In this document: positions 1-58,725 of the stretch, piece by piece
Layout of the letters: every line of letters begins with the position of its first letter
Numbering within the stretch: the stretch's first letter is position 1
Assembly (NCBI RefSeq): GCF_002210285.1
Contig: NZ_MWQE01000013.1
Location: forward strand, 1-58,725
Direction: 5' to 3'
Length of the DNA stretch: 58,725 nt
Origin: Fibrobacter sp. UWR2
GTDB lineage: Bacteria; Fibrobacterota; Fibrobacteria; Fibrobacterales; Fibrobacteraceae
The notes under the pieces: generated by a model
Database searches by the model: none
What the model was told of the DNA's origin: nothing
Seen by the model: the letters and a program-made list of their open reading frames with translations, nothing else
Program-made: the position numbers and the translations under genes

Positions 1-2
1 AA

Positions 3-176
3 TTTTTGCCAAGGAATCAAACAACGGACGATGACACAGTTTGATTTACACTACCTTATAAACAATTTTGGGAAAAATTCCCCCATTTTAAACAGTCTAG
101 TGGCTGGATTTTTGAATCATGGTCTTTGAATGAAGAACAAGAATTTAAAAATGTCTTGACTTTCGTTCGACACTGA
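3..176 (+). pseudogene. possible C-terminal gene remnant
   Basis: One frame reads as plausible protein from the window edge to a TGA at 174-176, interrupted by a single TGA at 42-44. The part after that stop is rich in Phe, Trp, Lys and Glu (for example YKQFWEKFPHF), which is unusual for random sequence. There is no start codon or ribosome-binding site. I read it as the tail of a broken gene whose beginning lies outside the window. No family is recognised. Nothing else is visible between here and position 290. Confidence 0.25.
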
Positions 177-371
177 GAAATTGTCCAATTAGTCTCTCGC
201 TTAGTAGAAAATCGGTTTTGGGGGTGTTTGGCATTCCCCAAGTGTAGATTCGTTGATGCGGATGTATAGTTGATGTAGGAAAATACTTCGTTATTTCTTC
301 CTCATCTTCCCGCCGGCAAAAACCACCAAGAGGGCTCCCGCGGCTACGCCGCCGACTTTCTTTAAGTCACT

Positions 372-476
372 TCAGAATTGCCGCCGATTTGCCTTGCACT
401 GCTTGCAAAGCTTTTCGGTGTCTTCAGGCTTGTCGCAACCACAATTTTTGCAGGTGTTCCAGAGTTTTTGAGTCAT
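372..476 (-). CDS. tiny zinc-ribbon-like protein, interrupted by TGA
   Basis: This 34-residue reading frame starts at the ATG that overlaps the stop of the NERD gene (ATGA overlap), so the two are translationally coupled. It carries CKNC (residues 9-12) and CKQC (residues 24-27), a treble-clef or zinc-ribbon spacing. After the TGA at 372-374 the same frame stays open for 26 more codons to a TAA at 291-293. That extension encodes a Gly/Ala/Val hydrophobic stretch (VGGVAAGALLVVFAGG) ending in KMRKK, which looks like a membrane segment with a positive tail. The ancestral product was probably about 61 residues, zinc ribbon plus membrane anchor, and the TGA is likely a nonsense mutation. Readthrough cannot be excluded. 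Confidence 0.5.
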   Translation of the reverse strand: MTQKLWNTCKNCGCDKPEDTEKLCKQCKANRRQF

Positions 477-1078
477 GTGCCTTTCCTCATTCCTCGTATT
501 TTCTGCTTGTGCATCGCCTTGAGCCTTGCCCTGTCGCTGTTAAGGGAGGCGATGTTTCGGGCGGCGCTTTCGATTTCCTGGGTGTTCATTCGTGTCGGCA
601 GGTTCCTGTAGAACTTCTTGAAATCCCTGTCGCGGATTGTGCCTTCGGGGATTCTGTCGCCGAGTTTCGCGTTGTTCCCGAATATCACGAGGTCGATGAA
701 CTTGTCCTTGAGTGCCGGGAACTTTTCACGTAAGGCCATGATATGCCCGTAATTCTGGTGGTGCGGATTCTTCATCGAGTACTTCTTTTTGCCCCAGCTC
801 GCGATTACTGTCCATTGTTTGTCGTGGGCGTTGCCGACAATCAGCCCGATGTATGTCTTCTTTTCTACGACGAAGATGCCTTTCTCGGTCACGGCGATGA
901 TGTCGATTTGCTGTACGCCATGGCTCCCTTCCACATAGACATCCCTGAAGACTGTGCCCTTGCTGATGGCGCGGATTCTGTTTGCCGTGTGCTTCTCGCC
1001 GATGTGCCCGACAATCTGGTTCTGGAAGAACCACATGCAAAAGACAATAGCGGCTAGAATTACTATAAATGTTATCAT
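473..1078 (-). CDS. membrane-anchored NERD-domain protein
   Basis: A 201-residue protein of the NERD (nuclease-related domain) type. Residues 1-20 form one hydrophobic segment (ITFIVILAAIVFCMWFF), so the rest is probably cytoplasmic and tethered. The NERD core follows: GEKHTANRI near residue 27, then a conserved hydrophobic strand with IDIIAVTEKGIFVVEKKTY, where the Asp and the E-x-K-type pair match the PD-(D/E)xK-like fold proposed for this family. The family is associated with DNA processing but its substrate is unknown. A TATATT box ends 7 nt before the ATG and no Shine-Dalgarno is visible, suggesting a leaderless mRNA. The tiny zinc-ribbon frame follows with a 4-base overlap. Confidence 0.8.
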   Translation of the reverse strand: MITFIVILAAIVFCMWFFQNQIVGHIGEKHTANRIRAISKGTVFRDVYVEGSHGVQQIDIIAVTEKGIFVVEKKTYIGLIVGNAHDKQWTVIASWGKKKYSMKNPHHQNYGHIMALREKFPALKDKFIDLVIFGNNAKLGDRIPEGTIRDRDFKKFYRNLPTRMNTQEIESAARNIASLNSDRARLKAMHKQKIRGMRKGT

Positions 1079-1170
1079 ATAGTAGAATATATACTTTTTG
1101 CGTTAGGAATAGTTCGCTCTGTAAAATTTCATTAGGCCCCTTGCGCAAGCGCCAAATGCTAGGCTCGGTC

Positions 1171-1220
1171 ATATCCATGCAAGCATGGCTGCGACACTCG
1201 CCTTACGCATTTGTGCCAGT
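1171..1220 (+). repeat. interspersed repeat copy, partner at 35731-35796
   Basis: This stretch shares a patchy match with 35731-35796. Both contain GGCTCG(g/a)TCAT, a GCAAGC block, and CGACACTCGCCTT followed by a CA-TTGT block. One copy lies just upstream of a leader element and the other inside the duplicated intergenic repeat near 35.8 kb. I read it as an old, diverged interspersed intergenic repeat; its function is unknown. Confidence 0.4.
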
Positions 1221-1221
1221 T

Positions 1222-1361
1222 TTCTGAATATTAGGTACATTAATGCCCGACGCGTTTTTCCGTCTAATGGAAAAATGCGTCTTTTTTTTATTTCGGATTT
1301 TCGGAATAAAGGGGACGCCTCTGACATCAATCGGCCGCCAAAGCGGTCAAATGGAGGCAAA
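1222..1361 (+). promoter_or_regulatory. structured leader element, copy 1
   Basis: This 140-nt leader of the decayed YhcG gene is nearly repeated at 56060-56200. In order it holds an AT-rich box (TATTAGGTACATTAAT), a 13-bp hairpin (1249-1261 with 1269-1281, loop GTCTAAT) followed by eight Ts, a small hairpin (GGCCGC-CAAA-GCGGTC), and the Shine-Dalgarno ATGGAGGC. The GCCTC at 1317-1321 is complementary to the GAGGC at 1354-1358 of the ribosome-binding site. The first hairpin has the form of an intrinsic terminator inside the leader, so the layout suggests attenuation plus ribosome-site masking. Alternatively the hairpin merely insulates the gene from upstream transcription. Confidence 0.6.
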
Positions 1362-1994
1362 ATGGCAAAGAAGTCCATCAATATCTTGGACAAGGATTAC
1401 ACCCGCTGGGTAAAGGAACTCTCTACCCGTTACCGCAAGAGCCAAATTAAGGCGGCGGTAAAGGTAAATAGCGAAATACACTTAGTACCGATTTAAAGAA
1501 AGCAATCCCTAACGCCGAAGGGCTGTCTCCATCGAATATTCGCTATTCTAAAAGATTTTTCCAGCTATATAGTCCTGTCTTGGAAAATCTTCAGCAAGTT
1601 GCTGAAAAATCTCAAAGTCCTTTAGAACGACTTGAATCTACGTTATTCTCTGTTCCGTGGGGGCACCACATGTTGCTCATCGATAAGTGCTCTGACGCAC
1701 CTCAAAAGGCCTTGTTTTTTGCCCGCCAGACGGTAGAAAATGGCTGGAGCCGCTCTACGCTCTTGAATGCGCTCTCTACCGACCTTTACGAGCGCAAGGG
1801 AAAGGCGTGACAACCCGACAATCGGTCTGCTGATTTGCAAGGAAAAGGACAAGGTGCAGGCACAGTACGCTCTGGAATCCAGTACGCAACCTATCAGTAT
1901 ATCTGAATACGAACTGGAGAAGTTCTACCCCGAAAAGGTTGAAGGCACAATGCCTACCATCGAGGAACTTGAACAGAGACTTTCTTCTTTGTGA
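1362..1994 (+). pseudogene. decayed YhcG/DUF1016 PDDEXK nuclease
   Basis: Three reading-frame pieces together resemble the YhcG (DUF1016) family, whose members are about 340-370 residues and are putative PD-(D/E)xK nucleases. Piece one (1362-1475) begins MAKKSINILDKDYTRWVKEL, the family N terminus. The frame then changes near 1476, where about 30 codons appear to be missing, and continues as STDLKKAIPNAEGLSPSNIR through to YERKGKA, ending at a TGA at 1808. A third piece (from 1810) starts DNPTIGLLICKEKDKV and ends EELEQRLSSL, the family C terminus. The segment between pieces two and three, which normally carries the catalytic core, is deleted. The gene cannot make an active nuclease. It sits behind leader element copy 1. 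Confidence 0.8.
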
Positions 1995-2044
1995 AAGAAT
2001 GTATTAAAATGAAGAGGTTAACAATAGGGCTACAATAAAAACCC

Positions 2045-3154
2045 CTACCTCACAACCTTGACTTTTTTCCCGTTCTTGAGCTGGTGCGTGGTGGCGTCGG
2101 GGCGTGTGTTCTTGCGGCCGACGAGCGTGCCGTCGATGCGGTAGGTTTCAACGGGGGCGACCGTGGCGCGGTTCTGTGTCCGCGTCAAGATCCCGATAGT
2201 GCCGCTGGTGTCGGGGGAGGTCGTGTCCGGTAATGCCGCGCTTGCCGAAACCGCGATGGAGTCGGTGGACACGGTGAAGTTGTCGTAGCGTATAAAGCAG
2301 TCGTGGGTGGGGGCCCATTCGGCGCTGCTCCCGCCGTGGAATGTGGAGAGGTAGAACTTGTCGACTTTCACGGTGTCGTAGTCGCGGAGCCTAAGCGTAT
2401 CCACATCTAGCACGAGTTCGCCGTCAAGCCAGGTCTGCACGCGGCCGTTCTTGTCGCCGTTGCCCGGTGCCGTTATGGTATTCATGCTTACCTTATTCAC
2501 AATGCGGTGCCAGGTGCCGGTGGTGAACTGTTTTTGCGGAATGGTGCCGTTCAGGTCCCACTTGAAGTCGTCGCCGTATTCGGACTTTTGCCCCATGAAG
2601 TAGATGAGCTGCACGGCGTTGCCATCCTTGCGCCACATGATGCGCGCGCTCCAGCCGTCACCTGTAGGGGGCATGGCGTTGCCGGTGTAGCATTTGCCAC
2701 CGCATAGGCCGGGGAGTTTGCCGCCCAGCTGGAATTCGAATCCGTCTTCGAAGAATATGTCGTAGGCGCTCCACATGGTGTCGGCGGTTTTCACGAGCGG
2801 CTGGATGATTTGCGCGGCGCAGGCGGGCGTGTCGTTGTCGTTCGGGCCCACGCAACCCTTGGGGTATTTGAGCTGCAGTACGTTGCCGTGTTCTTCGCCG
2901 TCATACACGACCTTGGAATTTTCGCCATTGTTCTTGTCCATGGCGTACCACCAGCTTTTGTCGTAGTTGTTGCGCTTGAAGTCTTCCTTGGCTTCTGCGT
3001 TGCCGTACACGCCGACTTCGCGGTTCTCGAAGTTCACGAACGAGACAGTGTCGGACGCTGTCTGTGCAAATGCGGCCGGGGCAAGCGTGATGGAGGCGGC
3101 CACCGTGACGGCGAACGCCGCTGCAGAAAGGATATACTGAATTTTTGCGCTCAT
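2045..3154 (-). CDS. secreted PL14-like polysaccharide lyase
   Basis: A 369-residue secreted protein. Residues 1-30 are a clear Sec signal peptide ending AFA. The body matches the beta-jelly-roll layout of polysaccharide-lyase-14-type enzymes: YDIFFEDGFEFQLGGKLPGL (131-150), a Cys pair in GLCGGKC (149-155), WSARIMWR (168-175), and a strand series ending in a YDNFTVS motif near residue 293. These lyases cleave uronic-acid-containing polysaccharides; the actual substrate cannot be told here. The last ~45 residues (YRIDGTLVGRK, then a Lys-rich end) look like a Fibrobacter-style C-terminal sorting or anchoring tail. The gene stands alone on the minus strand with a short AAGG ribosome site. Confidence 0.6.
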   Translation of the reverse strand: MSAKIQYILSAAAFAVTVAASITLAPAAFAQTASDTVSFVNFENREVGVYGNAEAKEDFKRNNYDKSWWYAMDKNNGENSKVVYDGEEHGNVLQLKYPKGCVGPNDNDTPACAAQIIQPLVKTADTMWSAYDIFFEDGFEFQLGGKLPGLCGGKCYTGNAMPPTGDGWSARIMWRKDGNAVQLIYFMGQKSEYGDDFKWDLNGTIPQKQFTTGTWHRIVNKVSMNTITAPGNGDKNGRVQTWLDGELVLDVDTLRLRDYDTVKVDKFYLSTFHGGSSAEWAPTHDCFIRYDNFTVSTDSIAVSASAALPDTTSPDTSGTIGILTRTQNRATVAPVETYRIDGTLVGRKNTRPDATTHQLKNGKKVKVVR

Positions 3155-3203
3155 GCCTTTAAAATAATCTTTTTTTGGGGGATTTTAATCTATCTTTTTG
3201 TGC

Positions 3204-3401
3204 ATGGCCGATTCACTTGACGAAAAGCACATTCCGAACCCGCAACATGCCGATGCCGCGGACCGCGCTGCAGAGGCTCGCAAGGCCCGCATCAAGAAGA
3301 TGCGCGGGTGGCTTTCTCCGCGCGATACTGTGGCCGACGACTTTGGCCCCGAAGACGCCGCCCTCTATTACGGCGAAGGGCATTCCGGCTGGAATAGGTA
3401 A
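3204..3401 (+). CDS. small charged hypothetical protein
   Basis: A 65-residue product starting MADSLDEKHIPNPQH and ending YYGEGHSGWNR. It is Ala/Asp/Arg rich in the middle (a probable helix, residues 14-33) and has no membrane segment or known domain. A TATCTTT box ends 6 nt before the ATG without a Shine-Dalgarno, matching the leaderless arrangement of other genes in this window. Codon use resembles the GC-rich neighbours, which supports a real gene. Function unknown. Confidence 0.5.
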   Translation: MADSLDEKHIPNPQHADAADRAAEARKARIKKMRGWLSPRDTVADDFGPEDAALYYGEGHSGWNR

Positions 3402-3435
3402 GGATAATCCCGACGGCAGGTCGGAACAAAGCATT

Positions 3436-3555
3436 TTTTGTATATTTAGAATAGCCGGTCAGGTGGCCGGCCCCGTATTATAAGATCGTCTATCCGTTTT
3501 TGTCGCGGAGACGGTCTTTTTTTATGCGGTGAAATCGCACCGCAAAGGAGTACAG
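3436..3555 (+). promoter_or_regulatory. promoter and three-hairpin leader of DprA-like gene
   Basis: A TGTATATTTAG -10 box (3438-3448) is followed by a leader with three hairpins: a GCCGG/CCGGC stem near 3455-3474, an 8-bp stem (3484-3491 with 3509-3516) directly followed by seven Ts, and a GCGGTG/CACCGC stem ending at the AAAGGAG ribosome site. The middle hairpin has intrinsic-terminator form but lies between promoter and gene. It could be an attenuator, or the terminator of the small gene upstream if the real promoter lies further 3'. Confidence 0.45.
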
Positions 3556-4041
3556 ATGAAGGAATTCGATATGGTGGGGATGCGCACGATAGGCAATGTG
3601 GAACTGCTGCAGAAACCGCATGCGCGCATCGGTGTTTTCGCGTCGCGGCAGCTGGATAGCGTGGGGAGCATTGTCAAGGAGCAGTGGGCGGTGGCGAAGG
3701 GCCGGCAACGCAAGTGCATTGTCGGTACGTTCCATTCGCGCTCGGAATGCGAGATACTTTACCTCGTGTTGAAATATGGCGGTTCTGCCGTGTGGTTCAT
3801 GGGATGCAAGCTACCGGATGCCCTGCCCGAATTTTGCAAGAAGGCCGTGAAGAGCGGGCGCCTGCTGATGGTGTCGTGCTTCAACCGCGAACGTCACAAC
3901 CTCGCGACGGCAACGTTCTGCATGCACATGGTCGATCTCGTGTCAAGTTACCTCGTGTTCTGGGCGCTGGAAGGCAGCCGTATGCTCGGGCCCATTCACG
4001 CCCGCGCCGTCGCCCGCGGCAAGTGGGTGGAATGCTTTTGA
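3556..4041 (+). CDS. DprA/SLOG-type Rossmann protein
   Basis: A 161-residue protein starting MKEFDMVGM, chosen because AAAGGAG lies 7 nt upstream. It has the DprA/Smf-like Rossmann (SLOG) outline: RIGVFASRQ (strand plus loop), IVGTFHSRSECEILYLVL (where DprA has its glycine-rich helix start), SAVWFMGCKL, then GRLLMVSCF and a terminal helix. It is much shorter than true DprA (about 300-370 residues) and lacks its SAM and winged-helix domains, so it is a minimal stand-alone SLOG protein rather than the natural-transformation factor. Members of the SLOG superfamily bind nucleotides or nucleic acid. The gene has a structured leader and no operon partners. Confidence 0.6.
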   Translation: MKEFDMVGMRTIGNVELLQKPHARIGVFASRQLDSVGSIVKEQWAVAKGRQRKCIVGTFHSRSECEILYLVLKYGGSAVWFMGCKLPDALPEFCKKAVKSGRLLMVSCFNRERHNLATATFCMHMVDLVSSYLVFWALEGSRMLGPIHARAVARGKWVECF

Positions 4042-4099
4042 TTTTTTTGGTTTTTAAACCGCGCGGCCCTGTAAATGGCCCTGTAAATGGCCCTCTAAA

Positions 4100-4912
4100 T
4101 CAGGTAAGTTTTTTCCACTTGAAAAACAGGGCCTTTATTTTCTGGGCGTAGAGCCTGGTCTCTTCTGGATTCACGAAGAATGTCGCGGCGCAAACCACGT
4201 TGAACGAGCTAAAAATCATGCCGAGAACCGCATCCCATACATAATATGTGCCGAACATGTTTTCGCGGACATAATCCCAGGTGCTCCATGAAATATAGAC
4301 GAACGCTATTATGGAATAGATTTTCAAGACTAACGTGTTCTTCTTGACGAGGGCGAATGTTCCCACTGCGATGGGAATGAGGATCATGAAGATGATGTCT
4401 GCGGAGAGAGAAAAATTCAATATCGTTTTGATTAGGTTGTTTGCAGCATTGACCAAAAAGTATGCGGTGCAGAACCGGAGCAGGCCCATGTTGATTTTTT
4501 GATCGGTATCCATGGCCTCTTTTTTTGACGATGTGATAAAAAATGCGGCAATATAGACGACTAGAGACGGATTCACGAAAATGTTGGTGAGCGCTTCAAG
4601 GAGGTTGTGGTATCCCATGCCTAAAGGTAAAAGATATTTGTAGAAGTGAACTGCATAAAAAATTGCGCCAATAGGAATCATGATTATTGCAACAACCGCA
4701 AAGATTTTTAAAAGTCGCGGACTCTTTTTTACGAGCGCGATTGCCACTGCAATAATGCAAATACTACTTAATAGAATTTGTGGTCCATAATTGGAAAAGA
4801 ACGGCTCTTCTGCTTCTAGAGTGAACGATTGCAGCAGTATTCCTGCGATGTTCTTCAATCCATTCGCAATCAACATAATGGCGCAAATTCTGAGCAAGGC
4901 AAGGTTCATCAT
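4100..4912 (-). CDS. eight-helix membrane protein with internal duplication
   Basis: A polytopic inner-membrane protein of about 270 residues. Two halves are related: the first begins MNLALLRICAIMLIANGLKN and the second (near residue 140) INMGLLRFCTAYFLVNAANN, each followed by three more hydrophobic segments and a VKK-type loop. This indicates duplication of a four-helix unit. No transport or catalytic motif is recognised. The ATG at 4912 or the adjacent one at 4909 is preferred over the upstream TTG. A TATTATC box lies about 9 nt upstream. Function unknown. Confidence 0.65.
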   Translation of the reverse strand: MMNLALLRICAIMLIANGLKNIAGILLQSFTLEAEEPFFSNYGPQILLSSICIIAVAIALVKKSPRLLKIFAVVAIIMIPIGAIFYAVHFYKYLLPLGMGYHNLLEALTNIFVNPSLVVYIAAFFITSSKKEAMDTDQKINMGLLRFCTAYFLVNAANNLIKTILNFSLSADIIFMILIPIAVGTFALVKKNTLVLKIYSIIAFVYISWSTWDYVRENMFGTYYVWDAVLGMIFSSFNVVCAATFFVNPEETRLYAQKIKALFFKWKKLT

Positions 4913-4969
4913 ATTATACAAGATAATAAAAATCCCCGCGCATATTAAATTGCACGGGGGTGTTCTTTA

Positions 4970-4994
4970 GATCCCCGCTCGGGGGCGGGGATGA
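4970..4994. repeat. REP-like palindrome
   Basis: GATCCCCGCTCGGGGGCGGGGATGAC forms a GC-rich hairpin with the ATCCCCG...CGGGGAT(GAC) ends that also occur at 6590-6610 and, in diverged form, near 24.5, 34.6, 35.8 and 53.2 kb. These look like an interspersed intergenic palindrome family. Here it lies between two minus-strand genes and may also terminate ahcY transcription. Confidence 0.6.
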
Positions 4995-5018
4995 CAAGTG
5001 GGAGCGCGACTCTCGCGA

Positions 5019-6479
5019 TTAGTACCTGTAATGATCCGCTTTGTACGGGCCTTCGACCGGCACGCCGATGTAGTCGGCCTGGGCCTGCGTGAGGCGGGTG
5101 AGGTGAACGCCGAGCTTTTCGAGGTGGAGGCGTGCGACCTTTTCGTCGAGGATCTTCGGGAGCGTATAGACGACGCCGCTTTCGTACTTGATGCCGGCGA
5201 CGGTCTGCTTGCCCTGTGCATTGAGCCAGAGGTCAATCTGCGCGATAGTCTGGTTCGTGAAGCTTGCACTCATTACGAAGCTCGGGTGACCGGTAGCGCA
5301 GCCGAGGTTCAGCAGGCGGCCTTCGGCGAGCACGAGGATGCTGTGGCCGTCGGGGAAAATCCATTCGTCGTACTGCGGCTTGATTTCGTTCCTCTTGATG
5401 TCCGGAATCTTCTTGAGGCCGGCCATGTCGATTTCGTTGTCGAAGTGGCCGATGTTACCGACGATGGCGCGGTGCTTCATCTTGCTCATCTGCGCGGCAG
5501 AGATGATGCCGGTGTTGCCGGTGGTGGTCACGAAGATGTCGGCGTAGCTAACGACTTCGTCGAGGGTCTTGACTTCGTAGCCTTCCATGGCGGCCTGGAG
5601 TGCGCAAATCGGGTCGATTTCGGTGATGATCACGCGGGCGCCCTGACCGCGGAGGGACTGTGCGCAGCCCTTACCCACGTCGCCGTAGCCGCACACGACT
5701 GCAATCTTGCCTGCCATCATCACGTCGGTGGCGCGGTTGATGCCGTCGATGAGGGAGTGGCGGCAGCCGTAGAGGTTGTCGAACTTGGACTTCGTGACGG
5801 AATCGTTCACGTTGATTGCCGGGAACTTGAGGCGGCCGGCCTGGGCCATCTGGTAAAGGCGATGCACGCCGGTGGTGGTTTCTTCGGAAACGCCGCGGAG
5901 AGCTTCACGGGCGCGGGTCCACTGCTTCGGATCCTTCTCGAAAATCTTCTTGCAGGTGGCGAGGAACACGCCCCATTCTTCGCTGTCGGTTTCCGGATTG
6001 AATTCGGGCACCTTGCCGGCGTCTTCGAATTCGGCGCCGCAGGTCACGAGCATGGTAGCGTCGCCGCCGTCATCCACGATGAGGTCGGCAGTCTTGCCGT
6101 CGGGCCACACGAGGGCGCGGGCGGTGTTTTCCCAGTAGTCTTCCAAGGATTCGCCCTTCCAGGCGAACACGGGCACGCCCTGCGGGTTTTCCACGGTGCC
6201 CTTCTTGCCGACCACGACGGCGGCGGCAGCGTTGTCCTGCGTGCTGAAGATGTTGCAGCTGACCCAGCGCACGTCGGCACCGAGGTCTACGAGCGTTTCA
6301 ATGAGAATAGCGGTCTGCACGGTCATGTGGAGGCTGCCCATGATGCGGGCGCCTGCGAGCGGCTTCTTGCCGGCGTATTCCTTGCGGAGGGCCATGAGGC
6401 CCGGCATTTCGGTTTCGGCGAGGTCGAGTTCCTTGCGGCCTTCGATCGCGAGGTTGATATCCTTAATTTTGTATTCCAT
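5019..6479 (-). CDS. ahcY: adenosylhomocysteinase
   Basis: S-adenosyl-L-homocysteine hydrolase, a cytoplasmic NAD-dependent enzyme that splits S-adenosylhomocysteine into adenosine and homocysteine and so relieves product inhibition of methyltransferases. Family hallmarks are all visible: [37 protein letters not shown], the NAD-binding loop [15 protein letters not shown], and the C-terminal KADHYRY. The 486-residue length is normal. The start is the ATG of [10 protein letters not shown], with AAAGGATC 6-7 nt upstream; the longer frame from 6512 has no ribosome site. The gene is monocistronic. Its likely promoter contains a TATATTT box inside a perfect inverted repeat (6541-6564). Confidence 0.95.
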
Positions 6480-6540
6480 AAGTGATCCTTTTGGCACGGT
6501 TCTTGCGACCAATTTAGGCCATAGCCGCGCACCTTTATTT

Positions 6541-6564
6541 ATGCATAAATATAGTTTTATGCAT
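6541..6564 (-). promoter_or_regulatory. palindrome over the ahcY -10 box
   Basis: ATGCATAAA (6541-6549) and TTTATGCAT (6556-6564) are perfect inverted arms around a 6-nt spacer. On the minus strand the centre reads TATATTT, a likely -10 box about 60 nt upstream of the ahcY start. A dimeric regulator bound here would occlude RNA polymerase. No known operator consensus is matched. Confidence 0.45.
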
Positions 6565-6589
6565 ATTTTGCGTCAACCCGCACATTGTC

Positions 6590-6610
6590 ATCCCCGGCTT
6601 GACCGGGGAT
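6590..6610. repeat. REP-like palindrome
   Basis: ATCCCCGG-CTTGA-CCGGGGAT, an 8-bp perfect stem flanked by GTC and CTCGC. Same family as the palindrome at 4970-4994. It lies between the 3' end of the DUF4153 gene and the ahcY promoter. Confidence 0.6.
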
Positions 6611-6620
6611 CTCGCAGTCA

Positions 6621-8465
6621 TTATTCCACAAACAATATTCCCTTAATTCGTAGGGACTTGCTGCTCTTCGACTCTTCTTCCGCATGCAGGTAGCTTATCG
6701 CGATTGCAGCCCCGTCGGTCTTGATTTGCCTTGTGGAGTCCTGCTTGAGCGCTTGCCTGTCGACGGTAAAGCTGTAGACGGTCCTGGTTGCGCTTTCGCC
6801 TGCCGGGCCTGCGGTGCTGTCGGGGCATGCGTCACTCTCGTCGCTGTTGCAACTGCAGCCGCTGTCCTCCTTCAGTGAAATCCGGAAGGTGAGCGTGTCG
6901 CCCGTGAATTCGAACTCGTCGTTGTTGAAGTAATGGTCTATGGCGACGGCGCCCTTCGTGCCGCGGGGTACCTGGAGCACCGCCTTCTCGGGGTACTCTA
7001 TGCTGACCTCGAACTGATCGAACGGCTCTGCATCCGTGCTGTCCGAATCCTCGCAACATTCGTCTTCGGCGAGGTCTTTGGTGAATGCGTAGTCGTATCC
7101 TGTGATGAGGAGGTATTCGGTGAATTCCGGGTTGTGTGCTTCGGCAAGCTCGAGCATTCGCGAAGCAACGAGCTTCGATTTTTTGTCGTCTTTTTTCCGC
7201 AGGTCAATAACGAATTTACGGGCGTCTTCCTTGCTGAGCGGGAACTCCGTGTAGCCCGCTTCGGCAAGGGCTTCCCTGATGCTCCCCATCCAGACGCGCT
7301 GCGAAATGCTGTATGCGCTCAGCGGGGTATCGGTGATGACGAAGAATATCGCGCAGAATATGACGGCGATGTAGCGCGACTTGCACTTGATTTTGTCGAT
7401 GAGGAAGACCGCGATGATGATGTAGAAGTAGATGTTGATGGTCGCGGCGTAGATGCGTTCTGCCGAGATGCCGTAGTCGCTGATTCTGCGGATAAGGCCG
7501 ACGGACATCATGACCACGAGCGGAATGCACGCTGCGGGGAAAACCTTGAGGAGTTTTTTCTCGAACGTGTTGCCGGGAGCAAGGCGCGTGGGGTACAGGA
7601 TGGTGACGAGCGCGAGCATGTAGATCATGAATCCCGAAACGAAATACGATACCATTCCCTGCGGCATGTCCCACAGCACGATGAACTTGACGATGTAGGC
7701 GTAAAAGAGGAGTATGGCGAGTGAAAGTACCGGCACGAAGAGGAACCGGATAGTGCTCGTGGCGAACTTGTTCAGCGCGGGAGTTTCCCTGTGGCATTCC
7801 TCGATGGCGGGGATGCCGCTGAAGTAGAGTATGGGGAAGACGGCGCTCGCGCAGAAGTAGAAAATGTAGAAATACACCTTCTCGTCGAAGTCATGTTCGA
7901 AAAGTGCGCCAAAACAGAAGACGAGCGCTTCTACGGATGCGAGCAGGAGTGCTGTGACGAGCGCGGCGACAACTAGCGCCTTGAGGTTTTTGAACAGGAA
8001 AATCCAGAATGCGTTTTCGTCTTTGTCTTTCCAGAACGGGGCGATAAATATGCTGAGCGTGGCGGTCACGTACACAAGCGCGGTGCTTGCAATAAAGTAA
8101 TATGTCAGCGTGGAGTAATGTGCCAGCAATGAAAACTGCATCGCAACGCTGGAGGTGATACCGAAGGCAAGTATAATCGAAAGCGCGAGCCATGCTGCAC
8201 CCGAGATTGCCTGAGGCAACTTGCTTTCGTTTTTCAGGGATTCCTGCACGAGCGATGTCGTGAGGGAAATGAGCATTGCTGCGATAGGGTAGATGCCGAG
8301 CCACGCGAGGAATCTCATTCCGGCGAGTCTTTCAAAGATTTCTGTATGTTCCGTGCTGTAAACAAGCGCGAAGAACGTGAAGAAGGCGAGCGCCGATGCG
8401 ACGGGGAACCGCCTGAACGCGCTCGAAATTTGGCTCGGGTATTTTTTGAAAGCGTCAAGTACCAT
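6621..8465 (-). CDS. DUF4153 polytopic membrane protein
   Basis: A 614-residue inner-membrane protein of the DUF4153 type. About twelve hydrophobic segments occupy residues 20-395, with the family-typical middle part (FLFKNLKALVVAALVTALLL, then FPILYFSGIP and VKFIVLWDMPQGMVSYFVSGF). The last ~215 residues are hydrophilic and acidic, with Cys-rich patches (DECCEDSD and CSCNSDESDACPD), unusual for the family and probably exposed. Role unknown. The -10 box TATATTT ends 5 nt before the ATG with no Shine-Dalgarno, a strong case for a leaderless transcript. Confidence 0.75.
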   Translation of the reverse strand: MVLDAFKKYPSQISSAFRRFPVASALAFFTFFALVYSTEHTEIFERLAGMRFLAWLGIYPIAAMLISLTTSLVQESLKNESKLPQAISGAAWLALSIILAFGITSSVAMQFSLLAHYSTLTYYFIASTALVYVTATLSIFIAPFWKDKDENAFWIFLFKNLKALVVAALVTALLLASVEALVFCFGALFEHDFDEKVYFYIFYFCASAVFPILYFSGIPAIEECHRETPALNKFATSTIRFLFVPVLSLAILLFYAYIVKFIVLWDMPQGMVSYFVSGFMIYMLALVTILYPTRLAPGNTFEKKLLKVFPAACIPLVVMMSVGLIRRISDYGISAERIYAATINIYFYIIIAVFLIDKIKCKSRYIAVIFCAIFFVITDTPLSAYSISQRVWMGSIREALAEAGYTEFPLSKEDARKFVIDLRKKDDKKSKLVASRMLELAEAHNPEFTEYLLITGYDYAFTKDLAEDECCEDSDSTDAEPFDQFEVSIEYPEKAVLQVPRGTKGAVAIDHYFNNDEFEFTGDTLTFRISLKEDSGCSCNSDESDACPDSTAGPAGESATRTVYSFTVDRQALKQDSTRQIKTDGAAIAISYLHAEEESKSSKSLRIKGILFVE

Positions 8466-8498
8466 ATGTTAAATATAATACTTTGTCGCAAATTTGCG

Positions 8499-10067
8499 TT
8501 ACTTCTTTATGCAGCGGACGGGAACGTATTCTCCCTTTTCCCTGTAGTCGACGTTGCTGAAATTGGAGAATAGATCGCCGTTCTCGGTGTATACGCCCTC
8601 TTCCAGCCAGAACAGGTTGTATCCGGTTAGCGTCATGTCCCCTCCGTAGGGGTCGATTGCGCCATCCATTCTGAGGGAAAGGCCGTACTCGTCTGTGGCC
8701 GCCCTGTCTTTGCCCCGTATAAAGGAGCCGATTACGTAAAACTTGGGCAGGGTAGTGAGTGCGCTATTGTAACCTATGCCGTTGATAGTCCAGTCTTCTT
8801 TTTTCGGGAGCCGCCAGCCTTCGGGGCAGACTTTCTTGGACACGTTCACGGTGTAGAATCGACTTGCCCCGTCGCAGTAGCCATTTTCTTCTGCGCTAAA
8901 TTCCCTGTAACCCAGGTTCTTGGCGCACCGGCTCTGCTTAACGAATAGAGTGTCGGAACTATCGAAGTAATCCATGTCTTGTGCAAGCCAGGTCTGCCCA
9001 TTGTATTCAGTTGTCTTGTATACATGGCCGTCGCGAGGGTCTGTGAAGGTTCCGTATTCAAAATCAGGATTGAAGAAGTATTCCGCCGGCAGGTCCTGCG
9101 TATGCAGAATACTTTTCCAGTATTCATCGACGCAAATGTATGTCAGGTCGTTGTTAGTTTCGCCGACCCCGATGGTGCGCGTGCCGTTTTCTGTACAAAT
9201 TATTCCGTTCATCTCCTTGCCCTGCATTTCGAGGGTAATCCAGGAACTGTTTTGGCAAACAAAGTGATCCTTGCCGATGGTGATGAGCGTGTCTGCCATG
9301 TCCGCATTGCAGAAGGGCATGCCGGAACACTTGCGCCAAATGTTGCGTATGATGGAGAGAGAATTTGGAACCTCCTCTCCGTAAACGCAACCTAGCGGTA
9401 AGAACACGAAGGGGAGTTTGTTCAGTTCTGCATAGGGCAAATCGTTGATGCAGTAATTTTCCGGTTCAAGGGTGCCGTCGGCAAAGTCATTGACCAGTGC
9501 GGGTAACATCTCGTTGATCGAATCGTTTTCCCGGTTCTTGTATAGGTAGAACAGGGTGTATTCCAGTTGCTCGTCGGTAATCCGCGGGTTTTCCTGGAAT
9601 AGCGTGTCGATGCCAAGTTCCCGGTAAAGTTCCCCAGTTGCGGAATCCTTGGCCGTATTGTGGTCAAGCCCTTGCGCCTCGAGGGTCGCGACGCGCTGCT
9701 GTATGAAGCCGTCTACCACGCCGTAGACTGCCTTGCGGGCTGGTGCGGGTGCGGCGCATTGCCTGTTTGGCGGGAATACGATGCCGCCGGCACCGCTGCC
9801 ACCGTCAGTACCGCTGCTGGATGAAGTCGGGTCTAGGTTCGTGCCCGAACTGGATGAAAGTTCTTCCTTGCTGCTGGATGACGTTTCGGTGGAACTCGAG
9901 GATCCCGGCTTGGCCGGCTCGGACAGGGGCGTATCTTCGCTCGAGGAACTTTCGCCCTGCGCGATGACCGTGTTATCGTCTTCGGTGGTGCCCGTCACCT
10001 TCTCCGAGCAGGAGCAGGCGAAAAACGCAATGAAGCATGCGGGTAGAATTAACTTAATCTTGCTCAT
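8499..10067 (-). CDS. FISUMP-domain lipoprotein
   Basis: A 522-residue surface lipoprotein. Residues 1-20 are a lipoprotein signal ending FACSC, so Cys20 is the likely lipidated residue. Residues 38-95 are a Ser-rich low-complexity linker (repeated SSSS), typical of Fibrobacter exported proteins. The C-terminal ~190 residues are a FISUMP domain (Fibrobacter succinogenes major paralogous domain): DGHVYKTTEYNGQTWLAQDM, then CPEGWRLPKKEDW and a final VPVRCIKK. The family is abundant in Fibrobacter and presumed to act at the cell surface, but its ligand is unknown. Its start overlaps the end of the upstream TIGR02147 regulator by 14 nt, so the pair is an operon. Confidence 0.85.
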   Translation of the reverse strand: MSKIKLILPACFIAFFACSCSEKVTGTTEDDNTVIAQGESSSSEDTPLSEPAKPGSSSSTETSSSSKEELSSSSGTNLDPTSSSSGTDGGSGAGGIVFPPNRQCAAPAPARKAVYGVVDGFIQQRVATLEAQGLDHNTAKDSATGELYRELGIDTLFQENPRITDEQLEYTLFYLYKNRENDSINEMLPALVNDFADGTLEPENYCINDLPYAELNKLPFVFLPLGCVYGEEVPNSLSIIRNIWRKCSGMPFCNADMADTLITIGKDHFVCQNSSWITLEMQGKEMNGIICTENGTRTIGVGETNNDLTYICVDEYWKSILHTQDLPAEYFFNPDFEYGTFTDPRDGHVYKTTEYNGQTWLAQDMDYFDSSDTLFVKQSRCAKNLGYREFSAEENGYCDGASRFYTVNVSKKVCPEGWRLPKKEDWTINGIGYNSALTTLPKFYVIGSFIRGKDRAATDEYGLSLRMDGAIDPYGGDMTLTGYNLFWLEEGVYTENGDLFSNFSNVDYREKGEYVPVRCIKK

Positions 10068-10911
10068 TGCTCGTCTCCTTTTTTACAACCCTATTATTTA
10101 CTTTGTCCGAAAGCGGGAAAAGCTGCAGGTTCACGCGATACACCTGGTTGATGTTCTCGCATTCGCGCGCGATGTCGATAATTTTTTTGCGGCAGTCGTT
10201 TATCGTTTCTACGATCCGGGTGTAGGCGGCCTCGTCGATTCCCATGGTGACGCCCGTAATGTTGCGCTCCTCGGGGCTATCCGTGTCGATGGATTGCATG
10301 GCGAGGCCCGCCATTTTGCGGTTCATGGACCGGATGGCGAGCGGGATAGCCTCTTTCGAGCCCTTCACGGATTTTTCCGTCTGCTCGTAGGTTCCCTTGC
10401 CCGTCTTTACGAGAAACCCCGCCTTCACCAGGAACTGGAGCGCATCCTGCACGTCGAGTGCCGATGTCTTGTTCCTGATGCTTGCTGCGATTTCGCCCGG
10501 TGCCGCTCCCGGCATTATCGGGGCGAGTTCGCGCACGATGGGGCAGGCGGGCGTCTCGTAGTAGTGGAAGGCTTCGGCGTCGACGGTGCGAATCTTGTTG
10601 AGCCTTGCCTCCTGTTCGAGTTCGCGAAGAGTCGCCTCCTTCTCGGCGGCATTTTTCGCGTTCCCGAATTTAACGAGCAGCCCGAAATAGGTGAAGTTGA
10701 ACCCCTCTAACCCCATGGCTCGTGCCACCTTGCCTATTCCGGGCTTGCTCAGCCGCGTTTTGCCGTCACATACCAGCTTGAGGTATGTCGGCGAGACAAA
10801 ACCGGCGAGGCTTGCGAATTCGCGCCATGTGAAATATGAAACCCTCTTGCGCTCCTCGTAGAAGTCGCGCATGTAGGTACGGTAGTCACTGTACTCGGTT
10901 ATGGGTTTCAT
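10054..10911 (-). CDS. TIGR02147-family putative regulator
   Basis: A 285-residue cytoplasmic protein of the TIGR02147 family (DUF4423), a lineage-specific set in Fibrobacter proposed to be transcriptional regulators. It shows the family start MKPITEYSDYRTYMRDFYEE, a helix-turn-helix-like FTWREFASLAGFVSPTYLKLVCDGKTRLS (residues 28-56), and the C-terminal IVETINDCRKKIIDIAREC. The ATG at 10911 is chosen over an upstream GTG/ATG-less extension. A TATTATT box ends 9 nt before it. It overlaps the FISUMP lipoprotein gene, and such regulator-lipoprotein pairs recur in Fibrobacter, suggesting that it controls its neighbour. Confidence 0.8.
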   Translation of the reverse strand: MKPITEYSDYRTYMRDFYEERKRVSYFTWREFASLAGFVSPTYLKLVCDGKTRLSKPGIGKVARAMGLEGFNFTYFGLLVKFGNAKNAAEKEATLRELEQEARLNKIRTVDAEAFHYYETPACPIVRELAPIMPGAAPGEIAASIRNKTSALDVQDALQFLVKAGFLVKTGKGTYEQTEKSVKGSKEAIPLAIRSMNRKMAGLAMQSIDTDSPEERNITGVTMGIDEAAYTRIVETINDCRKKIIDIARECENINQVYRVNLQLFPLSDKVNNRVVKKETSNEQD

Positions 10912-11085
10912 GTGAATAAAAATAATACAAAATAGGCGAAAAAGTAATAAAAATCGCATTTTTCAATAAAAATATTCGCAATTTTTAAAATATGATACAA
11001 AGCGACGCGCATATGATACGCGGGTGTATTATATGCGCTGCGAGCGACCCGCGTCAACTAATGACCATTGACCAATAACTATTGA

Positions 11086-11736
11086 CTACCCGCCAACTTT
11101 TTCAACGAACTCGCGGCACACCGCCTCGGGGTCGGGTTTGCCGAAAATCGCGGAGCCCACTACGAACACGTTCGCGCCCGCTTCCTTGCAGGCGAGGATG
11201 TTGTCGAGCTTCACGCCGCCGTCAATCTGGATATCGAGTTCCGGCTTCATGGCGCGCAGTTCGCGGATCTTGTCGAGGCAGTACGGGATGAGGCTCTGGC
11301 CGCCAAAGCCAGGGTTCACCGACATGATGAGCACCATGTCCACGATGTCGAGCACGTACTTTATGCTTTCGAGCGGAGTCGCCGGGTTGATGGCCACTGC
11401 GGGCTTCACGCCGAGTTCCTTTATCTGGTGCAGCAGGCGGTCGAGGTGGTTCGTGGTTTCGGCGTGTACGCTGATGATGCTTGCTCCCGCCTTCGCGAAT
11501 TCGCCCACGTAGTTCTCGGGATTCTCGATCATCAGGTGGCAATCGAGCGGGAGCTTGGTGCCCTTGCCCACGCATGCAGAAATGCCCGGACCAAAGCTGA
11601 TATTTGGTACAAAGTGCCCGTCCATGATATCGAGGTGCACGAGGCCTGCACCGCCGTTTTCAATGGCCTTGAGGCCGTTTCCGAGTTCGAGGAAGTTAGC
11701 GTTCAGCACGCTGGGGGCGATAATTTGCTTCAACAT
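11086..11736 (-). CDS. rpe: ribulose-phosphate 3-epimerase
   Basis: A 216-residue TIM-barrel enzyme interconverting ribulose 5-phosphate and xylulose 5-phosphate in the pentose phosphate pathway. Diagnostic segments are IAPSVLNANFLELG at the N terminus, HLDIMDGHFVPNISFGPG (metal-binding His and Asp), DCHLMIENPE, VLIMSVNPGFGGQ, and IQIDGGVKLDN followed by GANVFVVGSAIF (phosphate loop). The start is MLKQIIAPS; the longer frame to 11823 runs into the intergenic region. It diverges from the glycogen-binding gene. Confidence 0.95.
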   Translation of the reverse strand: MLKQIIAPSVLNANFLELGNGLKAIENGGAGLVHLDIMDGHFVPNISFGPGISACVGKGTKLPLDCHLMIENPENYVGEFAKAGASIISVHAETTNHLDRLLHQIKELGVKPAVAINPATPLESIKYVLDIVDMVLIMSVNPGFGGQSLIPYCLDKIRELRAMKPELDIQIDGGVKLDNILACKEAGANVFVVGSAIFGKPDPEAVCREFVEKVGG

Positions 11737-11839
11737 GCCTAAAAAGGTAGAAAAAAGCCTGCTTGGGCGTGCGCCGCCATCGGAAAAAATGATAATAATC
11801 GATAATATTTTATACCTAGCCACGAAACTTATTTTTTAC

Positions 11840-11876
11840 TAACTTTGTTCGAGTTATTTTTAGCAGGAGATGAAAC
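11840..11876 (+). promoter_or_regulatory. TAnnTTTG-type promoter
   Basis: TAACTTTG (11840-11847) matches the TAnnTTTG -7/-10 consensus known for Bacteroidota housekeeping sigma factors. It is followed by a short leader ending in AGGAG 8 nt before the ATG of the glycogen-binding gene. Confidence 0.4.
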
Positions 11877-12278
11877 ATGGCTAAGACAACAACAACTAAG
11901 GCTACAAAGGCCCCGGCCAAGAAGTGCGCTACCAAGGCTGCTGCCCCGAAGGCTGCTCCTAAGGCCGCTGCAAAGGCTGCCAAGCCGGTCGCAGAAAAGA
12001 AGACCGCCGCTAAGGCTCCGGCCAAGAAGGCCGCTCCGAAGGCCGCAGCCCCCAAGAAGGTCGCTGTGGAATTCGTCGCTGACTGTCCGCTCGCAACGAC
12101 CGTTTCTGTCGCTGGCACGTTCAACAACTGGGCTGTCGACAAGGACATGCTCAAGAAGGACAAGAAGTCCGGTCTCTGGACTGCCAAGATTTCCCTCGCC
12201 GCTGGCGACTACGAATACAAGTTCGTGTGCGACGGCAAGAACTGGGATGCAGGCGACAACAAGATCAAGCACGTCTAA
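11877..12278 (+). CDS. histone-H1-like tail fused to glycogen-binding domain
   Basis: A 133-residue protein in two parts. Residues 1-62 are almost only Ala, Lys, Pro and Thr, with repeated KAAPKAA and PAKKA motifs like histone-H1-type bacterial proteins (for example AlgP or HctB tails) that bind nucleic acid or other polyanions. Residues 63-133 are an AMPK-beta/CBM48-type glycogen-binding fold: VEFVADCPLATTVSVAGTFNNW, then GLWTAKISLAAGDYEYKFVCDGKNW, with the conserved Trp residues that stack on alpha-glucan. There is no signal peptide, so it is cytoplasmic, and Fibrobacter stores glycogen. The combination suggests a linker between glycogen and a polyanion, or a glycogen-particle protein with a solubilising basic tail. 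It has a good AGGAG ribosome site and its own terminator. Confidence 0.75.
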   Translation: MAKTTTTKATKAPAKKCATKAAAPKAAPKAAAKAAKPVAEKKTAAKAPAKKAAPKAAAPKKVAVEFVADCPLATTVSVAGTFNNWAVDKDMLKKDKKSGLWTAKISLAAGDYEYKFVCDGKNWDAGDNKIKHV

Positions 12279-12300
12279 TCGCGCCAATGCAATAACGGAT

Positions 12301-12328
12301 GCGCCGGGCTAATCGCTCGGCGTTTTTC
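12301..12328 (+). terminator. intrinsic terminator
   Basis: GCGCCGGGC-TAAT-CGCTCGGCG folds into a GC-rich stem (one mismatch) followed by TTTTTC. It ends the glycogen-binding gene 23 nt after its stop. Confidence 0.75.
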
Positions 12329-12478
12329 ATTTTGTGTAAAGTGGTGCGCTGCTTGTTTTGCCGCGCTGTGAAGCGGGCCCGCGCTATGCAAGGGTTTGCG
12401 GTTAAATAGCGCCCGTGCGGCCTTCGCAACTCTGAGCTGGGGCCCCTCCCGCAGGATAAAAAAACTAAATTTGTCCCC

Positions 12479-13741
12479 ATGACAAATTATTCTATCCCTC
12501 AAGAAGTTTTTGTGAAGGCTGCCGAACAGTACGGCACCCCCCTTTGGCTCTACGACCGCGCCACTATTGAGAAGCGCGTGAAGGAAGTCCAGGTTTTTGA
12601 CACGGTGCGTTTTGCCCAGAAGGCATGTCCGAACCTCTCCATCGTGGCGCTCGTGCGCAAGCTCGGCGGCGTGGTCGATGCAGTCTCTGCCGGCGAAATC
12701 GTCCGCGCGTTGAAGGCGGGTTTCAAGGGCGGTCAGCAGAAGGGCAAGGCTCCCGAAATTGTCTACACCGCAGATATCTTCGACCGCGACGCGCTTGAAC
12801 TCGTGAAGAAGTACGACATCGCGGTGAATGTCGGTTCGCCCGACATGATTCAGCAGCTCGCTGATTTCGGCGTGAAGTCGGAACTCACGCTCCGCGTGAA
12901 CCCGGGTTTCGGTCACGGGCATTCCAGCAAGGTGAATACCGGCGGCCCGCTTAGCAAGCATGGCGTGTGGCACGAACAGATCAAGGACTGCATCAAGCTT
13001 GCGCAGGCCAACGGCATGTGGATTACCGGGCTCCACATGCACATCGGTTCCGGCTCCGACTTCGAACACCTCTCGCAGGTTTGCGACGCGATGGTGGACG
13101 CTAGCCGCCGCCTGGGCTCTCATTTGCGCACCATCAGTGCAGGGGGCGGCCTCCCGATTCCGTATCATGAGGAAGACAAGGGCAACCGCATCGACATGCA
13201 GGCCTACTACGACCTGTGGGACAAGGCCCGCAAGAACATCCAGCAGAGCATCGGCCACGAGGTTCACCTGGAAGTCGAACCCGGTCGCTACCTGGTGGCC
13301 GAAAGCGGTTACCTGATGGCCGAAATCCGCGCCGTCAAGAAGCAGGGCGACAACCTGTTCTACCTGCTCGATGCGGGCTTTACTGACCTGGTGCGCCCGA
13401 GTTTCTACGGCAGCTATCACGGCATTTCCATCATCGCCCGCGACGGTCGCGAATTGAACGAGACGGTCGATGCTGTCGTGGCAGGCCCGCTCTGCGAATC
13501 CGGTGACGTGTTCACGCAGGAAGAAGGTGGCTTCGTGGTGACCCGCAAGCTCCCGAAGGCGAAGGTCGGCGACCTTTTGATTCTCCATGACGCAGGTGCC
13601 TATGGTGCCGCCATGAGCAGCAATTACAACAGCCGCCGCTACGCCGCCGAGACCATGTACACTAATGGCGAACTGAAGGTCATCCGCGAAAGGCAGACGT
13701 TCGAGCAATTGCTCCAGAACGACCGCGTTATTGATTTATAA
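12479..13741 (+). CDS. lysA: diaminopimelate decarboxylase
   Basis: A PLP-dependent alanine-racemase-fold decarboxylase of 420 residues, converting meso-diaminopimelate to L-lysine. The PLP lysine is K48 in VRFAQKACPN. Other marks are the glycine-rich HMHIGSGSDF (near 186) and SAGGGLPIPY (near 221) phosphate-binding loops, EVEPGRYLVAESG (near 265), the catalytic Cys in GPLCESGDVF (near 340), and GAYGAAMSSNYN near the end. Related carboxynorspermidine decarboxylases are shorter and lack the CESGD context. TAAATTTG, a perfect TAnnTTTG box, lies 5 nt before the ATG, with no Shine-Dalgarno, so the mRNA is probably leaderless. Confidence 0.92.
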   Translation: MTNYSIPQEVFVKAAEQYGTPLWLYDRATIEKRVKEVQVFDTVRFAQKACPNLSIVALVRKLGGVVDAVSAGEIVRALKAGFKGGQQKGKAPEIVYTADIFDRDALELVKKYDIAVNVGSPDMIQQLADFGVKSELTLRVNPGFGHGHSSKVNTGGPLSKHGVWHEQIKDCIKLAQANGMWITGLHMHIGSGSDFEHLSQVCDAMVDASRRLGSHLRTISAGGGLPIPYHEEDKGNRIDMQAYYDLWDKARKNIQQSIGHEVHLEVEPGRYLVAESGYLMAEIRAVKKQGDNLFYLLDAGFTDLVRPSFYGSYHGISIIARDGRELNETVDAVVAGPLCESGDVFTQEEGGFVVTRKLPKAKVGDLLILHDAGAYGAAMSSNYNSRRYAAETMYTNGELKVIRERQTFEQLLQNDRVIDL

Positions 13742-13763
13742 TCGGTGCATAGCTTATAAAATC

Positions 13764-13792
13764 GGGCGACGCCTCCGTGCATCGCCCCTTTT
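13764..13792 (+). terminator. intrinsic terminator of lysA
   Basis: GGGCGA (13764-13769) pairs with TCGCCC (13782-13787) and is followed by CTTTT. It lies 22 nt after the lysA stop. Confidence 0.55.
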
Positions 13793-13853
13793 CAATTTAA
13801 AAGGAAATTTCTATTTTTCTTGCCCGTAGATTATACCCTTTCAAGGAGCTTTT

Positions 13854-15332
13854 ATGGGCGGCTTTTGCGGAGTTACTTCCAAATCGGATTGCGTATGCGA
13901 TCTTTTCTTCGGGACTGACTACCACTCGCACCTCGGTACGCATCGCGGCGGTATGGCGGTGCTCAAGTCCGACGGAACATTCCATCGTTCCATCCACAAC
14001 ATCCAGAACACGCCGTTCCGTAGCAAGTTCGAACACGATTTGGCAGCATTCGCAGGTAACGTCGGCATCGGCGTGATCTCCGATACCGACCCGCAGCCGC
14101 TGGTGATGAGCACCAAGCTCGGTACCTTCGCTATCGTGACCGTTGGCCTTATCGCAAACATCGAGGAACTCAAGGAAGAACTCTTCCACAACAACTGCAT
14201 GCAGCTGCAATACTCCACCACGAGCGGCATGGTCGGCCCGACGGAAGTCGTCTCCGCGCTCATCGCCACGCAGGCATCCATCGTCGATGGCCTCAAGTAC
14301 GTTCACGAGAAGGTGAAGGGCAGTTGCTCCGTGTTGCTCATGGATAGCACGGGCCGCTTCTATGCGAGCCGTGACAAGTGGGGCCGCACGCCGATCATCC
14401 TCGGCCGCAAGGAAGGCTCCATGATCGCTGTGCAGGAAAGCTGCGCGCTCCCCAACCTCGGTTACGAGTACGTACGCGACCTCGGCCCGGGTGAAGTCGT
14501 GGAACTCACTCCCGAAAAGGATACCTGCCTCGTGGAACCGCGCAAGAAGATGGCTATCTGCTCGTTCCTCTGGGTCTACTACGGCTACCCGGCATCGAGC
14601 TACGAGGGCCGCAATGTGGAAATGACGCGCTACCGCTGCGGTTCCGCACTCGCGAAGCGCACCCCGACCGAGGCCGATGCTGCCTGCGGTATTCCGGATT
14701 CCGGTACGTCCCACGCCCTCGGCTACGCGCACGAGGCCGGTGTGAAGTTCGCCCGCCCGTTCGTGAAGTACACGCCCACGTGGGCTCGCTCCTTTATGCC
14801 GCAGGACCAGCGCCAGCGCGAGCATGTGGCCTCCATGAAACTCATCCCGGTCCCGGGACTCATCCGCGACCGCCGTCTCGTGTTCTGCGACGACTCCATC
14901 GTGCGCGGTACGCAGCTAGGCAAGCAGGCCGCCAAGCTTTACTCCCTCGGGTGCAAGGAAACGCACATGCGTATCGCCTGCCCGCCGTTAGTTTATCCGT
15001 GCAAGTTCATCAACTTCTCCCGTTCCAAGAGCGAGTACGACCTCATCACGCGCCGCTACATCCGCGAAAAGGAAGGCGAGAATGCCGATATCGCGAAGTA
15101 CACCGACCCGGATAGCGAAGCCTACAAGGGCATGGTCGAATATATCCGCAAGAACCTGAACTTGACGACGCTCGCATTCCAGCGCATCGACGACCTGGTC
15201 CATGCCATCGGCCTCCCTGCCGAACAGCTCTGCACCTACTGCTGGAGCGGTAAGGACTATGCCGAAACGGGTGATTGCTACCATTGCCCCTGCGAGGGCG
15301 GTCAGTGCCCCAGCAAGGACAAGGATAAGTAA
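13854..15332 (+). CDS. PurF-like amidophosphoribosyltransferase (GGFCG class)
   Basis: A 492-residue class-II glutamine amidotransferase fused to a phosphoribosyltransferase domain. The N terminus is MGGFCGVTSK: the nucleophile would be Cys5 after removal of four residues, unlike canonical PurF, which begins with the catalytic Cys or has a longer propeptide. The glutaminase loop reads HLGTHRGGMAV in place of the canonical LQHRGQES. The PRPP loop is clear (LVFCDDSIVRGTQLGKQA, near 345). The last 30 residues are Cys-rich (CTYCW, CYHCPCEGGQC), possibly for metal or an Fe-S cluster. Members of this divergent class occur in Clostridia and Bacteroidota and are often annotated PurF; whether this one makes phosphoribosylamine is not certain. 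AAGGAG precedes the ATG and purM is elsewhere in the window. Confidence 0.8.
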   Translation: MGGFCGVTSKSDCVCDLFFGTDYHSHLGTHRGGMAVLKSDGTFHRSIHNIQNTPFRSKFEHDLAAFAGNVGIGVISDTDPQPLVMSTKLGTFAIVTVGLIANIEELKEELFHNNCMQLQYSTTSGMVGPTEVVSALIATQASIVDGLKYVHEKVKGSCSVLLMDSTGRFYASRDKWGRTPIILGRKEGSMIAVQESCALPNLGYEYVRDLGPGEVVELTPEKDTCLVEPRKKMAICSFLWVYYGYPASSYEGRNVEMTRYRCGSALAKRTPTEADAACGIPDSGTSHALGYAHEAGVKFARPFVKYTPTWARSFMPQDQRQREHVASMKLIPVPGLIRDRRLVFCDDSIVRGTQLGKQAAKLYSLGCKETHMRIACPPLVYPCKFINFSRSKSEYDLITRRYIREKEGENADIAKYTDPDSEAYKGMVEYIRKNLNLTTLAFQRIDDLVHAIGLPAEQLCTYCWSGKDYAETGDCYHCPCEGGQCPSKDKDK

Positions 15333-15359
15333 GGCTCCTTTAACTATATTTGGGGCACT

Positions 15360-15674
15360 ATGGCACTATGCTTAGAAACTGAACAGCTGGAAACCGTCCA
15401 GCGGATCCTTTCCCTCCATTTCGAGGGGCTGGATGTCTGGGCCTATGGCCCGAGGCTCACCGGCGTGGATCTGACTCCCGATACGGAACTTGACCTCGCG
15501 GTCATTGCCGACAGGCCTCTCTCCTTTGAGGCGATGACGGCGGTGGAGAAGGCGTTTGCCGATAGCGGGCTCCCTTTCCGCGTCGATATCGTGGACTGGA
15601 GCAAGCTGCCGGATTCCATCCAGAAGAAACTCAAGAAAGAACACGAAGTTGTCCTAGAAGCTCCCAAGGACTAG
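15360..15674 (+). CDS. MNT-type nucleotidyltransferase-fold protein, degenerate site
   Basis: A 104-residue minimal nucleotidyltransferase-fold protein. The segment VWAYGPRLTGVDLTPDTELDLAVI (residues 25-48) aligns with the MNT signature GSx-RG-x-SD-x-D, but the Ser of GS is Pro and the first Asp of DxD is Glu (ELD). It may therefore have lost or changed activity. MNT proteins usually pair with a HEPN protein as toxin-antitoxin, but no HEPN gene is adjacent; it sits between the PurF-like gene and a substrate-binding protein gene, 14 nt upstream of the latter. A TATATTT box ends 8 nt before the ATG. Confidence 0.7.
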   Translation: MALCLETEQLETVQRILSLHFEGLDVWAYGPRLTGVDLTPDTELDLAVIADRPLSFEAMTAVEKAFADSGLPFRVDIVDWSKLPDSIQKKLKKEHEVVLEAPKD

Positions 15675-15688
15675 CGCGATAGATTATT

Positions 15689-17533
15689 ATGAAGCGTCTT
15701 ATAACTCTCCTTCTAGTGTCCGCCCTTTCGGGTACGCTTTATGCCCAGGATGAGGTTTCCAAGGCCATGGCGATGATTCGTGATGGCCGTTGTTCCGAAG
15801 CGATCGCACCTCTCCAGAAACTCGCGGAATCCAAGAACTTCCGCAAGCGCGAAGGCGCCCAGTCCGCGGTGCTCCTCACGGAATGCTACCTGCGTGAACA
15901 TAGGCGCGACGACGTGCTGAAGCTTGCCTCCAAGTTCCTGGAATACCATGTGAGCTCGGAATACCGCGAACGCATGGAACTCGCCCGCGCGATTGCGCTG
16001 GTGGAGAAGGGCTCCGTGTACGAAGGTGTCGAAGCCATGCTCCGCGTGCTGGCCTATACCAAGAACCCTGCCGCCAAGAGCCACACCAAGGAAGTCGCCA
16101 TCCAGACTATTGCCGCAAGCCTCATGAATGCGGACCAGCTGCAGGCGCTCCTCGAGAAGTATCCGGTGGACAAGGATGTGGTGGGCTGGATCCAGTTGCA
16201 GATTGGCCGCGAATGCCAGAACGTGAAGCGCTACCGCGCCGCCCGCTATTGGTATAAGAAGGTCGTGAACGGCGGAGTCGCCGAGAACCTCTCCGCGACG
16301 GCCCAGCAGGGGCTGGAATCTCTCGACGGTCTTGGCGCCGGTATGCCGACCGTGCTCGTGCTCGCCCCGCTTTCCGGTGATTTTGCTGAATTCGGTGCCG
16401 CCGCCGTGCAGGGCGTGTACCTCGCCCACGAACAGGCTGGCCTTGCTGGCAAGGTTCGCATTCGCACCGCCGATACCCGCGCCGACGCTTCCATCGCGCT
16501 CATGCGTACCCAGCAGGCGGTGAACCAGGATAGCATCGTGGCCGTTATCGGCCCCATCATGAGTGCCCCGGCAGCCACCGTCGCCGCTTGGCTCGGCAGC
16601 AACTTCCAGAATATCCCGATGCTCACGCCTACCGCGACCGACGACGGCATCGCGAAGATGGGCCCGAATATCTTCCAGGTGAACATCACCATGGACAACC
16701 TTGCCCACAAGATTGCAGACTTCGCCACCAAGTGTCTCGATATCCGCGAGTTCGCGATCTTGAGCCCCATCGGTGACTACGGTTCCGCCATGTCGCAGAG
16801 CTTTACGCGTGCCGTGGAGCGTCGCGGTGGCAAGATTGCCGCTTTCAGGAACTACGTGGAAGGCCGCCCGGACTACGCGACCGAATTCAAGATCTTGCGC
16901 GACGTGCGCTTTAAGCAGGAAAACCGCCGCAGGAACATTGCCCGCGGGGCGTCGGACCTCGATGCCGTGGGCGCCCGCGAGCGCCGCGACTACCTGGCCG
17001 ATTCCACCATGAACATCCCCGGCATCTTTATCCCGGCTACCAACCCGGGCGACGCGGGCCTCATGGTCGGGCAGGTCGCCTACAACAAGATTAAGGGTAC
17101 GATGCTCGGTACTTCGGGCTGGTACGGCCGTGAACTGCTTATCCAGGGCAAGCAGCTTGTGGACAGCACGTACTTCAGTGTGCCGGGCCTTGACCTCTCG
17201 GGTAACAAGGAATCGTACGAGAACTTCGCGAAGGCCTTCAAGGAAAAGTGGGGCGAGGCCCCGGCCGAAGACAAAGTAAGCGGCCTCAGCTACGATGCCG
17301 CCAAGATCGTGTTCTCGGGTATCACGAAGAAGGTCGAAAGCCTCACCAAGTACCTCAATAACACGTCGGTGTTCGAAAGCGTCTATGGCGAAATCAAGTT
17401 TACGCGCGGCGCCAACACGAACACGAAGGTGGTGACCGTACGCAAGGGCAAGTTCTACGTGATGGAAGGCTGCAACCTTCCGGCCAACGCGCTTCCTTCT
17501 GACGACAAGAAGAAAGACGAAAAGAAGAAGTAG
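15689..17533 (+). CDS. periplasmic-binding-fold lipoprotein-like protein with helical repeats
   Basis: A 614-residue exported protein. Residues 1-19 are a signal peptide (cleavage near LYAQ). Residues 22-220 are helical repeats of TPR type (AMIRDGRCSEAIAPLQKLAE, AVLLTECYLREHRRDDVLKLA, RYRAARYWYKKVV). Residues 228-590 are a type-I periplasmic-binding fold of the LivJ/Peripla_BP_6 class (TVLVLAPLSGDFAEFGAAAVQGVYLA, VAVIGPIMSAPAATVAAWLG, FAILSPIGDYGSAMSQSF). TPR plus this fold is also the layout of LpoA, the outer-membrane activator of PBP1A, so either solute binding or a peptidoglycan-synthase cofactor role is possible. No permease or ATPase gene is nearby, which favours a non-transport role. 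The C terminus is Lys/Asp rich. Confidence 0.7.
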   Translation: MKRLITLLLVSALSGTLYAQDEVSKAMAMIRDGRCSEAIAPLQKLAESKNFRKREGAQSAVLLTECYLREHRRDDVLKLASKFLEYHVSSEYRERMELARAIALVEKGSVYEGVEAMLRVLAYTKNPAAKSHTKEVAIQTIAASLMNADQLQALLEKYPVDKDVVGWIQLQIGRECQNVKRYRAARYWYKKVVNGGVAENLSATAQQGLESLDGLGAGMPTVLVLAPLSGDFAEFGAAAVQGVYLAHEQAGLAGKVRIRTADTRADASIALMRTQQAVNQDSIVAVIGPIMSAPAATVAAWLGSNFQNIPMLTPTATDDGIAKMGPNIFQVNITMDNLAHKIADFATKCLDIREFAILSPIGDYGSAMSQSFTRAVERRGGKIAAFRNYVEGRPDYATEFKILRDVRFKQENRRRNIARGASDLDAVGARERRDYLADSTMNIPGIFIPATNPGDAGLMVGQVAYNKIKGTMLGTSGWYGRELLIQGKQLVDSTYFSVPGLDLSGNKESYENFAKAFKEKWGEAPAEDKVSGLSYDAAKIVFSGITKKVESLTKYLNNTSVFESVYGEIKFTRGANTNTKVVTVRKGKFYVMEGCNLPANALPSDDKKKDEKKK

Positions 17534-17569
17534 TCCGCGCACCCCGCAAAATGCATGAAATGGCTAAAA

Positions 17570-17778
17570 CGACAGACTAAATGCCTGGGGTGCGCGTTTT
17601 AGTCCGTAAGATTTTAGTTTGTCTGTAGAAAAATTTGGCGATTTGCCCGCTGTTTAACGCAAAATTCGCGTCAAATACGCCGTTTAACGCCATCTTTCGT
17701 GGAAAAAGCCGGCATTTTCGATTAATTTGTATGTAAAATTACGGACTAAATGGGGGGAGGTGCCCATTTAGTCTGTCG
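17570..17778. repeat. nested inverted-repeat element, non-coding
   Basis: CGACAGACTAAATG (17570-17583) is repeated exactly in inverted form at 17765-17778. Inside it TTTAGTCCGTAA (17598-17609) is inverted exactly at 17739-17750. Each end is therefore itself a GACTAAA...TTTAGTC palindrome and the whole is a 209-bp element with compound inverted ends and an AT-rich core without an ORF. It resembles a miniature inverted-repeat element, or a large cruciform operator. Confidence 0.6.
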
Positions 17779-17816
17779 AAATGCCCAAAAAAGAGGGCGA
17801 AATGCGAAAAATGTCT

Positions 17817-18056
17817 CTAGCCGGCGTCGGCGTAATCGTCATCGAACTCGATATTCGGGCCAGCGATGCTTGCGGCCACGAAGTCGGCTGATTCTCCTGC
17901 ACGATAGAAAGACTGAAGGCTCGCGTCGTCGATAAGCGATTCGAGCGAGATGCTGCTGATGGCTCCGAGTTCCTCGCGGATGCGGTTCTTGAATGCCTGG
18001 AACCCGGAGTTGATCAGGTAGAAGGATATCGCGGATGTCTTATGGATCGGTTTCAT
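17817..18056 (-). CDS. small hypothetical protein
   Basis: A 79-residue product starting MKPIHKTSAISFYLINSGF and ending in an acidic tail (EFDDDYADAG). The ATG has GGGGAAAAC upstream, a weak ribosome site. It has no signal peptide or known domain. Its sequence is protein-like (mixed helix and loop), and codon use fits the neighbours. Function unknown. Confidence 0.45.
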   Translation of the reverse strand: MKPIHKTSAISFYLINSGFQAFKNRIREELGAISSISLESLIDDASLQSFYRAGESADFVAASIAGPNIEFDDDYADAG

Positions 18057-18430
18057 GTTTTCCCCATATGGTTATCGCAATGTTCTACAGGTTTGCTGCG
18101 CCGGTCTTGCTCTGCCGTGGCTGTTGGTGGCGCGGCTGTTAAAAGATTGTTGATTACTTGTTCTTATTATAGATTTTACGCCCCTCGGGAGGCAAGTGAC
18201 GAGCGTCAAATAGCGAATATGTAAGAATCGGCGCAAACCCAGCAACTGTGCGGGTTCCAGGCGATTTGCTAGGTTGAAAATTTTACTTAACTTTTTGAAT
18301 ATCAATGCGATACGTGTCGCACTTTTTATTACTTTATTTGTAATATACGACAAGAAAAAACTTATTCCACTTTGGATTAATATTTTGAGCCGGCAAGGGC
18401 CGCGATTACACTCGCCTGTGGCTCTATTTG

Positions 18431-18437
18431 TATATTT
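18431..18437 (+). promoter_or_regulatory. TATATTT -10 box in an otherwise empty region
   Basis: TTTGTATATTTGGGG carries a TATATTT box 6 nt before an in-frame TTG (18444) and 24 nt before the ATG at 18462. The rest of 18057-18460 is a divergent intergenic region with no ORF of interest. I see only a short GCGATACGTGTCGC palindrome near 18308. Confidence 0.45.
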
Positions 18438-18461
18438 GGGGCGTTGAATAATTGTGGATTT

Positions 18462-19454
18462 ATGCCCGTGCCGAACTTTTTCTTGAACCGTATTGGACGC
18501 ATCCTGCTTGTTACGCTGACTGCCGCCGCGCTCGCCTTTGGTGCGCAGCCTTCGCAAACATCCAAGCCAGCTCAGCCCACGCTCGCGCTGCCTGCACAGC
18601 AGATGACCTATGCGGAACAGATGACGGAGCGCTCGATGGCGCTGGACTATGCGGGCGCGATGGAACTTGCGAAGAAGGTTCGCGCTTCCGATGATGGTGT
18701 TGGCTGCGTGCTCGAAAACATCGTGCGGGTGAGCCGCTACGACGACCTGGGCGATACGGCGGCGCTTGTCACTGCGGGCACGAACCTCGAGAAGTGCGCT
18801 TCTACCGGCCTGTGGGAAGCTCTCCGCAAGTTCGAACTCGGCTACGTGCAGACCGAGACGGGCCACTCCGTGAAGGGCGCGATGACTACCCGCTCCGCTG
18901 CTAAGTTGTTCGAAGAATCGCCCGAGCAGGAGGCGCGTGCCTTCTATGCGATATACGCCTACTACATAGACAAGAGTTTCAGCTGGGTGCCCTTCAAGTC
19001 GGACAGGCGCAGCGAATATCTGGCGGTGCTCGATTCCGCGTCTAAAGATTCCAAGCGCTTCTGGCCGCTGTTCCTTACCTCGCTCGTGTGGATGCACTAC
19101 GACAAGGGCGATTTCAATGCGGGGCTCAAGCTTTCGCTGCGGGGCCTGGGCAAGGCGCCGAACCATCCGGTGCTGCTGCAGGTCAAGGCCGATATGCTCT
19201 ACCGGCTTAAGCGCTACAAGGAGGCCGCCGCAATCTACGAGAAGAGCGCGGCAGATTACCTTGTACGTACCGGCAAGTCTATCCGTTACTGGTGTGCGGT
19301 AATGAACCTCGTGCGCATCTATGCCGACATGGGTGACAAGGAAAAATCTGCGCGCTGGCAGAAGGCGCTCGAGGATCAGGAATTCAAGAAGCTCAGGCAC
19401 TGGATGCCGGGCTCGCTGGTGGATGACCTCGAAAGTCGCGACGTTCTCGACTAG
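18462..19454 (+). CDS. exported TPR-like repeat protein
   Basis: A 330-residue protein (336 if the leaderless TTG at 18444 is used). A signal sequence covers residues 1-28 (FFLNRIGRILLVTLTAAALAFGAQ). The rest is helical: residues 200-320 contain TPR-type pairs (DFNAGLKLSLRGLGKAPNHPVLLQVKADMLYRLKRYKEAAAIYEKS, split here by description only, and a following YADMGDKEKSARWQKALE). Such proteins usually act as periplasmic scaffolds. No enzymatic motif and no operon partner are visible. Confidence 0.65.
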   Translation: MPVPNFFLNRIGRILLVTLTAAALAFGAQPSQTSKPAQPTLALPAQQMTYAEQMTERSMALDYAGAMELAKKVRASDDGVGCVLENIVRVSRYDDLGDTAALVTAGTNLEKCASTGLWEALRKFELGYVQTETGHSVKGAMTTRSAAKLFEESPEQEARAFYAIYAYYIDKSFSWVPFKSDRRSEYLAVLDSASKDSKRFWPLFLTSLVWMHYDKGDFNAGLKLSLRGLGKAPNHPVLLQVKADMLYRLKRYKEAAAIYEKSAADYLVRTGKSIRYWCAVMNLVRIYADMGDKEKSARWQKALEDQEFKKLRHWMPGSLVDDLESRDVLD

Positions 19455-19620
19455 CGGGGCCCGCGCGGAATATTACGTCGCGGAAAGGTTTAGCGCGGAA
19501 TAACTCGGCGCGCGGTTTTGCGCGGGTTTTGTAAAAACATCACGTAAATAAAAAATTTACGGCACATTTCGGGGTGCAAATCCGTTTTAAGGGTATAGAC
19601 ACTTTAAAACGGAGTGACCC

Positions 19621-20232
19621 ATGAAAAAGGACCCGCTGAGGCTGTTCTTCTTTGTAGACGGCTATACGCTCAAGAAGGTGAACGAGTTCTACAGGTTTCA
19701 CCACCCCTACCATTCGCGGATCGATTTTCGCGCGCTCAAGAACTGGGCTCGCCACGAGGCGGTGCGCATGTTCTCGCCCGGGTCGAACTATGCGCTGATG
19801 GACTGCCATTACTACCATCCGTACAAGGACCCGAAACAGTATGGCGGCACGTGGGGGTTCTCGTGCTTTGAGCGGGAACTGCGGTTCGCGGGTTTCCAGA
19901 TACACTACTGCGACCAGGTGGGGCCCGAGGGCGTGAGGCCGAACATGAGCCTGCTCGAAGATGCCCTGCTGTTCGCAAGCTACCGCAAGATGGACGCGGT
20001 GGTGCTCCTCAGCACGCAGGGGCAGTATGCGCCGCTGCCCGAAAGGCTACAGCTGATGGGCCTCCCGACGCTATTGCTGGGCTGGCAGTTCACGTACGAG
20101 AAGGAGAACCGTTTTGTGCGGTGGCGTACGGACCCATACCTGCAGGAGGTCTCCACGTACTATGTAGCGATGGACCGCGTCGCCGAAAGAGGGTTTTGCG
20201 CAGCCGACGGCGGCCTGTTCTGCGACGGGTAG
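19621..20232 (+). CDS. NYN/LabA-like protein with altered acidic site
   Basis: A 203-residue protein of the NYN (PIN-like) fold related to LabA/DUF88. The start strand is LFFFVDGYTLKKVNEFY, with the family Asp (D14). A later helix has SLLEDALLFA and the next strand AVVLLSTQGQYAPL, where active family members read SGDSDFxPL: both Asp residues are replaced by Gln, so metal-dependent RNase activity may be lost. GGAGTGACCC lies just before the ATG. No partner gene is adjacent. It could be a pseudo-nuclease with a binding role. Confidence 0.6.
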   Translation: MKKDPLRLFFFVDGYTLKKVNEFYRFHHPYHSRIDFRALKNWARHEAVRMFSPGSNYALMDCHYYHPYKDPKQYGGTWGFSCFERELRFAGFQIHYCDQVGPEGVRPNMSLLEDALLFASYRKMDAVVLLSTQGQYAPLPERLQLMGLPTLLLGWQFTYEKENRFVRWRTDPYLQEVSTYYVAMDRVAERGFCAADGGLFCDG

Positions 20233-20376
20233 AATCAGACCCGCGCGGCGCGAGCAGTTTTCGTCGAGATGTCGCGACAGTCCGTGAGCAACAAAGCCCC
20301 TGTTATTAAACAGGGGCGGTTGCGAGAGCGAGTGAGAAACCGGAGGTTCTTCACCCGAAATGTCGAACGAGCGGTC

Positions 20377-21231
20377 TTATAACTTATCCGCTTGCTTGCG
20401 CTGCCAGTCACTCATGAAAATCCAGGTGACGCGCAGACCCACGTACCAGGTGTCGCCGTCGTTATCCGTATCGAACGGGGTGCGCACGAGGATATGGTCT
20501 TCGATCTCGAGGTCGCTGTAGTCCACATGGCGGTAGCCGCCGTAGATACCGATGGCGATGGGGTCGAATTCCAGGCGGAGTTCGAGTTCGGCGGTGAACG
20601 TCGCGTCCATGGTGCTGTAGTAGCGGTCGCGCGAGTAGGTGTACTTGCCACTGTCGTCGGTGAACGCATACAGCGATGCGAGATGGATGTTCATGAGGTT
20701 GAAGCCGAAGCCGATGGAGGGAATCAGGTTGATGACGGTGTTTTCGCCGAAGAGCTTCCAGCCGAACATCCAGTCCACGCCGTAGGTGAACCATTTCACA
20801 TCGAACAGGGGTACCTTCTGCGTGTCGCCGGTTTCTTCGCCGGTAACGGTGAGGTACTGCGACGGGCGTTCAGAGATCTGGGTCGGCATGAAGTTGATGT
20901 TGAACCAGGTGAGGAACTGCTTGTACTGGGCACCGACGTTCATGTGGAGCCCGATATACCAGTCATTGAATTCCGCATACGAGATGGAGGAACTGTAGGT
21001 TTCTTCTTTGCCGGTTTCCTCGTTGTCGAGGACAAAGCCACCGTTGTAGCGGCCGACGGTGTTCACGTATTCGTGGAAGTTGCTGAACATGCCGCGGTAG
21101 TCGGCGCCGATGGAGATGAAGCCGCGGATATGGTCTTTCTCGTAGAATCCGGATTCAGAATCCGCGAAGGCACTGGTAGCGAATGTAAGTGCGCACAGGA
21201 GCGAGACCAGGTAAACTATTTTTGTCTTCAT
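20377..21231 (-). CDS. outer-membrane beta-barrel protein
   Basis: A 284-residue protein with a signal peptide (residues 1-23, ending SAFA). The mature part alternates hydrophobic and polar residues in aromatic-ended strands (IRGFISIGADYRGMF, FLTWFNINFMP, TYGVDWMFGWKLF, LIPSIGFGFNLMNI, IAIGIYGGYRHVDY, TWYVGLRVTWIF), typical of a small outer-membrane barrel of 10-12 strands. The function is unknown. It converges with the NYN gene; the 145-bp gap holds a GCCCCTGT-TTATTAA-ACAGGGGC-like hairpin near 20297-20320 that may end transcription. Confidence 0.65.
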   Translation of the reverse strand: MKTKIVYLVSLLCALTFATSAFADSESGFYEKDHIRGFISIGADYRGMFSNFHEYVNTVGRYNGGFVLDNEETGKEETYSSSISYAEFNDWYIGLHMNVGAQYKQFLTWFNINFMPTQISERPSQYLTVTGEETGDTQKVPLFDVKWFTYGVDWMFGWKLFGENTVINLIPSIGFGFNLMNIHLASLYAFTDDSGKYTYSRDRYYSTMDATFTAELELRLEFDPIAIGIYGGYRHVDYSDLEIEDHILVRTPFDTDNDGDTWYVGLRVTWIFMSDWQRKQADKL

Positions 21232-21257
21232 ACAAGACTCCGTATAAGGAATTAACG

Positions 21258-22604
21258 ATGTATAAAATACATTATGTTTTGCGAATGTGCATTGAAAATT
21301 TTCATAAGGTGTTAAAAATCAACGATTTACGTGCTTTTTTGAGGTCGTTCCAGGGGGGGCGGTTGAGTCAAATTGTGCCCGGGGGAGCCTTTTTGGCGGC
21401 AATCTGCCTTGCGATTTGTGCCTGTGGCGGAGGCGATTCCCGTGAGGGCAGGGTAGATGGCGAGGCCATGTGCTCGGATTCCGTGCAGTTTTCGCCGCAG
21501 TTCTACAGCAATTTGTTCCGCAGGGGCAGTTCTTGCGGCCAGAGTCTGGTCGAAATCCGCTCCGAAGTGGGGCGCGATACCCTCGTGAAGCGCTTTGTGC
21601 TGGCAGATTCCGCCTTCATGGCCGATACCGCTCGGCTCAGGCGGCTTACCGCGGGCAGGGAATGGCAGGGCGCGACCGTCATCCGGGTGCCGGTACGCCG
21701 GGCGGTAGTGCTCTCGTCGGCGCAACTCGGGTTCATGCTGCGCCTTGGGGTCGAAGACCGCATAGTGGGCGTTGGCGCCGGCGCCTACATCGTGGATAGC
21801 GCGCTGGCGGCAAGGGTCACTGCCGGCGAGATTCTCGAGGTGGGCAACGGGCCGCAGGTATCGCTCGAGAAGGTAGTCTCCCTCAAGCCCGACCTGGTGA
21901 TGACGTTTGCTACAGGCGGCGCGTACGATGACTACGACAGGCTTGCCACCCTCGGGGTACCGCTCATGCTTACGTCGGAATGGCAGGAGAACAACCCGTT
22001 CGCGAAATTCGAGTGGATTAGTTTGTTTGCAAAACTCTTCGGCGCGCTGCCGCAGGCGGCGCAGGTCGTTAAACCGTATGCGCAGGTAATCCCCGAGATG
22101 GCGAAGAAGGAATCGGACCCGCTTGTCGCCTGCAGGGAAAACGGCCCGCGTGTAATCGCGGGCATGGCCTACGGCGGCGTGTGGTATGCGCCCGGTGGAA
22201 GGAGCTACACTGCAAGCCTCATCAGGCAGGCGGGCGGCTGCTACCTGTGGGCCAGCGATACCACCCGCGAACTGAAGTTCTCGCTCGAGGAGATTTTTGC
22301 GGTGGCCGACAGCGCCGACGTGTGGGTGAACCCGGGCATATACGGCACGCCCGAAGACATCCTTGCGGCAGAACCCAGGCTCTCGCGCCTGAAGCCGTTC
22401 CGCACGAAGCGCGTGTGCCAGAACGATGCCCGCAAGAGCGCGGGTGGCGGCAACGACTTTTTCGAGAGCGCGGTTTCGAGGCCGGTGGAACTGATCCAGA
22501 ATCTGCACGAATGCATTTTCGGCATAAAAGAGGGTGATTCCGGCAACATCTCGGAGGGCCACCCCTACAAATGGTATAGAAATATTTATAATTTTGCATT
22601 ATGA
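21258..22604 (+). CDS. TroA-like substrate-binding lipoprotein (BtuF/FepB type)
   Basis: A 448-residue ABC-type metal-chelate (siderophore or cobalamin) binding protein. A hydrophobic signal near residues 43-57 ends AICAC, giving a lipobox Cys, after an unusually long N-terminal region. The fold is clear: VRRAVVLSSAQLGFMLRLGVEDRIVGVG, LEVGNGPQVSLEKVVSLKPDLVMTF, LGVPLMLTSEWQENNPFAKFEWISLFAKLFG, and YAPGGRSYTASLIRQAGG. The start at 21258 is chosen for AAGGA seven nt upstream. No permease or ATPase gene follows; the next gene overlaps by four bases. Confidence 0.75.
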   Translation: MYKIHYVLRMCIENFHKVLKINDLRAFLRSFQGGRLSQIVPGGAFLAAICLAICACGGGDSREGRVDGEAMCSDSVQFSPQFYSNLFRRGSSCGQSLVEIRSEVGRDTLVKRFVLADSAFMADTARLRRLTAGREWQGATVIRVPVRRAVVLSSAQLGFMLRLGVEDRIVGVGAGAYIVDSALAARVTAGEILEVGNGPQVSLEKVVSLKPDLVMTFATGGAYDDYDRLATLGVPLMLTSEWQENNPFAKFEWISLFAKLFGALPQAAQVVKPYAQVIPEMAKKESDPLVACRENGPRVIAGMAYGGVWYAPGGRSYTASLIRQAGGCYLWASDTTRELKFSLEEIFAVADSADVWVNPGIYGTPEDILAAEPRLSRLKPFRTKRVCQNDARKSAGGGNDFFESAVSRPVELIQNLHECIFGIKEGDSGNISEGHPYKWYRNIYNFAL

Positions 22605-23404
22605 TTAAGACTCCCAGTGGTATCGGTGGCTGGATTGCCTCAAGTTACGAGGCTTCGGTTCCCTTCTTGCAGCAGGTTCCGCGTGAATGTGCCGACTTTT
22701 TGTTGCTCAATGCCCAGATCCGCGAGTATGACGCTGGTGAAATCATCATTCAGGGCGGCGTGGAAGGGCAGTCCTTCTGCGTGATGCAGAGTGGTCGAGC
22801 CCAGGTATGCGGTCAGATTCTGCCGGACGGGCATTACACTGTGGTTGCCTACATCGAAAGTGGTGCATGCTTCGCCGAGATGTCCATCCTTTGTAACGAG
22901 CCTACGAGCAATACGATTATCGCCGCCGAAGACGGCTGCACGGTGCTCCATATCCCGAAGGCCGAATTCGTGAAGTTCCTCGACAAGAACCCGAACATCA
23001 TGGTGTTCCTGTACAAGGTCGTTTGCGACAGCCTCCGTGCCAAGAACAAGGCGTTCGACGAGTTCCAGCGCCTTTCGCTCCTTGCCTCGGGCAAGGTGCT
23101 CCCCTTCATTGATTTTGCGCAGACCATGGAAAAGAGCCGAATTACCGGTACGGTAATCTGCGAATCCCAGATGGGTTCGGGCTTTGTCGCCTTCCAGGAT
23201 GGCCGCATCTGCTGTGCCAAGTGCGGCAAGCATGCTGGCCAGGATGCCCTCGAGGATATCCTCTCGTGGGGCGACGACTCCATGTACAAGCTCGACACGC
23301 ACCTGATGCCGGGTACGGTGAACATCAACCAGATGGCCGATACCACGAGCCTCATCTTGGATGCGCTCAGGAATATTGACGAAAAACAAGGTGCCCGCAA
23401 GTAG
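22601..23404 (+). CDS. cyclic-nucleotide-binding-like sensor with DUF4388 tail
   Basis: A 267-residue cytoplasmic protein. Residues 25-140 form a cNMP-binding/CRP-like beta roll (DAGEIIIQGGVEGQSFCVMQSGRAQV, then GACFAEMSILCNEPTSNTIIA, the phosphate-cassette region, in which the usual RTA is replaced by TSN). Residues 165-260 resemble DUF4388/PATAN (FAQTMEKSRITGTVICE, GFVAFQDGRICCAKCG). There is no helix-turn-helix, so it is a signalling adaptor rather than a CRP-type regulator. Its ATG overlaps the stop of the previous gene (ATGA), yet a TATAAT box also ends 8 nt upstream, so it may have its own promoter. Confidence 0.7.
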   Translation: MIKTPSGIGGWIASSYEASVPFLQQVPRECADFLLLNAQIREYDAGEIIIQGGVEGQSFCVMQSGRAQVCGQILPDGHYTVVAYIESGACFAEMSILCNEPTSNTIIAAEDGCTVLHIPKAEFVKFLDKNPNIMVFLYKVVCDSLRAKNKAFDEFQRLSLLASGKVLPFIDFAQTMEKSRITGTVICESQMGSGFVAFQDGRICCAKCGKHAGQDALEDILSWGDDSMYKLDTHLMPGTVNINQMADTTSLILDALRNIDEKQGARK

Positions 23405-23443
23405 GGCAAAACAAGGTGCCCTTTTTGGGGCAAAGGAAAAAAG

Positions 23444-24469
23444 ATGAATTACGCAGACGCAGGAGTTTCCCTGGCCCGAGCTGACGAAGCGATGGTCGGT
23501 GTCAAGAAATCCGTACGTACTACATTCAACCAGGGCGTTCTGGGCGACGTCGGCAATTTCGGCGGCCTCTTCACGCTCAACCACCTCGGCATGAAGGACC
23601 CTGTCCTCGTGAGTTCCGTCGACGGCGTGGGCACCAAGCTCAAGGTCGATATCGAAATGGGCACGCACGAACTGCCGGGCCAGGACATCGTGAACCACTG
23701 CTGCGATGACATTCTGGTGCAGGGTGCACGTCCGCTGTTCTTCTTGGACTACGTGGCTACTGGCCGCCTGGAACCGGGCGTTATGGACAAACTCGTTGCC
23801 GGTATGGCCAAGGCCTGCCGCGAGAACGACCTCGTGCTTATCGGCGGTGAAACTGCCGAAATGCCGGGCTTCTACGGCCCGGGCGACTACGACATTTCCG
23901 GCACCATCGTCGGCGTCGTGGAACGTGAGAACATCATTGACGGCAAGAAGATCAAGCCGGGTACCATTATCCTCGGCCTGCCCTCCACCGGACTCCACAC
24001 CAACGGCTACTCTCTCGCCCGCAAGGTGCTGTTCGATGTGGCTGGCTACAAGGTCGACACCGTCGTGGACGGCATGGACAAGTCTATCGGCGAAGCGCTT
24101 GCGACCCCGCACCGCAGCTACTACCCGAGTCTCATCGACCTCTGCAACAAGAAGATTATCCAGGGCCTCGCTCACATCACGGGTTCGGGCTACCAGGGCA
24201 ACATCCCGCGTATCCTCCCGGACAACGTCGACGTGATTATCGACCGCACCACGTGGGATCCGCCGATGATCTTCAAGCTCATCCAGCAGGCCGGCTCCGT
24301 GGAGAAGGACGAGATGTACTCCACCTTCAACATGGGTATGGGCATGCTCATCTTCATCGACCCGGCAGACAAGGCCGAAGTTACGGCACACCTCGAAGCC
24401 AAGGGCGAAAAGTGGGTGCAGATTGGTGAAGTTGTCGCCGGCACCAAGCAGGTGAAGTTCCGCGACTAG
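23444..24469 (+). CDS. purM: phosphoribosylformylglycinamidine cyclo-ligase
   Basis: AIR synthetase, step five of purine biosynthesis, 341 residues as usual. It has NYADAGVSLARADEAM at the N terminus, NFGGLFTLNHLGMKDPVLVSSVDGVGTKLK, the catalytic signature DIVNHCCDDILVQGARPLFFLDYVATG, the glycine-rich GGETAEMPGFY, and HITGSGYQGNIPRILP. The ATG is preceded by AAAGGAAAAA. It is apparently monocistronic, behind the sensor gene by 39 nt. Confidence 0.95.
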   Translation: MNYADAGVSLARADEAMVGVKKSVRTTFNQGVLGDVGNFGGLFTLNHLGMKDPVLVSSVDGVGTKLKVDIEMGTHELPGQDIVNHCCDDILVQGARPLFFLDYVATGRLEPGVMDKLVAGMAKACRENDLVLIGGETAEMPGFYGPGDYDISGTIVGVVERENIIDGKKIKPGTIILGLPSTGLHTNGYSLARKVLFDVAGYKVDTVVDGMDKSIGEALATPHRSYYPSLIDLCNKKIIQGLAHITGSGYQGNIPRILPDNVDVIIDRTTWDPPMIFKLIQQAGSVEKDEMYSTFNMGMGMLIFIDPADKAEVTAHLEAKGEKWVQIGEVVAGTKQVKFRD

Positions 24470-24545
24470 TTTGCGGATCTTCGCCGCGATCCTGCATCGT
24501 AGCCCTCGCAATTCTGCGTCGTGACCCTCGCGATTTTATATCGTC

Positions 24546-24570
24546 ACCCTCGCGAAGGCGAGGGTCTTTT
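24546..24570 (+). terminator. intrinsic terminator of purM
   Basis: ACCCTCGC-GAAG-GCGAGGGT with CTTTT after it. The 60 bases before it hold two imperfect copies of the left arm (CCCTCGCAATT, CCCTCGCGATT) spaced about 28 nt, as if the arm had been tandemly duplicated. Confidence 0.75.
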
Positions 24571-24634
24571 CGTATGTCGTTCGCGCAATATTTTGCGTAA
24601 ATCTGTGAGTTCTAACACGTTCGGGCACAGTTTG

Positions 24635-24652
24635 GGAACATTATAATGTTCC
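24635..24652. promoter_or_regulatory. 18-bp perfect palindrome upstream of GH45 genes
   Basis: GGAACATTATAATGTTCC is a perfect 18-bp palindrome 70 nt before the first GH45 start and about 40 nt upstream of a TATATTTTT -10-like box (24689-24697). The position suits an activator or a repressor controlling the cellulase operon. It does not match a consensus I know. Confidence 0.55.
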
Positions 24653-24721
24653 AAATAACTTTTTTCTGTGCGTAAGCCGTACCATGAATATATTTTTAAG
24701 GTCGTATAAATAAGGAGTTTT

Positions 24722-26068
24722 ATGAAAAACCGTTTTACGAAGTTTATGATTGCTGCGGGCGCGATGGCGCTCATTTGCGCTTGTGGCGACGATCCGTCGT
24801 CTCCGAATAACCCGCAGCCCGGTGCCTCTAGCGCCGTGATCGACCCGAATTCCAGTGCGGTCGTTCCTGGTTCCAGCACCGGCATCGACCCGAACTCCAG
24901 CGCGGCAGTTCCTGGTTCCAGTGCCGTCGTTCCGGGCTCCAGCGAGACCGTCCCCGGTTCCAGTACCGTCGTTCCGGGCTCCAGCGCGGTAGCCCCTGGT
25001 TCTAGTGCCGTTGTTCCTGGCTCCAGCGAGACTGTTCCGGTCAGCAGCTCCAGCGATGTTCCCCGCGACGAGAACGGCTTCCCGACTCTTGAATCTTACG
25101 GCCCGCCTCCCGAGGCCTACACCAAGGACATTCTGAGCAATGGAAAGACCGGCTGGAGCAGCCGCTACTGGGATGCCTGCAAGCCGCACTGTTCCTGGCT
25201 CAGCAGCGTCGATACCACTAGCGAAGCAGCCTACCAGGCTGGCGGTACCGTTGCCCGTAACTGCAATATCCACGACGTCGAAGTCCCGGCGTTTACGCTC
25301 GGCCATGCGGTACAGCAGTACTGGATGGGTTACGAGGGTACGAACAGCGCCTGCGTCAACAACAATGCCGGCGGCACCTACACCTGCACCGATATGGCTC
25401 CTATCCAGGTGAACGAGAATCTTTCTTACGGCTATGTCGCTGCTCCGGGCGCACAGTTCGGTGGCGGATGTGGCAAGTGCTTCCACCTGCAGTTTAACGG
25501 TGGCAACCATGCGAACGATGTGAAGGCCACACACAAGGCGCTCAAGGGCAAGCACATGATCGTGATGGCATCCAACATCGGTTACGACGTGGAAGCCGGC
25601 CAGTACGACATGCTGGTGCCGGGCGGTGGCGTGGGTGCGTTCAACGCGCTCTCTACGCAGATTGGCGTGCCTGCTAGCGGTCTCGGTGCAAACGGTGGCG
25701 GATTCCTCACCGAATGCCAGCAGAGCCTCGGCTGGGACAACACTGTGGAAGCCTACCAGCAGTGCGTGCTCGATAAGTGCGACCAGGTGTTCAAGGATTG
25801 GCCGAACCTTTTGCGCGGCTGCCGCTGGTATGCCGAATGGTACATGGCCGCCGACAACCCGACTTACAACTGGGAAGAAGTTGAATGCCCGCAGTACCTG
25901 GTGGACCACTACACGACGACCTTCAATACGACTTTGGAAAACCGTTGGCGTTGGAAGGACGACTGGTCCGATTACAAGAAGGGTGATGTGCTCGATACAG
26001 TTTATTGCTGGAAGGATGGCGAAAACCCGAACGACCCGAACGGCAGGGGCGCCGGCTGCGCTCCGTAA
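24722..26068 (+). CDS. GH45 endoglucanase lipoprotein
   Basis: A 448-residue cellulase. Residues 1-21 are a lipoprotein signal (ALICAC; Cys21 lipidated). Residues 22-115 are a repetitive VVPGSS/PNSS linker with about nine PGSS units. The catalytic GH45 domain follows: SSRYWDACKPHCSW (nucleophile-side Asp of YWD), RNCNIHDVEVP, CGKCFHLQFNG, QYDMLVPGGGVGAF (the second catalytic Asp in YDM), LLRGCRWYAEWYMAADNPTYNWEEVECPQYL. It cleaves beta-1,4-glucan internally by inversion and would sit on the cell surface. It is followed 9 nt later by a paralogue. The strong AAGGAG ribosome site supports the start. Confidence 0.9.
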   Translation: MKNRFTKFMIAAGAMALICACGDDPSSPNNPQPGASSAVIDPNSSAVVPGSSTGIDPNSSAAVPGSSAVVPGSSETVPGSSTVVPGSSAVAPGSSAVVPGSSETVPVSSSSDVPRDENGFPTLESYGPPPEAYTKDILSNGKTGWSSRYWDACKPHCSWLSSVDTTSEAAYQAGGTVARNCNIHDVEVPAFTLGHAVQQYWMGYEGTNSACVNNNAGGTYTCTDMAPIQVNENLSYGYVAAPGAQFGGGCGKCFHLQFNGGNHANDVKATHKALKGKHMIVMASNIGYDVEAGQYDMLVPGGGVGAFNALSTQIGVPASGLGANGGGFLTECQQSLGWDNTVEAYQQCVLDKCDQVFKDWPNLLRGCRWYAEWYMAADNPTYNWEEVECPQYLVDHYTTTFNTTLENRWRWKDDWSDYKKGDVLDTVYCWKDGENPNDPNGRGAGCAP

Positions 26069-26077
26069 CGAGGTCTT

Positions 26078-27487
26078 ATGAAACGTAAGTTGTTCAAGAC
26101 GATAGTTGCGGCCGGTGCGGTCGCCATGATATGCGCCTGCAGTGACGATCCGTCGTCTCCGGATAATCAGCAGCCTGGCCTTTCGAGTGCGGTGATTGAC
26201 CCGACATCCAGTGCGGCAGTCAACCCGAACTCCAGTGCAGTTGTTCCCGGCTCGAGCGCTGCGGTGAACCCTGGTTCTTCGACGAATCCGGTTGACCCGA
26301 CATCTAGCACGGCAGTGGAACCGACTTCTAGCGGCTCCGTTGTTCCGGGTTCCAGCGCCAGCATCGACCCGAACTCCAGCGAGACAGTCCCTGTCAGCAG
26401 TTCCGGCGCGGTCCCGCTCGACGATAACGGATTCCCGACGATTGAATCTTACGGCCCGCCTCCGGCCGAATACACCAAGGACATTAGCGCTACGGCCCCG
26501 CGTGGCTGGAATACGCGTTACTGGGACGCCTGCAAGCCGCACTGCTCCTGGCTTAAGGAAAGCGATAACGATAAGACTCGCGCAGACATATCTTCTAACG
26601 AGGCTTATCAATCCACCTTTGGCACGGCGCGTAACTGCAACATCCACGATGTGGAAGTCCCCACCTTTACTTTGGGAAACGTAACAAAGTCCTGGTTCGG
26701 TTACGAAGGTACCAGAAGCGCCTGTGGCGACGAAAAAGAAAAGGGCGTGTTCACCTGTACCGACATGGCTCCTATTGCCGTGAACGACACTCTTGCTTAC
26801 GCATACGTTGCTGGCACCGCCGACAGCAGGTGCGGCAAGTGTTATCACTTGCAGTACGATGGCCATTTCAAGGATGAGTTCGAGCAGAACCCGCCCAAGG
26901 CGACCCATAAGGCCCTTAAGGGTAAGCACCTGGTGGTGATGGCCTCTAACATCGGTAACGATGTGGCTGGCGGTAACGCTAACTTGCCTGCAGGCCAGTT
27001 CGACTTGATGGTGCCGGGTGGCGGCGTGGGCGCCTTTGACGCTCTCTCTACCCAGGTGAACAAGGGCGCCGGTTTTAACTGGGGCGCTGGTTTTGGCGGG
27101 TTCCTTACGGAATGCCAGAAAAACACGAACTGCGGTACCGAAGGCTCCCTGGAATGTTACCAGACTTGCGTCAAGGATATGTGCGATGCCGCTTTTGCTG
27201 ATGGTGGCCTGCCGAACCTGTTGCGCGGTTGCTACTGGTTTGCCGACTGGTATATGGCTGCTGACAATCCGACTTACTACATCGAAGAAGTGGAATGCCC
27301 GCAGTACCTGATTGACCATTACTCGAGCCGAATCAACACCACAAACGAAACCAACATCAAGAAGGTGACGGACTGGTCTACGTTCAAGGAAGGCGACGTG
27401 CTCGACACGCTCCATTGCTGGAAGGCGGGCGAAGCTCCCCCGGAAAACGGCTGGACGAACCCGAGCGCCGGTTGCTTGAACGAGTAA
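26078..27487 (+). CDS. GH45 endoglucanase lipoprotein, paralogue
   Basis: A 469-residue tandem paralogue of the preceding gene with the same plan: lipoprotein signal (AMICAC), Ser/Pro linker with mixed PGSS, PTSS and PNSS units (22-110), then GH45: NTRYWDACKPHCSW, RNCNIHDVEVPTF, CGKCYHLQYDG, QFDLMVPGGGVGAF, LLRGCYWFADWYMAADNPTYYIEEVECPQYL. Both catalytic Asp positions are kept. Loops near residues 165 (SDNDKTRAD) and 285 differ from the first copy, so substrate preference may differ. The pair is one operon that ends at a strong bidirectional terminator. Confidence 0.9.
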   Translation: MKRKLFKTIVAAGAVAMICACSDDPSSPDNQQPGLSSAVIDPTSSAAVNPNSSAVVPGSSAAVNPGSSTNPVDPTSSTAVEPTSSGSVVPGSSASIDPNSSETVPVSSSGAVPLDDNGFPTIESYGPPPAEYTKDISATAPRGWNTRYWDACKPHCSWLKESDNDKTRADISSNEAYQSTFGTARNCNIHDVEVPTFTLGNVTKSWFGYEGTRSACGDEKEKGVFTCTDMAPIAVNDTLAYAYVAGTADSRCGKCYHLQYDGHFKDEFEQNPPKATHKALKGKHLVVMASNIGNDVAGGNANLPAGQFDLMVPGGGVGAFDALSTQVNKGAGFNWGAGFGGFLTECQKNTNCGTEGSLECYQTCVKDMCDAAFADGGLPNLLRGCYWFADWYMAADNPTYYIEEVECPQYLIDHYSSRINTTNETNIKKVTDWSTFKEGDVLDTLHCWKAGEAPPENGWTNPSAGCLNE

Positions 27488-27513
27488 GCTTGAAAAATTC
27501 TGGATGCGTAAAG

Positions 27514-27543
27514 AAAGGGTCCGCCGTTACCGGCGGGCCCTTT
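27514..27543. terminator. bidirectional terminator
   Basis: AAAGGGTCCGCCG-TTAC-CGGCGGGCCCTTT, a 13-bp stem with one wobble. It lies between converging genes (GH45 and the CE1 esterase), with A-rich and T-rich flanks so that it works both ways. Confidence 0.85.
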
Positions 27544-27565
27544 GGGTTGGTTATGGAGGAACTCT

Positions 27566-29083
27566 TTAGAACTGCTCGAAGAACTCGTGGACCGCTTCGG
27601 GTACCCAGGTGCTTTCCCAGTTCCAGCCGACGCCCATATTGCCGGTGTCGTGTGCGGTCCACTGGTGGTCTCCCGGCCAGCTGCACCACTTGACGGGGAA
27701 GCGTTCGTCAACGTTCTTGAAGTCGTAGCACACGTGCCCCGTGTTGCCCTGGATTTCTTCGGGCTTCTCGCTGCTGGCATCGGTAAAGTCGCCGTTCGCA
27801 TCGGCCTTGCCGTTACGCTTGAGGATACGCGGGAGGGCGCTGGTCTTGGCGCGGTTGTAGTCGCAGCGACCGTCGTTCTTGCCGTGCACGTTCATCCAGG
27901 CAATGGGCAGGTTCTTCATGTTGTCGCCTTCGGGGAGCCAGATGTTGTAATCGGCCACGGCGTAGGTCGCCGCCGCACGCACGCGGCTCTGCATGTCTTG
28001 CATCAGCGAGTAGCTGAACATGGCGCCGAAACTGAAACCCGTAATGAACACGCGGCTTGTGTCGATGCAGTAGTTCTCGTTCAGGGTTGTAAGCGTCTGG
28101 GCGAAGAAGTCGTGGTCGCCCTGGCCCTTGGTCCAAAGGCCACCGATTGCGTCGAGCGATACAAAAATATAGTCGCCGTTCTTGTCGAGCACCTGCTGGC
28201 CGTAGTACGGGGTCGGATGGTCATAGTCCGGATTGTGGTGCACAAAGTCTTCACCGCGGCTGCCGTAGCAGTGCAGGGCGAACAATACCTTGTGCGGTTT
28301 CTTGTTGTCGTAGTTCTTGGGCAAAGTGATGAAGTAGTCGCGCGTGTCGCTACCTACCCTAATCTGGAACTGGTCGCCGTTTTCGACGCTCTTGACCTTC
28401 TGCAACTTGGAGTTGCTGCCGCAGCCCTTACTCGGGGTCGGGTCGTTGCCGATTGCATAGCCGAACTTGAACTGGGGTGCGGTCTTTACGAGCTTCACGT
28501 CGAGCGTGGTGTCGAGCGTGCCGAGCGGTACCGTGAGCGTGTCATAGCCATCGGCCACGAAACGGATGGCTTCGCCCTGCTGGATTTCCTTAAGGAGAGC
28601 GCCCTGCGTGCTGAAACTGCTGGTGTAGTTGCCCTCGGTGGCGAACTTGAAGTTCTGCATTGCGCTGCCTACGCGCACCTGCGCAAAATAGGTGCCGCGG
28701 GCCTTGATGGCACGGTTCAGGTCGAACATGCCGGAGCCCTGCAGGGTCTTGCTGAATACCCGGTTGCCGAGCGCGTTGAAAATCGTCACGTGTACCGGCG
28801 AGGAGGAACTCTGCGAGTAGGTGAGCACGCCGTTGTCCACGCTCAGGTAGCCCACGGTGTTCCTTGTGGCGTGAATACCGATGGCTTCGTCTTCGTGGAT
28901 GGTGAATTTACCCTGGTTGTCGGTAGTGGTGGACTTGCCCTCTTTGAGGAGGCTTACCGAGGCCCCTTCGAGTGCCTTGCCGTCGCTATCGGATACGCTG
29001 CCCGTGATGGTGTAGGCGGAAGCCAGCCCGCTGAGAGCCAGAAGGCATGCAGCTGCTGTAAAATGGGTGGCATTGATACTCAT
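27566..29083 (-). CDS. secreted CE1-type feruloyl/acetyl-xylan esterase
   Basis: A 505-residue secreted esterase. The start is MSINATHF, with AAAGGAG 5 nt upstream. The signal peptide ends at SGLASA. Residues 24-90 are a carboxypeptidase-regulatory-like beta-sandwich (ITGSVSDSDGKALEGASVSL, TTDNQGKFTI). A second beta-rich region (to about 220) includes VHVTIFNALGNRVFSKTLQG, reminiscent of C-terminal sorting domains but placed internally. The catalytic alpha/beta-hydrolase domain has FALHCYGSRGEDF, the nucleophile elbow FITGFSFGAMFSYSL (Ser of GFSFG), WMNVHGKNDGRC (Asp) and WPGDHQWTAHD (His). CE1/FaeB-type enzymes release ferulate or acetate from xylan, consistent with the cellulases next door. 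Confidence 0.85.
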   Translation of the reverse strand: MSINATHFTAAACLLALSGLASAYTITGSVSDSDGKALEGASVSLLKEGKSTTTDNQGKFTIHEDEAIGIHATRNTVGYLSVDNGVLTYSQSSSSPVHVTIFNALGNRVFSKTLQGSGMFDLNRAIKARGTYFAQVRVGSAMQNFKFATEGNYTSSFSTQGALLKEIQQGEAIRFVADGYDTLTVPLGTLDTTLDVKLVKTAPQFKFGYAIGNDPTPSKGCGSNSKLQKVKSVENGDQFQIRVGSDTRDYFITLPKNYDNKKPHKVLFALHCYGSRGEDFVHHNPDYDHPTPYYGQQVLDKNGDYIFVSLDAIGGLWTKGQGDHDFFAQTLTTLNENYCIDTSRVFITGFSFGAMFSYSLMQDMQSRVRAAATYAVADYNIWLPEGDNMKNLPIAWMNVHGKNDGRCDYNRAKTSALPRILKRNGKADANGDFTDASSEKPEEIQGNTGHVCYDFKNVDERFPVKWCSWPGDHQWTAHDTGNMGVGWNWESTWVPEAVHEFFEQF

Positions 29084-29220
29084 CTGAACTCCTTTTTTCC
29101 CAAAGACATATCTGACCATTTATTAATCTAATATGCCGTGGGGGCAAAAACATAGGCTGCGCATGCATGCCTATGGATGAGTTGTCAATAAAAAGAAGTT
29201 TACGGAAAGAATAGGCTATT

Positions 29221-29652
29221 TTAGCCAAATTTGGCCATTTTTAATGCTTCGACGACCTTCACGTCGGCGGGGAGCCAGTTTACGCTGTGCAGTTCCGCGC
29301 GGGTGAGCCAGCGGGCCGCCTCGTGTTCCAGGAGTTCCGGCGTTTTCCCGCCCGCGATGGCGCAGTAAAAGCAATGCATGGTCAGGTGGAAAGCCGGGTA
29401 GTCGTGCTCCACGGTGCATATAAATTCGCCCACGTTTACGTCGATGGCGAGTTCTTCCCTGAGTTCGCGGGCCAGCGCCTGCTGCGGCGTTTCGCCGGGC
29501 TCCATTTTGCCGCCCGGGAATTCCCAGCCGTCTTTGTAGTCGCCGTAGCCCCGCTGTGTGGCGTAATACCGAACACCTGGCGTGCGAGGCACAGCCGGAT
29601 TCCCGAAAGGATCCGCGCAAATGATGCCTGCTACGACCTCGATACGTTTCAT
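29221..29652 (-). CDS. Nudix hydrolase, MutT-like
   Basis: A 143-residue Nudix protein, probably an (oxidised) nucleoside-triphosphate pyrophosphatase. The Nudix box is complete: GGKMEPGETPQQALARELREEL followed by AIDV, with the REEL glutamates that bind metal (written here in two parts). MKRIEVVAGIICADPFGN at the start and the end WLTRAELHSVNWLPAD are MutT-like. The ATG at 29652 is chosen because the longer frame enters the promoter region of the divergent peroxidase gene. Substrate is not certain. Confidence 0.85.
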   Translation of the reverse strand: MKRIEVVAGIICADPFGNPAVPRTPGVRYYATQRGYGDYKDGWEFPGGKMEPGETPQQALARELREELAIDVNVGEFICTVEHDYPAFHLTMHCFYCAIAGGKTPELLEHEAARWLTRAELHSVNWLPADVKVVEALKMAKFG

Positions 29653-29750
29653 GCGTGCAAAAATAAAAAACGCCATTTTGGACGAAGTGAAGAAACCAGC
29701 GGAAACAGGCGGCAAATCGCAAGAAAAATCATTTTTTTTGCGTCCCCCTA

Positions 29751-29794
29751 TTGACTTTCGGCAATAAATTTTATAAAATTGAATTGTATACAAT
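29751..29794 (+). promoter_or_regulatory. promoter with MarR/OhrR-type operator
   Basis: TTGACT (29751-29756) and TAAAAT (29774-29779) are spaced by 17 nt, a good sigma-70-like promoter. Immediately downstream ATTGTATACAAT (29783-29794) is a perfect 12-bp palindrome within TTGAATTGTATACAATCAA. It resembles OhrR-type operators (TACAATT/AATTGTA half-sites) and covers the transcription start, as expected for autorepression by the OhrR-type gene in this operon. Confidence 0.6.
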
Positions 29795-29866
29795 CAAACG
29801 CGATAAAACACGGCGAAAACCAATAAACCAATAAACCGCCGACACCCCCAAAAACGGAGGCTCATC

Positions 29867-30412
29867 ATGGCAAACATCTACGATTTCACGCTCACCGACG
29901 GCAAGGGCAACCCGGTCCCGCTCGCAAATTTCAAGGGCAAGGTGATGCTCATCGTGAACACCGCGACCGGCTGCGGATTTACCCCGCACTACAAGCCTAT
30001 CGAGCAGATGTACTCCGACTTCCACGACAAGGGTTTCGAGGTCATCGACATTCCCTGCAACCAGTTCAAGGGCCAGACCCCCGGCACCGACGATGAAATC
30101 CACGAATTCTGCACGCTCAACTACGGCACCGAATTCCCGCAGATGAAAAAGTCCGACGTGAACGGCCCCGACGCTCTCCCGCTCTACACCTACCTGAAAT
30201 CCCAGAAAGGTTTCGAAGGCTTCGGTTTTGGCGTGAAGGCCGCCGCCATGGCGCTTTTGCTCAAGAGCATCGACAAGGACTACAAGAATAATCCCGACAT
30301 CAAGTGGAACTTCACCAAGTTCGTCGTGGACCGCGAAGGCAACGTTGTCGCGCGTTTCGAACCCACCGCCGACATGGGCGACGTGCGCGCCTGTGTAGAA
30401 AAGTTGCTCTAG
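29867..30412 (+). CDS. glutathione-peroxidase-family thiol peroxidase
   Basis: A 181-residue cytoplasmic peroxidase of the GPx/BtuE family, reducing hydroperoxides. The peroxidatic Cys is C36 in VNTATGCGFTPHY; the Gln and Trp of the classical tetrad correspond to FKGQTPGTDDEI and IKWNFTKFVVDREG. There is no selenocysteine codon. It is slightly longer than the usual 160 residues because of an insertion (AAAMALLLKSIDKDY near 130). AACGGAGG precedes the ATG. It is the first gene of an operon with the OhrR-type repressor 8 nt downstream. Confidence 0.9.
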   Translation: MANIYDFTLTDGKGNPVPLANFKGKVMLIVNTATGCGFTPHYKPIEQMYSDFHDKGFEVIDIPCNQFKGQTPGTDDEIHEFCTLNYGTEFPQMKKSDVNGPDALPLYTYLKSQKGFEGFGFGVKAAAMALLLKSIDKDYKNNPDIKWNFTKFVVDREGNVVARFEPTADMGDVRACVEKLL

Positions 30413-30420
30413 GAGCTGCC

Positions 30421-30852
30421 ATGAACTGCCCCCAGCTAAAACTCGAAAACCAGCTGTGCTTTCCGCTGTATGCCGCGTCCAAGGAAATCACGCGCCGCTA
30501 CGTCCCGTACCTGGAACCGCTCGACCTCACGTACACGCAGTACATAGTGATGCTCGTGCTCTGGGAAGAAAAAAAGTGCAACGTCTCGGAACTCGGCAAA
30601 AAGCTGTTTCTCGATTCTGGGACGCTCACCCCGCTTTTGAAAAAGCTCGAAGCCAAGGGCTACATCCAGCGCACCCGTGAACAAAGCGACGAGCGCTGCC
30701 TTTCCGTAAGCCTCACCGCCGAAGGCGAATCGCTCAAGCGCAAGGCCGCAAGCGTCCCCAAGTCCATGGCCAGCTGCGTGAACCTCTCCGATGCCGAAGC
30801 CAAGACGCTTTACACCCTGCTGTACAAGGTTTTGGAAGGGTTTGGGGGGTAA
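30421..30852 (+). CDS. OhrR-type MarR repressor
   Basis: A 143-residue MarR-family regulator of the organic-peroxide-sensing OhrR branch. LENQLCFPLYAASKEITRRY contains the reactive Cys (C13), and the two Tyr residues that hydrogen-bond to it in OhrR are present downstream (LDLTYTQYIVMLVL). The winged helix is VSELGKKLFLDSGTLTPLLKKLEAKGYIQRTR followed by DERCLSVSLT (described in parts). AGGAG lies 6 nt before the ATG. It presumably represses its own operon through the palindrome at 29783-29794 until oxidised. Confidence 0.9.
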   Translation: MNCPQLKLENQLCFPLYAASKEITRRYVPYLEPLDLTYTQYIVMLVLWEEKKCNVSELGKKLFLDSGTLTPLLKKLEAKGYIQRTREQSDERCLSVSLTAEGESLKRKAASVPKSMASCVNLSDAEAKTLYTLLYKVLEGFGG

Positions 30853-30858
30853 ACATAA

Positions 30859-32205
30859 TCAAAATTCAATCTTATCTAGAACAATCTGTTCTGAATCTTT
30901 CTGCAAGAACATGACCATGTAGGTGGGCAGATATGTCACCTTCCCTTTTTGGGAGACGTTGCAGTTTGCAAAGACGAAGCCTTCCTGCATTTGGTATTCG
31001 GAATTCGCAAGACAGTTGTTCATGGCGGAATGAATTGTGTAATCCTTGCCGCTCTTCACTTCGATAGGCGATGCGCGGTTGTTGTATTCGATTACAAAAT
31101 CAAGCTCGCCCAGGCGGTTTGAATTGTAGTAGTAAAGCAGGAATCCTTTTGAATAGAGTTCCTGCGCAATGGCGTTCTCGTAGATTCCGCCCGCATTCAG
31201 GTTCTGATTTTTTGTCAGCAACATGGACTTCGTATTCATTCCGTATTCCGAAGTGAGCATGCCGACATCCGCAAAATAAAGCTTAAACAAACTGCTTTTT
31301 TCGTTCAACTTGAGCGGAATCCTTGGCTCGGTGCTGTTGAAAACAGAAAGTGCGACGCCAGCGTTTTTTAACCAGAGAAACGTGCTTTGTACACGTTCAA
31401 AATGGAGCCCTTTTTTCAGGTCCGTCACAATGTACCGGCGGTTCTGTTTCAGAAGTTCCGCAGGAATCAGTTCGTAAGCGTTTGTCAATAACAGGCGCTT
31501 GTCTTCTGTTTCGTATTGGGTAAAGTCGAGCTTGTACTGACTCAGGATGTCGCGATGGATCCGCATGACATCGTTCAGGTTGCTGTTGTCCGCAAAGTTG
31601 CTCACGGCCTCCGGCATGCCGCCCACGATAAGGTAGCGCGTGAACAGGTCCAGCATTTTCTGGTTTACCGCGTCCATGACAGGCGTCCGGTTTTCGAAGG
31701 ACGAGCGCAAACTAGAAATGATGTTGTCATCGATGTTCGTGATTTGCAGGAATTCTTCGAAATCCAGCGGGAACATTTCCACTGTAGTCATGTAGCCCAC
31801 AGGCGCAGAATCGAGATTTGTCAGCTCCACTCCAAGGAGCGACCCGCTCAAGACATACCGGAAACTCCCTTCTTCCACAAGGAACTTGATTTTGGTAATC
31901 ATCTCCTTGTATTTCTGGACTTCGTCAATGAAAATGATTGTCTTGCCTTTTTCCAGTTTCTGCGTGCTCAGGGCCGAAAAACCCAGAACAAGATCGTCGA
32001 CAGTTTGCGCTGCGGCAAGAACATCTACCGCGGCAGGGGTTTCGATGAGGTTTATCTCAAAGAAATCCGCATGTTCTGCTGTCAGTACGCGCCTGATGGC
32101 GTGGGTTTTCCCCACCTGGCGGGCACCTTTTACGAGCAAGGCCTTTTTTGGGCTGTTTTTGAGCCATTCCCGAATGAGTTTTTCGCTCTTGCGCTTCAAG
32201 TCCAT
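30859..32205 (-). CDS. AAA ATPase with DUF4143 domain
   Basis: A 448-residue protein of the common AAA_14/DUF4143 family. Walker A is LLVKGARQVGKTHAIR (residues 24-39) and Walker B is KTIIFIDEVQKYKEM (near 97). The C-terminal DUF4143 part ends with a PD-(D/E)xK-like strand (GELDFVIEYNNRASPIEVKSG, residues near 395-415), suggesting a nuclease-like fold. Function is unsettled; members are often in variable genome regions. The MDLKRKSEK start is chosen. It is the first gene of the accessory zone and ends 6 nt from the OhrR gene, convergent. Confidence 0.8.
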   Translation of the reverse strand: MDLKRKSEKLIREWLKNSPKKALLVKGARQVGKTHAIRRVLTAEHADFFEINLIETPAAVDVLAAAQTVDDLVLGFSALSTQKLEKGKTIIFIDEVQKYKEMITKIKFLVEEGSFRYVLSGSLLGVELTNLDSAPVGYMTTVEMFPLDFEEFLQITNIDDNIISSLRSSFENRTPVMDAVNQKMLDLFTRYLIVGGMPEAVSNFADNSNLNDVMRIHRDILSQYKLDFTQYETEDKRLLLTNAYELIPAELLKQNRRYIVTDLKKGLHFERVQSTFLWLKNAGVALSVFNSTEPRIPLKLNEKSSLFKLYFADVGMLTSEYGMNTKSMLLTKNQNLNAGGIYENAIAQELYSKGFLLYYYNSNRLGELDFVIEYNNRASPIEVKSGKDYTIHSAMNNCLANSEYQMQEGFVFANCNVSQKGKVTYLPTYMVMFLQKDSEQIVLDKIEF

Positions 32206-32239
32206 CAAAAACCTCGTTTTTGGCCTGTTTTTTACCATT

Positions 32240-32328
32240 CTGTCAAAAATACAATAAAAATATATAACTTTTTGTCAAAAATACAAGTGTTTTTTAACAG
32301 ATTTTGTCAAAAATAAGTTCGTTTTGAA
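32240..32328. repeat. three direct repeats TTGTCAAAAATA
   Basis: (C/T)TGTCAAAAATA(CAA) occurs at 32240-32254, 32272-32286 and 32314-32326. Read on the minus strand, each repeat is TATTTTTGACA and so supplies a TTGACA-like -35 element upstream of the DUF4143 gene start at 32205. They could be alternative promoters or binding sites for one regulator. Confidence 0.5.
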
Positions 32329-32359
32329 CCGGTCACAATTTGTGAACAGTTGCCTTGAG

Positions 32360-32444
32360 TTGTCAAGTAATCCTTGACAAGTCCTCTAAAATTTCGAGGA
32401 GTTGTCGCAAAATTTGCGACAACTGTCCCCCTGAATTCGAGGGG
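32360..32444. repeat. cluster of inverted repeats
   Basis: Four hairpins in 85 bp: TTGTCAAG/CTTGACAA (32360-32380), CCTC/GAGG (32383-32400), AGTTGTCGCAAA-A-TTTGCGACAACT (32400-32424, 12-bp perfect arms), and CCCC/GGGG around GAATTC (32428-32444). They lie just after the stop of the RhuM-PLD gene (minus strand), and some may act as its terminators; the 12-bp one is unusually perfect. Confidence 0.6.
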
Positions 32445-32451
32445 TTTAAAT

Positions 32452-33417
32452 TCACCGCCCTTTCATGCTCTCCTGGATTTTCTCGATGACTTCTACGGGG
32501 GTCACAAAGTCCAAGACGCTGAATGCTGTCATTTCGTTACCCATATCCTTGAACGAGGCCCCGAAGTGATACACCTTGTCGTCGACGAGCAAAAAGCGGT
32601 CGTGAATCGTGCGCATTGTCTTTAAATCCAGGCCAGGATACTGCTTTTTGTGTAAATCTGCAGCTGCCCTAAACTCCGGAGTGATACGCGCGGAATAAAC
32701 AATCGCCTGCACGCCCTTCGCGCGCATCGCTGCGAATTTCAGCACCTCGATGGTGGCGAATGGGTCGATGAACACCACGGAACGCTTGGCTGACTTCACG
32801 AGATCCGCAATCAGCACAAACCCGTCGAAACGAGTTCCTGTTGCGAGAATGCCGCCGGTTGGCGCCTGCGCCGCGTTCACGAAGAAATCTATTCGCTGCT
32901 CGACCGCAGAAAGGCGGGAATCTTGTTCGGTGACAGACTTTCGTACGTCAGCGATTTCTGCACCTTGGTTCTCAATGAGCTGCCGCTGCTCATGCAGACG
33001 GTCCACAATCTGCAAATCCGTCGCGATCTTCCGCTGGTTCACGGCATAGCCCTTGAGCATGTAGTCTTTCAAGACCTGGTTTGCCCAACGACGGAATTTT
33101 ACGCCGGATATTGAATTCACCCTGTATCCAACTGAGATTATCATGTCTAGGTTGTAAAATGGCATTTTGCGAGCGATTTCCCTTCCACCCTCTATTCGAA
33201 CCTGTGCAATTTTTGCACAAGTTGAAATTTCATCTAATTCCCCGATCTGGTAGATATTGCGAATGTGTTTGGTAATGGAAGTTCTATCCGTATCAAACAA
33301 TTCCGCCATTTGCGCCTGCGTAAGCCACACCGTCTCGTTCTCCACGCGTACCTCCAGCCGCACCTCTCCCTCCGGCTGGTAGAGCACAATTTCGCCTTTT
33401 TCTTCGTTTTTCGCCAT
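32452..33417 (-). CDS. RhuM-type protein with PLD-like C terminus
   Basis: A 321-residue protein. The N-terminal half is a RhuM (virulence-associated) domain: VWLTQAQMAELFDTDRTSIT, ISTCAKIAQVRIEGGREIAR, YNLDMIISVGYRVNSISGVKFRRWA. A coiled-coil linker (LHEQRQLIENQGAEIADVRK, SVTEQDSRLSAVEQRI) follows. The C-terminal ~110 residues resemble a phospholipase-D-like fold: SAKRSVVFIDPFATIEVL and TIHDRFLLVDDKVYHFGASFKD, with HDRF in the place of HxK. Only one such motif is present. The same C-terminal module is found in the protein at 54160-55197. The start MAKNEEKGE has GAGGTG upstream. Probable phage- or defence-related factor; activity unknown. Confidence 0.75.
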   Translation of the reverse strand: MAKNEEKGEIVLYQPEGEVRLEVRVENETVWLTQAQMAELFDTDRTSITKHIRNIYQIGELDEISTCAKIAQVRIEGGREIARKMPFYNLDMIISVGYRVNSISGVKFRRWANQVLKDYMLKGYAVNQRKIATDLQIVDRLHEQRQLIENQGAEIADVRKSVTEQDSRLSAVEQRIDFFVNAAQAPTGGILATGTRFDGFVLIADLVKSAKRSVVFIDPFATIEVLKFAAMRAKGVQAIVYSARITPEFRAAADLHKKQYPGLDLKTMRTIHDRFLLVDDKVYHFGASFKDMGNEMTAFSVLDFVTPVEVIEKIQESMKGR

Positions 33418-33545
33418 TTTCACCTCGTTATAAACAAAAACGGACCATCCCGCCTGCGCGGGAATGATCCGTAATACCACCCTTTCTGGTGTTTAAGACA
33501 ATATACAAAATTTTTCGAACATTAAAATGTCACAAATTGTCACTC

Positions 33546-33566
33546 CGTAGAATCTATATTTCTACG
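33546..33566 (+). promoter_or_regulatory. -10 box inside a perfect inverted repeat
   Basis: CGTAGAA-TCTATAT-TTCTACG: 7-bp perfect arms with the TATATTT box (33555-33561) lying across the loop and right arm. The methyltransferase ATG follows 1 nt later, at 33568, so the mRNA is probably leaderless. A bound repressor would block initiation directly. Two TGTCAC direct repeats lie just upstream (near 33526-33543). Confidence 0.5.
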
Positions 33567-33567
33567 C

Positions 33568-34521
33568 ATGAAATCACTCGCAAATATTATTTACTCCTGT
33601 TTCAAGGACAAGGGCGAATTCTCGCTCAAGGACGCCTATTCCGAAAACTCCGACAAGCCGAAGGAAACCGTCCGCGCGCGCATCTACGACAACCTCGGCG
33701 TAAAATTCGAGCGCGTCGCCAAGGGCCTGTACAAGACAATCGAGGGCGACGAAAGCTGCGTCGTGATAGAAGGCGACGGCCGCGACCTCTCCATGCTCGG
33801 GGACGCCTCCATCGACTGCATCCTGACCGACCACCCGTGGCTAGACAAGAAGTCGAACAAGGGCGGCGACCGCAACTTCGCCACTTACGACTGCTTCAGG
33901 TACACCCTCGACGACTTCAAAGAAAAAGCCCGCGTGCTCAAGGACGGCAGCTTCCTCGTCGAAATCCTCCCCGCCGAAAACGAGAACAACTACGATTACC
34001 TCTACCAGATAAAGAAATACGCCGAACAGTGCGGGCTGCTCTACTACTCGAAAGTCACCTGGAAAAAAGGGAACTTTGTCAGCAATACCGGGCGCAAGTC
34101 CAAGAACACGCAGGACGTGATGATATTCTCGAAAGGCAAGGCGCGCAGCCTGCGCATCGACGCCAAGAAAACAAAAGACACCGGGACGCCCCAGTACATG
34201 AGCGGCACCACGCAGATGCTCCCTGCAATGTTCGACATCCCGCCCGTCGCAAGGAAGAACAAGATACACCAGAGCGAACTCCCGCTGACCCTGTGCGAAA
34301 AAAACCTCCAGTTCGTGACCAAGCAGGGCGAAACCGTGCTCGACACCTTCGCCGGCAGCGGCGTCGTGGGGGAAGCCGCGCTGAACCTGAAACGCAACTG
34401 CATCCTCATAGAACTCGCCCACAGGAACATCCTCAAAATCAGGGACAGGCTCGCGGGCAACCCCTTCTTCCGGGAAGTGTTCTGGAAAGCAACCCCGGCC
34501 CCCGCCAACCTGAACGGATAA
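33568..34521 (+). CDS. DNA N6-adenine/N4-cytosine methyltransferase
   Basis: A 317-residue amino-methyltransferase (N6_N4_Mtase fold, beta class order). Catalytic motif IV appears as LTDHPW (near 90), a DPPW variant with His; the SAM-binding motif I is VLDTFAGSGVVGEAAL (near 258). Residues 1-60 form a winged-helix-like start (IIYSCFKDKGEFSLKDAYSENSDKPKETVRARIYDNLG). The target sequence cannot be told. Codon use is GC-rich and native-like, unlike the AT-rich gene downstream that may be its restriction partner. DHPW is uncommon and could alter the target base preference. Confidence 0.8.
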   Translation: MKSLANIIYSCFKDKGEFSLKDAYSENSDKPKETVRARIYDNLGVKFERVAKGLYKTIEGDESCVVIEGDGRDLSMLGDASIDCILTDHPWLDKKSNKGGDRNFATYDCFRYTLDDFKEKARVLKDGSFLVEILPAENENNYDYLYQIKKYAEQCGLLYYSKVTWKKGNFVSNTGRKSKNTQDVMIFSKGKARSLRIDAKKTKDTGTPQYMSGTTQMLPAMFDIPPVARKNKIHQSELPLTLCEKNLQFVTKQGETVLDTFAGSGVVGEAALNLKRNCILIELAHRNILKIRDRLAGNPFFREVFWKATPAPANLNG

Positions 34522-34539
34522 GGAGGGGGAAGCTTCCCC

Positions 34540-34670
34540 CTGCCTGCAGCCTTGCCCTTCTGTCACCCTGGATTCTATCGCTACGCTCCAGAATGACAGC
34601 AGCGATAGGGTCCAGGGCAAGTCTTCCGGACACCCCCTCCCCTAAGGGCTCCGCCCCTAAAACCCCGAAA
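34540..34670. repeat. duplicated intergenic repeat, copy A
   Basis: Shares with 35740-35930 (copy B) the blocks CCCTGCCTGCAGCC, GATAGGGTCCA(g/t)GG, GTCTTCCGGACACCCCCTC and CTCCGCCCCTAAAACCC in the same order and orientation. It also contains REP-like palindromic text (CTATCGCTACGCTCCAGAATGACA). The two copies flank the AT-rich HNH-like gene and a beheaded ORF. No gene lies in 34522-34756 apart from this. Confidence 0.7.
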
Positions 34671-34756
34671 AGACAACTAATTCTAAAAAAATGTTTACGC
34701 TGACAAAAAAAGGGTATTTTTAGAGGGAAGAGAATTAGTTTTTTCAAGGAGTGGCA

Positions 34757-35383
34757 ATGCCGATAATTGATTCTTATGAACAATTTTTTCAACTGATTCC
34801 TAAAGATCGTTTTTTTCAGTTTGGCCTAGAGAATATAATCTCTATTGATCCTGAAAAATCTAGAGATGTATGGGATAAACTAAAACACGATGTTGCTGGC
34901 AAATCCCAACAACTGTTTGTTAGAAGTTCTGGGCGAAATGCTTCAGGGAATATTGTTTTAAAAAAAATGTATAAAGACGTATTTGATGTTGATATCAAGT
35001 TTGATCCTACTAATAATGCAAAACCAACCAAACTAATAGAAGACTGTACATCTCATAAAAAGAATAGGACTATATTCAATTATCAAGTCTCTCATGTTTT
35101 TGGTCAGACGAAAAATGTGTATTGCTTTACGGCTCCATGGAACATTGTGTTTATTCCGAAAATTATTGATCCGTTTACGGGCCACGAAGCTATGGGGCTG
35201 TATGTTAATGAATTCAAAAGAAAATTTCAGCATCATATTTATTCAATATTTAAAGAGATGATAGATGAATATAATGTATTGATGAATGAGTATAAGCTAA
35301 AGGTAAAAGAATGGCTATTGAGTAATGTTGAAGCAAACGATGTTCAAACGTATTTAAAAGATTTTGAGGAAATAATCGTTTGA
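34757..35383 (+). CDS. HNH-like probable restriction endonuclease
   Basis: A 208-residue AT-rich gene, starting MPIIDSYEQFFQLIP with CAAGGAG upstream. The region NYQVSHVFGQTKNVYCFTAP, then WNIVFIPKIIDPFTGHEAMG (residues 98-138) has the H...N...H order of an HNH/beta-beta-alpha-metal nuclease (His in SH, Asn in WN, His in GHE). The position directly behind a DNA methyltransferase suggests a type II restriction enzyme. Composition differs sharply from the methyltransferase, so the two may have come together recently. I do not recognise a named family; confidence in nuclease function is moderate. Confidence 0.5.
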   Translation: MPIIDSYEQFFQLIPKDRFFQFGLENIISIDPEKSRDVWDKLKHDVAGKSQQLFVRSSGRNASGNIVLKKMYKDVFDVDIKFDPTNNAKPTKLIEDCTSHKKNRTIFNYQVSHVFGQTKNVYCFTAPWNIVFIPKIIDPFTGHEAMGLYVNEFKRKFQHHIYSIFKEMIDEYNVLMNEYKLKVKEWLLSNVEANDVQTYLKDFEEIIV

Positions 35384-35384
35384 C

Positions 35385-35684
35385 AGAACACTTGTCAAAA
35401 GCGAAAACGCCTTCCTGAAGGTCCAGTCGGGCACGGGCGACAACCTGCTCGAAGAAGACATTCGGGAAGGGTTCACCAACTATTGCCTATGGTCCACGTT
35501 CCGGCCGGAAAGCATCGACACCGACGGCGAGCTGGACATGGAATGCCTGGACAGCGGCATGGTCCTGTTCAGGGAAAACTGCACCCCCGGAGAGGCGCTG
35601 GAATCGAGTTACCGGCAAGCCTTCGGCAAGGACTTCGACAAGGACGATTGCATCGTCATCCTGAGCGAAAGCGCGAAGCGCTGA
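35385..35684 (+). pseudogene. beheaded 3' fragment of an unknown gene
   Basis: An open frame of 99 codons with native GC-rich codon use and no start codon (RTLVKSENAFLKVQSGTGDN at its start, ILSESAKR at its end). It begins right at the edge of the AT-rich HNH-like gene (2 nt after its stop), so the nuclease insertion probably cut this gene and removed its 5' part. The product is acidic, with two Cys and no known domain. Confidence 0.6.
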
Positions 35685-35739
35685 AGTCGAAGGATCCAGT
35701 GGGGGAAGGTGGGACTAAAGTCCCAACTGTTCGGCTCGA

Positions 35740-35930
35740 TCATGCCAGCCCGCAAGCGGTCTGTCGCGACACTCGCCTTGCACAGTTGTCCCCTGCCTGC
35801 AGCCCCGGCTCGGTGGCCCTAATGTCATCCTGGAGGGAGCGCGAAGCGCAACCGATAGGGTCCATGGCCACACTCCCCGGGTCTTCCGGACACCCCCTCT
35901 TCTAGGAACTCCGCCCCTAAAACCCTGCAA
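35740..35930. repeat. duplicated intergenic repeat, copy B
   Basis: Second copy of the repeat at 34540-34670, with an extra left part (GCTCGATCATGCC, GACACTCGCCTT) that itself matches 1171-1220. GTCATCCTGGAGGGAGCG and GCAACCGATAGGGTCC form a REP-like palindrome pair. No gene is visible from 35685 to 36055 besides this; a GGCGCCGCAAATGCGACGCC hairpin with TTTT follows at 35961-35986 and may be a terminator. Confidence 0.7.
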
Positions 35931-36055
35931 CGCCCCGACTTTAATATCGGAAGCAGAACAGGCGCCGCAAATGCGACGCCCGTTTTGTATCTTTTTATAG
36001 TCCGTTTAGTCAGATGTGAAATTTTCGCCGATTCCAATCTGTTAGGCGGACTTTT

Positions 36056-36163
36056 TTACTTACGAGGATTGTTATTCCCGCGTCCACTGCCAGAAGGGCC
36101 TGTACCTCCGCCGTGGCCACGAGGCCATCCTGCATTATTCGGGTCATTTTGTGGTTGTGCCAT
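36056..36163 (-). CDS. tiny Gly/Asn/Pro-rich protein
   Basis: A 35-residue ORF with a near-ideal ribosome site (AAAAGGAGGCCCATC before ATG). The product is polar and disordered: it begins MAQPQNDPNNAGWPRGHG and ends GPSGSGRGNNNPRK. The N-N-P/G-W-P...GPSGxGRGNNNP pattern resembles tiny proteins I have seen in other bacteria without known function, usually in pairs with a second Asn-rich tiny protein, as here. It is transcribed after the 47-residue ORF on the same strand. Confidence 0.6.
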   Translation of the reverse strand: MAQPQNDPNNAGWPRGHGGGTGPSGSGRGNNNPRK

Positions 36164-36339
36164 GATGGGCCTCCTTTTAATAAAGTCCTGAAATGTGCCA
36201 TCCCTCTCCGGAAGGGCATTTGTAAGTATACATCCTAATTCCTGTCGCTCGCGTTCGCTCGCCTGCTACGTCACGAGCTGCAGCTTCAGAATAATAGAGA
36301 TTTTTCTTTTGACCATTGCGGCCAGTACAAGAGCACATG

Positions 36340-36483
36340 TTATTTCTTTCCCCCTTGATACTTGGAATCCATAGGATTCAGTTGACGGGAACGGTTGTCC
36401 AACATGGCTTGGTACTGGGCGTTGTGGCCAGAAGTACCCTTATTTGCGTTGCACTGATTAGCATGATTATCAATGGGCTTCAT
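36340..36483 (-). CDS. tiny Asn/Gln-rich protein
   Basis: A 47-residue ORF with AAAGAGGT 5 nt before the ATG. The product begins MKPIDNHANQCNANKGTSGH, continues NAQYQAMLDNRSRQLNPMD and ends GGKK. The NANKGTSG...QY...NRxRQLNP pattern is protein-like and recalls a widespread but uncharacterised class of tiny disordered proteins. It is on the same strand as, and 176 nt upstream of, the 35-residue partner; the gap holds a short CGCTCGCGTTCGCTCG repeat. Confidence 0.6.
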   Translation of the reverse strand: MKPIDNHANQCNANKGTSGHNAQYQAMLDNRSRQLNPMDSKYQGGKK

Positions 36484-36673
36484 TTTTACCTCTTTGATAA
36501 AACGAAAGCGGCTTTGCTTTCGTGCAACAATCTTTTGCGAAGATTGATTGCGAAAAAGAAATCTAAGCTATTCTTGCAAAGATTTGTAGATTAACGGCAA
36601 AATAGCCGAAGGATATTTTTTCAAGGTTTTAGAAGTACGCAGAAAAATTACAAGGTTTGACGCTTTTCCTGTT

Positions 36674-38251
36674 CTAGGGAGTTTTTGAATTACTCTTATT
36701 CAGTTTATAAATGCATATCAGCAGTAGCATTATATTGGTGAATGCAGGAAGTTTTTCCCAAAAGGATTTTTCAAAGTCGTTATTAGATACAAGAAAAAAG
36801 TTTTTTTCGTGTTCAAGAGACCACGAGAATGCCGATGCAAAGAAAAATAGGCAAAAACCAGTGCTGTCTATATCATGGGATTTATTATTAGTTTCTTTAG
36901 ACTTTTCTTCTAAAATTTCGTCAGAATTTTCATCTTTAACGGCAGAATCAAGATTTGTCCATAAATAATCAAACAACGAAATAATCATATATGCGGAAAT
37001 GAAAGACGATTGATTATTTTGAACCATTACCCAAAATTTTTCTACAGCTCTCTTCTTTTTTTCTGAATCCTTCTTCCTTATAAAGAAACTAATGTTATTT
37101 AGAATGGTACTTTCAGTTGTAATGGAAACACTGTTTTTGTATAAAGTTGCCAAATTATCGTTTTGAAATTCGGGAAGAATTCCATCTGCCATATCCTTTA
37201 AAATGGATAAATCTTGATTATTGGCAAGTGTTGAAAAGATTTCTTCTGGAGGCAGCCCCTTTCGTCCCCATTTGCGATAATCTTTTTTAGAAAGAGTGGA
37301 AATTTTTTCTTTAGTTATTTTATTTAATAAACTTGGATTGGCTAGGGTTTCAAATTGTTTCACCGCTCTTGCAGGAATACCCCTATTAGCTTCAATAAAG
37401 TCAAGACTGTAAAAATGCACATTAAAAAAGCGCGCAAGAAGCCATATCTTATCTAACGGCTGTCGATGGGCGCATTCTTTTGAAAGCCCATCTATACTGC
37501 TTATACAGGCTTTTTTCCAAAAATTGCACAATTGTTCGTTATTAAGATATTCTGGCGAAAAAAAGTGGAGATAACGTTCAAAAAAAGGTTCTTCCTCGGG
37601 ATTGATGTTTGCGAGAGAAATAACTAAATCGTTAGGGACAATTCCGAGTGTTTTATTTTCGATTGAGCTGTACTCACCATTTTTTTTGACTGTGATTCCC
37701 AGAAATCTTTCTACAAAATATTCCTTATTCCTTCTTTTTAAGAGTTGCCAAAGTCGAGCAACGCTCCATCCAAAAGATAATTCCAAGGCAATATTTTTTT
37801 CTCTTTGTGTCAACTCTGCTATAGGGCTCCAATCTATATCATCAATCGCAATATAGCCATATGGTTCTCTTGATTGATATGATTTTATCCATTGAGCAAT
37901 GCCCTGGCCTCTTTTGTATTTTTTTATTGTATCGCTTTCTTCCCATTCTGCCTGAGAAACACCTTCAGGCCTAGTTGGATCACACAGATGATTGTAGTGT
38001 TTGCGTATTTTTTTTAAATAATTTTCAGCCAACGAATCCTGTTTAAAAAAGCCAAATGCGCATAAAGCGGTATTTTGCGGTGTAGGCGCTTTTTCAATAT
38101 GATTAAACCAAAAATTTAAAAATTCAATGTGGTCAAAAAAATTTTTGCAAATATTATGATAATTTGTAATTGCCGATTCGATATAATGCCGACAATCCTC
38201 ATCTAGCAAGTCGTGAGGTTCGTATGTTTCAGCCTTTTTTCTTCGTCCCAT
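36674..38251 (-). CDS. orphan 525-aa protein at island edge
   Basis: AT-rich gene, unlike the neighbouring core genome. The product starts MGRRKKAETYEPHDLLDEDC, is largely helical, and has two hydrophobic stretches near the C terminus (TGFCLFFFASAFSWSL near 467 and FTNIMLLLICIYKL near 503) that could be membrane segments. RNKEYFVERFLGITVKKNGE and a helix-turn-helix-like LSFGWSVARLWQLLKRRN (near 178) are the only other landmarks. The family is not recognised. A TATATTT box ends 6 nt before the ATG. It diverges from the defence genes and may be part of the island. Confidence 0.7.
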   Translation of the reverse strand: MGRRKKAETYEPHDLLDEDCRHYIESAITNYHNICKNFFDHIEFLNFWFNHIEKAPTPQNTALCAFGFFKQDSLAENYLKKIRKHYNHLCDPTRPEGVSQAEWEESDTIKKYKRGQGIAQWIKSYQSREPYGYIAIDDIDWSPIAELTQREKNIALELSFGWSVARLWQLLKRRNKEYFVERFLGITVKKNGEYSSIENKTLGIVPNDLVISLANINPEEEPFFERYLHFFSPEYLNNEQLCNFWKKACISSIDGLSKECAHRQPLDKIWLLARFFNVHFYSLDFIEANRGIPARAVKQFETLANPSLLNKITKEKISTLSKKDYRKWGRKGLPPEEIFSTLANNQDLSILKDMADGILPEFQNDNLATLYKNSVSITTESTILNNISFFIRKKDSEKKKRAVEKFWVMVQNNQSSFISAYMIISLFDYLWTNLDSAVKDENSDEILEEKSKETNNKSHDIDSTGFCLFFFASAFSWSLEHEKNFFLVSNNDFEKSFWEKLPAFTNIMLLLICIYKLNKSNSKTP

Positions 38252-38470
38252 AGGGATAAATATATCTTATTATCTCGCCTGTAAAAGTAGCAGGAATATA
38301 AATTGGTTGTAATTTCACTACTGTAAGCCTTTATTTCGTTTAATTTGATATTTAGGTCTTTGTTTTTTCAAAAAAATCCTAAAATGTCATTATATGACAC
38401 CATAAAATTATAGATTTTACTTTGCAAACAAAAATGCCTGTACATTCATTTTTCAACATGGAGGTTTATA

Positions 38471-39919
38471 ATGAATGTTTTGCTTGATACAAGTATTATT
38501 CTCAACAAGATTCTTGGAAATAAAGCCGACCAAGATGTCAAAATTCTCTTTAAATGGCTCGATCGTTCGAAAAGTCAAAAAGTCATTCACGCTAGGACGG
38601 TCGAAGAATTGCGGAAAACGGAACCAACCGCATTTCTGTCGCTGAACTTGTCAGAATTTAAAGTCATTCAAGAAGAACCAGCCGAGCAGAATGCTGACGG
38701 TGCGTATCTTTTAAACACTATTGCATCGAATTGCGCCGACATACTCATTTCCGAAGATGTGCGAATCCATGCAGAGGCAAAATCGCTTAATCTTGCAGAC
38801 AGGGTACTCGACATTGACCAATTTCTTGAAAAAGTCTTTGCGGACAATCCGGAAATGGTAGATTACAAAGTTCTTAATGTCCAGAAAATTCCTTTCGGCA
38901 AGATTGACCTTGACGATCCGTTTTTCCTTTCCTTAAAGAAAGACTATATGGGCTTTGCGGAATGGTTCCAAAGAAAACGCAACGAAACGGCCTACATAAC
39001 CTTTAATTCCAAGAACGGAAAATTGCTTTCGTTTCTTTATTTGAAAATTGAAGGCCCTGAAGAGAACTATGCAGACATTCAACCGGCTTTTCCTCAAAAG
39101 AAAAGGTTGAAGGTAGGGACTTTTAAGGTTATCCGTAATGGCTTTAGGCTCGGAGAAAGGTTCCTCAAAATCATTTTCGACAATGCACTGAAACATAAGG
39201 TCGACGAAATCTACGTAACTATTTTTGATAGAAGTGACGAACAAAAACGCTTAATCGCCCTGATGGAAAAATGGGGCTTCGTCTATTGGGGGAAGAAGGG
39301 CGAAGAAAACGTATATGTCCGCAATTTCGTTCCAGAATGTGATAACGAGAACGTGAACAAGACCTACCCGTTCATTTCCAGGAACCGAGATACCTATATC
39401 GTGCCGATATACCCGGAGTACCACACAGAACTGCTTCCGGACTCCATCCTGAATACCGAGTCCCCCGAAGACTTTGTGGAAGATTCGCCGCATCGCAATG
39501 GCATTTCTAAAGTCTATGTTTCACGAGCATGGGAACCGCACCCCCGCAAAGGCGACATCCTTGTTTTCTATAGGACTGGCGGACTCTACAAGGGCGTTGT
39601 AACGACAATCGGCGTGGTTTCTGATACAAGGGAGTCCTTTGCAAACAAGGAAGAATTCATCAAGTATTGTCTGAGAGGTAGCGTTTTCCCCGAAAAAGAA
39701 CTCGAAAAAATGTGGGACTACAAGCCACAAAAGCCTTTTGTTGTTAATTTTCTTTATGTATATTCATTCCCGAAGAGAATCAACATGGAACGGCTTATTG
39801 ATATGGGAATCTTCAAGGGTGTCAATGATGCCCCGAGAGGGTTTTACAAAATATCAAAAGACCAGTTTGAATCCATCTTAAAGGAGACTGCGAGTGAAGG
39901 CCGTTTTATTGTCGATTAA
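38471..39919 (+). CDS. PIN-GNAT-PUA-like fusion protein
   Basis: A 482-residue protein with three regions. Residues 1-135 look like a PIN nuclease: MNVLLDTSIILNKI (first Asp D6), a middle HARTVEELRKTEP (Glu), and CADILISEDVRIHAEAKSL (acidic C-terminal pair). Residues 155-285 have GNAT acetyltransferase form: FFLSLKKDYMGFAEWF, LKVGTFKVIRNGFRLGERFL, and LMEKWGFVYWG. The rest (near 350-482) has PHPRKGDILVFYRTGG and VVTTIGVV, as in EVE/ASCH/PUA-like RNA-binding modules. The next gene, overlapping by 26 nt, encodes a separate ASCH domain. The set suggests an RNA- or tRNA-directed toxin or effector. It has a GGAGG ribosome site. Confidence 0.75.
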   Translation: MNVLLDTSIILNKILGNKADQDVKILFKWLDRSKSQKVIHARTVEELRKTEPTAFLSLNLSEFKVIQEEPAEQNADGAYLLNTIASNCADILISEDVRIHAEAKSLNLADRVLDIDQFLEKVFADNPEMVDYKVLNVQKIPFGKIDLDDPFFLSLKKDYMGFAEWFQRKRNETAYITFNSKNGKLLSFLYLKIEGPEENYADIQPAFPQKKRLKVGTFKVIRNGFRLGERFLKIIFDNALKHKVDEIYVTIFDRSDEQKRLIALMEKWGFVYWGKKGEENVYVRNFVPECDNENVNKTYPFISRNRDTYIVPIYPEYHTELLPDSILNTESPEDFVEDSPHRNGISKVYVSRAWEPHPRKGDILVFYRTGGLYKGVVTTIGVVSDTRESFANKEEFIKYCLRGSVFPEKELEKMWDYKPQKPFVVNFLYVYSFPKRINMERLIDMGIFKGVNDAPRGFYKISKDQFESILKETASEGRFIVD

Positions 39920-40271
39920 GCCAGAATTCGCCCACAAGATTTTTGAAGGCTCGAAAAAGTTCGAGTTCCGTAAGCAGGTTTTTAAGGACGCTTCTGTAAA
40001 GAAGGTTATCGTATATTCGTCTTCGCCGGAACAGAAGGTTATTGGCGAATTCGAAATCGAGACAATTTTGAGCGATACTCCAGACAATATCTGGATACAG
40101 ACTAGTTTTAATTCTGGTATTACTCAAGAGTTTTACAATGAGTATTTTGAAGGCCGAGACAAGGCTTATGCTATCAAGGTTGCCTCGACAAAGATGTACC
40201 GCAGGCAAAAAACTTTGGCCGATTTTAACATTCAATCCGCACCGCAATCTTTTGCGTATGTGGAAGTGTAG
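39894..40271 (+). CDS. ASCH-domain protein
   Basis: A 125-residue single-domain ASCH (PUA-like) protein: VLLSIKPEFAHKIFEGSKKFEFRK (split view: the SIKP, GxKxxEFRK signature) and VIGEFEIETIL. ASCH proteins bind RNA or modified nucleobases, and some are amidohydrolases of modified cytidine. GTG or ATG start at 39894 overlaps the PIN-GNAT gene by 26 nt, so they are co-expressed. It precedes the 5mC methyltransferase by 20 nt, so it may be part of the same operon. Confidence 0.8.
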   Translation: MKAVLLSIKPEFAHKIFEGSKKFEFRKQVFKDASVKKVIVYSSSPEQKVIGEFEIETILSDTPDNIWIQTSFNSGITQEFYNEYFEGRDKAYAIKVASTKMYRRQKTLADFNIQSAPQSFAYVEV

Positions 40272-40291
40272 GGATTTCTTTGGATTACAAA

Positions 40292-41413
40292 ATGGACAAG
40301 AAAACTTTTGATGTTTTTTCTTTCTTTTCAGGCTGTGGAATGCTAGACTTAGGCTTCGAGAAAGCCGGCTTTAACATTGTTCAGGTAAATGAATATTTTG
40401 AACCATTTTTAGAAGCTTATCGTTATTCTAGAAAAAAGATGAGTATTAAACCACCAAAATTTGGATACGATAATTGCGATATAAATGGGTATTTAACAGA
40501 GGGAGCATTAAAAACAGCCTTAACTGAAAATTTGAAAAAAGAAAAAAATTTAGTTGGGTTCATAGGTGGACCTCCCTGTCCTGATTTCTCTATTGCAGGG
40601 AAGCAAAAAGGACGCAAAGGAAGAAATGGCGTTCTTTCTCTTTCATATACAAATTTAATTACTTCATTTTCTCCTGACTTTTTCTTATTTGAAAACGTGA
40701 AAGGTTTGTGGAAAACTGCAAAACACCGTCGTTTTTATGACGCATTAAAACGGATTTTTACAGCAGCAGGTTATTGTCTCACAGATCGATTGTGTAATTC
40801 TTTGGAATTTGGCGCGCCACAAGATCGTGATAGAATTATATTAATAGGAATAAAAAAAGATATACTAAAAGAGGAATACTACAACAAGAAGAACGTACTA
40901 TCGTCTTTTCCTTGGGATCAAAACATAAGATATTCGATACAGGATATAAAAGATATGAAATGGCCCCAAGAGGATGTTTTTCGGAAAGATAGCGTCCGCG
41001 CTTGTCCAGAAGGTATTGCGAATGAACTCACTGTTGAATATTGGTTTAGGCAAAATGATGTAGATCATCATCCCGATAAAGATAGGTTCTTTAAGCCTAA
41101 AGCAGGTCTTTCTAGGATGAAAACGATTTCGGAGGGTGATTCAAATAAGAAATCATATAAGAGAATTCATCGTTGGAGGTATTCTCCTACTGTTGCATAT
41201 GGAAATAATGAAGTTCACTTGCATCCGTATAAAGAACGTCGTTTATCTGTTGCTGAAGCGATGGCTCTTCAATCCCTACCTAAGGAATTTGCGTTACCTC
41301 AATCCATGACTTTAACCAACTGCTTTAAAACTATTGGCAACGGAGTCCCATTTCTTCTTGCAAACGGGGTTGCAAAATCACTACACGAATATCTTGAAAA
41401 AGCATTAAAATAA
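40292..41413 (+). CDS. DNA 5-cytosine methyltransferase
   Basis: A 373-residue C5 cytosine methyltransferase. Motif I is VFSFFSGCGMLDLGFEKAGF, motif IV GFIGGPPCPDFSIAGKQKG (catalytic Cys of PPCP), motif VI FLFENVKGL, motif VIII QDRDRIILIG, motif IX RRLSVAEAMALQSLP and motif X TIGNGVPFLLANGVA. All essential residues are kept. The ATG at 40292 is chosen over the TTG at 40280. It is the first enzyme of the long defence operon and would mark self DNA for the nuclease-helicase downstream. Target unknown. Confidence 0.9.
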   Translation: MDKKTFDVFSFFSGCGMLDLGFEKAGFNIVQVNEYFEPFLEAYRYSRKKMSIKPPKFGYDNCDINGYLTEGALKTALTENLKKEKNLVGFIGGPPCPDFSIAGKQKGRKGRNGVLSLSYTNLITSFSPDFFLFENVKGLWKTAKHRRFYDALKRIFTAAGYCLTDRLCNSLEFGAPQDRDRIILIGIKKDILKEEYYNKKNVLSSFPWDQNIRYSIQDIKDMKWPQEDVFRKDSVRACPEGIANELTVEYWFRQNDVDHHPDKDRFFKPKAGLSRMKTISEGDSNKKSYKRIHRWRYSPTVAYGNNEVHLHPYKERRLSVAEAMALQSLPKEFALPQSMTLTNCFKTIGNGVPFLLANGVAKSLHEYLEKALK

Positions 41414-41426
41414 AAAGGTCGGAAGT

Positions 41427-43946
41427 ATGAAGTTCGATTTTACACCAGATCCAAAGATTTTAATTGCGTTGACGCACACATCCATACAACCATTGGATGC
41501 ATTATGCGAATTAATCGATAACTCCATAGACTCGTTTTACAGTGCGAAGATTGATGGAGAAAAGATTGACGATCCGATAATAGTCGTAGAACTACCCACC
41601 AGAAAAAATTTAAGCGAAAATTCAGGCGTCTTACGAATACAGGATAACGGCCCTGGAATGACATCAGAAATAGCAGAAAAGGCTATTAAAGCAGGATATT
41701 CTGGGAACAATCCTTATGATACTTTAGGCCTTTTTGGAATGGGCTTTAATATTTCTACTGGGAAATTGGGCAACCGGACTACTTTTTATACAAGCAGATC
41801 AGACATGTCTGTCTGGGTGAAAACGGAAATTAATCTTGAAGAGATAAACAAGAAAAAGGATTACTCACTAGATGTAGAAGAAATTCCTAAGAAAGAACTT
41901 GCTATTGGAAACCATGGAACGATTATAGAGATAAGAGATTGGTGGCCAGAGGGCAATCAAAATCGAAATTGCATTTTAAAACTGATTCAATATGGGATGC
42001 CGAAAATCCGAGAAGAAATCGGCAGGCGATATGCTTCCATTTTGAGAGAGGGGAAAATAAAGATCTCCATAAATGGTGAAAAATGTGTTCCTTTTGAACA
42101 TTGTATTTGGGACAAAAAGAGATTTGTTGTACGAAAGAATGGAAATGTCCCCGCATGTTTTGAATTTGATCAGGTAATAGGATCAAATCGTCGTTGCGGG
42201 AAATGTAGAGCAATTCTTCCGTCGGAGGAAACCACATGTCCACATTGCGGTTCAAATTCAACTAGGACGATTGAAGAAAGAATAAAAGGATGGATTGGAA
42301 TTCAAAGATTTGATTCTGATACTGAATTCGGTATAGATTTAATTCGCAACGGTCGTGCAATAAAAATTGCAGAAAAAAATGCTTTCTTTGAATATGTTGA
42401 TGAATTTAAGAGAACCATTAAGGATTATCCCATTGACTCACAGTACGGACGAATTGTCGGCGAAATCCATTTAGATTTTGTTCCTGTTGATTTTATGAAA
42501 CAGGATTTTCAAAGAACGAGTGCAGAGTGGTCAAGAGCCATGACTTTCATTCGTGGGAACAGCTCTTTACAGCCAACACAACCCAATGCAGACTCCAACA
42601 TTTCGCCACTATTTAAGCTTTATCAAGCGTATAGACGAGTTAGAAATTTTGGCCGTGGTGACATGTATATGGGTTATTGGGAAGATGGTTCAGCACATAG
42701 AATATCTCGCGATAAAGAAAAAGAACTTTATGAAAAATTCAAGCAAAAACTTCCTGGTTATTACGATGACAGTGAATGGTGGAAATTAGTCGAAAATGCT
42801 GATCAACCCCCTGTTGAAGAATTGCCTATTTGTCCTCAATGTGGCTCCCAGAATTTAAAGGAAGATGAAACTTGTAGTGTTTGCGGATATATTTTACAAG
42901 GAAAAACATGCGTATTTGAGGCGTGTGGAAAATATATTCCAAAATCGGCAATAAATTGTCCTCATTGCGGTGCAGATCAGACACCAAAAATTCTTGAACC
43001 ATGGATATGTGAAATTTGTTCAACAAAAAATACAGCTAATGCGTCAAAATGTTCAAAGTGTGGCTCTGCCAAAGGGTTCAAGAATCCATTATCAGAAGAC
43101 AATTTACTGAATAATTCAGAAAAAATCGATTCCTTGTCTTGTTCTAATTTGATTGTTAGATACCCTGATGGCGAAAATAGCCAACCTATTCAGGTAGATG
43201 TTTACGCCGTTCGAACGCCAATGCAAATACCAACGTCTCGACATACAACCCCAATTATTGTGGAAAAGAGTGTTGGGAAAATGTCGGTTTTCTTAGACCA
43301 CCGTCATCCAGTCTTCTCACAATACAATGTTTCGAAAGAGCATATGATTGCAAGTGAAATAGCCATGTATTTGTTTAACGCTCATCCGCTTAATGGCAGT
43401 AAAAATGGGCATAGTTTAAGCAATTTAATATGGCGAGTTCTAGATACAAGATGGAAAAATACATTAGAAGTTAATGTTGATTCTGTCTATAAAGAAGCCT
43501 CAGAGTTTATGGATGATTTGCGCTTAAAAATGAGCGACCTTCTGAAAGAGCATGCATCGACCTATTTCAATGAACTCGATAACGAACAGAAAAAAAGTTT
43601 GACCAATTCATTGATTTCTAGCGAAATTGATCTTTCGACAATTGGCGAACTTAAAGATTCAGGAGCGTATTTACTTTATGTGCCGTATTCTTTTTTGATC
43701 TCCATATTCCATGACAATCCAGAAAAATTCTTTAATGGGGCAATATGGAAAAATTCGTTAGCCATTGGCGGAGAAGAGCTTCTTGGGGAAGACAATATAC
43801 TGTCCATGCGAGAAAAACTGATTCGGCAATATGAAAATTGTTTGCATGATGTCCTGCAATTCCTAGAAAATAAGTATTCTGACACCATAACACTTCAACG
43901 AGTAAAATTATCCATTGAGTTTTTAAGAAAAGAGATGGTTACATAA
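41427..43946 (+). CDS. MORC/MutL-like GHKL ATPase with four zinc ribbons
   Basis: An 839-residue protein. The GHKL ATPase is at the N terminus: N-box ELIDNSID (28-35), DNGPGM (73-78) and GLFGMGFNIS (101-110). A first zinc ribbon CGKC...CPHC (near 255-275) interrupts the transducer region. Three more follow: CPQC...CSVC, the CGKY-CPHC pair, and CEIC...CSKC (near 472-550). The C-terminal 280 residues are helical and unknown. The N-terminal part matches the MutL/MORC-type ATPases of composite restriction systems described by Iyer, Abhiman and Aravind. It lies 13 nt after the methyltransferase and its stop overlaps the next start (TAATG). It may act as a DNA clamp or sliding sensor. Confidence 0.85.
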   Translation: MKFDFTPDPKILIALTHTSIQPLDALCELIDNSIDSFYSAKIDGEKIDDPIIVVELPTRKNLSENSGVLRIQDNGPGMTSEIAEKAIKAGYSGNNPYDTLGLFGMGFNISTGKLGNRTTFYTSRSDMSVWVKTEINLEEINKKKDYSLDVEEIPKKELAIGNHGTIIEIRDWWPEGNQNRNCILKLIQYGMPKIREEIGRRYASILREGKIKISINGEKCVPFEHCIWDKKRFVVRKNGNVPACFEFDQVIGSNRRCGKCRAILPSEETTCPHCGSNSTRTIEERIKGWIGIQRFDSDTEFGIDLIRNGRAIKIAEKNAFFEYVDEFKRTIKDYPIDSQYGRIVGEIHLDFVPVDFMKQDFQRTSAEWSRAMTFIRGNSSLQPTQPNADSNISPLFKLYQAYRRVRNFGRGDMYMGYWEDGSAHRISRDKEKELYEKFKQKLPGYYDDSEWWKLVENADQPPVEELPICPQCGSQNLKEDETCSVCGYILQGKTCVFEACGKYIPKSAINCPHCGADQTPKILEPWICEICSTKNTANASKCSKCGSAKGFKNPLSEDNLLNNSEKIDSLSCSNLIVRYPDGENSQPIQVDVYAVRTPMQIPTSRHTTPIIVEKSVGKMSVFLDHRHPVFSQYNVSKEHMIASEIAMYLFNAHPLNGSKNGHSLSNLIWRVLDTRWKNTLEVNVDSVYKEASEFMDDLRLKMSDLLKEHASTYFNELDNEQKKSLTNSLISSEIDLSTIGELKDSGAYLLYVPYSFLISIFHDNPEKFFNGAIWKNSLAIGGEELLGEDNILSMREKLIRQYENCLHDVLQFLENKYSDTITLQRVKLSIEFLRKEMVT

Positions 43947-45679
43947 TGTTCGATAATTTGCGCGACATTGCAAACAGTTCATGGCAGGCTTTTGAACGAA
44001 ATATTTGCCGATTGCTTCTGTATATGGGATTCTCAAATGTTCGACTTGTCGGACAACGAGATGACCATGGAGCCGATGTTGCAGCAATACGATATGGGAA
44101 AAAATGGCTGTTTCAGGCGAAACACTGGAAAAAGGCTGTAGGAGATTCTGTTCTTGAAGAAACGCTAAAAGCTCTATATGAGTACAAAGCAGATATACCA
44201 GTAGTTGTTGCCTCTATGGGGTTTGACTCTTCAGCCAAACAGTATCAACAAAATTTGATGCGCTATAATAAAGTTCCGATGCAACTATGGGATGCATTAA
44301 GACTGGTAAATGAAACAGAAAAACTGCCTGAAAAAACTTTGAATACTCGCAGCATTCGCAAATATCAGGAATCGGCGATAAAAGAAATTACAGGCGCATA
44401 TTTTTCGGGTGAAAAAAGAGCTCTTGTGGTTCTTGCTACTGGTTTAGGAAAAACATTTGTTGCTGCAGAAAGTATTCGAAGAATTCGGGCAATTGAACAA
44501 AAAAGAGTTCTTGTTTGTGCACATACTAATGACTTAGTGTACCAATTGGAACGCGCCTTTTGGCCGTTTCTTAAACCTTCAGAAACGACTCTTGTTTGGA
44601 ATAATTATGAACCACAAAATAACGAAAGCTTAGAAAATGCAGATTTTACTTTTGCTTGCGTTGACACTGTTTACAATTATATAATTAATCGAAAAGAGCT
44701 CCCCATATTTGATATCTTATTGGTTGATGAATGTCATCACGTTGGTTCATCCATGTATGACCAAGTGTTTGATTATCTTGCTGCGGGAAAAGAAAACGGA
44801 GCTTTCGCATTAGGGTTAACAGCAACACCGTGGCGGGCCGATGAAGTTCAAATATCAAAATACTTTGGTGAGCCCAAAATAAGCGTAGACATAATTGATG
44901 GGTTGAAAAACGGATTCTTAGCAAATATTGATTACAGAATATTTACAAATAATATTGATTGGAATTCACTAAAAAATATAAAAGGAAAATCTTTTTCACC
45001 AAAGCAGATTAACAAAACTCTTTTTATTAATCAATGGGATGATTCCGTCGTTGATACATTCCATGAAGCATGGAATGAACAAACCTATCCAAGAGCAATT
45101 ATCTTTTGCGGAACTATTGAACACGCAATAACGATGAAAAATAAGATAAACGCTTTAGGTTTTTGTAGAGCGGAAGCAATTTATTCCAATGCATCAGATC
45201 GTGGATTTGAAGCAATGGGGCAATACAAAAGAAATAGAATATTAAGCGATTTTGACGAAGGGAATATAAATGTTATCTGTGCCGTTGACATTTTTAATGA
45301 AGGAATTGATGTTCCTGATGTTAATATTTTAGTATTTCAGAGGGTTACACATTCTAGAAGAATATTTATCCAGCAATTAGGAAGAGGATTACGTCTATCT
45401 GAAGGTAAAGACAAAGTTATTGTGCTAGATTTTGTTTCTGATATACGACGATTTGCCGCCGGTATTTCTCTAAAAAATTCGGTTTGTTCAACGCGTGACG
45501 CAACACGAATCGATTTGCCGAATAAAGTGACTTTCTACAAGGCGAATAAAGAGGACCCTCAATCGGAATCGTTTTTGAGACAGTGGCTGGATGATGTTGT
45601 GGCTATTGAGTCTTCAGATGAAGACGCCAGTGTATTAAAGTTCCCTCCTGCATTCGAAGAGCAATACGATGACTTATAA
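43946..45679 (+). CDS. Mrr-type nuclease fused to SF2 helicase
   Basis: A 577-residue fusion. Residues 10-110 form a Mrr_cat PD-(D/E)xK nuclease: WQAFERNICRLLLYMGF, DHGADVAAI (Asp) and LFQAKHWKK (QxK). Residues 130-500 form a DEAD/DEAH superfamily-II helicase: VVLATGLGKTFVAAESI (Walker A), LLVDECHHVGS (DECH), LGLTATPWR (motif III), AIIFCGTIEHA (IV), FNEGIDVPDVN (V) and QQLGRGLRLS (VI). It would translocate on and cut DNA, as in type I/III-like restriction. It overlaps its neighbours on both sides (1 and 11 nt). Confidence 0.9.
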   Translation: MFDNLRDIANSSWQAFERNICRLLLYMGFSNVRLVGQRDDHGADVAAIRYGKKWLFQAKHWKKAVGDSVLEETLKALYEYKADIPVVVASMGFDSSAKQYQQNLMRYNKVPMQLWDALRLVNETEKLPEKTLNTRSIRKYQESAIKEITGAYFSGEKRALVVLATGLGKTFVAAESIRRIRAIEQKRVLVCAHTNDLVYQLERAFWPFLKPSETTLVWNNYEPQNNESLENADFTFACVDTVYNYIINRKELPIFDILLVDECHHVGSSMYDQVFDYLAAGKENGAFALGLTATPWRADEVQISKYFGEPKISVDIIDGLKNGFLANIDYRIFTNNIDWNSLKNIKGKSFSPKQINKTLFINQWDDSVVDTFHEAWNEQTYPRAIIFCGTIEHAITMKNKINALGFCRAEAIYSNASDRGFEAMGQYKRNRILSDFDEGNINVICAVDIFNEGIDVPDVNILVFQRVTHSRRIFIQQLGRGLRLSEGKDKVIVLDFVSDIRRFAAGISLKNSVCSTRDATRIDLPNKVTFYKANKEDPQSESFLRQWLDDVVAIESSDEDASVLKFPPAFEEQYDDL

Positions 45680-46385
45680 TGACCTTTTAAAAGACATTGA
45701 AAAACTTATCGGTTTGCATCTGCATAGTATAAGACCTGGTGCAGAACTCACTGTTGAAGCGATTGAACGGGAGAAATGTTCCTTGTCATTAAGAAATGTG
45801 CAGGGTAATTTAAGAAAACGAAGCTTAGATGAAATAAGGAATCTTTGGAACGAACTTCAAAAAAAGCGAATCGTTCATGTTGATGGCTTTTTGCATGGTT
45901 CGGGTTCAAGTCGAAATCAGCCGGAAACGATCCTCGCCAATTTGCCGTATATTGAATGGTTGAAATACAATGGAAAAAAACACCTTGCTTATGTAGAGAA
46001 ATCAACACATGAATTCGGCACGCTTCGCGAAATGAATCCTGTCGAACAAATCGGCTTCTGCGAAATGCTGGCTAAAATTCAAAATAAACAGCATTTCTAT
46101 TCTTATGCAGTAGTCACAAACGATATCAAACAGTGCATAGATGGTTTTAATAAAGATGCATTATTTGGCTTGACTATTATCGAACAGGGAGCTTACGCAT
46201 TGTCTTTGCCCAATAATGAAGTTTTATTTTTGTCTGCTGATAAGTATAAATTACCCAAAGGGGTTTATCCAATTTTGTATGATCGAGAAATTTCGGGAAA
46301 GAAGCCGATAATAAAAATAGACGACAATTTGTACTATTTTGACAAAATATATCCGATAGATGTTTTGTTCGCGGGAGGCAAATAA
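45669..46385 (+). CDS. unknown protein in defence operon
   Basis: A 238-residue protein overlapping the helicase gene by 11 nt and abutting the nucleotidyltransferase gene (TAATG). The first 75 residues (MTYNDLLKDIEKLIGLHLHS, a basic middle with SLSLRNVQGNLRKRSLDEIR) could be a DNA-binding module. The middle has PYIEWLKYNGKKHLAYVEKS and the C-terminal third is strand-rich. No family is recognised. Given its place it is probably a core part of the system (specificity or regulation). Confidence 0.75.
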   Translation: MTYNDLLKDIEKLIGLHLHSIRPGAELTVEAIEREKCSLSLRNVQGNLRKRSLDEIRNLWNELQKKRIVHVDGFLHGSGSSRNQPETILANLPYIEWLKYNGKKHLAYVEKSTHEFGTLREMNPVEQIGFCEMLAKIQNKQHFYSYAVVTNDIKQCIDGFNKDALFGLTIIEQGAYALSLPNNEVLFLSADKYKLPKGVYPILYDREISGKKPIIKIDDNLYYFDKIYPIDVLFAGGK

Positions 46386-47032
46386 TGCCAATTGATCAAG
46401 AGTCTTTAAAAAAAGATTTGCTCAATATGAATGAAAATGAGTTTTATATTAAGCATATTTTAAAATCAAGGAATTGGTATTTTTCTCAGTATAGGAATTT
46501 TAAAGACGATGTACTTATTGATAAAATTGACGAGTTTAAAGAAATTATCTCAAAAAATTTTAATGTTAGTTTTCATAGCGTAAAAATGGTTGGCAGTGCC
46601 AAAGTGGGCTTTAGTTTGTCTCCTGATAAAGGACTTAAAGAATTTCATGATGGGAATAGCACCGAAAAGGCGTCGGATATAGATGTTGCAATAGTGTCAG
46701 ATAGATTGTACAATGAGTATTGGGATTTTTTTCGAAGGGAAAACAACGTTAATTACTATTTCCCTTTAGCAAGAACTTTTTGGCAGGTTTCGAGTTCAAT
46801 ATATAAGGGGTTCATAAATTCCTGGAATATCCGTGAAATCGACAATATGCGAAAAAAATGGGATGCGATTGTAGATCCTACAAATAGGGCTCTACGTGAA
46901 AGACTTTTTATTCGCCATGAAATAAACTATCGTTTGTATAGAAATTGGGATGACTTACGAGAATACCAACTAAATGGAATTATTGAAGTGCAAAAGAAAC
47001 ACAAAGAAAAGAATGGAGGCGACAATGTTTAG
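46385..47032 (+). CDS. Pol-beta-type nucleotidyltransferase
   Basis: A 215-residue nucleotidyltransferase-fold protein. MVGSAKVGFSLSP (near 62) supplies the GS motif and KASDIDVAIVSD (near 97) the DxD, with a spacing of about 27 residues, longer than in MNT proteins and closer to SMODS/CD-NTase-type enzymes. A third acidic residue is not assigned. The rest is helical. Possible roles are making a nucleotide signal or modifying tRNA or protein. It is co-translated with the flanking genes. Confidence 0.7.
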   Translation: MPIDQESLKKDLLNMNENEFYIKHILKSRNWYFSQYRNFKDDVLIDKIDEFKEIISKNFNVSFHSVKMVGSAKVGFSLSPDKGLKEFHDGNSTEKASDIDVAIVSDRLYNEYWDFFRRENNVNYYFPLARTFWQVSSSIYKGFINSWNIREIDNMRKKWDAIVDPTNRALRERLFIRHEINYRLYRNWDDLREYQLNGIIEVQKKHKEKNGGDNV

Positions 47033-48188
47033 ATACGATGACACGAAAAAAACAATCAATGAAATTCATACCATGTTTAAAGAGGGGTCGCTGATAGTAG
47101 ACGATAGCTATCAACGCCGATCTGTTTGGGGGGAAAAAGACAAAGTTCGCTTGATTGAAACCATATTACTACAAATGATTGTTCCAGAATTGTTTTTTTG
47201 GAGAGCGAAAACTGACCCACAAACAGGATCGTCGATTACTCATATTGTTGATGGTCAGCAACGCATAAAAGCTATATCTGAATTCGCTAATGGACAATTT
47301 AAATTGTCTGAAAGGTACTTAATTAACGAAGCAAAGAAAGATCAATTTAAAGATAAATTTTTTAATGATTTGTCAGATGCAGAAAAGACCAATTTTTGGA
47401 ATTACACACTAGTTGTTATAGACATAAAATCGGAGACGGAGAGGAATGAAATCGTAGATGTCTTTAACAGGCTTAATTTGACTAATTATTCTCTTAATTC
47501 GCAAGAAAAGAGGCATACAAAATCTGGTTTGTTTGCGGAATTGGCAGAGGAAATCGCAAGTGAACCCTTTTGGGGTAATTATAAACTATTTAGCGGCGTT
47601 GATGTAAAACGAATGAAGGATGTTGAATTTTGTGCAAACTTGATTGTTTTGCAACAAAAGGGAATTATTGATCAGATAAATCAGCAAGTATTGAATGATG
47701 CTTATGCAGACATGCAAGAAGAGTATCCTAATAAAAATGAGGACAAAGAGTCGATAATAAAGGCGATTTCAGGTGTAGAACAGCTTATCGTGTCAGAGGA
47801 GATGATGCTGTTTGCTAGAAGAAAAACGCAGTTGTACACGTTGTTTAGCCTTGTTCTGGCAATGCAAAGAGACAACAAAGAGATTAACGAAGTTTGTATA
47901 GATCGTTTGAATAAATTTGTAAAATTGTATTCGCGATTTAAAAATGATCCTCAAATACAAGAAAGTTTGGACTCCAATCAAAAAATAATTTACGATAGGC
48001 TGAATAATTACAAGTTAGCGTCGTCGGAAGGTTCGAGAAAACTAGCAAATAGAATGATTCGATACGAAATTTTGTCAAATTTCATTAATGAAGGCAATGC
48101 AGATTTAATTGCCGCTATGGATTCTTTAAGAGTGAAATTGGGCCTTGATTTGAGTAATGTAGAAGATGAAAACTCCGATGAACAATGA
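47025..48188 (+). CDS. DUF262 (GmrS/ParB-like) protein
   Basis: A 387-residue protein with an N-terminal DUF262 domain: VDDSYQRRSVWGEKDKVRLI, ETILLQMIVPELFFWR and ITHIVDGQQRIKAISEFANG. The DGQQR motif is the family nucleotide-binding/hydrolysis site, as in GmrSD type IV restriction and the BrxU family. The GmrD-type HNH (DUF1524) domain is absent; the C terminus (to ENSDEQ) is helical. Without it the protein is more likely a sensor or DNA-binding NTPase than a nuclease. GGAGG precedes the ATG, which overlaps the previous stop by 8 nt. Confidence 0.8.
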   Translation: MFRYDDTKKTINEIHTMFKEGSLIVDDSYQRRSVWGEKDKVRLIETILLQMIVPELFFWRAKTDPQTGSSITHIVDGQQRIKAISEFANGQFKLSERYLINEAKKDQFKDKFFNDLSDAEKTNFWNYTLVVIDIKSETERNEIVDVFNRLNLTNYSLNSQEKRHTKSGLFAELAEEIASEPFWGNYKLFSGVDVKRMKDVEFCANLIVLQQKGIIDQINQQVLNDAYADMQEEYPNKNEDKESIIKAISGVEQLIVSEEMMLFARRKTQLYTLFSLVLAMQRDNKEINEVCIDRLNKFVKLYSRFKNDPQIQESLDSNQKIIYDRLNNYKLASSEGSRKLANRMIRYEILSNFINEGNADLIAAMDSLRVKLGLDLSNVEDENSDEQ

Positions 48189-48196
48189 GGTTTGTT

Positions 48197-49819
48197 ATGA
48201 AAGAAAATGAAACCTTATTTAAAGCCTGGAGTGGTTTCCTTCAGCAAGAAAGTATTTTGAATGAAGATGACTTGAAAAATCTTCAGGATGTTTCTTTTTG
48301 TAGGAACCACAATTTTCTTGGCCGCTACAACATCCCTGTTATCTTATTGAAGAGTGTTGTTGAAAACGACCATAAATATGACGGACGGCTTTACAAACGA
48401 TTCTTCTTATTTGATAAGTATTCTATAAGTAATGATTGGTATCATTCGGAAACAGAAACAAATCGAAGAGATTTCTTTAGATGGTTTGTAGATCTTTGTA
48501 AGCAAAGGGGTGTTTATAATAAAGTTCCCCAAATTATAATTGAAGAAGCGGAATCTTCAGACAATGGCAAAAAAAATGATCTATTCAAAAACAATACTGT
48601 AAAAGATAAACAAAAAACTAAAAATACAGGTGTTATGTCTTATTCTCAAAACATTCTCTTCGGTGCTCCGGGTACTGGAAAGTCTTTCAAGATTGACGAC
48701 CCTGAGAAAGGTTATGGCTTAAAGAATGTTGATGAATCCCGTAAATTCCGCACCACGTTCCATCCTGATTACGATTATGCGCAATTTGTAGGTGCCTACA
48801 AACCGCAAAAAAATCAGGTCGCAAATAAAGCCCTTAACAAAAACGAATTGACTGCCATTCTAAAAGAAATGAAGGATGGCAACAATTATCCTATTCACAA
48901 ATTTTCCGCGTTGTATTCAGACTCGCTTTTGAAGCTTTCTAATGCAGAACAAATTGAAATTATAAAAGAAGCGGATTCTCCAGAATCAATGGCTGTCGAG
49001 CTGAAAAAAGGAATTGCTGTTGGTGAATATTTGAAAGAGAAAATTGACGGAGGTTCCATTACCTATTCTTTCGTTCCACAGGTTTTCGCAAAGGCTTACG
49101 CTGCTGCTTGGAAGCAGTATTTCGCTGCGGGTAATGTATCGACTGTCGACAATCAGGTCTATCTCGTTATCGAAGAAATCAACCGCGGGAACTGCGCCCA
49201 GATTTTTGGCGATATTTTCCAGTTGCTTGATCGTGATAGTGCTGGATTCTCGCAGTATGCAATTGATGCAGATTGCGATTTCGCCGAATGGCTCAAGGAA
49301 AATGGAATCGGCGATGGCAAGCTCAAGCTCCCACCGAACCTGAACATTCTCGCCACCATGAATACCAGCGACCAGTCGCTGTTCCCCATGGATAGTGCGT
49401 TCAAGCGTCGCTTTGATTGGGAGTATGTGCCGATTTCGTTTACGGACGAAGAAGGAAATGAAAAAGAAGCTGCCAAGTACGAAATAGACATTCCTGACGC
49501 TAACGGGAAGAATTATCTTTGGCAAAATTTTGTCGAAGCCGTCAATGATAAGATTCTAGACCTCACCGAATCCGAAGACAAGCAACTCGGCGAATTCTTC
49601 ATCAAGCCTGACAACGGCAACATCATTTCTAAGGAACGCTTCCTCGGCAAGGTGATGTTCTACCTTTGGAGCGAGGTCTGCAAAGACGAACATAAAAACG
49701 GCTCATTTTTCCGTGCAAAAATCAATGACAAGGAAGATTTCTTTACTTTCCAGGACCTTTACAAGAAAAAGGACCTTTTAAAGCTGTTTATGGATGGATT
49801 GCTGGCTCCTAAAAACTAA
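48197..49819 (+). CDS. McrB-like AAA+ GTPase
   Basis: A 540-residue McrB-type motor (544 if the ATG at 48185, which overlaps the previous stop, is used; 48197 has GAGG at a good distance). The AAA+ domain starts at ILFGAPGTGKSFKIDD (near 154), has YLVIEEINRGNCAQIFGDIF (Walker B plus McrB signature, near 318) and ATMNTSDQSLFPMDSAFKRRF (the NTxD GTP-specificity motif). The first ~147 residues are a separate domain of AT-rich composition. An internal Met in MSYSQNILFG (48635) looks like the start of an ordinary McrB of native composition. It forms a restriction motor with the nuclease at 50657. Confidence 0.88.
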   Translation: MKENETLFKAWSGFLQQESILNEDDLKNLQDVSFCRNHNFLGRYNIPVILLKSVVENDHKYDGRLYKRFFLFDKYSISNDWYHSETETNRRDFFRWFVDLCKQRGVYNKVPQIIIEEAESSDNGKKNDLFKNNTVKDKQKTKNTGVMSYSQNILFGAPGTGKSFKIDDPEKGYGLKNVDESRKFRTTFHPDYDYAQFVGAYKPQKNQVANKALNKNELTAILKEMKDGNNYPIHKFSALYSDSLLKLSNAEQIEIIKEADSPESMAVELKKGIAVGEYLKEKIDGGSITYSFVPQVFAKAYAAAWKQYFAAGNVSTVDNQVYLVIEEINRGNCAQIFGDIFQLLDRDSAGFSQYAIDADCDFAEWLKENGIGDGKLKLPPNLNILATMNTSDQSLFPMDSAFKRRFDWEYVPISFTDEEGNEKEAAKYEIDIPDANGKNYLWQNFVEAVNDKILDLTESEDKQLGEFFIKPDNGNIISKERFLGKVMFYLWSEVCKDEHKNGSFFRAKINDKEDFFTFQDLYKKKDLLKLFMDGLLAPKN

Positions 49820-49834
49820 GGGACTTGCTTTTGC

Positions 49835-49872
49835 AGTTTTTGTATATTATATTGGTGATATAGGAGTTCAAG
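49835..49872 (+). promoter_or_regulatory. promoter of the UPF0175/DUF3368 pair
   Basis: TTTTTGTATATTATATTGG holds a TATATT -10 box (49846-49851 region) with TTGCTT/TTGCAG-like -35 candidates 15-20 nt upstream, then TAGGAG before the ATG. It gives the toxin-antitoxin-like pair its own transcription inside the McrBC genes. Confidence 0.45.
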
Positions 49873-50151
49873 ATGACTATGGGCACATTGGCATTTGAGG
49901 TTCCCAAAGAGATGGAATCGTTCGTTGAGGCAAATGGCTGCCGCAGCGAATTGCTTCGTAATGCATTGATCCTTTTGCCCTACATACAAGATTTGACAAT
50001 CTCCCATGGTCGCGCGGCAGAACTACTTGGCATATCGAAAGAAACGCTAATTAACTTGTACGGGGATATGGGTATTCCCTATCTTGATGGCAGCATCCAG
50101 TCCGTACACGAAGAAATGGCCGTTTACTCCGCAGCGAAGAAAAAAGAATGA
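49873..50151 (+). CDS. UPF0175 antitoxin-like protein
   Basis: A 92-residue protein of the UPF0175 family: FEVPKEMESFVEANG, a helical LLRNALILLPYIQDL, and a helix-turn-helix-like ISHGRAAELLGISKETLINLY followed by GDMGIPYLD. Members are coupled to DUF3368 PIN-like proteins and are considered antitoxins that also repress their promoter. The stop overlaps the next start by 4 nt. Confidence 0.85.
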   Translation: MTMGTLAFEVPKEMESFVEANGCRSELLRNALILLPYIQDLTISHGRAAELLGISKETLINLYGDMGIPYLDGSIQSVHEEMAVYSAAKKKE

Positions 50152-50654
50152 TTGTTGTTTCCGATACGACCCCGATTATTTCGTTGTTGAAAATGAATCG
50201 GTTGCAATTGCTGCACAGCCTTTTTGGCCGTGTGTGCATTCCGTTCGCTGTATTCGAAGAGTTGACGGGTAATCCCAATTACCAGGATGAAGTCTCCATT
50301 TTGCGAGGTTCCGATTTTATTCAAGTTGAAGAAGTTGCCAATGCCGGGGATGTCCAAGTAATAAAAAATGATGGTCTTGATATCGGTGAGAGCGAAGCCA
50401 TTGTCCTGGCGAAACAACTTTCTGCAGATGTCCTTTTGATGGATGAGGCCAAGGGAAGGCAGGTCGCGTCTCGATACGGCCTTCAAATTATGGGGACCGT
50501 TGGCATTTTGCTGCAAGCTTTTAAAGATGGTCTTCTTTCTTATCACGAGATAATTGATTGCGTCTTTTCGCTGCGTCGTAATCATCGCCGGATAAGTGAA
50601 AACCTGCTCATGGATCTTATGAAAGAGATTGAGCGTATTGAATCGAGCCGATAG
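50148..50654 (+). CDS. DUF3368 PIN-like toxin candidate
   Basis: A 168-residue DUF3368 protein with PIN-fold features: VVSDTTPIISLLKM (first Asp), CIPFAVFEELTGNP (Glu), DIGESEAIVLAKQL (Glu), ADVLLMDEAKGRQVA (Asp-Glu) and LQIMGTVGILLQAF. It is likely an RNase toxin partner of UPF0175. It is followed after 2 nt by the McrC-like gene, so the pair is inserted in frame with operon structure. Confidence 0.85.
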   Translation: MIVVSDTTPIISLLKMNRLQLLHSLFGRVCIPFAVFEELTGNPNYQDEVSILRGSDFIQVEEVANAGDVQVIKNDGLDIGESEAIVLAKQLSADVLLMDEAKGRQVASRYGLQIMGTVGILLQAFKDGLLSYHEIIDCVFSLRRNHRRISENLLMDLMKEIERIESSR

Positions 50655-50656
50655 GC

Positions 50657-52726
50657 ATGATTTTCCTGTTCGAACAGTTTGCGTATAAACCGGGATTCCT
50701 GGAGAAAGTCCTTCCCCAAAAGGAGAAAGGCTCTAATTGGGATTTGCCGAAGGGCTTCGTTCAAAGGGAATCTAAAGGGCTTTGCAAACTGGACGGTGTC
50801 GGCTACCTGTACAACGCAAATTGCAAGTATGTCGAAGAGGGGCAAAAGGAAAAGGACTCCACCGATAGAATCGTCTTTGTGTTGCCCAAGGTGTTTCTAG
50901 ATGAATCCGGCACAACGGCTTTCGGTCAAAAGATTTCGGCAGACGTAAACTTTAAATTCGACAAGGAATCAAAGGAAGTACCCAAGGAGTTCCTTTCGAA
51001 TCTTTCGTTATGGGTTTGTAGTTCTATTGCGAAATACAGGCTTTCTAACCCCGCCGATAACAGTATCGATGTTCCCGAAGCTCCAGATGTACGTCATTTT
51101 GACAGTGATAAGGCCACCCCGTCCTTGATTGACGTGATGAACGCCATGAAGTTGTTTTACGCCGAGAACCAGAACCTGTTTGTGTTCACGGCAAAGAACA
51201 AACACAGCGGCAACAACCGCATCGACTGGCGCCGCACGGTCGCGCATACGCAGCCCTTTATGCAAGGTGACGCGCCCATCTACATGGAACTGGAAAACAA
51301 GAAGAAAGTTTTCGACCTAGACGACCGCCTGCTGGTGCTGTACTTTTCGGCGATGCACTACATCGAAGAGACGTTCGGCTTCAAGATGCCGAAGTCGGAG
51401 TTCTACGCACCGATTCGCGTGAACGAATTCCGTCGCCTGCTGGGTCACCGCGGGCTGGTGGAACTGCGCCGCATAAAGCACAAGTATTTTGCCGACAAGT
51501 TCTTGCGGCTCTACAACATCGTGAAGGCGTTCTTCGAATGGGGCGGTAACTTCAGTGCAAACGATTACAGCAGCGAATACCTGCTCACGAGTAAGTACAA
51601 TAACGTATTCGAGGCGATGATTGACAAGCTGGTGGGCGATGACTTGCCCAAGCAAATGGAATATTTGAAATCCCAGAAAGATAACAAGGAAGTCGACCAC
51701 CTCTATAAAGATCGTCAACTCATTTTTGCTGATGAAGACCAGAAAATTTGGTTTATTGGGGACAGCAAATACTACAAAGATGGGAACGGCGTTGAGGGGG
51801 CTTCGATTCACAAGCAGTTTACGTACGCTAGGAATATTATCCAGTACAATATTGACGATTTATTGAATAGTGGCGTTGAAGACAAAGATTACGAAGGGTT
51901 GCGTTATCGTGATAAAACGACCGAAGGCTATAGCGTCACGCCGAACTTCTTTATTCGTGGAGAAGTACCGGAATTTAACCAGAAACTGGCCAAGGCCCAA
52001 TTCCAGGACCCGTACTTTAGAGATAATCCTGATCCGAAAAATGAGGACCTGATAAGAAAGGATGATGCGGATTTGTGGAAAGATCGCAATCGTCATTTCG
52101 AGAACCGTCTTTTTGACCGCGACACACTTTTGCTCCAAGTGTACAACGTGAATTTCCTGTACGTGCTAAAGGCGTTCACCTCCAAGCGCTCCTCGCTGCG
52201 TGAAGAATTCAAACGTGATGCTCGTGATAAATTCCGCGAGAATTTTCTGGAATTGCTAAATGATAAATATGTGTTTTGGGCTGTGTGGGTAAAAAACGGG
52301 CTCTTAGAAGATTTCGTTGACTATCATTTTCGAGTCCTTGCGGGAAAAGCATTTAAGCCTAGAGACCTTAAATGCCTTATAATCGCTCTAGAAAAAGAGC
52401 ATATAATGAGCAACGACCCAAAAGAAAATGGTGAAAACCTGTGGAAAGAAATTGAACGTTCTTGTTCCATGATTCTACGCGTGACACCATACGATTTATG
52501 GGGTGAAGCGCCTAAAAAGCAAGAAAAAATCGATTTTCCGCACGCCCGTTTCGACTCCAAGTCGCGTCGATTCCGTGTGCACAAGGGAAAAATCAAGTCT
52601 ACAGTATTAAATAAGGAAAGTCAAGTTTTGGCTATCGAAAAAGATAAAGAATGGTCTGGGCTATCTTTTGAGAAAATCGATGGCGCTTTTTTAAATAGTT
52701 GTGGTGTAGATTTAGAAGAGGCATAA
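50657..52726 (+). CDS. McrC/LlaJI-like restriction nuclease subunit
   Basis: A 689-residue protein pairing with McrB. It resembles the LlaJI/McrC-type nucleases: the N-terminal part has NWDLPKGFVQRESKGLCKLDG and an interaction domain (DRIVFVLPKVFLD); the middle is a DUF2357-like helical domain (RVNEFRRLLGHRGLVELRRIKH); the nuclease site is LIFADEDQKIWFIGDSKYYK (near 355-375), i.e. a PD-(D/E)xK pattern with D...DxK. The C-terminal ~150 residues are basic. McrB-McrC type complexes cut modified or foreign DNA. The ATG at 50657 lies 2 nt behind the DUF3368 gene. Confidence 0.8.
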   Translation: MIFLFEQFAYKPGFLEKVLPQKEKGSNWDLPKGFVQRESKGLCKLDGVGYLYNANCKYVEEGQKEKDSTDRIVFVLPKVFLDESGTTAFGQKISADVNFKFDKESKEVPKEFLSNLSLWVCSSIAKYRLSNPADNSIDVPEAPDVRHFDSDKATPSLIDVMNAMKLFYAENQNLFVFTAKNKHSGNNRIDWRRTVAHTQPFMQGDAPIYMELENKKKVFDLDDRLLVLYFSAMHYIEETFGFKMPKSEFYAPIRVNEFRRLLGHRGLVELRRIKHKYFADKFLRLYNIVKAFFEWGGNFSANDYSSEYLLTSKYNNVFEAMIDKLVGDDLPKQMEYLKSQKDNKEVDHLYKDRQLIFADEDQKIWFIGDSKYYKDGNGVEGASIHKQFTYARNIIQYNIDDLLNSGVEDKDYEGLRYRDKTTEGYSVTPNFFIRGEVPEFNQKLAKAQFQDPYFRDNPDPKNEDLIRKDDADLWKDRNRHFENRLFDRDTLLLQVYNVNFLYVLKAFTSKRSSLREEFKRDARDKFRENFLELLNDKYVFWAVWVKNGLLEDFVDYHFRVLAGKAFKPRDLKCLIIALEKEHIMSNDPKENGENLWKEIERSCSMILRVTPYDLWGEAPKKQEKIDFPHARFDSKSRRFRVHKGKIKSTVLNKESQVLAIEKDKEWSGLSFEKIDGAFLNSCGVDLEEA

Positions 52727-52729
52727 AAA

Positions 52730-52763
52730 AAAGAACCAAATCAACTACGGATTTGGTTCTTTT
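52730..52763. terminator. strong bidirectional terminator
   Basis: AAAAGAACCAAATC-AACTACG-GATTTGGTTCTTTT: a 14-bp perfect stem with A and T flanks, 4 nt after the McrC-like stop. It closes the defence operon. Confidence 0.9.
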
Positions 52764-52771
52764 ATACAAAT

Positions 52772-52799
52772 TGGTGCGGAGGAGGGGGGTCGAACCCCT
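52772..52799 (-). other. tRNA 3'-end relic (T arm, acceptor strand, CCA)
   Basis: On the minus strand AGGGG-TTCGACC-CCCCT forms a perfect T arm with a TTCGANN loop, followed by CCTCCGC, A and CCA, exactly a tRNA 3' end. A matching acceptor 5' strand GCGGAG occurs only 100 nt further upstream (near 52903-52908), so no normal tRNA can be formed. Between them lies TAGCTCAG, a D-arm-like string, and a GAGT/ACTC stem like a long variable arm. It is either a rearranged tRNA or a 3' fragment left by integration at a tRNA. Confidence 0.4.
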
Positions 52800-53149
52800 T
52801 TAGGCCCACTCCGAGTATTTTCCCATCAGTGAATAGACTTCATTTTCGGATCGAAACCCTACTTTCTGAGCTAGCCGATTCGGCATATTACACCAGGTCT
52901 CCGCAGTAGGGCCCCGACGCACCAGCAAAGATATGAACATGTGCTAATAGCTTTTTTCATAGACTTATCCTCCATTGGATTGATGGTTATTGCAGATAAG
53001 GTGAAATACGCGTTCACAGCAAGCCCAATTATGAAGCTTTCTCCAAAGATGATACTCAAGATCAGGAAAACTTTTTCATATACAAATATAGTAAAAAAAA
53101 TATAATTTGTCAACATTTTTTGAATTTGTCTGCTAGTGATAGCCTATGA

Positions 53150-53420
53150 TAGACTCCCTGCAACTTGTTTTTCGCGTTAGGGATAGTGACCCCTTGGGGC
53201 GGAGACGCGCGCTTACGAGCCTAGATCCTCGCCTCCGCGAGGATGACGATTGTTTGCGCGGCTCCGTTGCAAGAGCGGCGCGGGGGTGCCGTAGGCGCGC
53301 ACGGGGCGCCTTGCGATATAGCCCGACCCGGCGAAGGGTGGACCCTATCGCCTGCGGCTCCAGGGTGACAGGGGCCAACCGAGCCGGGGAACGCCCAGAC
53401 AGACGCCCATTGCGTGCGAA
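53150..53420. repeat. REP-like palindrome cluster
   Basis: Contains TCCTCGCCTCCGCGAGGATGAC (53226-53247) and, inverted, ACCCTATCGCCTGCGGCTCCAGGGTGACAGG in part (53342-53371), both of the ATCC...GGATGACA class seen elsewhere in the window. The stretch 52910-53496 otherwise shows no convincing gene; a TATATTTG box on the minus strand near 53085 has no clear product. Confidence 0.5.
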
Positions 53421-53496
53421 ACGAAGTAATTTCTAACACAAATGGTTGCATTTTGGTTTGTTTTTATGTATTTTTAGTAAAAAAAGAGGTGAATGT

Positions 53497-53829
53497 ATGG
53501 CTCAGACGACTTTTAGCATCAGGATGGACAGTGACCTTAAAAAGGACTTCGACAAGCTGTGCGAGGATTTCGGGATGTCGATGAGTACCGCCATAAATGT
53601 CTTTGCGCGGGCAGTCGTGCGCGAGCGCCGCATACCATTCGATGTCGCCTCGGCCGATGCTCCGGCGTATGCCGCAGACAGGCGTGTGTTCTATAACGCG
53701 AACCCGGTTGCGAGTCGCATGCTCAGAACCATGCAGCAACTTTCCGCCGATGCCGAGAAGGCCGGCTCCGCAGGCATGACACTCGACGAAATAAACGCCG
53801 AGATCGCCGCAGCCCGGCGAGGGAAGTAA
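53497..53829 (+). CDS. DinJ/RelB-family antitoxin, orphan
   Basis: A 110-residue antitoxin. The N-terminal ribbon-helix-helix is TTFSIRMDSDLKKDFDKLCE followed by DFGMSMSTAINVFARAVVRE, and RIPFDV is the DinJ linker. The C terminus (from M79, MQQLSADAEKAGSAGM) is the toxin-binding part, and its last 32 residues recur at the end of the AlbA_2 gene at 56201. AGAGGTG precedes the start. No YafQ/RelE toxin gene follows; the next 330 nt hold only a structured, ORF-poor stretch. Confidence 0.88.
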   Translation: MAQTTFSIRMDSDLKKDFDKLCEDFGMSMSTAINVFARAVVRERRIPFDVASADAPAYAADRRVFYNANPVASRMLRTMQQLSADAEKAGSAGMTLDEINAEIAAARRGK

Positions 53830-53875
53830 CGCGCGGGTGTTGACTTCCCGCTGGTCTCTTTGTATATTTATCCCC

Positions 53876-54113
53876 GTATTACGACAATCCCTGCGACAGT
53901 CGGCATAGGCCTTGCGGCCCGTACGTGCATCCGCGGTGGGGTTCATCAACCTTCTTGTTGATGTTGTTGGATAGCTGGCAGGAACACGACCTGCTCGAGT
54001 GTGTGGCGAAAGCCGCGCCAGGTAACGCCGAGGAAGACCCTCGCCAACAGCACCGCAAGAGCATCCCAAATATAAACAAACCCTAATTGCGCCTGCAGTG
54101 CAGACGCAATTAA
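53876..54113 (+). ncRNA. candidate structured RNA downstream of dinJ-like gene
   Basis: A promoter-like pair TTGACT (53840-53845) and TATATTT (53863-53869), 17 nt apart, precedes about 240 nt with no ORF carrying a ribosome site. Local hairpins include CATCAAC-CTTCTT-GTTGATG (53944-53963), GGC-GAAA-GCC (54005-54014), and a long AATTGCG-CTGC stem (54086-54112). It does not match tmRNA, RNase P, SRP or 6S RNA by their conserved motifs. It may be a small RNA or the remains of a toxin gene. Confidence 0.3.
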
Positions 54114-54159
54114 AACCGCTTTTAACGTTCGCTCATGCCGAGCGGGCTAGAGGATTATT

Positions 54160-55197
54160 ATGGCAAGAAAAACTGATAAATTGGCTGTCGCGGAGTTTCC
54201 CCTCATCGACGAAACGTTGTTGAAATCGCGGATATACACCATTCGCGGGGTCAAGGTGATGCTCGATGCAGATTTGGCCGAGATTTACGGGTATACGACC
54301 AAAGCATTCAATCAGCAGGTCAAGAATAATATCGAAAAATTCGATGACGATTTCCGGTTTCAGTTGACGAGGACGGAATATCGCGAAATTCTAGGGTCAA
54401 AATTTTTGACCCTAGAACAGGGAAAATACTCAAAAACCAGTCCCTACGTTTTTACCGAACAGGGTATCTACATGCTTATGACGGTGCTCAAGGGCGAACG
54501 GGCGACTGCTCAAAGCAAGGCTTTGATTCGCCTTTTCAAGCAGATGAAGGACTATATCGTTGCTGAAAACCATCAATTGCTCGGGACAGCGGGAATTGCC
54601 CAGATTGCAGCACAGACTGTTCAAAACACGCGCGAAATCGCAACGGTTTCCGCTGAAGTAAAGGAGCTTTCCGGCGAAGTTCGCGATATCCGGAGCGATT
54701 TGGGAAAAATCAATGTGGACCTCCGGATGGTCATGGAAAATTTCGTCGATCCCTCGACATACGAGCATTTCTTGATTCTGAACGGGCGTAAGCTGGAGGC
54801 GGATGTCGCTTATGCGCAGATTTACGGCATGGCGAAAAAGTCGGTGCTGGTTATTGACAACTATGTAGACGTTAAAACGCTGAATTTGCTCCGGAACGTG
54901 CGCAAAGGCGTTTCCGTCCTGATTTTCAGCGACTTGCTCGGTGGAAGCCGCATGACAGACGACATGCTTGCCGATTATCGGGCCGCCCGCCCGGACGTGT
55001 CGATTGACAAGAAACCCGCCATGCACAAGTTCCACGACCGCTACATTCTCGTGGATTTCAATACCAAGAGCGAAAAGCTGTACCATTGCGGAGCATCTTC
55101 CAAGGATGCGGGCAACAAGATTACGACCATCGTGCAACTGGACGACGTTGATGCATACCGGAACATGTTTGAGGAACTGTTGGAGCAACCAAGATGA
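54160..55197 (+). CDS. ORF6N/KilA-N-type protein with PLD-like C terminus
   Basis: A 345-residue protein. Residues 20-115 are an ORF6N DNA-binding domain of phage antirepressors: IYTIRGVKVMLDADLAEIYG, TTKAFNQQVKNNIEKFDDDF, RFQLTRTEY and VFTEQGIYMLMTVLKGERA. A coiled coil follows (TREIATVSAEVKELSGEVRD). Residues 225-340 are the same PLD-like module as in the RhuM gene at 32452: KKSVLVIDNYVDVKTL and KFHDRYILVDFNTKSEKLYH, ending CGASSKDAGNKITTI. HDRY replaces the usual HxK. AGAGGAT precedes the ATG. It may be an antiphage or prophage-derived switch protein. Confidence 0.8.
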   Translation: MARKTDKLAVAEFPLIDETLLKSRIYTIRGVKVMLDADLAEIYGYTTKAFNQQVKNNIEKFDDDFRFQLTRTEYREILGSKFLTLEQGKYSKTSPYVFTEQGIYMLMTVLKGERATAQSKALIRLFKQMKDYIVAENHQLLGTAGIAQIAAQTVQNTREIATVSAEVKELSGEVRDIRSDLGKINVDLRMVMENFVDPSTYEHFLILNGRKLEADVAYAQIYGMAKKSVLVIDNYVDVKTLNLLRNVRKGVSVLIFSDLLGGSRMTDDMLADYRAARPDVSIDKKPAMHKFHDRYILVDFNTKSEKLYHCGASSKDAGNKITTIVQLDDVDAYRNMFEELLEQPR

Positions 55198-55264
55198 CCT
55201 TGTATTGGATACGGGAAACTGGTGAAAAAAAACAATTCAGTCAACCAAATAAAGGAAAATTACT

Positions 55265-55597
55265 GTGAAGAAAAAAGCAGAGAACGAGAATGAATTTGAG
55301 TTGCCGAAGGAACTCTTGGAATCAATAGCTGGGCTTAATGAACTTATGAGCCAGCATCAGGATCAAGCCGCCGCAATGCTGTACAGATTAATGTTTCGCC
55401 ATGAACGGGATCTCCATGTACTCGACCGCTATTCAGATGTCGTACTTGAAGGCGTTTCTGGCATGGGTAGCGAGTTCGCGAAAGAGGATTACAGGAATTT
55501 CTTGCAATACCTGTCGTATGTTATTCCTAGCGAATATGCTCCGCATAAGGAAATGTACGAAGAAGAGCTCAGAATCGCCGAAGATGATGATGAGTGA
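55265..55597 (+). CDS. small acidic helical protein, first copy of a duplication
   Basis: A 110-residue product from a GTG start with AAAGGA 8 nt upstream. It is acidic and helical (FELPKELLESIAGLNELMSQ, DQAAAMLYRLMFRHERDLHV, EFAKEDYRNFLQYLSYVIPS) and ends EDDDE. No family is recognised. Bases 55292-55595 recur without change at 58422-58725 with a different 5' end and start codon. It lies in a cassette zone of antitoxin-like genes and could be an antitoxin or inhibitor. Confidence 0.6.
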   Translation: MKKKAENENEFELPKELLESIAGLNELMSQHQDQAAAMLYRLMFRHERDLHVLDRYSDVVLEGVSGMGSEFAKEDYRNFLQYLSYVIPSEYAPHKEMYEEELRIAEDDDE

Positions 55598-55602
55598 ACA
55601 GC

Positions 55603-55660
55603 GTGTATTACAATGTGTATTGCAAGGTGTATTGACAAGTGTATATACATTTTCTACAAT
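55603..55660 (+). promoter_or_regulatory. promoter with four 12-bp operator repeats
   Basis: GTGTATTACAAT, GTGTATTGCAAG, GTGTATTGACAA and GTGTATATACAT follow each other without gaps (55603-55650). The third contains the -35 TTGACA (55632-55637), and the -10 TACAAT (55655-55660) lies 17 nt further: an ideal sigma-70 promoter for the CopG-type gene at 55694. Tandem 12-bp sites on one face are typical of cooperative ribbon-helix-helix repressors. Confidence 0.7.
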
Positions 55661-55693
55661 AGGGAGGGTGTGCAATAACTGTAAGGAGAGCTC

Positions 55694-56029
55694 ATGAAGA
55701 CGAAGTGCAAAAAGCGCGAGAAGGTTAGGCTGCCCAAGGGGTTCAAGCTGGTTGACGATTTCTTGTCTAAAGAGGAGATTGAAGCGCTTGAAAACGACAC
55801 CTCGATGAGAGATCCGATGGTTATCACCGGCGGTCATGAGTCGGAGACGCTAGAGGAATCTATTGCGCGTATCAGTCGCGCTATTGCCGAGGCCAAGGAA
55901 GAAAAGAAGATGTATTCCATAAGGCTCAAGGTCAAGACAGTGGAATCGATCAAACGCAAGGCCGCCGCCGCGGGCATCCCTTACCAGACTTACGTGAACG
56001 TGGTGCTCGACAACGCCGCGTCTGCCTGA
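55694..56029 (+). CDS. CopG/BrnA-like ribbon-helix-helix antitoxin, orphan
   Basis: A 111-residue protein. The C-terminal part (MYSIRLKVKTVESIKRKAAA followed by AGIPYQTYVNVVLDNAA) is a ribbon-helix-helix of the CopG/BrnA type; the N-terminal half (KLVDDFLSKEEIEALENDTS, PMVITGG) is acidic, as in antitoxins that wrap a toxin. GTAAGGAG precedes the ATG. No toxin gene of the BrnT or RelE type is adjacent on either side. It probably binds the repeat array upstream. Confidence 0.75.
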   Translation: MKTKCKKREKVRLPKGFKLVDDFLSKEEIEALENDTSMRDPMVITGGHESETLEESIARISRAIAEAKEEKKMYSIRLKVKTVESIKRKAAAAGIPYQTYVNVVLDNAASA

Positions 56030-56059
56030 TTGTAAAATTTTCTTGCTCCCCTAGCCAAC

Positions 56060-56200
56060 TTTCCGAATATTAGGTACATTAATGCCCGACGTGTTTCTCC
56101 GTCTAATGGAGAAATGCGTCTTTTTTTTATTTCGATTTTCGGGATAAAGGGGACGCCTCTAACATCAACCGACCGTTTTTGCGGCTAAATGGAGGCTAAA
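56060..56200 (+). promoter_or_regulatory. structured leader element, copy 2
   Basis: Near-copy of 1222-1361. Same order: AT-rich box, 13-bp hairpin (56088-56100 with 56108-56120, identical GTCTAAT loop), eight Ts, 72 nt, start codon. In the stem a T-A pair of copy 1 is a C-G pair here (compensatory change) and a C-G is T-G. The GCCTC at 56155-56159 can pair with GAGGC (56192-56196) of the ribosome site, and the small hairpin before the site is kept as GACCGT/GCGGCT with one mismatch. It precedes an unrelated gene (AlbA_2). Confidence 0.65.
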
Positions 56201-57742
56201 ATGACCAAAGAAGAAATTCTAGCTGGTGAATCAGAACTGCTTGAGTTCAAGCGGGATGTTCCCGAACAGAGCGTCAAGTATATCAAGACCGTTGTTGCCT
56301 TTGCTAACGGCAAGGGCGGCACGATTGTCTTTGGCGTGGACGACAAGACCCATAAAATTATAGGCATAAAAAAGAGCGAGGTCTTTCAGAAAGCCGACAC
56401 AATCGCTGATACGATTTTCAACAGTTGCGAGCCCAAAATCAGGCCGAGTATCAATCTTCAGGAAATTGACAAGCGCTACATTATCGTGGTGACGGTTCCT
56501 TCTGGAATGCAGCAGCCCTATTACATAAAGAGCATGGGCATTACCGAAGGCACTTTTGTTCGCGTGGCGGCAACGACCCGTGAAGCAGAACGATACATGC
56601 TCAAGGAATTGCTTCTTGAAGGTGAAAACGAATCGTTCGATCAGCAACCTGCTGGCGAAACCGTTTCGAAGGAAGAAGTTGAAAATCTTTGTGACAAGAT
56701 TTATGATTTTACAGCCGGGACATTGAGCAAAAAAGAACGTGCAGCATTGCGAAGGCCGACCGTCAACCAGTTGCTTTCGTGGAAACTGTTGAAGAAGGAA
56801 GGCCGTTCTTTAGTGGCTTCGAATGGGTTTAAACTTTTGCAGGGTACAAACGAGGATTTCCCTGACGCAAAGATTCAATGCGCCGTATTTAAAGGAAATG
56901 TCCGGGGCGATTTCTTGAAGCGTCAAAATATGCAAGGCCCTCTTTTTGAGCAAATTGAATCGGCCTATCAGTTCGTAATGCAGAATTTGCCTGTTCAATC
57001 CAAGGTAAAGGGGCTTTTTAGGCACGACAGTTCCCTTTTGCCCGAATCTGCCGTGCGCGAAGCCATTGCAAATGCGGTGTGCCATCGCAGTTACCTAATC
57101 CCTCGCAAGGTGCAGGTGGCATTGTATGATGACCGCCTGGAAGTGACGTCCCCAGGGACGCTTTGCAGGGATATCACCTTGGAAAAAATGCGTGAAGGCA
57201 TGTCTAGCGTGCGCAACAAGGGGATTGCAGAAACGTTTATCTATATGCGCATTGTCGAAACATGGGGAAGCGGTATTCCGAACATCTTCAAGGCAATGCA
57301 AGAAATCGGCTTGCCGGAACCCGTCATGCAGGATTTTCATGGGGATTTCAGGATAACCTTGTATTGGAAAAGGGAGTTACCCAAAACTACCCAAAAGACT
57401 ACCCAAAAGACTACCCAAAAGACTACCCAAAAGACTACCCAAAAAACTACCCAAAAGATATCCGAAATGGAGTTGAAAATTCTTGAAGTGATTAAGGAAA
57501 ATAGCGGTTTTTCTCGTAATGAAATTGCCGGGGCTATCGGAGACATCACTCCTGACGGCATAAAATACCACCTTTCAAGTTTGCAAAAGAAGAGACTGTT
57601 AAAACGAGTTGGCGGGAGAAAAGAAGGTTATTGGAAGGTTCTCATGCAGCAACTTTCCGCCGATGCCGAGAAGGCTGGTTCCGCCGAAATGACACTCGAC
57701 GAAATCAACGCCGAAATCGCTGCAGCCCGGCATGGGAAATAA
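56201..57742 (+). CDS. AlbA_2 (Schlafen-type) protein with DinJ-derived tail
   Basis: A 513-residue protein. Residues 1-135 are an AlbA_2/SLFN-like domain: AGESELLEFKRDV, VVAFANGKGGTIVFGVDD, and PYYIKSMGITEGTFVRVAATTR. The middle (to about 385) has the conserved RecG-like C part (PESAVREAIANAVCHRSYLI, SVRNKGIAETFIYMRIVETWGSGI). Then come six TTQK repeats and a winged helix (NSGFSRNEIAGAIGDITPDGIKYHL) ending KRVGGRKEGYWKVL. The last 32 residues (from M in VLMQQLSADAEK) are not family sequence but a copy of the DinJ antitoxin tail. The start MTKEEIL is chosen because the ATG twelve bases earlier is part of the ribosome site. Confidence 0.85.
   Translation: MTKEEILAGESELLEFKRDVPEQSVKYIKTVVAFANGKGGTIVFGVDDKTHKIIGIKKSEVFQKADTIADTIFNSCEPKIRPSINLQEIDKRYIIVVTVPSGMQQPYYIKSMGITEGTFVRVAATTREAERYMLKELLLEGENESFDQQPAGETVSKEEVENLCDKIYDFTAGTLSKKERAALRRPTVNQLLSWKLLKKEGRSLVASNGFKLLQGTNEDFPDAKIQCAVFKGNVRGDFLKRQNMQGPLFEQIESAYQFVMQNLPVQSKVKGLFRHDSSLLPESAVREAIANAVCHRSYLIPRKVQVALYDDRLEVTSPGTLCRDITLEKMREGMSSVRNKGIAETFIYMRIVETWGSGIPNIFKAMQEIGLPEPVMQDFHGDFRITLYWKRELPKTTQKTTQKTTQKTTQKTTQKTTQKISEMELKILEVIKENSGFSRNEIAGAIGDITPDGIKYHLSSLQKKRLLKRVGGRKEGYWKVLMQQLSADAEKAGSAEMTLDEINAEIAAARHGK
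57386..57457 (+). repeat. six 12-bp tandem repeats (TTQK)
   Basis: ACTACCCAAAAG occurs six times in tandem (the fifth-to-sixth junction carries one A for G), coding for TTQK. It links the RecG-like part and the winged helix of the AlbA_2 protein. Copy-number change by slippage would keep the frame and alter linker length. Confidence 0.9.
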
Positions 57743-57768
57743 ACTTAACCATAAAAGTGAGGAAAAAA

Positions 57769-58128
57769 ATGAACTACACATTTACAGAAAAAGAAGTTGA
57801 AATGATGTATAACTGGGGGATGTACGCTGATGGGGAAAGCGGCTTCAATGAAGAAGAACAAAAATTGTACGATAAATTGGAACGAATATTTACACCATTG
57901 CAAAAAGAAAAAAGTGAATCTCGTAAGATTTTAGATTTTTTTGAAGAGGTATGCAGCACATATAAGGGTGTATCATATTCTTTGCGAATCCCCGGAGGGA
58001 ATTGCATAAGATTCATCGACATAGACAAAGACCTTTGCTTTGACACGGAAAAGTCTAGGTATACGGATGTGGTGCTGGAGGTTTCGAAGGTGATAAATAA
58101 ATTGAAGTTGAAGAAACGGGAGGTCTAG
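57769..58128 (+). CDS. small hypothetical protein
   Basis: A 119-residue AT-rich gene with GTGAGGAAAAAA before the ATG. The product begins MNYTFTEKEVEMMYNWGMYA, is helical to about residue 60, then has strands (YKGVSYSLRIPGGNCIRFID) and a Lys-rich end (KLKLKKREV). No family is recognised. It lies 26 nt after the AlbA_2 gene and before a strong hairpin. A cassette-type gene of unknown function. Confidence 0.55.
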   Translation: MNYTFTEKEVEMMYNWGMYADGESGFNEEEQKLYDKLERIFTPLQKEKSESRKILDFFEEVCSTYKGVSYSLRIPGGNCIRFIDIDKDLCFDTEKSRYTDVVLEVSKVINKLKLKKREV

Positions 58129-58132
58129 ACTC

Positions 58133-58159
58133 AATAGGGAACGCACTGCGTTCCCTATT
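58133..58159. terminator. 12-bp perfect hairpin
   Basis: AATAGGGAACGC-ACT-GCGTTCCCTATT, 5 nt after the stop of the preceding gene. There is no T tract, so it may end transcription weakly or protect the mRNA 3' end. Confidence 0.6.
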
Positions 58160-58229
58160 AGCCGCTACTAATATGGCTTTTATTCCGACATTAAAGGCTA
58201 CAAAAAGCGCAACAATATTTTTGATCTAA

Positions 58230-58325
58230 TTGAATTTCGTAAACGGTGTTTACGAAAAAAGCTCCGGCGTAATCGCCAGGATTGGTGGCAAACGTTTTGG
58301 TCACTGGGAGGTGCACGATAAATAG
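58230..58325 (+). pseudogene. possible C-terminal relic of an AlbA_2-type protein
   Basis: A frame without start ends with GVIARIGGKRFGHWEVHDK and TAG. This resembles the final wing of AlbA_2-type winged helices (compare KRVGGRKEGYWKVL in the gene at 56201). It could be the natural 3' end of an AlbA_2-type gene, left behind by rearrangement. Upstream text is out of frame or broken. Confidence 0.3.
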
Positions 58326-58356
58326 CAATTTGACAATCAGTGCCTGTCAAATCCCG

Positions 58357-58403
58357 CTTGTAAAATTTTCAACCGGCCGTTTTTACGGCTAATGGAGGCT
58401 AAT
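58357..58403 (+). promoter_or_regulatory. structured leader element, shortened copy 3
   Basis: TTGTAAAATTTTC (as at 56031-56043) is joined directly to AACCGGCCGTTTTTACGGCT and AATGGAGGCTAATATGG, the 3' end of the leader. The promoter box and terminator hairpin present in copies 1 and 2 are missing, as if about 123 nt had been deleted. The small hairpin is intact (GGCCGT/ACGGCT), with changes in both arms relative to copy 1. Confidence 0.55.
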
Positions 58404-58725
58404 ATGGCTAAAAATGAAGAAGAATTTGAGTTGCCGAAGGAACTCTTGGAATCAATAGCTGGGCTTAATGAACTTATGAGCCAGCATCAGGATCAAGCCG
58501 CCGCAATGCTGTACAGATTAATGTTTCGCCATGAACGGGATCTCCATGTACTCGACCGCTATTCAGATGTCGTACTTGAAGGCGTTTCTGGCATGGGTAG
58601 CGAGTTCGCGAAAGAGGATTACAGGAATTTCTTGCAATACCTGTCGTATGTTATTCCTAGCGAATATGCTCCGCATAAGGAAATGTACGAAGAAGAGCTC
58701 AGAATCGCCGAAGATGATGATGAGT
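58404..58725 (+). CDS. second copy of the small acidic protein, runs off the window
   Basis: Starts MAKNEEEFELPKELLES from an ATG behind leader copy 3, then is identical to the product of 55265-55597 up to the last complete codon; the stop would be two bases beyond the window. Only the first few residues differ (MAKNE versus MKKKAENEN). Because the window ends inside a perfect repeat, an assembly boundary is possible. Confidence 0.65.
   Translation, partial: MAKNEEEFELPKELLESIAGLNELMSQHQDQAAAMLYRLMFRHERDLHVLDRYSDVVLEGVSGMGSEFAKEDYRNFLQYLSYVIPSEYAPHKEMYEEELRIAEDDDE
58422..58725 (+). repeat. 304-bp perfect direct repeat (with 55292-55595)
   Basis: Read side by side, the two copies show no difference over 304 bp. 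Their distance is 3130 bp. The repeat starts within the 5' part of the gene, so each copy has its own leader and start codon. The true right end of the repeat lies outside the window. Confidence 0.85.

Follow-up and report, generated by a model that had tools for sequence, protein, structure and literature searches.

A promoter-plus-leader module with a conserved RNA structure precedes unrelated defence-candidate genes in Fibrobacteraceae

A mobile module, made up of a promoter and a structured RNA leader, recurs in Fibrobacteraceae upstream of unrelated defence-candidate and toxin-antitoxin genes. Two copies are present in the 58,725-nucleotide stretch of DNA from Fibrobacter sp. UWR2 (NZ_MWQE01000013.1; referred to below as the window). 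The structure of the leader, its conservation, its reuse before different genes and its exchange between them are shown. On balance, and with moderate confidence, we favour the idea that the module acts as a double lock and insulator. Note that this reading rests on sequence and that there are no transcription or translation data. The component parts are of known kinds; the family, its spread over unrelated defence-candidate genes, and its modular exchange are described neither in Rfam nor in the papers searched.

Anatomy of the module and its two copies in the window

Read from 5′ to 3′, the module begins with a promoter block (TGTAAAATTTNNTTNNNNCYYTWGCCA) that is followed, after 17 nt, by TACATT. 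The promoter part can be written TGTAAAATTT..TWGCCA-N17-TACATT and precedes three back-to-back hairpins that extend from the predicted transcription start to the Shine–Dalgarno (SD) sequence. Hairpin 1 (RACGC...GCGTY) begins approximately 8 nt past TACATT and is followed by a T-rich tract that forms the 5′ arm of hairpin 2, the 3′ arm of which is rich in A and G. After hairpin 2 come the anti-SD sequence GCCTC, a variable inner hairpin, and the SD sequence GGAGGC, with the start codon usually 3–14 nt further on. Because the sequence upstream of TGTAAAATTT is mostly unrelated among copies, the left boundary of the module is sharply defined.

In copy 1 (the features of both modules lie on the + strand, as do the genes that follow them) the upstream promoter block, TGTAAAATTT...CCCCTTG, occupies positions 1120–1143 and is parted from the −35 element by a palindromic repeat of approximately 70 nt (1144–1213; CGCAAGCGCCAAATGC...GCATTTGTG), and a sigma-70-like promoter is predicted at 1213–1241 (GTGCCA, 17 nt, TACATT). 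In copy 2, block and core promoter span 56031–56080 (TGTAAAATTT...TAGCCA-N17-TACATT), and the stop codon of an upstream CopG-antitoxin-like gene (55694–56029) lies 1 nt before the block. The copy 1 promoter scored below the consensus threshold of the tool used, and because the hexamers fit the sigma-70 consensus only in part, the inference of a promoter rests on its position and its conservation and not on a score. In the genus, the block followed by TACATT at 17 nt was found approximately 90 times, compared with zero occurrences in a reversed control, and no other part of the module is as constant. An upstream ORF or leader peptide was considered and rejected, as the ATG following TACATT is not conserved.

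Inserts interrupt the module in a number of copies. The ~70-nt insert, which turns TTGCCA into GTGCCA, is found at the same point in L010, L017, L023, L041:6745 and L043, and may resemble a MITE/REP-type element. A related palindromic repeat of approximately 76 nt (GCGTTTATAACGC...GGAAATAAACAAGTTTATTTCC...) lies within the T tract, between hairpins 1 and 2, in L035, L042:7430, L044, L045, L155 and L160, and a third type of insert is present in the loop of hairpin 2 in L025 and L048.

Hairpin 1 of copy 1 (1249–1281) is placed at the predicted 5′ end of the RNA, and its 3′ arm terminates in GCGTC (1277–1281), for which a GACGC at 1314–1318 is an alternative partner. It is followed by a terminator-like tract of eight T (1282–1289) that doubles as the 5′ arm of hairpin 2 (1282–1315; helix 2 of the covariance alignment). 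Hairpin 3 (1317–1358) pairs the anti-SD sequence GCCTC (1317–1321) with the SD sequence GGAGGC (1353–1358) and is capped by a covarying inner hairpin (1333–1348). The corresponding features of copy 2 are hairpin 1 (56088–56120) and the T tract with hairpin 2 (56121–56153), and hairpin 3 (56155–56196; anti-SD 56155–56159, SD 56191–56196). In both copies hairpin 1 is followed by exactly eight T and is terminator-like by score. Folding z-scores relative to shuffled sequence were −6.1 (copy 1) and −5.0 (copy 2) on the + strand, as opposed to −3.1 and −3.2 on the − strand, and folding on the gene strand exceeds chance in both copies.

Copy 1 precedes the frame-disrupted remnants of a YhcG (DUF1016/PDDEXK) gene (1362–1994), in which 44 codons are followed by fragments up to position 1994; a leader near-identical to copy 1 precedes the intact homologue, encoding a YhcG protein of 359 aa, in another genome (L005). 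Copy 2 precedes an intact AlbA_2 gene encoding 513 aa (56201–57742; Pfam Schlafen AlbA_2 and HATPase_c_4, E 3e-25 and 1.5e-23). The UWR2 genome contains three good copies of the leader and a weak one. (The weak copy, L179 at G000:C9:35489–35589, comprises only the promoter and hairpin 1 and precedes a 1069-aa protein without a Pfam match.)

Much of what an initial annotation had claimed for the two copies held. Nearly the same ~140 nt (1222–1361 and 56061–56199) do precede unrelated genes, a dead YhcG and an intact AlbA_2 gene, and sequence alignment indicates that these stretches are homologous (88% identity, E 4e-44). The eight Ts and the distance of 72 nt from the last T to the start codon (ATG at 1362 and 56201) were confirmed in both copies, as were the stem differences between them (T-A versus C-G, and C-G versus T-G) and the ability of GCCTC to mask the GAGGC of the SD sequence. 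The claimed 13-bp stem held in part, as it has 15 pairs when G-U is counted. What had been called a two-hairpin leader has three, the T tract being also an arm of the second, and the conserved unit begins further upstream than had been proposed, by approximately 100 nt in copy 1 and by 30 nt in copy 2, which lacks the insert. The suggestion of a riboregulator rather than a gene-specific promoter was only half right, in that the leader travels with its own shared promoter.

Conserved pairing in the leader RNA

Covariation was measured on 109 distinct aligned copies. Standard pairs made up 91.2% of pair cells, compared with 81.6% in column shuffles and 44–55% when partners were slid, and 32 of the 42 pairs had changed on both sides, with double changes in all four helices. 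(Note that the alignment was fitted to the model, which biases the cell counts toward the model; the double changes are nonetheless visible by eye.) The proportion of paired cells was 95.3% in helix 1 (9 of 15 pairs changed on both sides), 84.9% in helix 2 (11 of 14), and 92.5% and 93.4% in helices 3 and 4, which form hairpin 3. G-U accounted for about a fifth of the standard pair cells (862 of 3896), and because these cells would be A-C on the other strand, the conserved strand is that of the gene-sense RNA. A DNA cruciform or a structure on the opposite strand was rejected on the basis of the G-U pairs and the folding.

The conserved helix between the anti-SD and SD sequences, placed ahead of the start codon, is the arrangement that defines SD-sequestering leaders; its effect on translation is inferred. 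Moreover, the anti-SD sequence tracks changes beside the SD sequence (GTCTC/GAGAC in L106 and L109). The mean predicted SD opening was 0.026, compared with 0.246 in dinucleotide shuffles, although 11% of single shuffles were equally closed. Hairpin 1 has the G+C-containing stem followed by a T run that is characteristic of intrinsic terminators, and all 109 distinct copies have 5–8 T within 8 nt past the stem. Many copies have only approximately five consecutive T and then G, and leaders of type C (described below) have four, so that terminator activity could be weak.

The 3′ arm of hairpin 1 (GCGUY) can also pair with an RACGC that overlaps the anti-SD sequence, and 97.2% of the cells of this alternative helix are paired. 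Its end pair is C-G in 48 copies, U-A in 44 and U-G in 10, and thus fits in 102 of 107, whereas the counterpart in hairpin 1 fits in 89 of 106. Because the alternative end pair fits better, that end base, at least, belongs to hairpin 2. According to the energy model, forcing the exchange costs 8–11 kcal/mol and opens hairpin 3, and deletion of the first six nt raises the mean predicted SD opening from 0.026 to 0.146; with the 5′ arm of hairpin 1 removed, the value reaches only about 0.13–0.15. A strong two-state switch was rejected, as the SD sequence opens only in the forced state at this cost, and remains a mere possibility. Nor is the leader arranged as an antiterminator would be, since the competing RACGC lies downstream of the T tract and is not transcribed before the terminator.

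Distribution, downstream genes and exchange of the module

With a covariance model built from 36 copies, a total of 208 matches was obtained, spread over 66 of 80 Fibrobacter genomes (a small number of insert-bearing loci were counted twice), and a blastn search within the genus detected copies in 58 of the 80. At the level of the order, matches were present in 73 of 113 genomes and 3 of 12 genera, and the remaining genera of the class gave no covariance-model match; within the genomes searched, the family is confined to three genera of Fibrobacteraceae. The named records with matches are Fibrobacter and Fibrobacteraceae, many of them ruminant-derived, and the phage, plasmid and viral collections searched contained no leader match. 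Rfam returned no family match for the window at the gathering threshold, nor for L002, L041 or L219 at E up to 1, and no leader of such a kind in Fibrobacter was found in the open-licence literature searched. We consider this an uncatalogued RNA family, in that it is absent from Rfam and from those papers. (A ryfA match in Rfam was sub-threshold, on the other strand and elsewhere in L219, and was disregarded, as was an ‘Acidobacteria’ pattern hit without leader structure. Two contigs, L180 and L200, labelled Candidatus Gastranaerophilales (isolate Tb.RUG.130), bear Fibrobacter-type cassettes and are likely misbinned.)

Reading of 105 proteins behind the leaders of alignment A3 identified 44 YhcG/DUF1016, 25 SLFN_AlbA_2, 9 Bro-N group and 6 DUF2442 group proteins, together with 4 ORF6N and 4 RelE-like proteins (the latter assigned by sequence and a HigA-like neighbour, without a Pfam match); single cases include RelB, HigA-like, CopG and HI1420-type antitoxins. 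PADLOC lists YhcG as PDC-S02, Bro-N as PDC-S13 and ORF6N as PDC-S05, and these PDC families are defence candidates, not proven systems. Copy 2 closes an island with Mrr/ResIII, GmrSD and LlaJI-type proteins, and a three-copy leader array in L036 comes after an AAA/LlaJI pair; no recombinase was found among the ten proteins surrounding this array.

The defence island of the window (43946–56029) contains a Mrr/ResIII helicase-nuclease, GmrSD, AAA_5, a LlaJI-type nuclease, ORF6N and a CopG antitoxin, and the AlbA_2 cassette comes right after it. Behind the leaders of L173, L174 and L136 lies a family of approximately 184 aa (MQNVEVGCVDIWLDEIVPCLK...) with no Pfam or PADLOC match, which is possibly a new defence or toxin family. 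In L031, L038 and L093 a second gene (ORF6N or another YhcG) just past the YhcG stop is preceded only by the leader tail (CAAGCCACATGGAGGCTAA-ATG); because only this tail is retained, the SD sequence of the second gene is no longer locked, and the arrangement could reflect insertion within an older leader. In the RelE-like cassettes L019, L028, L032 and L041:6745, what looks like the start of the toxin gene contains a near-consensus promoter (TTGACA-N17-TATATT), and the true start could therefore lie deeper within the gene.

Three further types of leader, B, C and D, are also found behind the promoter block (the leader of the window being type A). Type B occurs 28 times across 22 genomes; its SD sequence, GGAGCC, is paired by GGCUCC, and the two enclose a hairpin that has a T tract. 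In type D (L308) the pairing is between ACCUCC and GGAGGU, which enclose a hairpin similar to that of type B. Type C, found before Bro-N and AlbA_2 genes, has three hairpins as in type A, strongly diverged. Each of the three thus has an SD sequence paired by an anti-SD sequence and a hairpin with a T run, and this convergence of different sequences is the strongest argument that the function is to lock expression.

Leaders and genes have been exchanged. The site behind a gene ending in ...NNPVGYAK carries YhcG, AlbA_2, Bro-N, ORF6N-type or other genes, and a leader of type A, B or C or none, depending on the genome. Moreover, from the exact ATG onward the AlbA_2 genes of L154 (leader type A) and L274 (leader type B) share 97.7% identity over 1197 nt, whereas the leaders before them bear no relation to each other; further upstream, in the promoter block, similarity resumes. 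On the leader tree the gene family switches at least 29 times, compared with a minimum of 5. (Note that this tree, which is based on few columns, is poorly resolved, and that the well-supported branches alone force only few switches.) Where cassettes lie in differing surroundings, their similarity usually ends close to the left edge of the promoter block on one side and close to the stop codon on the other. Unrelated families share A-rich first codons (M-A-K, M-S-K, M-K-S), and homologous or microhomology exchange through the leader and these codons might suffice, the recombination machinery being unidentified.

These varied accessory and defence-candidate genes, and the exchange of genes and leaders, support the proposal of the initial annotation that a mobile leader is carried with defence-type cassettes. 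That proposal was to be refuted by a lack of further copies or by stem changes that break pairing, and neither was borne out, given the 208 matches in the genus and the pairing and double changes described above (91.2% of cells; 32 of 42 pairs). As for a third refuting outcome, a transcription start downstream of the hairpin, the sole conserved promoter lies upstream of hairpin 1, as judged from sequence only. A response to a signal, which the term riboregulator would imply, has not been shown, and the data are also consistent with a constitutive lock or insulator.

A putative double lock, alternative readings and known systems

According to the double-lock reading, transcription is predicted to start from TWGCCA-N17-TACATT near the first base of hairpin 1, and hairpin 1 with its T tract would end many transcripts at about +40 and would also catch read-through from the upstream gene. 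In those RNAs that pass, the anti-SD:SD pairing of hairpin 3, a structure that is shown, would keep translation low. GCGUY would pair with RACGC either upstream, in hairpin 1, or downstream, in a longer hairpin 2 that weakens hairpin 3. The dual complementarity is shown; that anything holding or removing the 5′ arm of hairpin 1 might open the lock is inferred, as are the start site, termination, repression, insulation and any induction or trigger. The same lock would be reused, by exchange of modules and genes, for unrelated defence-candidate and toxin-antitoxin genes, and would keep potentially harmful cassettes low.

Of 96 contexts, 62 have the module behind a frame that runs on the same strand; for 31 of the 62, the distance between the stop codon of that frame and the block is −5 to 33 nt. 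Because this leaves no room for another terminator, hairpin 1 would be the natural end of the upstream transcript as well as a shield; the module's own output should also be low, since its promoter precedes the same locks. A pure insulator would be wasteful, as the leader sits behind its own promoter. The predicted switch effect is modest, with the SD sequence opening only to about 0.13–0.15, so that a switch may not exist. CsrA and Hfq are frequent partners of such leaders elsewhere, and neither was found in the nine Fibrobacter genomes searched. A CsrA-dependent leader, considered because GGA occurs in the loop and at the SD sequence, was rejected, as the loop GGA is missing in one large subgroup and no csrA was found, and an Hfq-dependent leader was rejected, as the search of those nine genomes did not find Hfq.

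A bolder reading, which we regard as possible but not likely, is that of an undescribed, integrase-free cassette platform, in which leaders and ORFs are swapped with start-codon precision behind a constant promoter block, each type of leader independently locks transcription and translation, and the short hairpin-1 RNA, the tail of which is complementary to hairpin 2 of other copies, could act in trans. If so, incoming defence and toxin genes would arrive silent and insulated.

It is unlikely, in our view, that the leader is a true switch, that is, a riboswitch-like or protein-controlled attenuator that induces a defence and toxin-antitoxin regulon on one signal (infection, stress or a nucleotide). 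In favour of this idea, one promoter block and leader family are common to many loci, and two mutually exclusive GCGUY pairings are conserved. However, no large invariant loop or junction resembling a ligand pocket is present outside the stems and promoter; the sequence-unrelated leaders B and D take its place before the same gene families, a replacement that a pocket for a specific ligand would not withstand; the alternative partner comes after the T tract, which is not the order of a classical antiterminator; and Hfq and CsrA were not found in the nine genomes.

We consider it improbable that the module is a DNA recombination site (attI/attC-like), with cassette insertion leaving a footprint and folding being incidental. 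Genes do swap exactly at the boundary of leader and ATG, one chromosomal site has differing cassettes or none, and the integron aminoglycoside ‘riboswitch’ provides a precedent (PMC9410878). Against this stand the 862 G-U cells of the gene-sense strand, which would read as A-C on its complement, the stronger folding of the + strand, an anti-SD sequence that follows SD-adjacent changes (L106, L109), and the absence of a recombinase among the ten proteins around the L036 array. Equally improbable is that the module is only a strong promoter with a 5′ stabilizing hairpin, its similarity reflecting shared cassette ancestry without repression, for while the promoter block varies least among the parts and hairpin 1 lies at the predicted 5′ end, as in stabilized mRNAs, SD sequestration recurs in sequence-unrelated leaders and the SD sequence is on average tighter than in shuffles (with the exception of the 11% of single shuffles noted above).

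The double lock, as the reading that we prefer, would bear on genes whose function and regulation are unknown, namely YhcG (PDC-S02), Bro-N (PDC-S13) and ORF6N (PDC-S05), for which a genus-wide leader offers a handle. The leader predicts which genes are held silent, and how they can be dropped behind others harmlessly, and is a sequence tag for finding new defence cassettes in Fibrobacter. Near-identical genes that have unrelated leaders of the same logic provide a clean natural experiment.

With attenuators and SD-sequestering leaders of the kinds in Rfam, the Fibrobacter leader shares a terminator-like hairpin with a T tract, anti-SD pairing and competing helices; unlike those leaders, it has the terminator-like hairpin first, at the 5′ end, and has no Rfam match. 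It is not of the type III toxin-antitoxin kind, as the aligned leaders have no tandem repeats and the downstream proteins belong to other families. The topAI-yjhQ leader similarly controls a toxin-antitoxin gene, and acts through a translated upstream ORF (PMC12121999), whereas the only near-start ATG of the Fibrobacter leader is not conserved. The 5′-UTR of the ISPpu9 transposase buries the ribosome site of a mobile gene (PMC8450116). IS200 also has a 5′-UTR lock, together with a terminator-like hairpin that blocks read-through. The likeness to these elements lies in a mobile gene with a 5′-UTR that hides its ribosome site; the difference is that in Fibrobacter the leader is common to many unrelated genes and the module includes the promoter. 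No transposase of the IS200/ISPpu9 type is found behind the leader, where the genes are YhcG, AlbA_2, Bro-N, ORF6N, DUF2442 and toxin-antitoxin genes. In the integron platform, a shared attI leader precedes unrelated genes, and this system illustrates that a leader so shared need not be a riboswitch (PMC9410878). Both systems have one promoter and a conserved leader ahead of exchangeable, unrelated genes. Unlike the integron, no integrase was found near the L036 array that was examined, every Fibrobacter cassette retains its own leader and promoter, and the leader is under RNA covariation. The covariation and the convergent leaders argue that the RNA matters, not that a ligand does.

Follow-up and report, generated by a model that had tools for sequence, protein, structure and literature searches.

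At least three very small conserved proteins that recur in pairs or trios beside predicted anti-virus genes

Are the very short open reading frames that lie among the defence-type genes of Fibrobacter sp. UWR2 genuine genes, and if so, to which system do they belong? The question is raised by a stretch of 58,725 nucleotides (positions 1 to 58,725 of contig NZ_MWQE01000013.1, assembly GCF_002210285.1), hereafter the window, in which a preliminary description had singled out a pair of tiny disordered proteins of 35 and 47 residues with excellent ribosome sites. Both frames are found exactly where they had been placed, on the minus strand. Gene A (36340..36483, 47 aa) belongs to a family with the motif N.NKGTSG.N...Y....NR..QLNP, and gene B (36056..36163, 35 aa) to a family with the motif GWP...GPSG.GRGNNNP. 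They do not form a pair, as a third conserved minus-strand gene, M (36177..36338, 53 aa), lies between them; it encodes a zinc-ribbon-like protein (CxC...YxCP...GWH), and its ATG is 1 nt past the stop codon of A. Nor is the resulting trio free-standing, since the gene upstream of it on the same strand, Lg (36674..38251, 525 aa, of no known family), is a linked partner (see following). The order on the minus strand is Lg (38251-36674) - A - M - B. The Shine-Dalgarno sequence of B (AAGGAGG, 6 nt spacing) is indeed excellent, but that of A (GAGG, 5 nt spacing) is moderate. No Rfam RNA matches within 35850-36750.

A is identified by its open frame, its homologues, and pN/pS, M by its open frame, its homologues, and their alignment, and B by the same evidence as A together with its Shine-Dalgarno sequence. 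Of 60 relatives, 12 have a homologue of A and 12 a homologue of B; for B, five matches are weak (E of 0.02-0.08). Summed over pairs, pN/pS comes to 0.32 in the 15 pairs (6 loci) of A and to 0.15 in the 36 pairs (9 loci) of B. For M it is 0.15 in six loci other than the window, with G036, G133, G005, G030, and G128 also left out of the computation. Between the window and G133, A has six synonymous changes and no non-synonymous one. A, M, and B are under purifying selection, and homologues together with pN/pS rule out non-coding or chance open frames; the view that A and B are non-random mini-genes was correct. It is certain that A, M, and B are three conserved coding genes that travel together.

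The 53 aligned members of family A (N.NKGT.G.N...Y....GNRG.QLNPN) share nine invariant positions (N, N, G, G, N, N, R, Q, N), all of which are present in the A protein of the window, and the family is conserved along its whole central length, with no variable core. The AlphaFold model made from 53 A sequences has a mean pLDDT of 70 and a helix at residues 22-35 (pLDDT about 80). Because of this predicted helix, A is probably at least conditionally structured, and the term disordered suits the composition of B but not A. Family B (GWP....PSG.GR.N) has a core of G, S, G, G-R, and N that is common to the B protein of the window and 12 other members. Among six aligned M proteins, C2, C41, W47, and H48 are invariant; M looks like a zinc ribbon and would then bind zinc.

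Family libraries miss these mini-genes, in line with the earlier supposition. For A and B, there is no Pfam match above cut-off, no NCBIfam match, and one weak match in PHROGs (E 0.26). A search of solved structures gives no relative of A, B, or M, and a fold search for A gives no match. The motif strings of these small proteins are absent from print in literature text searches, and among the titles and abstract openings gathered by topic none describes these families. A sub-threshold match of the window A to ChaC (Pfam PF04752, E 0.011) is shared by only one of the 53 A members; hence, it is a chance match, and a relationship to ChaC is rejected.

The linkage of the three genes was analyzed in 167 genomes of the window's phylum. 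A is sporadic (33 places in 27 genomes), and B and M are found at 27 places in 24 genomes and at 40 places in 33 genomes, respectively. At some of these places, M is a domain of an open frame of at least 200 aa, or is present in tandem. At 8 of the 33 A places, A, M, and B occur together on one strand within 700 nt, systematically in the order A-M-B. M without B lies near A at three more places (same distance and strand). Under random placement, about 0.004 A-B pairs would be expected in the 167 genomes. A adjoins a divergent B (..NPNWPSRTGNPSGGGRGNNPPSK), without M, in a second genus of the window's family. The B gene of G154:C28 was missed by the phylum B search and was found by eye.

Lg provides the second element of the association. 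It has no match in Pfam or PADLOC (its homologue in L249 likewise lacks a PADLOC model), and its one match among solved structures has an E of 0.68. A profile search of the phylum gives 10 Lg matches in 9 genomes, and A, B, or M is directly downstream on the same strand in 8 of them. This is the case for A-M-B in G000, G128, and G133, for B or B-M in G143, G150, and G030, for a double M in G033, and for A at a second locus of G128. The other two matches (G016:C30 and G007:C24) have none of the three. Remote Lg-like proteins of 445-527 aa are encoded upstream of six further A loci, and the window Lg matches three of these six (E 7e-5 to 0.002). In L029, a 25%-identical relative of Lg precedes a lone B. 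The viral contig L141 has a homologue at the same position (29% identity), in the order Lg - A - B - M, and a search of viral contigs with Lg gives no other relative. A functional link of A, M, and B with Lg is very probable.

The association is nevertheless not with one particular Lg. A minus-strand block that includes the trio is about 96% identical in G128 (35881..36561; in G133, 35923-36561), and the similarity stops abruptly 78 nt upstream of A. Identity over the trio-side flank (35394..35647, plus strand) is about 94% for G128 and for G133, and 92% for G005. In contrast, the Lg proteins encoded beside the trio in the sister genomes G128 and G133 have only 29% identity to the window Lg. 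From this difference, it looks as if a distant homologue took the place of the large gene while the small genes stayed, at what is apparently the same chromosomal place. In conclusion, the trio is recurrent as a unit and linked to Lg, yet separable from it. The window also has two imperfect direct repeats (34603-34670 and 35853-35930) separated by 1.25 kb, of which weaker copies exist at other sites of the genome.

The preliminary description had also placed the small genes between a restriction-type module and a defence island, and this is what the neighborhood contains. An N6/N4 DNA methylase gene (33568-34521) is found left of the trio. To the right, divergent plus-strand genes of defence type (38471..45679) encode PDC-M11A (PIN-like), PDC-M11B (ASCH), a cytosine methylase, a GHKL ATPase with zinc ribbons, and Mrr plus a helicase. 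The whole of 38471-45679, from PDC-M11A/B through the Mrr-helicase, looks like one large uncharacterised system. Farther along, genes for a GmrSD_N protein, a REase_II-like AAA protein, and an LlaJI-type restriction endonuclease stand in a row (46974-52726). The setting of the trio is likely to be a defence-type one. Our leading interpretation, to which we give a little less than an even chance, is that A, M, and B form an operon-like set and serve a mobile module of defence type (phage conflict) as small accessory proteins, Lg being its large component here. The mechanism that could be proposed for such a module is, on its own and taken as a whole, doubtful. A and B would be linear peptides that become ordered upon binding one conserved partner, and M a small zinc ribbon contacting nucleic acid; the three would jointly restrain or license the large protein, and infection would upset this control.

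Outside the phylum, a single peptide pattern matches 318 stretches in 84,980 species genomes, and a relative of A is encoded by 257 of the stretches. The best 80 of these 257 loci were taken further and, together with relatives from viral contigs (where 26 of 34 pattern matches are not relatives of A), make a set of 88 loci. According to record titles, the best 80 include loci of organisms that we take to be Bacteroidota, Pseudomonadota, Spirochaetota, Campylobacterota, cyanobacteria, and Myxococcota. The same titles include Mucispirillum, Desulfuromonadales, Anaerolinea, a member of Acholeplasmataceae, and a Bacillota bin. Most members of family A are separate proteins of about 40-60 aa. In Vibrio plasmids, proteins of 237-245 aa contain the A motif with a further region on either side (L046 6794-7531, L049 5854-6567), and an M-type zinc-ribbon repeat lies inside a DEAD/DEAH helicase (L053 830-976). 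Marinomonas alcarazii has a tandem of A genes with 18 nt between the two (L310 7246-7545).

The search for B outside the phylum covered 50 of the best 80 loci, i.e., 49 named A-bearing genomes. B is present in three of them, A without B being by far the commonest arrangement, and in two of the three B adjoins an A. In a member of Bacteroidota (G200/L120), B lies 64 nt before A; in a member of Saprospiraceae (G197/L301), the order on one strand is A - A2 (TDNRANQLNPNNDVYW) - B. In Acinetobacter tianfuensis (L299), an A2-like peptide (NNHANQLNPNH) is followed after 2 nt by B. A plasmid of Treponema saccharophilum has A, then A2, a double M, a 79 aa protein (HicA-like as judged by eye), and a viperin operon. 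Among viral contigs, tblastn reveals no relative of B; a plasmid search for B yielded nothing, and a typed consensus of A has no match in phages. The suggestion that the motif pair recurs in other bacteria is thus borne out, in the second genus of the window's family, Saprospiraceae, Bacteroidota, and A. tianfuensis. The order is consistent in all eight same-phylum trios. It is not invariant, being A-B-M in L141 and B-A in L120, and B is scarce among A-bearing genomes.

This frequent occurrence of A without B or M speaks for a different and rather unlikely explanation, in which the small genes are independent elements of a selfish or addiction type, or else make up a small toxin-antitoxin set, and are carried along in these islands with no part in the working of Lg. 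The A family does lie beside many unrelated genes, in an integron region, in tandem duplicates (the Marinomonas case), and, in L084, directly before HicA. The placement of A, B, or M directly downstream of Lg in most Lg matches argues against such independence, as does the observation that a replaced Lg gives way to another Lg. Moreover, no toxin or antitoxin family is recognised in A, B, M, or Lg. Two-gene toxin-antitoxin modules do resemble these loci in being mobile and sporadic and in combining a tiny basic protein with a larger, sometimes Xre-type HTH, protein; they differ in that here there are three small genes and the partner is not constant. The interpretation of A, M, and B as accessory proteins of a mobile module remains the preferred one. 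In keeping with mobility, A is present in viral contigs, of which L135-L137 appear by eye to be Mu-like prophages. In a plasmid of Klebsiella quasipneumoniae (L045 6929-7210), an A-type peptide gene is found in the region of a class 1 resistance integron.

In the phylum, a gene on the same strand directly precedes A (within 700 nt) at 20 of the 25 A loci examined, and most of these genes are from a few families: Lg and its remote relatives, proteins of 766-795 aa (with ankyrin repeats in the one tested), proteins of about 225-235 aa without family (the one tested, of about 225 aa, has none), and few others. In L256, the gene that separates a lone B from an MkoA-like helicase encodes a 235 aa protein resembling, by eye, those of about 225 aa. 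Outside the phylum, the downstream neighbour of A is on the same strand in 55 of 68 cases, which is above 50%, though bacterial genes are co-oriented anyway. In 16 of the 88 loci, a protein of about 220-360 aa is encoded directly after A; these loci are not all independent, because the proteins of L096, L104, and L109 are identical. The model of a 218 aa partner (pLDDT 85) matches Xre-type HTH domains at its N-terminus and, weakly, beta domains, none of them at E 0.001. A position before a large partner, the Xre-like HTH of the 16-locus partner, the very short length of the genes, and their strong ribosome sites would all suit regulatory leader or sensor peptides, whose translation or abundance sets the expression of the neighbouring large gene. 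We consider this improbable, as in the phylum A, M, and B come after Lg and not before it, conservation is at the level of amino acids and not of codons alone, and the A motif is also embedded in the Vibrio proteins of 237-245 aa.

In eight Bacteroidota loci of the 88, A is followed by a GT/radical-SAM fusion or its parts, with a WG-repeat-like protein in all eight and a histidine phosphatase in most. The same cassette follows Lg and the double M in G033, so that two separate routes connect A, M, and Lg with a single system. The GT4-like/radical-SAM cassette may be a conflict system associated with A, M, and Lg. Among known systems, it corresponds to the GT4-conflict/radical-SAM cassette (Pfam PF20706 and relatives). 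Neither this cassette nor a RiPP-modifying enzyme was found among the neighbours scanned beside the window trio. A GT4-like/radical-SAM fusion, a histidine phosphatase, and a WG-repeat protein are shared by the window's genus and Bacteroidota (L309 6456-10070, L068 5187-9399). It is very improbable that the small proteins are RiPP-like precursors modified by neighbouring radical-SAM and glycosyltransferase enzymes, since, despite these eight loci and the viperin-type radical-SAM genes near others, A is conserved along its length and has no variable core, and most loci, including the window, have no radical-SAM gene beside A.

Returning to the accessory-protein interpretation, viperin or viperin-kinase genes, HicA, HicA-like genes, and an IetA-like AAA gene are also found near A, B, or M loci. 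Many A loci have unremarkable neighbours, and several lie beside genes without a defence look. Because the same families adjoin unrelated defence-type genes elsewhere, they may serve different large effectors or sensors as a common kit. A wider version of this idea is possible, if on the unlikely side: A, A2, M, and B would be interchangeable mini-proteins, an add-on of many unrelated immune modules in about ten phyla, forming a control or sensing kit that stays in place while the large effector joined to it is exchanged.

Viperin provides one of the closest parallels. Prokaryotic viperin loci with an adjacent HicA or RelE (PMC10865869; PADLOC pVip/HicA-like models) likewise combine an antiviral gene with small neighbours inside an island. 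A, A2, or B is found at viperin loci in L050, L098, L120, L122, and L253 (in L098 and L120, viperin was identified by eye and alignment), but most A and B loci, including the window, lack viperin. Section 10 of the published account (Gerdes 2024, PMC10865869) does not mention A, A2, B, or M. In the reverse test within the phylum, A or B lies within 1.5 kb of 1 of 13 radical-SAM matches, and M is adjacent to one more; a viperin-specific role was dropped on this ground. The window's own genome has no viperin match at E 1e-40.

Catalogues of defence islands rest on proteins long enough for annotation. If a handful of families of 35-55 aa are obligate parts of many such modules, then numerous systems, cloned or predicted, have been assayed or described in incomplete form, and the missing small proteins could explain systems that failed. 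The question is immediately testable, because the families are conserved, making deletion tests easy, and occur in well-studied Neisseria, Acinetobacter, Shewanella, and Treponema. In an Aliarcobacter plasmid (L047 6995-7871), an A-type peptide gene is directly followed by one for a Thg1-like tRNA-His guanylyltransferase.
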